Below, piece by piece: positions 1 through 35,825 of a stretch of 35,825 nt of DNA. Within the stretch, counting starts at the first letter, position 1. Every line of letters begins with the position of its first letter. Below the pieces are notes generated by a model. It was not told the origin of the DNA. It did not search any database and worked only from the letters and a program-made list of their open reading frames with translations. The DNA lies in NCBI GenBank assembly GCA_947175225.1, contig CAMWLX010000002.1, positions 1 to 35,825 on the forward strand, read 5' to 3'. This stretch comes from an uncultured Porphyromonadaceae bacterium (GTDB lineage: Bacteria > Bacteroidota > Bacteroidia > Bacteroidales > Muribaculaceae). The translations under genes and the position numbers were made by a program.

Positions 1-1
1 G

Positions 2-121
2 TGTAAAGATATAATTGATGAGATTGATGATGCAATAGCATCCTCTTTTCTTCTTTCAAAAGAAGAAATTTCTTATATAAAAAATTATATTTTAAAATAT
101 AGACTTAACGATGGAGTATAA
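2..121 (+). CDS. C-terminal fragment, probable adenine-specific DNA methyltransferase
   Basis: A frame open from the window edge ends at a TAA that overlaps the next gene's start. Its last 39 residues contain LSKEEISYIKNYILKYRL. That resembles the Glu-rich then I-N-Y-x-x-K-Y-R tail common at the C-terminus of Eco57I/type IIG-like N6-adenine methyltransferases. The rest of the protein lies outside the window, so the catalytic NPPY-type motif cannot be checked. The 11-base overlap with the cytosine methyltransferase start suggests one operon. The combination fits LlaJI-type systems, which carry two methyltransferases plus two restriction subunits. The family call rests on a short tail only. Confidence 0.5.
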   Translation, partial: CKDIIDEIDDAIASSFLLSKEEISYIKNYILKYRLNDGV

Positions 122-1211
122 ATTTAACGTAATAGATTTATTTTCTGGCGTAGGAGGTCTTTCGCATGGATTCAAAGTCGCTGGTTTTAATGTAGTTTTA
201 GCCAACGAAATTAATCCTACCATTGCTGAGTCTTACAGAAGAAATAATCCAGACACTTTAATGATCAATGTTGACATTAAAGACTTGGTTGATAACTTTG
301 ACAGGTATATTAATCAATTTGAATTTAACAAAGATTTACTAAATCATATTGATGTTATTATCGGAGGTCCTCCATGTCAAGGTTTTTCAATGGCTGGCGG
401 TCGCATCCGGAAAGCCAATGAATTTATTGAGGACGAAAGAAATTTTCTTTTCAAATATTATTTTAAGATGATTCAAAAGTTTGAACCATCATTCTTCGTA
501 TTTGAAAATGTCACCGGTATTCTTTCAAGTAATGGAGGTGATATAATTAGGCAAATTATATCCATCTTTTCAGACCCTAATAATTTAAAAAAAGGTGCAT
601 ATCATCTCAGTATTAATGTTCTTAATGCTGCTGATTTTGGCGTTCCTCAAAATAGGAAACGAGTTTTAATTATAGGCTCTAAATCCCCTTTCAACTTTCA
701 ACATATAAAGGAATTGGTTCTACCTACTTTGCCAAAGGAAAAGATTAAAATATTCTCAGCCCATCCGTCAGTTAAAGATGCAATATTTGATCTCGCGCAC
801 ATCTCTCCTTTTGCGGCAAACAACATTCCTAATCACGTCGCAACAAAGCATAGCGAGAAAGCATTAGCGAGAATTAGGAAGATTAAGCCTAATCAAAACT
901 GGACTGCTCTTGATGAGGAAATCAAATCTGTTCATAGTGGTTCTTATGGACGATTAGATTGGAATAAAGCGGCAACAACAATCACTACCAGATTTGATAC
1001 ACCTTCAGCAGGGCGTTATATACACCCTTCTCTTGATCGCACCTTAACACCAAGGGAGGCAGCTCGTATACAAACATTTCCAGATGATTTTATTTTTTTC
1101 GGTTCAAAATCTTCTATTTGCACGCAAATTGGTAATGCGGTTCCTCCTCGTTTAGCTGAATATATCGCTTATATGATTAGATATCTACTTAATAATGAAA
1201 GCATCAGATAA
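111..1211 (+). CDS. DNA (cytosine-5-)-methyltransferase
   Basis: The protein transfers a methyl group from SAM to C5 of cytosine and would protect host DNA from the nuclease encoded just downstream. All main C5-methylase motifs are visible in order: motif I DLFSGVGG (residues 9-16, SAM binding), motif IV GGPPCQGFS with catalytic Cys89, motif VI FENV (131-134), motif VIII QNRKRV, a variable target-recognition stretch, and the C-terminal RIQTFPDDF and QIGNAVPP motifs. At 366 residues it has the usual length for a restriction-modification methylase. The ATG overlaps the upstream gene's stop, and its 3' end overlaps the McrB-like gene by 17 bases, so translation is probably coupled. It appears intact. 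Confidence 0.95.
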   Translation: MEYKFNVIDLFSGVGGLSHGFKVAGFNVVLANEINPTIAESYRRNNPDTLMINVDIKDLVDNFDRYINQFEFNKDLLNHIDVIIGGPPCQGFSMAGGRIRKANEFIEDERNFLFKYYFKMIQKFEPSFFVFENVTGILSSNGGDIIRQIISIFSDPNNLKKGAYHLSINVLNAADFGVPQNRKRVLIIGSKSPFNFQHIKELVLPTLPKEKIKIFSAHPSVKDAIFDLAHISPFAANNIPNHVATKHSEKALARIRKIKPNQNWTALDEEIKSVHSGSYGRLDWNKAATTITTRFDTPSAGRYIHPSLDRTLTPREAARIQTFPDDFIFFGSKSSICTQIGNAVPPRLAEYIAYMIRYLLNNESIR

Positions 1212-3024
1212 CAAGTTAAAAAAACTTAAGTCCGCTGTAATATCTAAAGATGATTATTGGTATATAACAAAGCAAGAGTTAGATTTCAGTAAGCTTTGTT
1301 ATATTGCTGATATTTTGTCAAAGTGGGATGAGAATGGAGAACTTAATTATGAGGACTTTTTTAATAGTATAAAAATTACAGAACCTTATAATTCTTTCAT
1401 CAGCCAAACTGCTCACCGTGCTACTGTTAATCTCGCCCCCTATGGATTAGCAGTAGAAGGAAAAAATTACAACTCGTCTAATTTGACTCCAGTGTTTTAC
1501 AAAATTAAAAGTATTACTGGAGGCGATTTTAATAACACTACTCTATATCAAAAAATAATTGATAATCAAATAGAAAAAATAATTATTAAAACACAAAATA
1601 TCTGTATTTTTCCCATGATGTTCACGTTCAAGGTGCTCCTTACTTTGGGAGATGTCACGGGGTCTTACTCTGTGTCTAAAGACGAATTCAAAACATTCAT
1701 AGCCACCGCTTCTGAATGGAAAGAGTTTTTTGAAGTCGTTGATTCCATTTTGAGATATCGTTCTGACGAAAACTACAAAAAACAAATAGCACAAACTGTC
1801 GGTAAAAAGACCGCAAGTGATTCAAGACTTAATTTAGTTTTGAGTAATCACTCAATGATAGACGTATCCGATAATATAATATCTATCGTTTCGGAAAAAA
1901 TCGGAGAGGTTCGTATTAAAGTCGCTCAATACGAACTTACAAATCCTACGGTTATTGATATTGACAAAGCAAATAATAGGCTTGTATCAATCACAACATT
2001 TGATACTATCCAACAAGTATTGTTTGGAGCTCCTGGGGTTGGAAAATCGCATCATCTTAAATCGATATATGAAGATGAAAACGATGTGATTCGTATTACC
2101 TTCCATCCCGAAACCGATTATGCATCATTCGTTGGTTGCTATAAACCTCTATCTGATGGGGATGAAATTGTTTATAAATTTCAAGGACAGGCTTTTACAG
2201 AAGCTTATATTAAAGCATGGGAACGTTTTGTAGGCGATGCAGAACGTAAAGACACATACCTTGTTATAGAGGAAGTTAATCGTGGAAATTGCGCTCAAAT
2301 TTTTGGTGATATTTTCCAACTTCTTGACCGTAACGAGCAAGGTTTCTCTGAATATACCGTACGACCCGATAAAGATCTTGCAACTTATCTCAAAGATGAG
2401 TTCAATAACATAGCTTCAAATCTCAATAAAATAAAGCCCGGTCTTGATACAGGCGAAATTTTAATGTTGCCTCCTAATCTACATATCCTCGCAACTATGA
2501 ACACTTCAGATCAATCCCTTTTCCCGATTGACTCAGCGTTCAAGCGTCGCTGGGATTGGGTGTATATGCCGATAGAAACCAAACCCAAAGATGATGAAGG
2601 CGAAACCATTACTCGTCGTATAGTAACTAAAGAAAATATTTACGACTGGGGAGAATTTCTTGATAATGTCAATCAACGTATCTTCGCAACTACTGAATCA
2701 GAAGATAAGCAACTCGGATTTTGGTTCGTCAAACCGAAATCCGATGATACAACTATCTCGGCAGAAGATTTCGTTTCCAAAGTAATATTCTTCCTTTGGA
2801 ATGATATCTATAAAGATTTCGGAGATGATGCGACCTCAATCTTTTACTTTGCTCTGGACGGAAATCCTGATAGCAAGGAAAAGGTACGGCATTCTTTCAA
2901 AGACTTTACTCCTGCTTTTAAGAAAATAAATGTCTCTCTTGTTGACGCTTTTATAAAAAACTTGCGAGTTAAACCTATACCCGAAACGTCTGCTGATAAT
3001 TCTTCGGAGAACAGTACTGATTAA
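1195..3024 (+). CDS. McrB-like AAA+ NTPase, restriction subunit
   Basis: This is the motor subunit of a two-protein restriction enzyme of the McrBC/LlaJI kind. It would bind target DNA through its N-terminal half and translocate using nucleotide hydrolysis. The AAA+ core shows Walker A GAPGVGKS (278-285), Walker B VIEEVNRGN (357-365) and the McrB hallmark MNTSDQS (435-441) followed by an FKRRWDW arginine region. The first 270 residues lack motifs I can name and are the likely DNA-recognition part. The gene overlaps the C5-methylase gene and is followed after four bases by the nuclease gene. Whether GTP or ATP is used cannot be read from the sequence; GTP is usual for McrB. Confidence 0.88.
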   Translation: MKASDNKLKKLKSAVISKDDYWYITKQELDFSKLCYIADILSKWDENGELNYEDFFNSIKITEPYNSFISQTAHRATVNLAPYGLAVEGKNYNSSNLTPVFYKIKSITGGDFNNTTLYQKIIDNQIEKIIIKTQNICIFPMMFTFKVLLTLGDVTGSYSVSKDEFKTFIATASEWKEFFEVVDSILRYRSDENYKKQIAQTVGKKTASDSRLNLVLSNHSMIDVSDNIISIVSEKIGEVRIKVAQYELTNPTVIDIDKANNRLVSITTFDTIQQVLFGAPGVGKSHHLKSIYEDENDVIRITFHPETDYASFVGCYKPLSDGDEIVYKFQGQAFTEAYIKAWERFVGDAERKDTYLVIEEVNRGNCAQIFGDIFQLLDRNEQGFSEYTVRPDKDLATYLKDEFNNIASNLNKIKPGLDTGEILMLPPNLHILATMNTSDQSLFPIDSAFKRRWDWVYMPIETKPKDDEGETITRRIVTKENIYDWGEFLDNVNQRIFATTESEDKQLGFWFVKPKSDDTTISAEDFVSKVIFFLWNDIYKDFGDDATSIFYFALDGNPDSKEKVRHSFKDFTPAFKKINVSLVDAFIKNLRVKPIPETSADNSSENSTD

Positions 3025-3028
3025 CCCG

Positions 3029-4750
3029 ATGAGAATAGTAATTGAAGATTACCCATACGACGAGCAGAAACTTCGTGAAGTAGTTCCTGCCCGTATGTTG
3101 GATTTCCCAAATAAAAAAGGGGAAATACGACCTCCGTATGTCGGGTACTGTTACAACCCCGAAATTAACGATTGTATTTTCTTTCTCCCAAAGGTTGTCC
3201 TCACTAAAGATATAGAAGACGAAAAGGACGAAACCGGTCTCGGTCTTGTATTTGACAAATATAATCCTACCGATCTTCTTGATTTTGACAACAAAAACCT
3301 TGATGATGCAGACCGCAAATTCCTCCAGAATTTTGCTATTTGGATTTACCGCGCAATAAGTGTTTTTTATAAGCATAACAACACTACTATTGTCAGTCGT
3401 CATTCTTATGTCGGTGTTGATGCCTCACCTAAGAAAAAAGAAGGAACACTTATTGACGTGATATTATCTCTTATTCGATTCGCTAAAGAACACCGCGATT
3501 TCGTAATGTTTGAGATAAAAAATATCCATCGTGGATATAATCGCGTTAATTGGCGAAAAACCATCTCTCATCAATTACCTACCAAACAAGGTAAGTCTCC
3601 TGTATATCTGAATCCTATAAATAAGAAAAAACAGATTGATTTTGACGAGGAGTTGTTTGTTATTTATTTCTCAATTCTCGAATATGTTCATAAACAATTC
3701 AATTTTCCTGTCGAAATCAACTGTAACTATGAAACCATAAAGAGTGCCGAGTTTCGGCATTATCTTAACGGTTATGGCAAAATCCGTCTCCGTCAAATAA
3801 AGTATAAGTATTTTAGCGATACATCCTTGAAATTATGGAACTTATGTTATAAGTTCTTTGAGAACACAGATAGGCTGAATTCTACCCATAACGTTGAGGA
3901 TTTCCTTATTGCAAAGGACTTTAACATTGTATTCGAGTCAATCATCGAATCACTCCTGGGAGAAGAAGTTCCAAAAGGTCTCAAAGAACAATACGACGGA
4001 AAGAGGATAGACCATATATATCCTTACAATGCGCTTGTACATTCCGAGGACAACATATATCACATTGCCGATAGTAAATATTACAAAGTCGGTTCTTCCA
4101 TAGGTAAGGAGTCTATCTACAAACAATATACATACGCCAAGAATGTTATTCAACTTACTCTTAACATTCTCTTTGGCAAAGGAGATATGGAAACCAAGAA
4201 ACGGAACGGTTATATCCCATATCGAGATGAAATTACCGAGGGTTACAACATTACACCTAATTTCTTTATCTCTGCTAAAATCGAAAGCGAAAATTCCGGT
4301 GAACGGTATTCCTATTCCAATGACAATTTAACTCCACACAATGTCGATGATGAAGGTAATCCTATTATGAAGTATAGGATTTTCCAATTCGAGAATAGAT
4401 TGTTTGACCGCGACACACTGATACTTTCTCATTATGACATTAACTTCTTATATATCATTGCGCTCTATGGTAAGCATAATCAATTTGAGCAAGAAAGTTT
4501 CCGAGTGCGTGCTCGCAAGATCTTTAGGGAGTTTGCAATACGGCTCTTATCAGATTACTACTCCTTTTATAAGGTAGATCCTGCTCCAGAGTCTATTGAA
4601 GATTTTGTCAATTCTCATTTCAGAGAGTTATCAGGTAAACTTTTCCACTATAACGACACCCTCATTCTTGCTCTTGAAAAAGGACACGAAGACACCGCCA
4701 TAATAAAATCCAAATATTCCGAAATAATTACCGAGTACAAACTTGTATAA
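3029..4750 (+). CDS. McrC/LlaJI-like restriction nuclease subunit
   Basis: The predicted role is the cleaving partner of the upstream McrB-like NTPase. The C-terminal half holds a PD-(D/E)xK-type core: an acidic residue at D328 in RIDHIYPYN, then IADSKYYK with D348 and K350, then a downstream IYKQYTYAKN helix carrying the conserved Gln and Tyr. This arrangement is typical of McrC and LlaJI-family enzymes. The N-terminal 300 residues are likely the NTPase-contact and positioning domain. Length (573 residues) exceeds E. coli McrC and fits LlaJI-type subunits better. It is the fourth gene of a tight operon with two methyltransferases and an McrB partner. I saw no frameshift. Confidence 0.82.
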   Translation: MRIVIEDYPYDEQKLREVVPARMLDFPNKKGEIRPPYVGYCYNPEINDCIFFLPKVVLTKDIEDEKDETGLGLVFDKYNPTDLLDFDNKNLDDADRKFLQNFAIWIYRAISVFYKHNNTTIVSRHSYVGVDASPKKKEGTLIDVILSLIRFAKEHRDFVMFEIKNIHRGYNRVNWRKTISHQLPTKQGKSPVYLNPINKKKQIDFDEELFVIYFSILEYVHKQFNFPVEINCNYETIKSAEFRHYLNGYGKIRLRQIKYKYFSDTSLKLWNLCYKFFENTDRLNSTHNVEDFLIAKDFNIVFESIIESLLGEEVPKGLKEQYDGKRIDHIYPYNALVHSEDNIYHIADSKYYKVGSSIGKESIYKQYTYAKNVIQLTLNILFGKGDMETKKRNGYIPYRDEITEGYNITPNFFISAKIESENSGERYSYSNDNLTPHNVDDEGNPIMKYRIFQFENRLFDRDTLILSHYDINFLYIIALYGKHNQFEQESFRVRARKIFREFAIRLLSDYYSFYKVDPAPESIEDFVNSHFRELSGKLFHYNDTLILALEKGHEDTAIIKSKYSEIITEYKLV

Positions 4751-4751
4751 T

Positions 4752-5968
4752 ATGATTACGATATGTCATAACTTCGACCCTGAACAATTCGATTGGCTAT
4801 GGGCTAAATATGTAAATGGGGGCAACATTACACAACATTGCTTTATTTGCCTTAAAGGCACACAGAGTAAGAAATTCAGTAAGGCTTATAACCCTTATAT
4901 GGTTAATCAGACCGTTATCGTTATGGACGAAAAGCCGGAGGGTGAATATGATGCTATATATTTTTGTGGAGTTTCCAAAAAAGGTTTCGACCATAATGTT
5001 CACCTTGTAGTGCGCCCTGAACAGGGCACCAACTCTGAGTGGAAATTTGAGAATTGGCACGCTGATATTGAGAATGGCACAGTTGAAATACTTCCTTGTG
5101 CCGGAGAGTTAAAACCTGAATATTTCAGCGAGCCATATAACGACCATTATTATACCTGCCGTAACTTCCTTTGGATGGTGCGGCAATATTATCCTGAAGC
5201 TCTCGACCTTGACAAGCAGATAATAACCTGCGTCAAGGATTCCGATGGTAATTACGACACCGACCAACGTATCCCAATCTCGCTTGATGAGTGGCGCGTC
5301 ATTCTCCGCGACCTTGCAGAGAACGACGTTGACTCATGGAATCTTTTGCGTGAGTTTCACAAGGCAAAAGACCATACAGCGTATGTGCGCGATGTTGCTG
5401 TTGCTCGAAATTCTTCTCGCCCTGCAATTATTAAGAAAATTGAAGCCCTCGGACTTCTCATTGCCGGACGTAACGGCAAGTTCAGAGTGGTACGTCGTCT
5501 TAATCAGAGGTCAGAATGTTGGTGGCCGGTGTTCTTCAATATGAAATTTGAAGACTCGACCAAAGAAACAATCTATTCGCTCCGTCACGATCTTGTCGTT
5601 GTTATGGACGAAATGACAAAGACAAAGCGTAGCGGTGCTTCCACATCCATAGAGAGTAAAGGAACTGTCGGTTATCCTACATTTTATTTCTTTGAGATGG
5701 GTCTGAATGTCGGTGATGTTCTGACTTTCACCGAAGACCCCTCTATTACTGCTGTTGTTGCCACTAACCGAAAAGTTATCTTCAACGGAAAAAAACTTAC
5801 CTTACACCTCTCACAAACGAGTTGCGCGGTAAGAATAGCCGTATGGGTAAATATTGGACTTTCAACGGTAAGACTATTGACGAACTTTACTACGACACCT
5901 ATTTCCCCAACGGCAAGACCTTTGCAGAGTACCAAGCCGAAGAAGAACGTCGCAAAAATCAGCAATAA
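4752..5968 (+). CDS. RAMA-like domain protein, frameshifted in an A7 run
   Basis: The gene follows the nuclease stop by one base; the ATG at 4752 is preferred over the TTG at 4743. The first 230 residues are of unknown fold. A basic, winged-helix-like segment (about 210-255) follows. The C-terminus resembles RAMA/DUF4357-type modified-DNA reader domains: GDVLTF, a KVIFNGKK strand, then YWTFNGKTIDELYYDTY. That last part lies in the -1 frame. The zero frame runs on as Thr/Arg-rich nonsense to 6020. The switch maps to GGAAAAAAACTT (A7 at 5789-5795), so slippage or one extra A restores a 405-residue protein ending at 5966-5968. The gene is probably an accessory of the restriction system. It may be a pseudogene, an assembly indel or a programmed frameshift. 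Confidence 0.6.
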
Positions 5969-5970
5969 TT

Positions 5971-6126
5971 ATGGACGAATACGACGATTTAGACACCTAC
6001 AACTGCGAGCCGGTACATGACGGCTGGGTTGACTTCGACTATAACGAAAACACGGGCGAGTTGTCGGATCTCTTTGACGAAACTGACCTCGACCAATATA
6101 TAGACAACTTAAACGACTGGGACTAA
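5971..6126 (+). CDS. Very acidic 51-residue protein
   Basis: This ORF is too short for the track. It starts with ATG two bases after the restored stop of the RAMA-like gene and ends at TAA 6124-6126. It has 14 Asp and 5 Glu in 51 residues, with no Lys and no Arg, and ends in DNLNDWD. If the upstream gene is read in its zero frame (to 6020), the two overlap, so this start supports 5968 as the ancestral stop. No family is recognised. The composition recalls DNA-mimic antirestriction proteins, and its place beside a restriction operon fits that idea, but this is inference from charge only. Confidence 0.6.
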   Translation: MDEYDDLDTYNCEPVHDGWVDFDYNENTGELSDLFDETDLDQYIDNLNDWD

Positions 6127-6145
6127 ACTTTAATTATTAACTAAT

Positions 6146-6352
6146 ATGAAAAAATCATCACTTCTTGCTCTTGTAGGTGTTGGGTTGTTCATTCTTAGCA
6201 ACCTGTACTACCTTATCGTGACCTATTGTGTTGATGCCCCTTGGGAACACGACTGGTACGACACATTTGGAAAAATGTTCCAAATTACCTCCTTTATCGG
6301 GTGGATTCTTGTAGGTCAATTCTTCCTCTCTCTCTATAAAAAATCCAAATAA
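6146..6352 (+). CDS. Small two-helix membrane protein
   Basis: This 68-residue protein starts MKKSS and has two hydrophobic segments, roughly residues 5-29 (LLALVGVGLFILSNLYYLIV region) and 46-65 (FIGWILVGQFFLSLY), joined by an acidic, aromatic loop. The first segment could be read as a signal anchor. I do not recognise a family. It lies 19 bases after the acidic small gene and one base before the next membrane gene, so the three probably share a transcript with the restriction genes. Nothing in the sequence indicates a specific role. Confidence 0.65.
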   Translation: MKKSSLLALVGVGLFILSNLYYLIVTYCVDAPWEHDWYDTFGKMFQITSFIGWILVGQFFLSLYKKSK

Positions 6353-6353
6353 T

Positions 6354-6722
6354 ATGGCAAACGAAAATATCAACGAGGTACTGGGTATCGAAGAATCTCC
6401 GAACCCTAACTCCAATTCCTCTCAGGAAATGGAATCTGAATCCACATCAAACAATGCCGCAGAGAATACTCTTAATGTGATTGCAGGTATTGTCCTTTGG
6501 GTGGGTATTATAGGCTCCATTTTTTGCCTTTTTACTCTTACTACTAGAAAGGTTGTAGACCATACATATCATTACAGTATTCACTATGATACTATCTTCA
6601 ACCCTTCGGGTTTAGCCGTTTCCATTGGAGTTCTTTTATCCACTCTTACTACTTGGGCTGTGCTTAAAGTGATTGCTAATATTTCCCTTTCACTTAAAGA
6701 AATAAATTCTAAAATCAAATAA
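6354..6722 (+). CDS. Small membrane protein of unknown function
   Basis: This protein of 122 residues has a Ser/Asn/Glu-rich, probably disordered start (about 1-40) and two predicted membrane helices: LNVIAGIVLWVGIIGSIF and the GLAVSIGVLLSTLTTWAVLK region. Between them sits a His/Tyr-containing loop (HTYHYSIHY). The C-terminus is short and lysine-rich. It begins one base after the stop of the preceding membrane gene, so the two may be co-translated. No family is recognised. It is the last gene before the first long non-coding block and marks the end of the restriction module. Confidence 0.65.
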   Translation: MANENINEVLGIEESPNPNSNSSQEMESESTSNNAAENTLNVIAGIVLWVGIIGSIFCLFTLTTRKVVDHTYHYSIHYDTIFNPSGLAVSIGVLLSTLTTWAVLKVIANISLSLKEINSKIK

Positions 6723-6832
6723 GGGAGTTGCGGCACCGCCGCCGCGCTTTCGTAAATCGAGCCTAAGGTCTCGACCATAAGGTTTCAACCTTTAGCACAA
6801 CGAGCGTAGGCGAGTTAATCGCTAACTCATTC

Positions 6833-6858
6833 GACCCTTCGGACACCTCCGAGGGGTC
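6833..6858. other. Hairpin GACCCTTCGG / CCGAGGGGTC
   Basis: The sequence forms a 10-base-pair stem with a single T-G pair and a six-base loop (ACACCT). The inner TTCGG/CCGAG part is also found in the hairpin at 16968-17006. There the outer five pairs are CGAGC/GCTCG instead of GACCC/GGGTC, so pairing is kept while sequence changes. A terminator role for the membrane-gene transcript is possible, but no T-run follows directly. Confidence 0.5.
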
Positions 6859-7154
6859 TTGTTGCATATGGGCTTTCCGCTTTGACAGATTTTCGCAGAT
6901 AAAGGATTTTACCGTTCTTTTTTCCTCATTCAGCCGGGAGGTGGGGTATTCACATACGCCTTGATTTAGTGTTTGGCAGGTGTCGGAAACTGGTCTGCAT
7001 TATTGAATACTTCCTCAAAGGTATGGGCTACACGGTGGATATGATGCTTTGCCATTGAGGGATAACCTCTTTTGAGTGCGGAGAGTCAACAGCTTTCGCC
7101 GAGTGAGGCTAACGATATTATGATTTTGCGAGACAGTTTTTGAATTGCTCACCG

Positions 7155-7230
7155 GGTCTATTTTCCCATCTGCAATGTTAGGTCGCCAACTCAACTTCCC
7201 TGCGGCTCTCTATAACCGCTCCGCTATTTA
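7155..7230 (+). repeat. 76-bp perfect direct repeat, copy 1
   Basis: The sequence from GGTCTATTTTCCCATCTGC to CCGCTCCGCTATTTA is identical, base for base, to 18758-18833, while surrounding sequence differs. It contains small inverted repeats (GCGG...CCGC). The two copies have the same orientation and bracket module 2 with its regulators, about 11.6 kb apart. Confidence 0.9.
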
Positions 7231-7390
7231 TAAAACAATTTTACAAAAAATGGTACAAGCCTCATTTTTAGCCGCTAACGCTTAAAATTCTTTAGTAAAT
7301 TTTTGTTCGGTCTCAAACAGCTACCCTGATTTGGCAGTGTAAAAATTAAGAGCCTCAGCTCACAAGTTAAACTTCAAAAAATTCAAAATC

Positions 7391-7585
7391 ATGACATACG
7401 TTAGCTGCATCTCACTCGACAAAAACCGCCGCCTCAAAGAATATCAAGTAGAGGTTATCACCTTCAACGGCGAAAGCGAAATCGTTTATGTAGTAGCCCG
7501 CACCTCCGAGGAAGCTCAGGCTAAAGCCGCAGACCAGATGCCCGACGCCGACTATACAATGGTTCAAGGCTGCTGGGAATACTAA
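7391..7585 (+). CDS. Small conserved-looking protein, intact copy
   Basis: This is a 64-residue protein beginning MTYVSC and ending DYTMVQGCWEY. It is soluble, with alternating charged and beta-prone segments (EYQVEVITFNGES) and a helix containing EEAQAKAADQM. A second copy exists at 17749-18000 with the same start (MTYVS), middle (EVITFDGES) and end (DYTMVQG), which supports it as a real gene. Both copies sit inside the related spacer blocks. No domain is recognised. It may belong to the group of very small ORFs common on Bacteroidales mobile elements. Function unknown. Confidence 0.7.
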   Translation: MTYVSCISLDKNRRLKEYQVEVITFNGESEIVYVVARTSEEAQAKAADQMPDADYTMVQGCWEY

Positions 7586-8014
7586 TCCCACCTCCCAACG
7601 GAAAGAGGGTTGACCCGACAGGTCAATTTTTTTTCTCTACGAGCGAGTTCGGCTGCGCTCGGCATAGGTCAAGCGAGCTTGACTCTCTGCTCTCACTGGC
7701 ACGAACTGTCTGCTCACATCTGCCACCGCTCTCATTATCTATCGGCTCTCCGGCACCGCCTCTAAGCCGAGGGGCGCGGTCTCATCGGCTTGCCGCTTGC
7801 ACAGCAAGAACTCCTCCATATCTTCCGTGTTCCGTACAGGTTCGCTCGCGCGACTCCCGAGTTGACTACCCAAACAACGGGGGAGTTGGTTCTTGCCATA
7901 CAGTATTCCTTCAGTTTGTCAATCTCAGACGTTCAATAATTTAGGATAACCGAATTGCAACATTTTGGTGTTCGATTTTAAATGCGAAACTCCCAATTTA
8001 TCAAAAAATATTGC
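7586..8014. other. Non-coding spacer block 1, downstream half
   Basis: No gene is seen. It holds a hairpin GTCAAG-CGAG-CTTGAC at 7668-7683 placed between GCTCGGCATAG and TCTGCTCTC. The same flanks with different but still pairing stems occur at about 17336-17370 and 17562-17596. A second shared segment (CTCTCATTATCTATCGGCTC, then CCGAGGGGCGCGGTC) has a near-identical partner at about 18099-18153 and can form the stem CGCCTCT/AGGGGCG. These elements follow the small ORF in both spacer copies, so the whole unit appears duplicated and diverged. Confidence 0.5.
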
Positions 8015-8022
8015 TAACTTTG
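8015..8022 (+). promoter_or_regulatory. Promoter -7 box for the WYL regulator
   Basis: TAACTTTG matches the Bacteroidetes -7 consensus TAnnTTTG and is followed by CACAT. No clear TTTG is found 19-21 bases upstream. It would give a leader of roughly 110-140 bases before the WYL gene. Confidence 0.55.
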
Positions 8023-8054
8023 CACATATAAAACGCTCAAAATCTGACAATGAC

Positions 8055-8126
8055 CTAAAGTAACAAAGACTAACGGCGAGAGCCGAAAAACTTTGAGAAC
8101 TCCTGAGTAGTCGTTACGGGCTTTAG
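8055..8126 (+). ncRNA. Structured 5' leader of the WYL gene
   Basis: Three nested helices can form: CTAAA (8055) with TTTAG (8122), GTAAC (8060) with GTTAC (8113), and GACTA (8068) with TAGTC (8108). A terminal hairpin CGGC-GAGA-GCCG (8074-8085) lies inside. This gives fifteen outer pairs with small bulges. It lies between the promoter box and the start codon, so it would be part of the mRNA. It matches no riboswitch class I know. Attenuation or binding of a regulator is inference. Confidence 0.4.
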
Positions 8127-8164
8127 TCAGCCTTCAGATGCTACTTGGGTATTCTGTAGATAAT

Positions 8165-9175
8165 ATGGCGCAGACTAAAAACGCACTGATACGGCAGCGA
8201 GTCATTGACAGATGTCTCCGGAGTCCGAAACAGTACTCTATCATGGATATGATGGAGAAGTGTAACATTGCGCTTGAAGAGGCTGGGTATAAACCTGTAA
8301 CTTCCAAAAATACCATTTTAGAGGACCTTCGTGGTATCGAAAGTAACTTTCCGGAAGCAAGAATTATTCAGAAGAAATCGGGAAGGTCTCTTTTCTACGA
8401 ATATGAGGATAAGAATTTCTCAATCTATAATATCCCCTTAGATGATGATGGTATGGCTAAGTTAGCCCAAACCATTTTCATTTTATCAAAGTTTGAGGGT
8501 ATGCCGAATTTTGAGTGGATTGATGAAATGATAAATCATTTCAAGTCCACACTCAATATACCTACCACAAAAGACTCTGTTGTTGGGTTTGACGATAATA
8601 TCTATCTCAAAAACCGTAATCACTTTTCACGGTTATTCAGTGCGATAATTGCCGAGCAAGCATTAATTATCACTTACCGTCCTTTTGGGAAAGATCCACT
8701 TGTGTATAACTTTCATCCTTATTATCTAAAACAGTATAATAAAAGATGGTTTCTATTTGGATGTGTAGATGGGAAAAACAACTTGTCAAATTTTCCTTTA
8801 GATCGTATAGAGGATATTGCAAACAGTACAGTTCCCTATCTTCCAAACACAAGGTTTGACTTCAATGACCTCTTTGAAGATGTCATTGGAGTATCAAATC
8901 TTTTTGATGATGCAGAAGTAATCAATTTCTCTGTCTCCTCTCAATCATTAGATTATATTACGACAAAACCAATCCTGCCGAATCAAAGGCATATAGAAAC
9001 ACGGGGGAATGAGACAATATTCGAGATAAAGACTATTATTAATAAGGAATTGATCCAGTTAATCTTATCATATGGTTCTGCTATTACAGTCTTGAAACCC
9101 CAGAAACTCGTCGAATTGATTTCAGAAGAAATAACAAAAAGTTTGAAAAATTATCAATCCGTTCAGATAAACTGA
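8165..9175 (+). CDS. WYL-domain transcriptional regulator
   Basis: This is a predicted ligand-responsive DNA-binding repressor or activator. Residues 1-80 (from MAQTKNALIRQRVIDRC) look like a winged-helix domain. The centre carries a typical WYL domain: ALIITYRPFG, then FHPYYLKQYNKRWFLFGC, then NFPLDRIEDI, matching the family pattern around its W-Y/F-L core. A C-terminal extension ends in a helix. The start at ATG 8165 is preferred because the protein then begins like related regulators; ATG 8138 would add nine residues. WYL regulators of this layout (BrxR/CapW kind) often control phage-defence operons. Its stop codon lies inside an inverted repeat that recurs before the next promoter, so it probably controls the operon from 9332. 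Confidence 0.85.
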   Translation: MAQTKNALIRQRVIDRCLRSPKQYSIMDMMEKCNIALEEAGYKPVTSKNTILEDLRGIESNFPEARIIQKKSGRSLFYEYEDKNFSIYNIPLDDDGMAKLAQTIFILSKFEGMPNFEWIDEMINHFKSTLNIPTTKDSVVGFDDNIYLKNRNHFSRLFSAIIAEQALIITYRPFGKDPLVYNFHPYYLKQYNKRWFLFGCVDGKNNLSNFPLDRIEDIANSTVPYLPNTRFDFNDLFEDVIGVSNLFDDAEVINFSVSSQSLDYITTKPILPNQRHIETRGNETIFEIKTIINKELIQLILSYGSAITVLKPQKLVELISEEITKSLKNYQSVQIN

Positions 9176-9195
9176 ACGCATAGCCACTAATTTTG
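9161..9195 (+). promoter_or_regulatory. Operator A and promoter A
   Basis: An inverted repeat GTTCAG-ATAAA-CTGAAC (9161-9177) is followed after exactly 10 bases by TAATTTTG (9188-9195), a consensus -7 box, and GCAGC. The repeat occupies the -33 region, so protein bound there would be expected to affect RNA polymerase directly. It overlaps the WYL stop codon. Confidence 0.65.
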
Positions 9196-9257
9196 CAGCG
9201 TCGATATGAGAGCCGGATGTAGAGACTCAAATATCGGCGCTAAAATTTTTATTAACC

Positions 9258-9292
9258 GTTCAGTTAGATTGAACTCATTGCATTTACCTTTG
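9258..9292 (+). promoter_or_regulatory. Operator B and promoter B
   Basis: GTTCAG-TTAGA-TTGAAC (9258-9274) is the same 17-bp operator with one half-site change. It too is followed after exactly 10 bases by a -7 box, TACCTTTG (9285-9292), then GCAGC. Together with operator A this makes a tandem regulated promoter pair 97 bases apart, ahead of the gene at 9332. Confidence 0.65.
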
Positions 9293-9331
9293 CAGCAAAT
9301 TTATCCACATTATATGAGATCAAGCTCAGAC

Positions 9332-9664
9332 ATGACAACCAATTCCAAGAAAGGTATCTTCTCTAGTTTCAAGGAGAAGCATCCCAAGGCGACAAAAGCA
9401 ATCATTACTACCGGTAAGGTTGTTGGTATTGCTGTAGTCGCAGCAGCAACTGCAACAGTTGCATTCGTTTTCCTTAATAAACCCGGACTTGGTAAGGATT
9501 GTCCACGCGCACACCTAACCAAAGATGGCACACCTAAAGTAGGATATCAGTCGCCCCAACGAGCCAATTTTCAGGTGGTGAAGGATGCAGTACTTCACAA
9601 GACCATCATGCGCCCTTATGAATGTCGTACTTGCGGAAAGTTTCATGTCGGTCACAAACACTAA
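9332..9664 (+). CDS. Small membrane-anchored protein with Zn-knuckle end
   Basis: This 110-residue protein has a basic start (MTTNSKKGIFSSFKEKHPKA), one membrane helix (about 22-48, TGKVVGIAVVAAATATVAFV) and a C-terminal metal-binding-like motif YECRTCGKFHVGHKH (CxxC plus His residues). The track begins at 9206, but that start precedes promoter B and its operator; ATG 9332 (or 9314) is the natural start after promoter B. The end resembles the short CxxCGxxHxGH tails seen in small phage and plasmid proteins. It is the first gene of the operon probably controlled by the WYL regulator. Function unknown. Confidence 0.6.
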   Translation: MTTNSKKGIFSSFKEKHPKATKAIITTGKVVGIAVVAAATATVAFVFLNKPGLGKDCPRAHLTKDGTPKVGYQSPQRANFQVVKDAVLHKTIMRPYECRTCGKFHVGHKH

Positions 9665-9698
9665 TCTCTTATTTGTTTAACCTTTAATCTCATTTATT

Positions 9699-10844
9699 AT
9701 GAACGAGAAATCCACTCGCGCAACCTCTGGCATTACATCTATGGTCTCGACCAATCAGATTGAGTCTAAAACTCAATGGCCCAAGTATCACACTAAAGGA
9801 GGTCATGGTTTTGTCTCGGAAGATGCCCATGCTATGCATGACCGTCAGTGCGGACGCACAGTTGACCAATGCGGACGGAGCAATGTACTGAACGGTGCTG
9901 ATCGTATCGTTAATGGTCAACCTATACAAACGAAATATTGCGGAACAGGAGCCCGCACTTTCTCATCTGGATTTGACTCCACTACAGGTCAGTTCCGTTA
10001 TGCCGGGCAGAAGTTTGAAGTCCCCTCAGACCAATACTCTGAAATTGTACAACGTATGCGCCAAGCCATCAGCGATGGAAAGGTTCCCGGAATAAGCGAC
10101 CCAAATCAGGCTACCGATATTGTTGTCAAAGGTCGTTATACCTATGCACAGGCAAAGAATATGGCTAAAGCCGGGAATCTCGACTCGATCAAGTTCGATA
10201 TGCGCGTTCAGGCGGCTGCTTGCGCATTCGCCTGTGGAATCTCTGCCGGCATCACTTTCATCATAGCCAAATGCAATGGTGAATCAACTGGAGACGCTCT
10301 TAAAAAAGCCGCCGTGTCAGGTGTAAGGTCAGCAGGCGTTGCAATGCTCGGTGGTGTGATGGCCCAGCAATTCCTTCGTACGGCAGCAGGGAGAAGTTGT
10401 GCCGCTGCGGCGACTCACGCAGTTCGTCCGATGATGCAAGCCGCAATGAAGACAGAATTAGGTAAATCTGTCATCACAAAGACGGCTTCGGCAGTTGCGG
10501 GTAAAAGCATAACAGGAGCAGCTGCAGCAAATGTTTTGACCAAGGCTGCTCGAACTAATATAATAGTCAGCGGAGCAATGACCGTAGCTACAACGATACC
10601 TGACGCTGTCAAACTTTGTCGCGGTAAAATTAGTGGTGCCGAATTTTGCGAAAACACAGCTTACAATGTCACTAGTGTCGGAGGTGGTTGGGCTGGTGCT
10701 TCAGCAGGGGCAGCTATCGGGAGTCTGATTTGTCCCGGTGTTGGTACAGCTATCGGAGGCATTATCGGAGGTATTGCCGGAGGTATGGGAGCCTCAATTG
10801 GCACTAAAAAATTTATTTGTTCACTCAAAACCATTTGCGCATGA
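9699..10844 (+). CDS. Membrane protein with unidentified N-terminal domain
   Basis: This protein of 381 residues has two parts. Residues 30-170 form a soluble domain with strings that look strongly conserved: GGHGFVSEDAHAMHD (34-48), NGADRIVNGQPIQTKYC (65-81), FEVPSDQY (106-113), a VPGISDP turn and YAQAKNMAKAGNLDS. The D68...Q77-x-K79 spacing resembles a PD-(D/E)xK nuclease strand-turn, with E41 as a possible third acid; this is only suggestive. Residues 170-381 are Ala/Gly-rich and hydrophobic, ending in a glycine-zipper repeat (GGIIGGIAGGMGASIG) that suggests membrane insertion. I recall similar sequences only as hypothetical proteins. It could be a membrane-tethered effector. Confidence 0.65.
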   Translation: MNEKSTRATSGITSMVSTNQIESKTQWPKYHTKGGHGFVSEDAHAMHDRQCGRTVDQCGRSNVLNGADRIVNGQPIQTKYCGTGARTFSSGFDSTTGQFRYAGQKFEVPSDQYSEIVQRMRQAISDGKVPGISDPNQATDIVVKGRYTYAQAKNMAKAGNLDSIKFDMRVQAAACAFACGISAGITFIIAKCNGESTGDALKKAAVSGVRSAGVAMLGGVMAQQFLRTAAGRSCAAAATHAVRPMMQAAMKTELGKSVITKTASAVAGKSITGAAAANVLTKAARTNIIVSGAMTVATTIPDAVKLCRGKISGAEFCENTAYNVTSVGGGWAGASAGAAIGSLICPGVGTAIGGIIGGIAGGMGASIGTKKFICSLKTICA

Positions 10845-11062
10845 TTATCTGTTCGCCATTTTTCGCTGTCAAACGTATGGCTAAGATATTCTCAGAAAGT
10901 TATAATCACTTACAGAACGATTACATCAAACGCCACTACTGCGATGAGTCTGGGAATTTGCTATTCACGCCTTGCATCTCTCGTCGCCATCAACTCAAAT
11001 TTGCCGTCAAGGCTGGAGTAACTGCGCTCTCCACAGAAATAGCGCTTTCATCAATTGTCTAA
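10841..11062 (+). CDS. Short protein of unknown function
   Basis: This 73-residue ORF starts at ATG 10841, which overlaps the preceding TGA as ATGA, a common translational-coupling arrangement; the track start 10817 would run into the previous gene. The sequence has a hydrophobic beginning (MIICSPFFAVK), a polar middle (YNHLQNDYIKRHYCDESG) and a hydrophobic tail that might dip into the membrane (KAGVTALSTEIALSSIV). No family is recognised. It sits between the membrane protein and the YaaW-like gene in the same operon. ATG 10877 is another possible start. Confidence 0.5.
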   Translation: MIICSPFFAVKRMAKIFSESYNHLQNDYIKRHYCDESGNLLFTPCISRRHQLKFAVKAGVTALSTEIALSSIV

Positions 11063-11079
11063 CTTTAATACCTTTTACT

Positions 11080-11826
11080 ATGATTGTTGATTCCAACCTA
11101 TCATTCCTTCAGTACTGCTCTAACGATGATCTGAAAACGCTCTGCGACACGCTTACTCACGATAATAAAGGGGAGGTTCGCCTAAGCGAACAGCTTACTG
11201 ACAACGATGTTTATCTTCGTTGCTATCCCGATAATATGAAAGGTATGTGGCAAGAGATTGCAGCTGAACTGCAACGTTTTGGAGGTAACACCTTTGCCAA
11301 TATCTTCCGTGGCGGCGTTGGCGCAACCTATGAAAGCATCCTGCGCGATGTATGCAAGAAGATGAAGGTTCGAATACCCTCATGCTCATCAGTAGAGGAA
11401 ATCGAAATTGCTCTCCTCTCAAAATACTGCGAGGAAACCATCGGTAGTATGGATATTGATCTGCTCCGCGAACTATCTGTTGAAATTGGTATCGAGCCGC
11501 AGAGTTACAATAAACAAATTGTAGCCGCTGCAATCCTTGTTGCACTTCGCAGAGGTGGCGGAAAAGTTCTTGCTCCTGTAATCTATTATATCGGCTCAAA
11601 CATCACCCGGATCCTCATTGGGCGTGGTGTATATCTTGCTACAGCAGGAGTCCTGGGACGCGCTGCTGCGGCACTTACAGGTCCCATCGGTTGGACGCTA
11701 ACCGCCGGATGGTTGGCATTTGACATCGCCTCGCCGGCATATCGCGTTACCGTTCCTGCCGTAATTCAAGTCGCTTGTATGCGTCTGAAACACAATTCTC
11801 ACTTTCTTACTGCCCAATGCGTATGA
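11080..11826 (+). CDS. YaaW-like protein (UPF0174 family)
   Basis: The protein (248 residues from ATG 11080) matches the E. coli YaaW pattern over its length: SFLQYCSNDDL at the start, LTHDNKGEVRLSEQL, IAAELQRFGGNTFAN, GATYESILRDVCKK, a central acidic helix region, and the ending YRVTVPAVIQVACMR. YaaW-type proteins are uncharacterised; they combine an N-terminal DUF3944-like segment with a ubiquinol-cytochrome-c-chaperone-like region and a glycine-rich hydrophobic stretch (here about 185-225). The track start at 10972 overlaps the previous gene and is rejected. Its stop overlaps the M48 gene start as ATGA. A membrane-associated quality-control role with the neighbouring protease is inference. 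Confidence 0.8.
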   Translation: MIVDSNLSFLQYCSNDDLKTLCDTLTHDNKGEVRLSEQLTDNDVYLRCYPDNMKGMWQEIAAELQRFGGNTFANIFRGGVGATYESILRDVCKKMKVRIPSCSSVEEIEIALLSKYCEETIGSMDIDLLRELSVEIGIEPQSYNKQIVAAAILVALRRGGGKVLAPVIYYIGSNITRILIGRGVYLATAGVLGRAAAALTGPIGWTLTAGWLAFDIASPAYRVTVPAVIQVACMRLKHNSHFLTAQCV

Positions 11827-12608
11827 GAATACCGAACAACCGGTTTATGCATCCAGCAGATGCTAAAGCAATACTTGCGCTCAAAAAAATTCCGGGATTC
11901 AATTATCTTGTCCGCAAGTATATGGAGTATGGCGGGGAAAGTCTCTATCGCGGACAAAACCTTGCCAATCATGTGAAGGTCTACGAAGATAACTTTCCCG
12001 CACTTTACCGAGTATTCAAGGAGACGGTAACATCGCTTGGCATTGATGAACCGGAATTGTATGTTTACAACGACCCCTACATCAATGCATACACCTATGG
12101 CGAGACCCGGACATTCATCGCCATTTCAAGCGGCGCGGTAGAGGCTCTATCTCCAGATGAGCTGAAAGGTGTATTGGCACATGAGTGTGGGCACATCGTT
12201 TGCCACCACACGTTCTATAATACGTTGCTTTATTCACTCGTTGAACTTGCCGACTCATTTAAGGGTATTCCGTATATGCTTTTTGGCCCCCTTGTTCTTG
12301 CTCTTCAATACTGGAGCCGTCGAAGCGAGTTGAGTGCAGATCGTTGCGCGACTTCAATTGTTGGCGCACATGCATATCAAAAGGTTCTTGCCAAATTAGC
12401 TTCAGGCATGAAGTCTTTCAAGCCAAATGGCAAGGAATTGCTAAATCAAGCCTACGAATACCACGACATCGTTGAAGGCTCGTTGTGGGGCAAAATACAG
12501 CAGAACTGCCAAATGGCATTTCAGTCTCATCCCCAACTCTGCGAACGAGCCTACGAGGTAGACCGTTGGGGCAAGTCATGTATTTATAGGAAATTTTGGT
12601 TATCTTGA
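11823..12608 (+). CDS. M48-family metalloprotease
   Basis: This is a zinc-dependent endopeptidase of the HtpX/Ste24-like M48 clan. The catalytic motif is LAHECGHIVCHH (HExxH), with the third zinc ligand in RSELSADRCA about 60 residues later, exactly the M48 pattern. An N-terminal region (1-90) precedes the protease core. A hydrophobic stretch (YMLFGPLVLALQYW) lies between the two motifs and may contact the membrane. At 261 residues it is slightly shorter than HtpX and lacks obvious paired N-terminal membrane helices. The start is ATG 11823, overlapping the YaaW-like stop; ATG 11817 is an alternative. As last gene of the WYL-controlled operon it may process one of its membrane partners. Confidence 0.88.
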   Translation: MRIPNNRFMHPADAKAILALKKIPGFNYLVRKYMEYGGESLYRGQNLANHVKVYEDNFPALYRVFKETVTSLGIDEPELYVYNDPYINAYTYGETRTFIAISSGAVEALSPDELKGVLAHECGHIVCHHTFYNTLLYSLVELADSFKGIPYMLFGPLVLALQYWSRRSELSADRCATSIVGAHAYQKVLAKLASGMKSFKPNGKELLNQAYEYHDIVEGSLWGKIQQNCQMAFQSHPQLCERAYEVDRWGKSCIYRKFWLS

Positions 12609-12642
12609 CTCCGGTCATTTCCAGACGCTTAACTAATTGAAA

Positions 12643-12674
12643 TTTGTATATCTCCCCAATATTCACTAATTTTG
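12643..12674 (+). promoter_or_regulatory. Consensus promoter for the second operon
   Basis: TTTG (12643-12646), then 20 bases, then TAATTTTG (12667-12674) is a full match to the Bacteroidetes TTTG-N19-21-TAnnTTTG promoter. Only four bases (CGCT) separate the box from the ATG at 12679, so the transcript would be nearly or fully leaderless. The GTTCAG operator is absent, so this operon is probably not under the same direct control as the one before it. Confidence 0.75.
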
Positions 12675-12678
12675 CGCT

Positions 12679-13614
12679 ATGTCTAAAGAAAAAAATAAAC
12701 GCAACTTCTTATCCAAGATATTTGCAAAAGGCACAAATTTTCTCAATCATGGAGAAGATTTGCATGAAACCGCAACCAAATACGAACAAATTTTCGAGAA
12801 GTACAAGCAACTTCTCGAAGTAACTACTCACGATGCTATGGAACTCTATAATTTGCGCAAGGACGCTTTTTATACTTTGCTTCGCTTTCAGACATATGTT
12901 AATGCTCTTTCATCCTGTCCTACTATAATAACTAACGGTGCCTCTCTTGCCGTTAGAAAGTCTGCCACCATAAAAGAAGCCATTGATGCCGAATCCAAAG
13001 AGGAGTTCAAAAACGGCAGTAATAAAAATAATAATGGTGGTCTTTTGGGTGCGGCTGCCGCCGGAGGTGCGTTGGCAATCGGAGGTTCCACAGCATTAAT
13101 GGCTATCGCCACGACATTTGGAACAGCAGGAACCGGAGTTGCGATTTCATCTTTAGGTGGTGTTGCCGCAACTAATGCAGCTTTGGCTTGGATCGGTGGA
13201 GGCACTCTTGCCGCAGGGGGTGCCGGAGTGTCAGGGGGTGCGACTGTGCTCGGTCTCATGGGACCGATTGGTTGGGGTATTGCCGGATTAAGTGCCATTG
13301 CCTTTATTGGTGTGTCAGCCTCAAATGGTAAAAAGAATCAGGAAACCATTACTGAAATCGAAAAAGAAATTCAAAGGATTAAAACTTTCATGGGACAACT
13401 TAACGTTGCACGTAACAATATTGCCTCGATAAAGCTTTTTACTCAACGCCACATTGAAACTGTTAACGATTTTCTCAATGCATCCTTGAATACTCAATCA
13501 TTTCCCAATGACTATGCGTTGGGATCATATCCACACAAAGAACTTTTCAACATAACCGAAAAAGCCAAAAATCTTGGCAAGATGTCCAATCAGTCGGTTG
13601 AAATAATGAAGTGA
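12679..13614 (+). CDS. Glycine-zipper membrane protein with flanking coiled coils
   Basis: The protein has 311 residues. A basic start and a helical, coiled-coil-like region (about 25-95) lead to an Asn-rich linker. Then comes a long Gly/Ala-rich hydrophobic core (about 115-220) with phrases such as LLGAAAAGGALAIGG and GPIGWGIAGLSAIAFIG, and a second helical region (ITEIEKEIQRIKTFM) to the end. Comparable proteins with the ATTFGTA and GGVAATNAALAW strings are widespread but, as far as I know, uncharacterised. The layout suggests oligomeric membrane insertion, as in pore-forming or membrane-remodelling effectors, but that is inference. It is the first gene of a four-gene operon; the GTGA/TGA overlap with the next gene implies coupling. 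Confidence 0.65.
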   Translation: MSKEKNKRNFLSKIFAKGTNFLNHGEDLHETATKYEQIFEKYKQLLEVTTHDAMELYNLRKDAFYTLLRFQTYVNALSSCPTIITNGASLAVRKSATIKEAIDAESKEEFKNGSNKNNNGGLLGAAAAGGALAIGGSTALMAIATTFGTAGTGVAISSLGGVAATNAALAWIGGGTLAAGGAGVSGGATVLGLMGPIGWGIAGLSAIAFIGVSASNGKKNQETITEIEKEIQRIKTFMGQLNVARNNIASIKLFTQRHIETVNDFLNASLNTQSFPNDYALGSYPHKELFNITEKAKNLGKMSNQSVEIMK

Positions 13615-14537
13615 AACTCGTTATGACTACACAAGAATTAATCCAGGACATAGAGTCTAATAAGCATGATATTACTTTGCGTTTACGTCGTGTAGTACTT
13701 GACCCTATAAAGGCTTTATTGTCAGATGGCGTTGCTACATCCGAATTTAGTTTGGAACAGGGTCAGAAATCCAAGGAGATTCTTGCTAATGCAAATTCAA
13801 TTATGGATTTCTTTAGCAAGAAATGGAACAATCCTGATGATTCTGAAGACAATCAACTTGAAGCACTGAGAGAGGGTATCAAAAAGTCTACCGAAATAAT
13901 TATTCCGGAAATCGAAAACGTCATAATTCCTTTCTATAACTTATGTTTTGAAAATAAACATTACTTCTCGATGCCTTTTGAAGCAAACAGAGCTTACAAG
14001 AGAATACTCCAAAGCATTTCTTCGGTTGAGTCCGTCATTAACGGAGTTAGAAACTTGGAGAAAATTAAGAGTTCTGAAACTATGAAATTATCGGAGTATT
14101 CCATTCTTGAACTTCTGCAAGAGGGACTTGACGAAATAGATGCCATCGTCACATACAACGATGAATATGAGAAATCCTTTATCAAAGTCAAGATTGACAA
14201 GGATGAATTTCTCTCACACGTACTTGCTAACATTAAAGAAAATATTGAAACCCATGCATTTGGGACTTCAGCGTTTGCCGGCAAATCTCTCACAGAAAAG
14301 AAAGTGATGATTGACATTGTTTCGACGCATTCTTCTCTTTATGTTACGATAGCCAACAATGGCACACCATTCAAGGGTGATTTTAAAAAAGTCTTTGACC
14401 ATGGATACTTCCACGGAAGCAAAGGACATACAGGCACAGGTATGTATTCTCTAAGGAAGACTATGCAGGAGCTTGGTGGAGATGCTGAATTCTATTATGG
14501 CAATCATGGTGTAACATATAAATTAATCTTTACATAA
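13611..14537 (+). CDS. Sensorless histidine-kinase-like ATPase
   Basis: The C-terminal third is a GHKL/HATPase domain. The N box is NIKENIETH (207-215, with both Asn and the His). The G1 region is IANNGTPF (247-254). The lid and G2 region read GSKGHTGTG, then LRKTMQELGG (to 290). Upstream is an all-helical region with KHDITLRLRR near the start (H19 counted from GTG 13611), which could be a non-canonical H box; no transmembrane, PAS or GAF sensor is present. The GTG at 13611 overlaps the previous stop; ATG 13623 is an equally reasonable start. Its immediate neighbour is a receiver-like protein, so the two probably form a cytosolic phosphorelay or a nucleotide-controlled switch. Confidence 0.8.
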   Translation: MKLVMTTQELIQDIESNKHDITLRLRRVVLDPIKALLSDGVATSEFSLEQGQKSKEILANANSIMDFFSKKWNNPDDSEDNQLEALREGIKKSTEIIIPEIENVIIPFYNLCFENKHYFSMPFEANRAYKRILQSISSVESVINGVRNLEKIKSSETMKLSEYSILELLQEGLDEIDAIVTYNDEYEKSFIKVKIDKDEFLSHVLANIKENIETHAFGTSAFAGKSLTEKKVMIDIVSTHSSLYVTIANNGTPFKGDFKKVFDHGYFHGSKGHTGTGMYSLRKTMQELGGDAEFYYGNHGVTYKLIFT

Positions 14538-15532
14538 TGAGTAAACCAAAATATAAAATCCTTTGGCTTGATGATTTTTTCGCTCCAATTCAAGAAGATG
14601 GGCGAGACGACCAGAAGGAATCTATTGAAATTTTCCTCGATGATATAAACGATGCGGAAGATGAAGGACTTTCTGTCAAAGGCGTATCTTCATTCGAAGA
14701 ATTCAAAGCTCAACTACCAAATATTAACGCCTATCATGGTGTAGTTTTCGACTTGCGCGGAATGACTAAAAATGGGGAAGTGACTGATCAAGTCGTCCAC
14801 GATGCTATTAATCTTATCAAGTCATCTAATAACGACATACCTATGTATGTCTATTCATCCAATGCCGCTATGAGTAAGTTTGAACTTACCATTAACGACA
14901 TCAAAAAGAATGGCCGCGCATTCCCTAAAGGTAAAGGTCCTGAAGATCTTATCAAAAAGATTATTTCAGACATGGATAATCTTTACAATTTCTATGTTGG
15001 TCACGAAGAATGTCGGGATATCTTCCATGAAGACTTCCTTGATTCTACGCTCAAACCTGTTATGGACCAAATAGTGAAACGCTATTCTGACGCATCTCTC
15101 AAGTTTAATCCTTATAATCCCATGAGGCAAATTTTGGAAAACATGCTTCAAAAGCTTAATGACATTGGGATTATAAAGGTCGACAACAACTCGAAAGACA
15201 CTTTCAATCTTCGTGTCCGCTATCTTTGTGAGTTTTACAATCCAAAATTAGACGCAGATAATAATGTCATTATTGATAATGAGGGAAAAACTGTGCGCAA
15301 TTTCCACGACCCCGTTGTCCCATTTGATATGATCAATCAGGAAACCAAATATCTTATTTGTTTCCTCGGTGATATGACAAATCACAATAGTCATTTTATC
15401 ACCAAGCATTCTGACAGCGACCTGGGATCTTACTACGACCGCAACGTTTTCAACGCTACGTTCTGCGCATTCTTTGCCGTCATGAAGTGGTACTACCTGT
15501 TTATGCATGAGCGTTCTTTATATAGCGCATAA
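14537..15532 (+). CDS. Receiver-like protein with helical C-terminal domain
   Basis: Residues 1-150 show the key points of a response-regulator receiver in order: acidic pair in ILWLDD (D12-D13), phosphoacceptor-like D72 in VVFDLRGM, Ser107 in MYVYSSNA, and Lys131 in FPKGKG. The first loop is enlarged. No DNA-binding output follows. Instead residues 165-331 are helical, with RQILENMLQKL (197-207) and GDMTNHNSHF (278-287). The latter recalls the N-x-x-S-H helix of HEPN/DUF4145-like or Abi-type domains, many of which are RNases; the match is weak. Start and stop overlap with the kinase gene by one base. It is the likely partner of that kinase. Confidence 0.7.
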   Translation: MSKPKYKILWLDDFFAPIQEDGRDDQKESIEIFLDDINDAEDEGLSVKGVSSFEEFKAQLPNINAYHGVVFDLRGMTKNGEVTDQVVHDAINLIKSSNNDIPMYVYSSNAAMSKFELTINDIKKNGRAFPKGKGPEDLIKKIISDMDNLYNFYVGHEECRDIFHEDFLDSTLKPVMDQIVKRYSDASLKFNPYNPMRQILENMLQKLNDIGIIKVDNNSKDTFNLRVRYLCEFYNPKLDADNNVIIDNEGKTVRNFHDPVVPFDMINQETKYLICFLGDMTNHNSHFITKHSDSDLGSYYDRNVFNATFCAFFAVMKWYYLFMHERSLYSA

Positions 15533-15535
15533 CAG

Positions 15536-16903
15536 ATGAAACAGATAGGAAAACTCTCTGCGTCCGGATGCAGTCAAATGTTATCATTATCTATGATATC
15601 GAGTGCATCTAATACCATATTGGAAGAACTCGGAACTATCCTTAAGATTAAATCTTTTAAGGATAAAACTAAAGTCAAATCGATTAAATCGCAAAATTCT
15701 CTATATATCTCCATTTTCGAAGAAAAATATAATGCGGATATTGTAGAGGACGAAAGCCCGGATAAAGATTTCCAATTCTCATCTGCCCCCTCTGATTTCT
15801 CCGCTTTGTCATTATCTGAGATTCGTGCATTTCAACAATTTAAGGGCAAATATGTTATACCATCAACAGTTAAATCGCACAAATGTCCCAAACTAGAACC
15901 TTGTCCAGTTTGTTCTGACGGTAAGTGTACTGAATGTCATGGTAACAAGACTGTTACCTGCGATGTCTGTGATGGTAGCACGGAGTGTCCTTCATGCGAT
16001 GGGTCAGGACGGTATCCTTGTTATTCTTGTAATCAGTCAGGTGAATGCCAACATTGCGATGGCACAGGAGAAGAAAACTGTGATGATTGCGATGGCGACG
16101 GATGGGTGAGGGTCGAATGCCGTGCTTGTAACGGAACAGGGCGTTATACCCTCCGTAATGGGTATGAAGTTGAATGTCGTGTTTGTCATGGAAGTGGGAA
16201 TCATCATAAAGAAGATTGCTGGACTTGTAATGGTACTGGTTTCGTGGATTGTCATGTCTGTGATGGCAGTGGACAATGTCAAAAGTGCGGTGGAGAAGGG
16301 CACGTTGAATGTCGCGCCTGTCATGGCACAGGTACGTGTGGAAAATGTAAAGGGAAAGGGAAACTGAAATGCTGGAATTGTAAAGGAACTGGTCTTTGCC
16401 CTTCTTGCAAAGGCAGACAAACTATTCCTTGTCGCAGATGCTTAGGGTCAGGTTTGTATCAAACTTTCAAATGTATATCTATTGACATGAACAATCATAC
16501 TTATTTGCTCAAGGATAAATCTTTAGAACGACAGTTTAATATTGACCTACAATCATTAGGTAAAAGACAAATATATAATGGCATTCCCTACATCATTGAT
16601 TTTGGGAAGCCTACCATTAATGATATTCCGATTGTTGATTTTCTTACGCGAGTATATGACTCATCATATCTTGAAAAAATCTATCAATATCGTGACTCGC
16701 TATTTAATCGCGATGGTTCTGCTTTAATTGATTCTAATATTTACGTCAAATCATCTATTGTCATTGAACCAATTCCTGTGATTAAATGTATTGTTGAATA
16801 CTCTAACGAGCTATTTTATTTCTATATTATAGGTACAGATGGGAGAGTCTTCGCAGACAAAACTCCATCCATATGGGATAGATTTTGCGCTTGGCTTCAT
16901 TAA
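15536..16903 (+). CDS. Protein with 17 CxxC repeats, DnaJ-zinc-finger-like
   Basis: Residues 123-305 hold 17 CxxC pairs, many followed by xGxG as in the DnaJ zinc-binding domain (CDGSG, CNGTG, CHGTG, CKGTG). DnaJ itself has four such repeats, so this array is more than four times longer. There is no J domain or HPD motif. The first 120 residues are Ser-rich with a short acidic tract. The last 150 residues form a beta-rich domain with MNNHTYLLKDKSL near the array. The protein probably binds many zinc ions and either recognises unfolded protein or senses redox or metal state. It starts three bases after the receiver stop and ends the operon. Confidence 0.75.
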   Translation: MKQIGKLSASGCSQMLSLSMISSASNTILEELGTILKIKSFKDKTKVKSIKSQNSLYISIFEEKYNADIVEDESPDKDFQFSSAPSDFSALSLSEIRAFQQFKGKYVIPSTVKSHKCPKLEPCPVCSDGKCTECHGNKTVTCDVCDGSTECPSCDGSGRYPCYSCNQSGECQHCDGTGEENCDDCDGDGWVRVECRACNGTGRYTLRNGYEVECRVCHGSGNHHKEDCWTCNGTGFVDCHVCDGSGQCQKCGGEGHVECRACHGTGTCGKCKGKGKLKCWNCKGTGLCPSCKGRQTIPCRRCLGSGLYQTFKCISIDMNNHTYLLKDKSLERQFNIDLQSLGKRQIYNGIPYIIDFGKPTINDIPIVDFLTRVYDSSYLEKIYQYRDSLFNRDGSALIDSNIYVKSSIVIEPIPVIKCIVEYSNELFYFYIIGTDGRVFADKTPSIWDRFCAWLH

Positions 16904-16933
16904 GCTCATTACTTTATTCCCTTGTCATAGATT

Positions 16934-16953
16934 AAGCCTGAATAGGCTTGTTT
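16934..16953 (+). terminator. Candidate terminator of the kinase operon
   Basis: The stem AAGCCT-GAAT-AGGCTT is followed by GTTT, 30 bases after the stop of the CxxC-repeat gene. The T-run is short, so efficiency is uncertain. Confidence 0.45.
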
Positions 16954-16967
16954 CCAAACGTATATGG

Positions 16968-17006
16968 CGAGCTTCGGCACCAACCTCCAGTTGGATCCGA
17001 GGCTCG
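16968..17006. other. Long hairpin CGAGCTTCGG / CCGAGGCTCG
   Basis: A ten-pair stem (one T-G pair) continues over a 2x2 internal loop into CCAAC/GTTGG with loop CTCCA. The inner TTCGG/CCGAG is the same as in the hairpin at 6833-6858, while the outer five pairs differ but still match each other. It lies just after the operon terminator. Confidence 0.5.
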
Positions 17007-17335
17007 CTTCCTTTATCGGCACTTCGCATTGGAATGGCGACCTTTCGCCTGATAAGGACTTTTACCGTTCGTTATGCCCTTTGAGGTGATTTAGAGACTC
17101 TAAGACCTTGAACCATTTGTTGCATCGCCTCACATCGGGGCAATTGCTTTTTATGCACCTCGTCTGCCGGAGTTCTTGGCTGAGCCAAGCGCCGGTGGCG
17201 ATGGCACATTTTCTGATTGTCGTTTTTGCCGTGAGTGATTACACGGTGTTTGATACGCTTTTAAGTTGCGGCTGGGAGAACCGCCGAAGTTGTAACGCAT
17301 AGGTCATATTTTTGGCTATGCCTTAAATCGGCTGC

Positions 17336-17596
17336 ACTCGGCATAGCTCGAACAAGTTCGGCTCTGCTCTCTTTTGCACGATTGTTGCCGGGGCGTTTAG
17401 GAGGAATTAACTGATTGAACGCACCTAAGCGCATCTGATATTTCACACCTGCGAAGTTTGCGTCTTTATCTACGCTCGAAAAGGGCAGGTAAATTTGATT
17501 AAAAAATCTTCCTTTTTCCGTCGTGCCTATGAAAAAGAGTATTCCTTTGGCTTTCCCTCACGCTCGGCATATCTGGAGTAAACTCCGTTCTGCTCT
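17336..17596 (+). repeat. Two copies of a hairpin element with conserved flanks
   Basis: The left flank is CTCGGCATA and the right flank is CTGCTCTC. Between them copy one has CGAAC-AA-GTTCG (17349-17360) and copy two has GGAGT-AA-ACTCC (17575-17586). A third copy at 7668-7683 has GTCAAG-CGAG-CTTGAC. The flanks are nearly constant while the stems change in a pairing-preserving way. Confidence 0.5.
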
Positions 17597-17748
17597 CGCT
17601 AAATCGGTCAAGTCAGGGGCTTGCGCCTTTTCATCAAACCCTTGTCCGCTAACGTGCTTGTCAACACTGATTATCAGCCGCTTATTCTGCGGTGTAAAAA
17701 TCAAACGCGCCCGGCGCACAGTTAAAAACCTCTTAAACTTCAAAAATC

Positions 17749-18000
17749 ATGACATACGTTAGCAACAACTTCAGCAGCTCTCTCAACTCCAACCGCAAAC
17801 TCAAATACTTCTCAGTGGAAGTAATCACTTTCGACGGCGAAAGCTACTGTGAAGAAATCGAAGCCCGTACCGCAGACGAGGCACAGGAATTGAAAATCGC
17901 TTAATACCTCTAAAATAAACGCAATATAAGGCAAATCGCCGTTTCTATGTTCGACAACGTCGATTACACAATGGTTCAGGGCTGGTTCTCAGCAAGCTGA
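17749..18000 (+). pseudogene. Broken copy of the small MTYVS protein
   Basis: The frame starts MTYVSN and shares EVITFDGES and the final DYTMVQG with the 64-residue gene at 7391. After QELKIA it meets TAA (17902-17904) and a second stop, then continues in the same frame as VSMFDNVDYTMVQG to TGA 17998-18000. The stops lie in a 39-base segment flanked by direct repeats AAATCGC (17894-17900 and 17933-17939). Removing 39 bases restores a 71-residue protein. As written, only a 51-residue truncated product would be made. Confidence 0.65.
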
Positions 18001-18757
18001 GCGCTGCGCGATAACGCAGGTTTCTAAATCATCTCCCTCACAGGGTCGGCTGTCCGACGGGGCAGCCTTTCTCTTTGCTCATTTGTCACCACTGCCTACG
18101 CTCTCATTTGTCTATCGGCTCTCCGGCACCGCCTCTGAGCCGAGGGGCGCGGTCAGGCTTCCAGTTGGGAGACTTTCAGCCGGTCCACTTACGTGGCATC
18201 CGAGTTGACCGCTCAACGCTCCGCCGGTCAGTTCTTCAAAAGAGGATCGCGGCATTTCTCGCCATTATTCCGGGAGGGATCGTATTGAGTTTATCAAAAC
18301 TATGCGGAGAGTTCTATTCCTCATTCCTATTTCCTAATTCCTCATTGCATATAGTCCTCGCTGTCGCGCCAACAATAATGATACATCGCACCGCTTCCGT
18401 TGTCGGCAAAGTCCGGATGACTGTTTTGTATCAGACGGAGTTCATCGTCATTCGCCGGTCTGACAATCGGGAGTCGCAGCGGCACCGCCTCTTCTGACCT
18501 CAAACTGACAGCGTCCTCCGCGTTTCGGGGTCTCTCCGCACCTCGCTTTGAGCGCATGTAACAGGCACACCGCACTCTTGGCTCACCAACATCTCGACAT
18601 TATCCGGCTACGCCTTTGAAGACGTGGCAACCAACGCTCGACCTTGCGCCACAATGAGTACGGAGTCATTGCCTCGCTCAACAGCGGGGCGGTTTGGCTG
18701 ATTGTTCCCTGGGGTTAGTTCCCATTTGCCTTTTTCCGTATTGGGGGAGTGAACCGA
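18001..18757. other. Non-coding spacer block 2, downstream half
   Basis: It begins with the partner of the block 1 segment: CTCTCATTTGTCTATCGGCTC (18099 on) and CCGAGGGGCGCGGTC. The GGCACCGCC motif occurs twice (near 18124 and 18482). Apart from one possible minus-strand ORF at 18342-18575 nothing looks coding. The remainder shows no further structure that I could support. Confidence 0.45.
18342..18575 (-). CDS. Possible small gene or remnant
   Basis: The last 45 residues of this minus-strand ORF (RPANDDELRLIQNSHPDFAD region to CWRDSEDYMQ) have protein-like composition, unlike the Arg/Ala-rich first third. It may be a short gene starting inside the ORF, or a relic of a larger one. No family is recognised and no promoter is seen. 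Confidence 0.3.
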   Translation of the reverse strand: MRCACYMRSKRGAERPRNAEDAVSLRSEEAVPLRLPIVRPANDDELRLIQNSHPDFADNGSGAMYHYCWRDSEDYMQ

Positions 18758-18833
18758 GGTCTATTTTCCCATCTGCAATGTTAGGTCGCCAACTCAACTT
18801 CCCTGCGGCTCTCTATAACCGCTCCGCTATTTA
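18758..18833 (+). repeat. 76-bp perfect direct repeat, copy 2
   Basis: This copy is identical to 7155-7230 and lies 32 bases from the integrase stop codon. No gene follows it on the plus strand. Identity over 76 bases, in otherwise diverged spacers, points to recent duplication, selection or gene conversion. Confidence 0.9.
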
Positions 18834-18865
18834 CATGAACCATTTTCGTGGTGTCGGGAAAATGG

Positions 18866-20356
18866 TCATTTGAAACCTTTGCCTTTCTGATGCTCGTAGA
18901 CATAAACCTTGCCGTTGTCGCAGTTGACTATCTTGAACTGCACCATTGAGCGGTTTGGAATATCCGCAGGGAATTTGGCTACCAAAGCCTTTGTCACCTC
19001 CTCGATATTTCCATAGCCGATGTCCTCAAAGTTGGCAAGACACTTTCCTTGAAAGAAAGCAGCTGCACGGATGAGCATCTTCGCTGACAGACGGAACAGG
19101 CCGTCAACGGGTTGCTCGTGCTGCATGCGCCGAGAGGTTGCATCGCTGAAGAAAATAAAATCGATCACCTTCTCGTTGAGTTTCCATGCCGGTGAAAAGT
19201 CTATGTCAACATATCCGCGAGTGACGGAATTGCGGTGCGAGTGGTTCATCGCAAAGCCAACCTCAGCGAGGGTCGCTCCACAATCGTTCTGCGCGGTCGT
19301 TGCCCATGTGTGCCGAAAGGTGTAAACACTATAGCGCTCCGTGGGGTCATCCATGCCCATTGACTTGCAAATAGCCTTGATCCCTGTGCTGACGTTGGCA
19401 CAGAAACTGTCAGATGTCGAAAAACGGTCGCAAAAGCGAAACAGGCGGTTGGTATGGTCGCCTGCTCGGTATTTCTCAAACAACGGCTTTATTACCTCCG
19501 GCACTCGCATCTCGATGTAGGCATCATCGGTCCGGCTCTTGGTGGTCTTGGCTCGCTTGTAGTGAATGATACCGCCGTGATAGTCCTCCTTTCGCAAGTT
19601 GAAAATATCAATCGTATTCATGCCGGCCAGACATAGAGACATCATCGCAACATCACGGCCCAACTCCGGCAGAGGGACAATCATGCGCGTCTGTGTCAAT
19701 GGTGCCGAGAAGAATGCGCGACACGCATCAGCCGTGATGGCTTTCTTGTCAGGTCGGTCCGCAGGTGGGATCTTCACCTTGCCCCACGGATTGGTTTTGA
19801 TGCGGATAATGCCGGTGTCGTAGTCGTTCAGTTCGGCAATGTCCGCTCTAAAAATCTGACGGATACACACCGGGTACATCTCCTTTGCCCTTGCCGTACC
19901 GCTCAACGTTGCTATCCACTTGTTGACGTTCACTGAAGTGAGTTGTGCAAACTTGATTTGAGTAGTCCCCATGTATCGCTCCATGTGTTGCAGGGATAGT
20001 TGATAATTCTTTGCGCTGCGCTCCTGTCCGTTGTCAATAAGTCTGTCAATATGTTTTCTCGCATAGTCCGAGAAAGAGATAACCTCATCGGGCGTTGTCA
20101 GAAACTCTACTACCTGCGCACCGGTCCATTGCGAAATGTCCTGTCGGTTCAGTCGCTCTTGGTATTCCAGAATTTTCTGTGTGCAGAATTGCAACACGTA
20201 AGCGTCTGCAATCTCACCCTTGCGTGTCAGTTCTCGCTTAGTGAGCATTTTGTCAGTCTTGATGAAAAGAGTCTGACGGCGGTGCGTGACACGGATATAG
20301 ACCGAGTAAAACCCATCCGCACGAGGCCATCTGACAACGGCTTTGAATGTAGCCAT
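18866..20356 (-). CDS. Tyrosine recombinase (integrase) with C-terminal extension
   Basis: This is a site-specific recombinase that would integrate and excise the island. It has a Bacteroidetes-type N-terminal arm-binding region (1-90), a SAM-like core-binding domain (about 92-180) and a catalytic domain. The catalytic set is partly atypical. The usual Arg I is Asn247 (AGMNTIDIF). The box II pattern is YTFRHTWAT (R348, H349, with Tyr345 where His is more common). The motif MNHSHRNSVTRGYVD supplies H372 and nucleophile Tyr382. IntDOT also lacks Arg I, so activity is still plausible. About 110 residues follow the nucleophile, more than in typical relatives of about 400 residues. It sits at the island edge against ppdK. 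Confidence 0.9.
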   Translation of the reverse strand: MATFKAVVRWPRADGFYSVYIRVTHRRQTLFIKTDKMLTKRELTRKGEIADAYVLQFCTQKILEYQERLNRQDISQWTGAQVVEFLTTPDEVISFSDYARKHIDRLIDNGQERSAKNYQLSLQHMERYMGTTQIKFAQLTSVNVNKWIATLSGTARAKEMYPVCIRQIFRADIAELNDYDTGIIRIKTNPWGKVKIPPADRPDKKAITADACRAFFSAPLTQTRMIVPLPELGRDVAMMSLCLAGMNTIDIFNLRKEDYHGGIIHYKRAKTTKSRTDDAYIEMRVPEVIKPLFEKYRAGDHTNRLFRFCDRFSTSDSFCANVSTGIKAICKSMGMDDPTERYSVYTFRHTWATTAQNDCGATLAEVGFAMNHSHRNSVTRGYVDIDFSPAWKLNEKVIDFIFFSDATSRRMQHEQPVDGLFRLSAKMLIRAAAFFQGKCLANFEDIGYGNIEEVTKALVAKFPADIPNRSMVQFKIVNCDNGKVYVYEHQKGKGFK

Positions 20357-20399
20357 ATCAAAAATTATATGTTATTGTTTGTTTATCATTGTTTTACGA

Positions 20400-20451
20400 A
20401 TAGACAACACATAGACAACAGCCCTCTGAAATTAGTATGAATTTTAGACAA
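20400..20451. repeat. TAGACAA direct repeats beside the integrase
   Basis: ATAGACAACA occurs at 20400-20409 and again at 20411-20420, and TTAGACAA at 20444-20451, just upstream of the integrase start. Closely spaced short direct repeats here could be arm-type integrase sites, or binding sites for a directionality factor. Confidence 0.35.
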
Positions 20452-20512
20452 TAATTCCGTTCATTAGTACACATATTTGTGTTCTATTGCACATACTCCT
20501 TAAAAATACCAT

Positions 20513-20548
20513 AGGCGATAAGCCTCTGTGTTAGAGGGCTTATCGCCT
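20513..20548 (-). terminator. Rho-independent terminator of ppdK
   Basis: AGGCGATAAG and CTTATCGCCT pair, continued by CCTCT/AGAGG with one bulged G and loop GTGTT. On the minus strand the stem is followed by TATGGTATTTTTAA. It lies 28 bases past the ppdK stop. The stem marks the chromosomal side of the island boundary. Confidence 0.8.
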
Positions 20549-20575
20549 AAGTAACTTATAATAAGGGATTATTTC

Positions 20576-23293
20576 TTAATCTTCAATAGCTGCCTGCGCC
20601 GCAGCTACGCGGGCGATGGGCACGCGGTAGGGTGAGCAGCTGACGTAGTTCATGCCGAGCTTGGCGCAGAACTTGACTGAGCTGGGCTCGCCGCCGTGCT
20701 CGCCGCAGATGCCGACTTTGAGGTCGGGACGGGTTGCGCGGCCTTTCTTGACGCCCATTTCTACGAGCTGGCCTACACCTTCCTGGTCGAGAACTTCAAA
20801 GGGATCGGTCTTGATGATGCCGTGTTCTTTGTAGTATTTCAGGAATTTGGGTGCATCATCACGCGAGAAACCGAATGTCATCTGGGTAAGGTCGTTTGTA
20901 CCGAATGAGAAGAACTCGGCAACGGTAGCGATTTCGTTTGCTACGAGTGCTGCACGGGGTACTTCGATCATGGTACCTACGAGGTAGGGAAGTGACTGAC
21001 CTTTCTCCTCAAATACCTTAGATGCTGTGATATGGATGATATCGGCCTGGTTCTGGATCTCTTTGAGTGAGCCTACCAGAGGTATCATGATTTCGGGCTT
21101 GACGTCGATGCCGCGGGCTTTCACTGCAAGTGCGGCCTCGATGATGGCGCGGGTCTGCATCTCGGTGATTTCGGGGTAGGTGATACCGAGACGGCAACCG
21201 CGGTGACCGAGCATGGGGTTAAATTCCTCAAGTGCGTCAACCTTTGCTTTAACCTCAGCGAGTGTGATACCCATATCGTCAGCAAGCTCTTTCTGAGTAG
21301 CTGTCTGATGAGGTACGAACTCGTGCAGAGGGGGATCAAGCAGACGGATGGTAACGCCGAAGCCGTCCATTGCCTCGAAGATACCCTCGAAGTCTCCGCG
21401 CTGCATGGGGAGCAGTTTGGCGAGAGCAGCTTTGCGGCCCTCTACGTCTGATGCGAGGATCATCTCGCGTACTGCCTTGATGCGGTCACCCTCAAAGAAC
21501 ATGTGCTCTGTACGGCACAGACCGATACCCTGGGCGCCGAAGTGGCGTGCCTGCTTGGCATCGCGGGGGGTGTCGGCGTTGGTGCGGACGAGTGTCTTGG
21601 TGTACTTGGCAGCAAGGTTCATGATTGCGCCGAAGTCACCGTCGAGCTCGGGCTCTACGGTAGGCACCTGACCGTCGTATACGTCGCCTGTCGAACCGTT
21701 GAGCGAAATCCAGTCTCCTTCTTTATATGTCTTGCCGCCCATCTCTACGGTGCGGTTCTCGTAATCAACAACGATTTCACCGGCACCTGACACGCAGCAC
21801 TTACCCATACCGCGGGCAACCACAGCAGCATGGCTGGTCATACCGCCACGCATGGTAAGGATACCCTGGGCAACTGCCATACCGCGGAGGTCTTCGGGAG
21901 AGGTTTCGATTCGGACAAGCACAACTTTCTTTTTCTTCTCGGCCCAAGCCTCTGCGTCATCAGCGAAGAAGACGATCTGACCGGTGGCTGCACCGGGAGA
22001 TGCGGGGAGACCCTTGGCAACAACTGTCGCACGCTTGAGGGCTGATTTATCAAATACCGGATGGAGAAGCTCGTCGAGTTTCTGAGGCTCCATACGCAGC
22101 AGGGCTGTCTTCTCATCGATCTCGCCTGCACGCAGCAGATCCATGGCGATCTTCACCATAGCAGCACCTGTGCGCTTACCGTTACGGGTCTGGAGCATCC
22201 AGAGTTTACCATCCTGGATGGTGAACTCCATATCCTGCATATCCTTGAAGTAATCTTCGAGTTTATGGGCGATAGCGATAAGTTCGGCAGCGCAGACGGG
22301 CATTGACTCCTCGAGTGAGGGATACTTGGCGGCGCGCTCCTCTTCAGAAATACCCTGCAGGGCAGCCCAACGGCGTGAGCCCTCGACAGTGATCTGCTGA
22401 GGTGTACGGATACCGGCCACCACATCCTCGCCCTGAGCGTTGATGAGGTACTCACCGTTGAAGATATTCTCACCGGTCGCGGCATCACGAGAGAAAGCCA
22501 CGCCAGTAGCAGAGTTATTACCCATGTTACCGTAAACCATAGCCTGAACGTTTACGGCTGTACCCCACTCTTCGGGGATCTGATTCATGCGACGGTAGAG
22601 GATAGCACGCTCATTCATCCAAGAGTCAAACACGGCGCAGATACCGCCCCAAAGCTGATCCCATGCAGAATCGGGGAAGTCCTTGCCGGTATAATCCTTA
22701 ACAGCTGCCTTGAAACGTTTTACGAGTTCCTGCAGATCCTCAACAGAGAGCTCGGTGTCAAATTTAACACCCTTTTCCTCCTTAACCTTGTCGATAATAG
22801 CCTCAAAGGGGTCTATCTCGGTTTTTGATTTGGGTTTCATGCCAAGAACGACGTCGCCGTACATCTGCACGAAACGACGGTAGCTGTCCCATGCGAAACG
22901 GGGATTGCCGCTTTTCTCGGCGAGAGCCTGCACGGTAGCATCGTTCATACCGAGATTGAGCACGGTGTCCATCATACCCGGCATAGAAGCGCGGGCACCC
23001 GAACGTACTGAGACGAGCAACGGATTGGCGGGATCATCAAATTTCTTACCGGTGAGTGACTCGACATGTGCGATTGCTTTCTCGACATCAGCCTTGATGC
23101 CTTTCACCACATAGTCGCGGCCATACTGAGTGTATTCAGTGCAGACTTCGGTAGTGATTGTGAAGCCGGGAGGCACGGGCATACCCAGCAGATTCATTTC
23201 AGCGAGGTTGGCACCTTTGCCACCGAGGAGATTACGCATCTTTGCATCTCCTTCGGCCTTTCCGTCACCGAAAGTGTAGATTTTTTTTGCCAT
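20576..23293 (-). CDS. ppdK: Pyruvate, phosphate dikinase
   Basis: The enzyme interconverts pyruvate, ATP and phosphate with phosphoenolpyruvate, AMP and pyrophosphate in the cytosol, linking glycolysis and gluconeogenesis in anaerobes. Seen in order are the N-terminal nucleotide-binding domain ([26 protein letters not shown]), the swivelling phosphohistidine domain with [19 protein letters not shown] (catalytic His), and the C-terminal TIM-barrel PEP/pyruvate domain ([38 protein letters not shown]). Length (905 residues) is normal. Its own promoter (23431-23463) gives a leader of about 130 bases, and a strong terminator follows. The gene is intact; the island lies just past its 3' end, on the terminator side. 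Confidence 0.97.
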
Positions 23294-23430
23294 GGGTTGG
23301 TTGACTTGTTTAATTAACTTTATTAACCGTTCCGGTCTAATATTTATATTATTTTAATTATTGACAAATGTATCGGTTTTATCCGTCACCACTTATCGCA
23401 TCAGGGTCAGCATGCGGGCCGGGTGATTTG

Positions 23431-23463
23431 CAAAGTTACAAAAATTCAGCGGAAAACGCCAAA
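23431..23463 (-). promoter_or_regulatory. Promoter of ppdK
   Basis: On the minus strand TTTG (23463-23460), 21 bases, then TAACTTTG (23438-23431) matches the Bacteroidetes consensus. A second, weaker TACATTTG box lies at 23372-23365 nearer the gene. Confidence 0.65.
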
Positions 23464-23514
23464 ACGATTTTGATTTTTTCATCGCCTGAGTGACAAATTT
23501 GTGACAGAAAGTAG

Positions 23515-23522
23515 TAACTTTG
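23515..23522 (+). promoter_or_regulatory. Promoter -7 box of rlmD
   Basis: TAACTTTG lies 52 bases before the ATG of rlmD. Just upstream, ACAAATTTGT (about 23493-23502) is a ten-base palindrome overlapping the expected -33 zone, a possible regulator site. Confidence 0.55.
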
Positions 23523-23574
23523 CAATCATAATCGTGAGCTCAGCTCACAAAGCAAATATACACATAATTAATAT

Positions 23575-24996
23575 ATGGGTAGAAAACGTAAAGAACTCCC
23601 CCTGCTCGAAGGCCTTGAGATAACCACCGTCGCCGCCGAGGGGAATGCCATAGCCCGTCACGGCGAGATGGTGATATTTATCCCCTATGGCGCACCGGGT
23701 GATATCGCCGACATAAAAATCGACCGCAAGAAGCACTCGTATGCCGAGGGACATATAGAACGGCTGGTAAAGCCGTCACCCCTGCGAGCCGAACCTTTAT
23801 GCTCACATTTCGGTGTGTGTGGCGGATGCAGATGGCAACATCTCCCCTATCCTGAACAGCTTAAAGCCAAACAGCAGCAAGTTGAGGATGCTCTGCGTCG
23901 CATCGCCAAAGTTGAGTTACCCGAGATCTCACCAATCTTGGGATCAGCCGAAACCAGCGAGTACCGCAATAAGATGGAGTATACATTCTCCAATAAGAAA
24001 TGGTTGACCTGGGAACAGATGCGTTCGGGCGAAGAGTTCCCTGACCGCAATGCCGCCGGGTTTCATATCCCCGGGGCTTTTGATAAAGTCCTCGACATCG
24101 ACCGCTGCCATCTGCAAGATGATCTCGGCAACCGGCTGAGACGTCACGTAAAGGATTTTGCAAAGCGAAACAATCTGACATTCTTTGATTTAAGGGCACA
24201 AACAGGTCTGTTGCGCACCATGATGATCAGGATAGCATCTACCGGCCAGACCATGGTCGTACTGTCATTTGGTGAGGATAATCCCGAGGCCATTAAAGCA
24301 GTGCTCGATGATCTTCGCGCCACGTTCCCTGAGCTTACCTCCCTGATGTATGTGGTCAACACCAAGGCTAACGACACAATAGCCGATCTTGACATAAAAC
24401 TCCACTCAGGTAAAGAATATATCGAGGAAGAGATGGAGGGGTTGAAATTCCGCATCGGCCCTAAATCATTTTATCAGACCAACTCGCGCCAGGCATATAA
24501 CCTCTATAAAGTCGCACGCGAATTTGCCGGACTGACAGGAGACGAGCTGGTGTATGACCTCTATACCGGCACTGGCACCATCGCCAACTTCATTGCCCGC
24601 AATGCCCGCAAAGTAATCGGTATCGAGTATGTCGAAGATGCCATCCGTGATGCCCGGTTAAACTCTGAGGTCAACAGGATAGATAATACCGAATTTTTTG
24701 CTGGTGATATGAAAGACGTCCTTACCGCAGAGTTTATCGCCGAACATGGCAGACCTGATGTGATGATAGTCGATCCCCCGCGCGCCGGTATGCACAACGA
24801 TGTTGTTAATGTGATACTCGATGCCGGGCCTGAGCGCATTGTCTACGTCAGCTGTAATCCGGCTACCCAGGCTCGCGATCTCGCACTGCTTGATCAGAAA
24901 TATAAAGTGACAGCGGTGCAACCCGTCGACATGTTCCCCCATACACATCATGTTGAGAACGTTGTAAGACTTGAGCGCCGCCCTAACGCAGAATAA
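23575..24996 (+). CDS. rlmD: 23S rRNA (uracil-C5)-methyltransferase RlmD-like
   Basis: The enzyme methylates C5 of a uracil in 23S rRNA with SAM. The N-terminal TRAM domain (about 10-65) is followed by the iron-sulfur cluster motif CSHFGVCGGCRW (C76, C82, C85) with a fourth Cys in DIDRCHLQ. The Rossmann methylase core has YDLYTGTGTIANF, and the catalytic part shows PPRAGMH and VYVSCNPATQARDL with the nucleophilic Cys. The length of 473 residues is usual for Bacteroidetes members. RlmD and RlmCD cannot be separated from sequence alone, so the target could be U1939, U747 or both. The gene converges on the ATP-grasp-like gene with a nine-base gap. Confidence 0.92.
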   Translation: MGRKRKELPLLEGLEITTVAAEGNAIARHGEMVIFIPYGAPGDIADIKIDRKKHSYAEGHIERLVKPSPLRAEPLCSHFGVCGGCRWQHLPYPEQLKAKQQQVEDALRRIAKVELPEISPILGSAETSEYRNKMEYTFSNKKWLTWEQMRSGEEFPDRNAAGFHIPGAFDKVLDIDRCHLQDDLGNRLRRHVKDFAKRNNLTFFDLRAQTGLLRTMMIRIASTGQTMVVLSFGEDNPEAIKAVLDDLRATFPELTSLMYVVNTKANDTIADLDIKLHSGKEYIEEEMEGLKFRIGPKSFYQTNSRQAYNLYKVAREFAGLTGDELVYDLYTGTGTIANFIARNARKVIGIEYVEDAIRDARLNSEVNRIDNTEFFAGDMKDVLTAEFIAEHGRPDVMIVDPPRAGMHNDVVNVILDAGPERIVYVSCNPATQARDLALLDQKYKVTAVQPVDMFPHTHHVENVVRLERRPNAE

Positions 24997-25005
24997 GCAG
25001 ACCCC

Positions 25006-26130
25006 TCACAAGGTATCAGTCTGCATAAAGACCATATCAAACCACTCATTATCGGGGACGAGCCTTATCGGCTTATCCCCGCTTTTTATATTTACACTAC
25101 CCTTAGGAGCTATAGTCATCACTCCTTTGCGACCAATTTTACGCCAAATGCCCTGCGCTACAAAACCCATAGTATAACGCAGATTGACCTCCACGCACGG
25201 ATCGATACGGTATCCTTCTGCACCATCTCTCCATATCATCATATCCACACCCAACGGCCCCTGATAACTATCGCGTAGCACCGACTGCAAAATCTCCGTG
25301 ACATCATTTTTTAATCCCTCTATTGTTTCAGAGGGAATCATACATGATAATCGATCGATAATCATTTGATCACTCCCCACTAAATTACCGCCATAGTTGG
25401 TCGCTGTCGAATTAAAAAACAATGACATTCCGACATACTCAGCTCTCCCCTTGCGATAATTATACAGCATCGCGAAATCTTGTACTTTGGGCAAATACGG
25501 TTCGACCATTATCGATCCCTGCCTGCGTATTATCCCCTCGATCAAAGGTCTGACAGCCTCAATATTTCGCGCCGAGACAGGGAAGACCCCACGACCGCTT
25601 GACGACCAGGGAGATTTCACTATCACTTCACCGACCGCCCTCATATACTCCATGATTTGTGTGACATACCGAGCCTCGATGGGTAAAGTAAAAGCTGTAT
25701 CACCAACTGTCTCACCCCATTTGCGCAAAAATTCCAGAGCCGTGCGTCGGTGCGATATATCGCGATAGCTCGGGATTCTCTCAATCTCATCATTGTCAAT
25801 CGCAGCTACGACACCGGCCCGTTCATATTGTTTGATTGCATCAAGACTCCATCCCCACGGTGTTAGATGATAAGAATTATCTCGACTCACTGATTCTATG
25901 GGGGTCGGCCCTAATATCCCCAATTCGTTTTCAATCGATTCCTTGAAAATCATGCTGTTTTCAAAATCTTCCGGGGCTACTAATATCCGGTCTCCATTAT
26001 TCCCCAACCAATATGACAACATTGCACCTGCCCGATGTAGCAGGGCAGCCTGACGCGGTGGAGTAGCCGGCAGACCGCCTTTGGCCAGAGCAATATCGTT
26101 TTCAGGATTAAAAAGAAATAGCCGATTCAT
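25006..26130 (-). CDS. ATP-grasp-like protein of unknown substrate
   Basis: This protein of 374 residues is found broadly in Bacteroidetes, usually as hypothetical. The N-terminus MNRLFLFNPENDIALA is distinctive. The centre has VIVKSPWSSSGRGV, which looks like an ATP-grasp nucleotide-binding loop. The C-terminal part has GVDMMIWRDGAEGYRIDPCVEVNLR, the usual ATP-grasp metal-binding Asp, Glu and Asn arrangement. It likely ligates an acyl group to an amine or thiol, but the substrate is not evident. A TAAATTTG box lies four bases from the ATG, so transcription may start at the start codon. It is divergent from mutL. Confidence 0.7.
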   Translation of the reverse strand: MNRLFLFNPENDIALAKGGLPATPPRQAALLHRAGAMLSYWLGNNGDRILVAPEDFENSMIFKESIENELGILGPTPIESVSRDNSYHLTPWGWSLDAIKQYERAGVVAAIDNDEIERIPSYRDISHRRTALEFLRKWGETVGDTAFTLPIEARYVTQIMEYMRAVGEVIVKSPWSSSGRGVFPVSARNIEAVRPLIEGIIRRQGSIMVEPYLPKVQDFAMLYNYRKGRAEYVGMSLFFNSTATNYGGNLVGSDQMIIDRLSCMIPSETIEGLKNDVTEILQSVLRDSYQGPLGVDMMIWRDGAEGYRIDPCVEVNLRYTMGFVAQGIWRKIGRKGVMTIAPKGSVNIKSGDKPIRLVPDNEWFDMVFMQTDTL

Positions 26131-26134
26131 GGTG

Positions 26135-26142
26135 CAAATTTA
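26135..26142 (-). promoter_or_regulatory. Promoter box, ATP-grasp-like gene
   Basis: TAAATTTG on the minus strand is followed by CACC and the ATG. The spacing equals that at 12667-12679 and predicts a leaderless or nearly leaderless mRNA. Confidence 0.55.
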
Positions 26143-26165
26143 CCGATAATTACCGATTTTTTCAG

Positions 26166-26173
26166 TAAATTTG
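26166..26173 (+). promoter_or_regulatory. Promoter -7 box of mutL
   Basis: TAAATTTG followed by GCAGGG lies 46 bases before the mutL ATG. No clear TTTG is seen at -33. Confidence 0.5.
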
Positions 26174-26219
26174 CAGGGTAAATATCCCCTATTTATTATC
26201 AGCAGAGCATTATCCTATT

Positions 26220-28223
26220 ATGAGTGACGTTATACAACTTCTCCCTGACTCAGTTGCCAACCAGATAGCGGCCGGCGAGGTCATACAGCGACCTGCCTCT
26301 GTCATAAAAGAACTGGTTGAAAACTCGATCGACGCAGGCGCCACTCATATAAAAATAATATTACGCGATGCGGGGAAAACCCTCATACAGGTTGTCGATG
26401 ACGGTTGCGGGATGTCAGACACTGACGCCCGGCTGGCTTTTGAGCGCCATGCTACCTCTAAGATTCGCCAGGCATCAGACCTCTTTGAACTCCACACTAT
26501 GGGATTCAGGGGTGAGGCGTTACCCTCGATTGCGGCCGTAGCGCAGATTGACCTGCGCACGATGCGTGCTGACAGTCAGATAGGTACACGCCTCGAATTG
26601 GCTGCATCAAAGTTCATTAGCCAAACCCCCGAGGCTTGCACCCCCGGGAGCAACCTGTCTGTCAAAAATCTGTTCTTTAATTTCCCCGCCAGACGCAAAT
26701 TTCTCAAGAAAGATGCGGTCGAGTTGGGCCATATCACGCGCGAGTTTGAGCGCCTCGCCCTGGTCAATCCGTCAGTTGAGTTTGAGCTTTATCACAATGA
26801 TGTCAACCTCTATCAACTGCTGCCCGGTACACTGAGACAGCGCATAGCGGGTCTTTTCGGCAAGAGCATCGACAAGCAGCTGATCCCGGTTGAGACAGAG
26901 ACGCCGTTGGTCAAGATCAACGGCTTTATCAGTCTTCCTGAACACGCCCGTAAACGCAATGCCCAGCAATTTTTCTTTGTCAACGGGCGCAATATGCGTC
27001 ATCCTTACTTCCATAAGGCAGTAATGAGCTGTTATGACGAACTGATTTCTCCTGAACATCAGCCCAATTACTTCCTGAATTTTGAGGTTGACCCGCAGAC
27101 GATAGACGTCAATATCCACCCGACAAAGAGCGAAATTAAATTTGAGAACGAGCAGCCTATATGGCAGATTCTCTCAGCAGCAATACGCGAAGCGCTCGGG
27201 AAGTTTAATGCCGTACCCTCCCTTGAGTTTGACCGGCAGGATGCTCCTGAGATCCCGGTCTTCAATCCGATGATGAATGACCGGCTTGACCTCGGAGGTC
27301 TTGATATGTCATACAATCCGTTTGCCCCGGAGAATGACAAAGAGATGTCAGGTGACCCCGGGTCGCAACTCAACGACTTTGATGCTGAGACTCATCCCTC
27401 CCGACTCAATACCGCTCCCCACCCGACTGCGTCGAAAGGCAAAAGAGCAGATGCTCCCTTTACCGGCGGCGCTCATCCCAGCCAACTTAATGATTGGGAG
27501 AAACTGTATTCTGATTTTCAACATTCATCCATAACGCCCGAGATACCCGCATCTAAACATGCGAGCATTATAACTGACCAAACCGGGCTACCATCATCAA
27601 TATCGCCGAGCGCGCTTAATACACTCCCCGAGATGGAGACTGATAAAGCCTCCTGCGGAATTTTGCGGGTCGCCAACCGTTACCTCGTAACAGCCGGACA
27701 TGACAGTTTGATAATCATTGACCGTCATCGCGCCCACGTCAAGATCCTCTATGAGCGTTTCATTAGTAAAGCATCGGGGATGACGGGTGAATCACAACAA
27801 GTATTGTTCGCCGATCTGATCGAACTGACACCTGCTCAAAAAACCGTACTTGACAGCATTGCCGAGGATGTCAAGGATTTAGGATACCAACTCACAATCT
27901 CTCAGGCAGTCGACGATGGATTGTTTCGCTGCGAGATGCAAGGTGTACCGGCCGTATTGCAGTCGGCTGATGCCGGTGAGGCACTGCTTAAAATCATTGC
28001 CGATGCCCAAGAGGGGATCGGCAACCCGCAAGAAGAGATGCACAAACGTCTGGCTCTCTCTCTGGCCCAGAGTGCAGCGATAAGATCAACCCGGGCTATG
28101 CTGCCGGCTGAGGCCGAGAGACTTCTTGCCGATCTGTTTGCTCTACCGGATCCGGCATATACGCCTGATGGCTTGCAGATAATCCTCAAACTCCCGGTAT
28201 CCGAGATAGCGGCCGAGATGTAA
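26220..28223 (+). CDS. mutL: DNA mismatch repair protein MutL
   Basis: MutL couples mismatch recognition by MutS to strand removal. The N-terminal GHKL ATPase is complete: IAAGEVIQRPASVIKEL, NSIDAGAT, DDGCGM, HATSKI and MGFRGEALPSIA, followed by the transducer domain (to about 330). A long variable linker (about 345-470) leads to the dimerisation domain. There the endonuclease motif DQHA(x)2E(x)4E reads DRHRAHVKILYE (501-512): Gln is Arg and the first Glu is Val507. The C-terminal metal-site motifs ACR and CPHGRP are not recognisable either (LAQSAAIRST; YTPDGLQII). The protein therefore looks endonuclease-deficient. It ends one base from the convergent maf gene. Confidence 0.95.
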   Translation: MSDVIQLLPDSVANQIAAGEVIQRPASVIKELVENSIDAGATHIKIILRDAGKTLIQVVDDGCGMSDTDARLAFERHATSKIRQASDLFELHTMGFRGEALPSIAAVAQIDLRTMRADSQIGTRLELAASKFISQTPEACTPGSNLSVKNLFFNFPARRKFLKKDAVELGHITREFERLALVNPSVEFELYHNDVNLYQLLPGTLRQRIAGLFGKSIDKQLIPVETETPLVKINGFISLPEHARKRNAQQFFFVNGRNMRHPYFHKAVMSCYDELISPEHQPNYFLNFEVDPQTIDVNIHPTKSEIKFENEQPIWQILSAAIREALGKFNAVPSLEFDRQDAPEIPVFNPMMNDRLDLGGLDMSYNPFAPENDKEMSGDPGSQLNDFDAETHPSRLNTAPHPTASKGKRADAPFTGGAHPSQLNDWEKLYSDFQHSSITPEIPASKHASIITDQTGLPSSISPSALNTLPEMETDKASCGILRVANRYLVTAGHDSLIIIDRHRAHVKILYERFISKASGMTGESQQVLFADLIELTPAQKTVLDSIAEDVKDLGYQLTISQAVDDGLFRCEMQGVPAVLQSADAGEALLKIIADAQEGIGNPQEEMHKRLALSLAQSAAIRSTRAMLPAEAERLLADLFALPDPAYTPDGLQIILKLPVSEIAAEM

Positions 28224-28224
28224 A

Positions 28225-28848
28225 TCAGTGGTTACCGCGGTTATGAAGACTATTGGCAAACACCATCAGTCTCTCAAAAAGAGCATTGAGCGGTAACCCC
28301 ATGACATTGTAGTAATCACCTCTGATACCGGTTATCCCGACGTAACCTATCCATTCCTGGATACCATATGCACCCGCTTTATCAAACGGCCGGTATTTCT
28401 CGATGTAATAATCGATAGTTTCATGAGAGAGCGGTGCAAAATCTACCTCTGTCACAGCTGAGAAAGTGACCATACGTTTGTTGCTCGCGAGTGTTACACC
28501 GGTCACAACTTTATGGGTATGACCCGATAATTGGCGCAGCATACGGGCAGCGTCCTCGGCATCGGCCGGTTTACCCAACACCTCACCACGGTTGATTACC
28601 ACCGTGTCGGCTGTCAGCAATATCTCCCCGTCTTTAAGACCCGAGACATAGGGATGAGCCTTTTTTCGCGAAATATAGCCTGCCACCTCCTCGGAAGCCA
28701 TCTTTGCGGGATATGACTCATTGACTTCGACCAACGGAAGCACCTCAACATCCACATCAAGTTTTTCGAGAAGTTGGCGGCGACGCGGCGAATGTGACGC
28801 AAGCAAAACTTTACACCCCTCGAGAGGCTTATACCTATTATCATTCAT
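28225..28848 (-). CDS. maf: Maf-like nucleotide pyrophosphatase
   Basis: This is a house-cleaning nucleotide pyrophosphatase that hydrolyses non-canonical or modified nucleoside triphosphates. It has the family signature LLASHSPRRRQLLEKL near residues 14-29, the catalytic-region LTADTVVINRGEVLGKP, the GHTHKVVTGV strand, and the YIEKYRPFDKAGAYGIQEW and GIRGDYYNVMGLPL motifs. Length (207 residues) fits the family. It is the last gene of a minus-strand run with nitroreductase, DUF2520 and KdsC-like genes, 17 bases after the KdsC-like stop. The dTTP/UTP versus other substrate class cannot be set with confidence. Confidence 0.92.
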   Translation of the reverse strand: MNDNRYKPLEGCKVLLASHSPRRRQLLEKLDVDVEVLPLVEVNESYPAKMASEEVAGYISRKKAHPYVSGLKDGEILLTADTVVINRGEVLGKPADAEDAARMLRQLSGHTHKVVTGVTLASNKRMVTFSAVTEVDFAPLSHETIDYYIEKYRPFDKAGAYGIQEWIGYVGITGIRGDYYNVMGLPLNALFERLMVFANSLHNRGNH

Positions 28849-28865
28849 AACCGATTATCATACTT

Positions 28866-29390
28866 TTACCAACCGAAAGCCTTATCCGACAATGCCCACA
28901 TACCTCGTGCACGCATTATCTCCTCGAGAATATCTCGTGCCACACCGTTACCACCGGTGACCGGCGATATATACCCGGCTATCTCGAGTATATCCACAGC
29001 AGCATCCGCGGGAGCAACCGCCAGCCCTGCATATGTCATACATTCATAATCAGGGATATCATCGCCGACATACACAACTTCTTCAGGTTTAAGGCCATGT
29101 CGGTCGATCCAATCCTTAAAGAGCGGCAGTTTCATGCCCACTCCGCTGTAAATATCCTTAACTCCGAGTCCTTGAAATCTCTCTGTTATCCCGGGTGAAA
29201 CAGCACCGGTAATGATGGCGATATTGATACCGCGCTTTATAGCAAGCTGTATGGCGAAACCATCCTTGGTGTTCACCGTGCGGCGCGGTACGCCATTATC
29301 GCCCAACGGTATTGTCGATGTAGAGAGTACGCCGTCAACATCAAATACCACGGCTTTGATCTTAGTGAGGTCGTAAGCTGTTTTACTCAT
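28866..29390 (-). CDS. kdsC: KdsC-like 3-deoxy-manno-octulosonate-8-phosphatase
   Basis: This HAD-superfamily phosphatase probably releases phosphate from Kdo-8-P during lipopolysaccharide core synthesis. HAD motif I is VFDVDGVLS, motif II IITG, and motifs III-IV are seen in KLPLFKDWI and YVGDDIPDYECM; the absence of a cap domain and the 174-residue size fit the KdsC type. The start is ATG 29390 (MSKTAYDL), which overlaps the upstream DUF2520 stop within ATGAGTAA; the track start is too early. Specificity is inferred from family and length only. Confidence 0.85.
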   Translation of the reverse strand: MSKTAYDLTKIKAVVFDVDGVLSTSTIPLGDNGVPRRTVNTKDGFAIQLAIKRGINIAIITGAVSPGITERFQGLGVKDIYSGVGMKLPLFKDWIDRHGLKPEEVVYVGDDIPDYECMTYAGLAVAPADAAVDILEIAGYISPVTGGNGVARDILEEIMRARGMWALSDKAFGW

Positions 29391-30177
29391 CTGTATTTTT
29401 ACGGAACATTGAGATAATACGGTCTGAGAGCAGTGCATAGACCGGTTTGAGATCGTGAGGCAAAGATGTCAAGTGTTTGTTAATGACAGCCATGTCACCT
29501 CGTCTCGCCGGCCCTGTCATTGCATCTGCCGGAGATTTAACAAGGAGTTTATCGAGCGTAGCCTGTAACAAAGGTAACATAAAACTGATATCCATCCCTT
29601 GCTCGTTGAGGAGTCGGTCAGCCTCTGCCCACATAAGATTGGCGAAGTTGCAGGCAAACACAGCGGCGACATGAATATCCTCACGCGTCGCGCTATCGGT
29701 CAGTCTGACCGTCTCGGTTATCTTGTGAGCTATACTCTCAAGTCGGGCCGTCGTCTCAGGATCACACCCCTCGATAAGTAACGGTATATTGTTAAACCGC
29801 ACATCAACCCCTTTTGAAAATGTCTGCAAGGGGTAAAATACACCGTAACGGCTCTTATAATGTCTGAACACATCCATCCCGACGCTCCCTGACGTATGAG
29901 CCCATATCCCGGGGAAATCATGGGTAGCAGCAACCACGTCTGCCACGGCATCATCATTGACGGCGATAAGGTATAAATCCATATCACCCCTGAGAGTAGA
30001 GAGGTCTGTCAACACCTCGCATCTTACGCCGGCATTATCGCCTGCATTGACGCGCTCAGCAAGCTGAGATGCAGAGGTCTCGGTACGGGCAGCTATCTGA
30101 TATATCTCGGCAATACCTGATAATGCTTTTACAAGATGAGTAGCTACATTGCCTGCCCCTATTACAGCGACCTTCAT
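29383..30177 (-). CDS. Rossmann-fold/DUF2520 protein
   Basis: This 264-residue protein begins with a dinucleotide-binding fold, MKVAVIGAGNVATHLV (GxGxxA), resembling F420:NADP oxidoreductase and 6-phosphogluconate dehydrogenase-type proteins. A C-terminal helical DUF2520 domain follows (FACNFANLMWAEADRLL, then PLLQATLDKL and TGPARRGD). An NAD(P)-dependent oxidoreductase role is likely; the substrate is unknown. The start ATG 30177 overlaps the nitroreductase TGA (ATGA) and its own stop overlaps the kdsC-like start, so the genes are tightly coupled. Confidence 0.85.
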   Translation of the reverse strand: MKVAVIGAGNVATHLVKALSGIAEIYQIAARTETSASQLAERVNAGDNAGVRCEVLTDLSTLRGDMDLYLIAVNDDAVADVVAATHDFPGIWAHTSGSVGMDVFRHYKSRYGVFYPLQTFSKGVDVRFNNIPLLIEGCDPETTARLESIAHKITETVRLTDSATREDIHVAAVFACNFANLMWAEADRLLNEQGMDISFMLPLLQATLDKLLVKSPADAMTGPARRGDMAVINKHLTSLPHDLKPVYALLSDRIISMFRKNTDE

Positions 30178-30716
30178 TCGTCGGTATTCTTCCACGATCC
30201 GATATGCACCTTCTCCCACAGGAGTTTCTCGGGATTGATGGGTTTACGCTCCTCATCCTTATGACCGATGGTGATGATGCAGAGTACACCGAATTGTTCG
30301 GGTATGCCTAATGCCTCCCTGACATATTCTTCGGCCGGAAGTCCGTCTGATCCAAAACGCTCACGCACCTCGACCCAACAGCTGCCGAGCCCGAAATCCT
30401 GAGCCTGCAGTTGCATAAACACGGCAGCAATAGAGGCATCCTCTATCCAGGCATCAGACTTGGTGGTGTCAGCAGCCACGACAATAGCGAGAGGCGCGGA
30501 TGCGATAGAGGTGGCATAGTTAGCCTTGCAGTGGCTCAGCTTATCAAGCATATCCTTATCCTCGACAACGACAAACTGCCATGGTCTGACACTTTTTGAT
30601 GAGGGTGACATAAGGGCAGCCTCTATAATCATCTTGACCTGCTCCGGATCAATCGGATCGTCGGTATATCGGCGGATACTGCGGCGATTTATAAGTAGTT
30701 CGTGGAAATTTTCCAT
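30174..30716 (-). CDS. Nitroreductase-family flavoprotein
   Basis: This is an FMN-dependent NAD(P)H oxidoreductase of 180 residues. The start MENFHELLINRRSIRRYTDDPI has the RRSIRxY FMN-phosphate motif. ALMSPSSKSVRPWQFVVV is the conserved flavin-contact helix and strand, and GLGSCWVEVRERFG is the second flavin segment. The C-terminal IITIGHKDEERKP is typical of the short single-domain subfamily, which usually dimerises. It leads the four-gene operon to maf. The natural substrate is unknown. Confidence 0.92.
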   Translation of the reverse strand: MENFHELLINRRSIRRYTDDPIDPEQVKMIIEAALMSPSSKSVRPWQFVVVEDKDMLDKLSHCKANYATSIASAPLAIVVAADTTKSDAWIEDASIAAVFMQLQAQDFGLGSCWVEVRERFGSDGLPAEEYVREALGIPEQFGVLCIITIGHKDEERKPINPEKLLWEKVHIGSWKNTDE

Positions 30717-30821
30717 AATAACGTCTTGAATTTATGGGATACCGCGAGAATTATCTCTCTGCGGCATATAGTATTATACTCGTCTGATGCAGACTGTCAT
30801 GATAGCAGAATCACACCGGCC

Positions 30822-31877
30822 TCACCGGCGACAGATCCATGCTCCCTGAGTCCCGGCCACATCTTTCTGAGCGGCCGCTTCCTCGTAAGTGCGACCGGTG
30901 GCAGCATATACTCTGTACTTGCCATCCTGTTGCAAGACACCGAGCTGTTTGCCACTGTTCTCTGAAATATATCTCTCTGCCTGATCTTCGGCAGGAAAAG
31001 AGGCCACGATAACGCAATATGGATCTGACGGGTTGAAATTCAGCACAGGTTTAGCCTCAGGTTTTGAAATTACCGAGGGGGCAGTCGCCTCCGGCTCTTT
31101 TCTGCTCTCGGCAACACTCTCCACGACAGACATCTCATCTGGGCTCTCGATATTATCTTCATCTACCTCGACATCCATTGGTTCGACACTGACAACGCTC
31201 TCTGTCGAGACCTGAGGAGCAAGCGATGCTTGCAACGGTTCGTTAGCGACCTTTATGGGATTTATAAAGAAGAGGGCCAGCGATACAATCACGGCAAGTG
31301 AGGCTGCGATACCGACGATCGAACGTGTAAAGCGACCGGCTCGCGAGTCTGGTGCAGGTTCATTATCTGCCGGCCACGGTGTAACGTTTATAACAGAGGT
31401 ATGCTTTACTTGCGCAACGTCATTTACAACTCTCTCATCTGCCGGTTGAGCCATTGATATTTCACGGAGTGACAGCGGACGCAGTCCGTAGAATCTGAAA
31501 TCCCATCGTGACGTATCGCCTGGGGCAAATACTATTGTGGAATATTCAGTATAGGTCAATTCTCCCAATGGGCCAAGCATCAGTGATCCGTAGCATTTGA
31601 GTTGATGTAACAGGCTCGCAGCCTCCTCAGCAACCATGCGTGAGGCGACTTCAAAAGACACTCCGTTACAACGGGCAACAGAGTTTTCGAGTATTCCGTC
31701 GGGCTCTACTAACAGCCCGTTAAAGACTAATTGTCGTGTGGGAGGGAGCAGCAACGTATTGTCAGACGCATCAAACGCAGCAGATTTATAACGCGCCATA
31801 AATGCACCGATCCCGGGCACCGTCACACAATCGTGACGACGCAACAAATATTCCAGATGATCGATAATCATATTCAC
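30822..31877 (-). CDS. HU-CCDC81 and SPOR domain membrane protein
   Basis: This 351-residue protein probably acts at the cell envelope or division site. The N-terminal 150 residues resemble the prokaryotic CCDC81-like HU domain (HDCVTVPGIGAFMARY near residue 15; LVFNGLLVEPDGIL). A single membrane helix lies around 190-215 (SIVGIAASLAVIVSLALFFI). After an acidic, probably disordered linker, a C-terminal SPOR domain (PYCVIVASFPAEDQAERYI to the end) should bind denuded peptidoglycan glycans. The layout is common in Bacteroidetes. It has its own consensus promoter (31978-32009). Confidence 0.85.
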   Translation of the reverse strand: MNMIIDHLEYLLRRHDCVTVPGIGAFMARYKSAAFDASDNTLLLPPTRQLVFNGLLVEPDGILENSVARCNGVSFEVASRMVAEEAASLLHQLKCYGSLMLGPLGELTYTEYSTIVFAPGDTSRWDFRFYGLRPLSLREISMAQPADERVVNDVAQVKHTSVINVTPWPADNEPAPDSRAGRFTRSIVGIAASLAVIVSLALFFINPIKVANEPLQASLAPQVSTESVVSVEPMDVEVDEDNIESPDEMSVVESVAESRKEPEATAPSVISKPEAKPVLNFNPSDPYCVIVASFPAEDQAERYISENSGKQLGVLQQDGKYRVYAATGRTYEEAAAQKDVAGTQGAWICRR

Positions 31878-31977
31878 GGCGATTAATATCAGATGCTAAG
31901 AGCAATTATTATTCCTGGCTAAGATAATTGTAACGGGAGCTTGAACGATACTAATTATCTCGCTACTTTGAGATGTG

Positions 31978-32009
31978 CAAAGTTAACAAAAAATCACTCA
32001 TCCGTCAAA
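31978..32009 (-). promoter_or_regulatory. Consensus promoter of the SPOR gene
   Basis: On the minus strand TTTG (32009-32006), 20 bases, then TAACTTTG (31985-31978) is a full match to the Bacteroidetes promoter. The leader would be about 95 bases. Confidence 0.7.
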
Positions 32010-32071
32010 TAATCCCGGTCCAAATTCCACATAAATATTCCGACCTTTATAAATACTAATATAAATACAAA

Positions 32072-32106
32072 CTGACATCAAGCCTCTTGTAGAGACCTGA
32101 TGTCAG
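32072..32106 (-). terminator. Terminator after the lipoprotein gene
   Basis: CTGACATCA pairs perfectly with TGATGTCAG, with an inner CTCT/AGAG. On the minus strand it is followed by TTTGTATTTAT. It lies about 40 bases past the lipoprotein stop. Confidence 0.65.
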
Positions 32107-32147
32107 CCGATGTGAACTCTAACTTATTATAAGATTGTGGAGTATAA

Positions 32148-32537
32148 TCAATTGAGTTTAACCTCGTCATCTGCTTGCCCGAATGGTTGAACGGGAGCAG
32201 AGGCATCAAGGACAGTATTGTCGCTTATTGAGTCAGTCTGAGCGGCCAGTTTGTCATACTTTGCCACGAGAGCCTCCTGAATAAGCATTGACAAGGTCGA
32301 GATCTCATCTTTCTGGGTATCGTTGAGTTTCAGCCCGAGTTGATCAAAAGCATTGGCACATACAGCCAGTGAGTCAAGATAAGCGGCGTATGATGTCGGT
32401 GATGAGATTGTATCGATCACGGCAGGCTGAGCTTTGAGGTCAGCAACGTATGCGTCATACTCTTCCTGCCCCGAGCATGACGAAAGCGCCACAGTTGCCA
32501 TGCCTGCAAATATTAATGATAATATAGTTTTCTTCAT
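32148..32537 (-). CDS. Small predicted lipoprotein
   Basis: From ATG 32537 the protein is 129 residues with a type II signal peptide: MKKTILSLIFAGMATVAL then lipobox LSSC, Cys at residue 21. The mature part is helical and acidic, about 108 residues, with no recognised domain. The track start (32615) overlaps the transporter gene and would hide the signal peptide, so it is rejected. The gene follows the MFS gene by 20 bases and is probably co-transcribed with it. It would sit in the outer or inner membrane facing the periplasm. Function unknown. Confidence 0.75.
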   Translation of the reverse strand: MKKTILSLIFAGMATVALSSCSGQEEYDAYVADLKAQPAVIDTISSPTSYAAYLDSLAVCANAFDQLGLKLNDTQKDEISTLSMLIQEALVAKYDKLAAQTDSISDNTVLDASAPVQPFGQADDEVKLN

Positions 32538-32557
32538 TGTTTTGCGGATTTTGACGG

Positions 32558-34462
32558 TTATTTGGTTGCTGCGGTCTCTGATGCGGGATGCTCCTTGATG
32601 AAAGCCACGGCACATGCGCCCAGGAAGAGCGAGATACCTGCGATCACCATCATCATGTACTGCGGTGCGAGTTCATCGGGGTTGCCGATAGCCGAGAGGA
32701 TAACACCGCCAAGGAGCGCGCCGACAATCTGCGGCAGGCAGATCGAGCAATTAAACAGGCCGAGGTATGCACCGATGTTGCCACCCTTGAGCGAGTTGGT
32801 AAGGATAGTGAACGGCCATGCAAGCATTGCAGCCCATGCGCAACCGATAAATGCAAACGATATGAAGAGTAAATAAGGATCGGTGAAGTATCCGGCTGTG
32901 ATAAAGCCGATGGCACCGAGCACGAGGCTGAGGGCATATGAGAACTTGCGGCTGCGGAACTGGGGAAGCACAATAGCCCAGAGTACCGAGCCAATTGCCT
33001 GGATGGCAAAAAGAATACCTACCCAGTTACCTGCATCGTTATATTGAGGTGACTCGGTGTTGAGTACCACCGATGTCTCAAATACTGCATTGGCCGGATC
33101 TGTGAGAACGGCATCTTTCTTGCCGTCAACAAAGAGTTCGCCGGTGTTGGGGTCATGAGTATATATGTCAGCCAGGACAATACCGGTCTGACCATCCATT
33201 CTTGAGAGGTAATCGACCAATGTGAATGACGTAGTCTCTACGCGGCGCTTACCATCTACGACTACAACCATACCGTTGGTGCTGACTGCCTCGTTAAACT
33301 TGTAGCTTGCCACACCGTCAACCGATGCGATGATACCATCATTGGCAACGGGGTTGAGCACCTCGATACCGATCGTAGGCGCTTTAATATTGAGACCGCC
33401 CGATACTATATCAACTGCCTCGACATTTTTATCTGCCATGGCGATAGTGCGTCCTTCGATAAATTCGCCGTCGGCTGTTACGAGACCGGCGACACAGGCT
33501 TTGCCGTGATCGACAATCACCTTGTTATCGGTGGTAAGGATATATTTTGCCGAATATACATCAGCGACTGCGCCGTTGGCATCAATTTGTGCGATACCTG
33601 TCACGGTTGTTGTTTCGGGGCAATTATATGCGTTCTTAGCAATCGTACCGTTGGTGTAAGTCCACATAAACAGGAATGCGAACCAGCAGAAAAACTGCAC
33701 CAGACCGACTGTCCAGAATGTTTTGGGAGCATTGACAAGGAGTTTCAACAGATTGGTCTTCTCTTTCTGACCATCAGCTTTGACTTCCTCACCACCATTA
33801 TATTCGCGGTAAAGCTCGGGGGGCCACTCCTTGACTTTGGCAAGTGTGTAGAATACACATATCAGCAGTATGGCTGCACCGAAGTAAAAAGAGAACACTA
33901 CCGTCTGGGGAATTACTCCTGATGCAGCAGTATTGCGGAAACCTAACCAAGTGAGCAGGAAGGGGAAAACATAGCCAACGATCGAGCCGGCGTTGCAGAG
34001 GAAACTCTGGATCGAGTAAGCCAGACCCTTCTGTTTCTCATTGACCATATCACCCACGAGCATCTTAAACGGCTGCATCGCCATGTTGATTGATGTGTCG
34101 AGAAGCATCAGGGCGATCAGTCCGATAAGGATTGCCGACGAAACAGCCAGTCCGAAACTACCGGCATTTGGAAGAAGACACATCACAATAACGGCAACGA
34201 CAGCTCCGAAAATCAGGTAAGGAAGACGACGACCGATCTTATTCCAGGTCTTGTCTGAGGCTGTGCCGACTATCGGCTGCACCACAAGGCCCATCAGCGG
34301 TGGGAGAATCCAGAAATAACTCAGGTCGTGCGGGTCAGCACCGAGTGTAGCGAAGATACGACTGACGTTAGCACTTTGCAGTGCATAGGCAATCTGGACA
34401 CCAAAGAACCCGAAACTGAGATTCCATAGCTTCCAGAAGGAAAGGTCAGGTTTAGTTTTCAT
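32558..34462 (-). CDS. SLC45-like MFS sugar transporter with large loop
   Basis: This major-facilitator carrier probably takes up an oligosaccharide or disaccharide across the inner membrane. The start SFWKLWNLSFGFFGVQIAYALQ and the cytoplasmic loop GTASDKTWNKIGRRLPYLIFG are typical of the SLC45/maltose-sucrose group. Helices 1-7 cover roughly residues 10-272 and helices 8-12 roughly 478-620. Between helices 7 and 8 lies a hydrophilic, beta-rich insertion of about 200 residues (from YTNGTIAKNAYNCPE to YNDAGNWVG), predicted periplasmic. This brings the length to 634 instead of about 430-450. The specific sugar is not evident. A lipoprotein gene follows. Confidence 0.85.
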   Translation of the reverse strand: MKTKPDLSFWKLWNLSFGFFGVQIAYALQSANVSRIFATLGADPHDLSYFWILPPLMGLVVQPIVGTASDKTWNKIGRRLPYLIFGAVVAVIVMCLLPNAGSFGLAVSSAILIGLIALMLLDTSINMAMQPFKMLVGDMVNEKQKGLAYSIQSFLCNAGSIVGYVFPFLLTWLGFRNTAASGVIPQTVVFSFYFGAAILLICVFYTLAKVKEWPPELYREYNGGEEVKADGQKEKTNLLKLLVNAPKTFWTVGLVQFFCWFAFLFMWTYTNGTIAKNAYNCPETTTVTGIAQIDANGAVADVYSAKYILTTDNKVIVDHGKACVAGLVTADGEFIEGRTIAMADKNVEAVDIVSGGLNIKAPTIGIEVLNPVANDGIIASVDGVASYKFNEAVSTNGMVVVVDGKRRVETTSFTLVDYLSRMDGQTGIVLADIYTHDPNTGELFVDGKKDAVLTDPANAVFETSVVLNTESPQYNDAGNWVGILFAIQAIGSVLWAIVLPQFRSRKFSYALSLVLGAIGFITAGYFTDPYLLFISFAFIGCAWAAMLAWPFTILTNSLKGGNIGAYLGLFNCSICLPQIVGALLGGVILSAIGNPDELAPQYMMMVIAGISLFLGACAVAFIKEHPASETAATK

Positions 34463-34527
34463 GATAATTGATAGTTATGCTAATTGATTTATTATCTTGA
34501 ATGTAAATAAGTTCAACCGGTAGTAAG

Positions 34528-35394
34528 TTACTCTTTTTGATCTCTGTCGGCATCGGGGATCTGACTATACAGCCACGCTATCTCCTCGCCCCAAAGTTCC
34601 TCGTCAGGCGTCTCAAGTATCAAGGGGATATTATCCATACGCGGGTCACGCATCAGCAGCTTAAAGAACTCAAGGCCGAGCTCGCCGTGACCGAGCGGTG
34701 CATGACGGTCAACCCTCGAGCCTATACCTTTTATAGAATCATTGAGGTGCATCCCTCTGAGATAGTTAAAGCCGACAATGTCACCAAACTCCCGCCATGA
34801 CACATCATAAGTCTCGGGAGTTGTGAAATCATATCCGGCGGCCAGCGAGTGACAGGTATCTACACAGACCCCCACCCTTGACTTATCTTCGGTCAATTCG
34901 ATAATCCGCGCAAGATGTTCAAATCTATATCCGAGATTTGACCCCTGTCCGGCGGTCGACTCTATCACAGCTGTAACACCCTCAGTCTTGTCGAGCGTGA
35001 GATTGATCGACTCGGCGATACGTTTAAGGCAGTCATCCTCATCCATTTCATTGAGGTGTGAGCCGGGGTGAAAGTTAAGCATAGTCAACCCGAGCTGCTC
35101 GCAACGGCGGAACTCGTCTAAAAATGCCTCACGCGACATAGCAAGTTTGGCGGCATCAGGCGACCCGAGATTTATAAGGAAACTGTCATGTGGCAGTATC
35201 ACATCAGGGGTATATCCATAATCTATGCAGTTCTGCTTGAAGGTCTGCGCATCCGCTTCAGATATAGCCGGAGACCTCCATCTCGACGGACTGCGGGTAA
35301 ATATCGCGAAAGCTCTTGCGCCGATCTGCGATGCGAGGATCGGCGAAGATGCAACTCCTTTACTTGTCGAGACGTGTGCTCCGATATATTTCAT
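34528..35394 (-). CDS. nfo: Endonuclease IV (AP endonuclease)
   Basis: This enzyme cleaves DNA 5' to abasic sites in base excision repair. It is a TIM-barrel protein of 288 residues, the usual length. Signatures seen are [14 protein letters not shown] at the start, LNFHPGSH (zinc His), [30 protein letters not shown], and [25 protein letters not shown] near the C-terminus, covering the three-zinc active-site ligands, with ILETPDEE at the end. The gene stands alone with a TAACTTTG box 23 bases before the ATG. Confidence 0.95.
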
Positions 35395-35417
35395 AAACGT
35401 ATGTGGTTGGCAGCTTG

Positions 35418-35425
35418 CAAAGTTA
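35418..35425 (-). promoter_or_regulatory. Promoter -7 box of nfo
   Basis: TAACTTTG on the minus strand is followed by GCAAGC. An ATTG-like element lies about 19 bases upstream. The leader would be about 20 bases. Confidence 0.6.
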
Positions 35426-35494
35426 CTAATTATTTCATTACTGACAATAGAAACTTTACGCTAAATCCCTGTTAAAGTAACATTGTGAGCAATA

Positions 35495-35825
35495 TCACTC
35501 CTCACCTACTCCGGGGGTCGGATCATCAGCACCTCCGGAAGGCATGGCGTTTTGCTTAACCTTGAAGTCGATATAATTTGTTGCCGAATTAACCCTTATG
35601 ACCGCATAGCGGGGCGTATTGGTATGGTTAGGGGCAGCATACAGGGTGCAGTGTATCGTCCCCGCGCCACCCTTATAAGGATTGATCTCAAGCCATGTGA
35701 CATGGCTGCCGGTTTTTGAGTCGGTCGGCTGAATCTCGTATGACGAATTTGCAGGGAATATCTCGGCGCGGCAGTCAGCAGGAGAGTGAGGAAACAGCAA
35801 GGGACAGGTGCTGGCCAGGATGTGC
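35495..35825 (-). CDS. C-terminal part of a BACON-like secreted protein
   Basis: The frame is open to the window edge, so the N-terminus is missing; the track start at 35800 is a TTG inside the open frame. The visible 110 residues look like one beta-sandwich repeat ending RYAVIRVNSATNYIDFKVKQNA, similar to BACON-type immunoglobulin-like domains of Bacteroidetes surface proteins. A short Gly/Pro/Asp/Glu tail (GGADDPTPGVGEE) follows. The rest of the protein, and so its function, cannot be seen. A carbohydrate- or mucin-binding surface lipoprotein is the usual context for this domain. Confidence 0.6.
   Translation of the reverse strand, partial: HILASTCPLLFPHSPADCRAEIFPANSSYEIQPTDSKTGSHVTWLEINPYKGGAGTIHCTLYAAPNHTNTPRYAVIRVNSATNYIDFKVKQNAMPSGGADDPTPGVGEE

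What the first reader, a model, noticed from the sequence alone, without database searches (positions are those of the whole stretch)
9161..9292. Twin operators with identical geometry at tandem promoters
GTTCAG-N5-CTGAAC and GTTCAG-N5-TTGAAC each lie exactly 10 bases before a TAnnTTTG box and both boxes are followed by GCAGC. The first overlaps the stop codon of the WYL regulator gene. The arrangement places the site over the -33 region at both promoters, pointing to direct control by the neighbouring WYL protein.
Basis: partly seen in the sequence, partly recalled or inferred. Interest (0 to 1): 0.7.

Follow-up and report, generated by a model that had tools for sequence, protein, structure and literature searches.

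The report
Portable WYL switch for phage-defence operons
Two matching DNA landing sites for a WYL-type regulator sit at a fixed distance in front of two promoters of a phage-defence operon, and the same gene-plus-site unit recurs across the Bacteroidota in front of many unrelated defence systems, so it looks like a portable on/off switch rather than a local curiosity.

Summary
Both palindromes end 10 nt before a TAnnTTTG box; the composite occurs twice in the window (0 in 100 shuffles) and 16 times in 297 family genomes (0 in reversed controls). Among 46 non-redundant WYL homologues, 24 have a strong palindrome behind the WYL gene, chosen without looking at the box. In 19 the first TAnnTTTG begins exactly 10 nt later; the other five have a near-consensus box in the same register. 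The site is a 25-bp palindrome whose left arm covers the -33 element, which these promoters lack. Window and closest relatives share WYL leader, gene, operator 1 and P1 box (81-85% DNA identity, ending 2-6 nt after the box), while the genes behind are swapped: type I R-M, BREX, AAA/OLD-like, methylase-ATPase fusions. Operator 2 lies outside this cassette, next to the window's JukA-like operon. Direct control by WYL is well supported; the sign is open. I lean to a DriD/PafBC/SiwR-like activator (fixed register, no -33, closest fold) over a BrxR/CapW-like repressor. Side find: the WYL leader is a covarying RNA, absent from Rfam, that precedes many other defence operons.

The parts
8015..8022 (+). 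-7 box (TAACTTTG) of the WYL gene's own promoter; no operator in front of it
8063..8155 (+). Structured leader RNA of the WYL mRNA, conserved and covarying, no Rfam match; terminator-like stem before the start codon
8165..9175 (+). WYL regulator gene (wHTH, three helices, WYL, WCX); the ORF is open from 8138, start at 8165 chosen by comparison with homologues
9157..9181 (+). Operator O1, 25-bp palindrome ATCCGTTCAGATAAACTGAACGCAT (core 9161-9177), overlapping the WYL stop codon
9188..9195 (+). P1 -7 box TAATTTTG, 10 nt after O1; homology with the sister cassettes ends 2-6 nt behind it
9197..9241 (+). Hairpin directly behind P1, with T-rich tail to about 9254; possible weak terminator or small RNA
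   Evidence: z -2.44; not called by the terminator scan
9254..9278 (+). Operator O2 (core 9258-9274), outside the cassette homology
9285..9292 (+). P2 -7 box TACCTTTG, 10 nt after O2
9332..9664 (+). First cargo gene; start at 9332 (or 9314) rather than 9206, from comparison with L102
9699..16903 (+). Rest of the cargo: glycine-zipper protein, JukA-like, M48 peptidase, PDC-M09A-like, GHKL ATPase, unknown 331-aa protein, Cys-rich zinc-finger-like protein

Best explanation
The unit is a portable regulatory cassette: a WYL gene, a 25-bp operator at its 3' end, and a promoter that fires away from it into whatever defence genes lie behind. The WYL protein binds each operator as a dimer, its left half lying on the -33 element, in a fixed register to the -7 box. 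In the window the cassette's own promoter (P1/O1) is followed by a second, cargo-side promoter (P2/O2) with the same geometry, so both are set by one regulator. Most likely (about 0.5) the protein is an effector-dependent activator of the DriD/PafBC/SiwR type that holds RNA polymerase on promoters lacking a -33 element, probably switched by a nucleic-acid fragment bound in the WYL domain during phage attack or DNA damage; a repressor is nearly as likely (about 0.4). Shown by computation: geometry, conservation, register, absence of -33, cassette border, cargo swapping, fold similarity. Inferred: binding, sign, effector. The confidence given here is for direct binding and control at both sites; for the activator reading alone it is 0.5.
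For: Palindrome picked without the box: 19 of 24 non-redundant loci have the first TAnnTTTG exactly 10 nt on, five a near-consensus box there, background 0.0017 per position. Composite sites are rare and 13 of 16 lie in islands with one of these WYL genes. Arm base 3 follows helix residue 58. Cassette homology ends 2-6 nt past the P1 box while cargo is swapped. Operator promoters lack the -33 TTG seen in 19 of 115 controls (0 of 30). Fold and profile place the protein nearer to the activators DriD and PafBC than to CapW and BrxR. DriD sites keep one distance from -10 and overlap poor -35 elements; SiwR has the same gene order and site position.
Against: No binding or expression data. The tested WYL regulators of defence operons (BrxR, CapW) are repressors. 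The -7 boxes here are near-perfect and most control promoters also lack -33, so the promoters may work unaided. The helix-arm correlation is confounded by clade. About half of the non-redundant homologues show no strong GTTCA/GTGCA-type palindrome, though several of those have other arms in register. Model pTM is only 0.50.
Confidence: 0.85

Rival explanations
1. WYL is a BrxR/CapW-type repressor: the apo dimer sits on the -33/spacer region of P1 and P2, keeps the defence genes low, and leaves when the WYL domain binds a signal during infection.
For: BrxR and CapW are repressors of defence operons and bind palindromes within the promoter; the Acinetobacter BrxR site is a 25-bp pseudo-palindrome over -35, and the E. 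fergusonii island has two BrxR boxes. The -7 boxes are strong.
Against: A blocking site need not keep an exact 10-nt register across a phylum; published BrxR and CapW sites differ in position. Fold and profile are nearer to the activators. In the window the WYL promoter itself has no operator.
Confidence: 0.4
2. P1 with its hairpin is a relic: the cargo once driven by the cassette's own promoter was replaced by a unit that brought its own operator-promoter P2, so only P2 matters now.
For: Cassette homology ends at P1; hairpin with T-rich tail follows P1; L105 has an operator-promoter followed by a perfect hairpin, with no long gene close behind. Compatible with the main explanation.
Against: The hairpin is not called by the terminator scan, P1 is intact in arm, spacing and box, and it points into the operon.
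Confidence: 0.4
3. The palindromes belong to another regulator or are a generic promoter feature, and the WYL gene is only a neighbour.
For: WYL genes are common (294 of 297 genomes have some homologue), and three composite sites had no such WYL gene in the stretch fetched.
Against: The exact composite is found in only 12 of 297 genomes and follows these particular WYL genes; 52 of 53 leader-RNA promoters and the selected controls lack it; arms change with the WYL clade.
Confidence: 0.06

Closest known systems
DriD (Caulobacter WYL activator; PMC12340889)
   Same: Nearest solved fold; wHTH, three-helix bundle, WYL, WCX; pseudo-palindromic site at a constant distance from -10, over a poor -35
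   Different: Regulates scattered DNA-damage genes, not adjacent swappable defence cargo; site centred on -35, here the left arm covers -33; activation not shown here
SiwR (Mycolicibacterium WYL activator; PMC10693628)
   Same: WYL gene directly upstream of its target operon; palindrome between -35 and -10
   Different: Targets DinB-like genes, other phylum and promoter type; no swapped cargo described in the passages read
BrxR (PMC9122601, PMC9122589)
   Same: WYL regulator tied to diverse defence systems; inverted repeats; two boxes in one island; one site is 25 bp and overlaps -35
   Different: Repressor; sites lie around its own promoter and differ in position; more distant in fold and profile
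CapW (PMC9122588)
   Same: WYL dimer on a palindrome at the promoter of a defence operon
   Different: Site over -10, tied to CBASS, repressor; more distant in fold
PafBC (PMC11804915)
   Same: WYL activator replacing -35 recognition; high profile and fold similarity
   Different: Heterodimer; does not bind its promoter without RNA polymerase; many targets

Membership tests
WYL transcription factors | N-terminal winged HTH with WYL and WCX domains | tested here: met
   Pfam WYL and WCX above cut-off; wHTH in the AF2 model
DriD/PafBC-type WYL activators | Linker with three helices between wHTH and WYL | tested here: met
   Model helices 94-108, 114-130, 151-162; best Foldseek hits DriD and PafBC; pTM only 0.50
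DriD/PafBC-type WYL activators | Site at a fixed distance from the -10/-7 box, with poor or missing -35/-33 | tested here: met
   10-nt register; 0 of 30 with -33 TTG
DriD/PafBC-type WYL activators | Activates transcription through contact with RNA polymerase when ssDNA is bound | not testable with these tools
   Needs biochemistry
BrxR/CapW-type defence repressors | WYL gene next to a defence operon, with a palindrome in its promoter | tested here: met
BrxR/CapW-type defence repressors | Closest similarity to BrxR or CapW | tested here: not met
   Foldseek and profile rank DriD and PafBC above both
BrxR/CapW-type defence repressors | Represses the operon in uninfected cells | not testable with these tools
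   Needs reporter assays

The most novel reading that the evidence does not exclude
The cassette is a two-layer control device for swappable defence genes. A new structured leader RNA with a terminator-like stem, shared by many unrelated restriction/defence operons of the Muribaculaceae and weakly seen in other Bacteroidales families, controls synthesis of the WYL protein, which then activates, rather than represses, any cargo placed behind its -33-less promoter.
Probability: 0.3. Interest if true: 0.8.

Novelty: new variant of a known kind. Interest (0 to 1): 0.6.

Why it matters
It gives a testable operator code for a large group of WYL regulators in a phylum for which I found no such study, predicts from sequence alone which operons they control, and raises the possibility that defence systems of gut Bacteroidota are switched on by an activator when phage or DNA damage is sensed. 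The cassette border shows how one regulator can acquire new defence cargo while keeping control of it.

Tried and rejected
A conserved whole operon: rejected, the cargo proteins are not found behind the other WYL genes (only two weak 19-21% hits to one protein). Operator at the WYL gene's own promoter in the window: none. A direct sequence hit of WYL to a solved structure: none by phmmer; only the profile reached WYL proteins. Helical phasing of the two operators (97 bp, about 9.2 turns) gives no clear sign of looping. A strict terminator behind P1: not called by the scan. Independent proof of recognition from covariation: weakened, because other columns separate the two clades equally well. 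An Rfam family for the P1 hairpin or the WYL leader: none. Checking O2 in the close cargo relative L102: its contig ends 3 nt before the box. More distant JukA-like cargo relatives (L086-L088, L099-L101) show no such operator at their boxes. A paper on this leader RNA or on Bacteroidota WYL defence regulators: not found in the held library.

Full report
OBSERVATION. The two sites are as described: GTTCAG-N5-CTGAAC at 9161-9177 and GTTCAG-N5-TTGAAC at 9258-9274, each 10 nt before TAATTTTG (9188-9195) or TACCTTTG (9285-9292), both followed by CAGC. Site 1 overlaps the WYL stop codon. With up to two mismatches the bare palindrome is no commoner in the window than chance gives, but the exact form occurs at no other place in the 3.77-Mb own genome, and the composite with box and spacing is never seen in 100 shuffles of the window. 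In 297 genomes of the family it occurs 16 times against 0 for the pattern read backwards; 11 of the 16 lie beside one of the WYL genes and two more in the same islands, while three (L116-L118) had no such WYL gene in the stretch fetched.

CONSERVATION. WYL homologues came from 297 family genomes and from genome contigs. A joint scan behind each WYL gene found the palindrome-10-box unit in most Bacteroidales, flavobacterial and sphingobacterial loci. To avoid circularity I reduced the set to 46 loci below 80% identity and picked the best palindrome without using the box: 24 loci had at least 9 of 10 arm matches. In 19 the first TAnnTTTG starts exactly 10 nt after the palindrome; in five (L021, L040, L043, L071, L075) no exact box follows within 60 nt, but one search shows a 4-5 of 6 match at the same distance. 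Background is 0.0017 boxes per position. The arms differ by clade (GTTCA, GTGCA, ATGCA, GTGAA, CCTCA) and the 10-nt spacer varies freely, so the register itself is what is kept. The average site is 25 bp, ATnnGTTCA-N7-TGAACnnAT. In sphingobacteria and a few Bacteroidales a similar site also lies in front of the WYL gene itself.

WHERE THE SITE SITS. In 115 non-redundant control promoters from the same loci, TTTG is enriched at exactly -24 from the T of TAnnTTTG (11, against 0-3 at other positions) and TTG at -23 (19); this is the Bacteroides -33 element (TAnnTTTG at -7, TTTG near -33: PMC7366714). None of 30 operator promoters has either. The left arm, with its nearly invariant C at -24 and invariant A at -23, occupies that place. 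The promoters of the leader-RNA operons described below show no such palindrome in 52 of 53 cases.

WHO BINDS. Pfam gives WYL and WCX. In the recognition helix, residue 58 is Arg in all 18 non-redundant proteins of the G class and Asn or Val in 14 of 15 of the T class. Base 3 of the arm lies 6 from the centre, and Acinetobacter BrxR contacts positions 6 or 7 through Arg38 of its SRQQ motif (PMC9122589). Other columns separate the clades as well, so this is consistent with recognition, not independent proof.

SIGN OF CONTROL. The AlphaFold2 model (pLDDT 80.8, pTM 0.50) shows wHTH, three helices, WYL, WCX. Foldseek ranks DriD (2.9e-14) and PafBC (1.1e-13) above CapW (5.6e-8) and BrxR (1.0e-6); a profile search also puts PafBC and DriD above CapW and BrxR. 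DriD sites keep one distance from -10 and overlap poor -35 elements (PMC12340889); its three-helix bundle contacts RNA polymerase. PafBC is activated by ssDNA and takes the place of -35 recognition (PMC11804915). SiwR is a WYL activator encoded directly upstream of its target, with a palindrome between -35 and -10 (PMC10693628). Against this, BrxR (PMC9122601, PMC9122589) and CapW (PMC9122588), the tested WYL regulators of defence operons, are repressors, and the E. fergusonii island has two BrxR boxes. The near-perfect -7 boxes and the rarity of -33 elements in general also fit a repressed but self-sufficient promoter. I put activator at 0.5 and repressor at 0.4.

CASSETTE AND CARGO. The window's cargo proteins are not found behind the other WYL genes, apart from two weak 19-21% hits to one protein. 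First or early genes there are type I R-M (L038, L057, L058, L067, L068), BrxC (L045), AAA/OLD-like ATPases (L004, L039, L073), PDC-M33AB (L052) and N6-methylase-HATPase fusions (L033-L036, L048, L051) (L036 by similarity). Window and L033-L036 share 81-85% DNA identity from 8001-8132 to 9197-9201, i.e. to 2-6 nt past the P1 box, and nothing behind; the first cargo proteins of L033-L036 are only 21-31% alike. O1/P1 therefore belong to the WYL cassette. O2/P2 lie outside it. Second operators in register also occur in L035, L041, L046, L051, L052, L054, L105 and L106, 2.8-7.4 kb further on; in L035 and L041 they stand directly before a long open reading frame. The window's peculiarity is that its two units are only 97 bp apart. 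Between them is a hairpin (9197-9241, z -2.44) with a T-rich tail; whether it ends P1 transcripts is unknown. Comparison with L102 puts the first cargo start at about 9332, not 9206.

SIDE FIND. The WYL mRNA leader (8063-8155) folds better than all 200 shuffles, matches no Rfam family and recurs, by plain blastn, in 63 of 297 family genomes. In most copies examined it lies between a TAnnTTTG promoter and a start codon. Of 45 first genes scanned, 22 carry an N6-methylase domain and others are helicase, HsdR-like, AAA or WYL proteins. On 22 sequences the structure has 96.9% of cells paired and 27 two-sided changes, against 9.0 in shuffles and at most 7 in slid versions. In 39 copies 79% have a T-run behind the stem (15% background) and most ATGs follow within 9-18 nt. 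A covariance model finds six copies in the own genome and weak ones in three other families of the order; in two of these (L211, L214) only the capping hairpin AGGCUUUGGUCRGCCU and a U-tailed stem are recognisable. I suggest a defence-operon attenuator; no function has been tested.

LIMITS. Most loci are metagenome assemblies; the L033 record is titled Clostridia although its cassette is nearly that of the Bacteroidales loci, so its bin is doubtful. Related loci are not fully independent. Nothing here measures binding or transcription.

Noticed in passing
window 8063-8155; copies in L148-L207 and own-genome contigs C55, C106, C148: A structured, covarying leader RNA without Rfam match precedes the WYL gene and the first genes of many unrelated restriction/defence operons; its stem is followed by a T-run just before the start codon, so it may be a transcription attenuator.
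   Followed up: partly
L033 7061-10725, L034 1434-4953, L035 3851-6346, L048 7022-9475, L051 7083-11411: WYL islands carry an N6-methylase fused to a histidine-kinase-type ATPase domain, in L033-L036 and L048 followed by a smaller receiver-like protein; possibly an unusual defence system.
   Followed up: no
window 9332-16903: The cargo operon combines a glycine-zipper protein, JukA-like, M48 peptidase, PDC-M09A-like, GHKL ATPase, an unknown 331-aa protein and a Cys-rich protein; L102 keeps it at 45-97% identity.
   Followed up: partly
window 111-6020: Upstream of the cassette lie a DNA methylase, an McrBC-like pair (named from the sequence, not scanned) and a gene with a partial PDC-S57 match, so the area is a defence island.
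   Followed up: no
L105 6682 (minus strand); L106 9914 (plus strand): Second operator-promoters in these islands are followed by inverted repeats in the leader; in L105 the hairpin is perfect and no long gene follows closely.
   Followed up: partly
L068, L069, L072, L075, L076, about 53-67 nt upstream of the WYL match: In sphingobacteria the WYL gene's own promoter carries the same type of operator in the same register, so autoregulation is expected there but not in the window.
   Followed up: no
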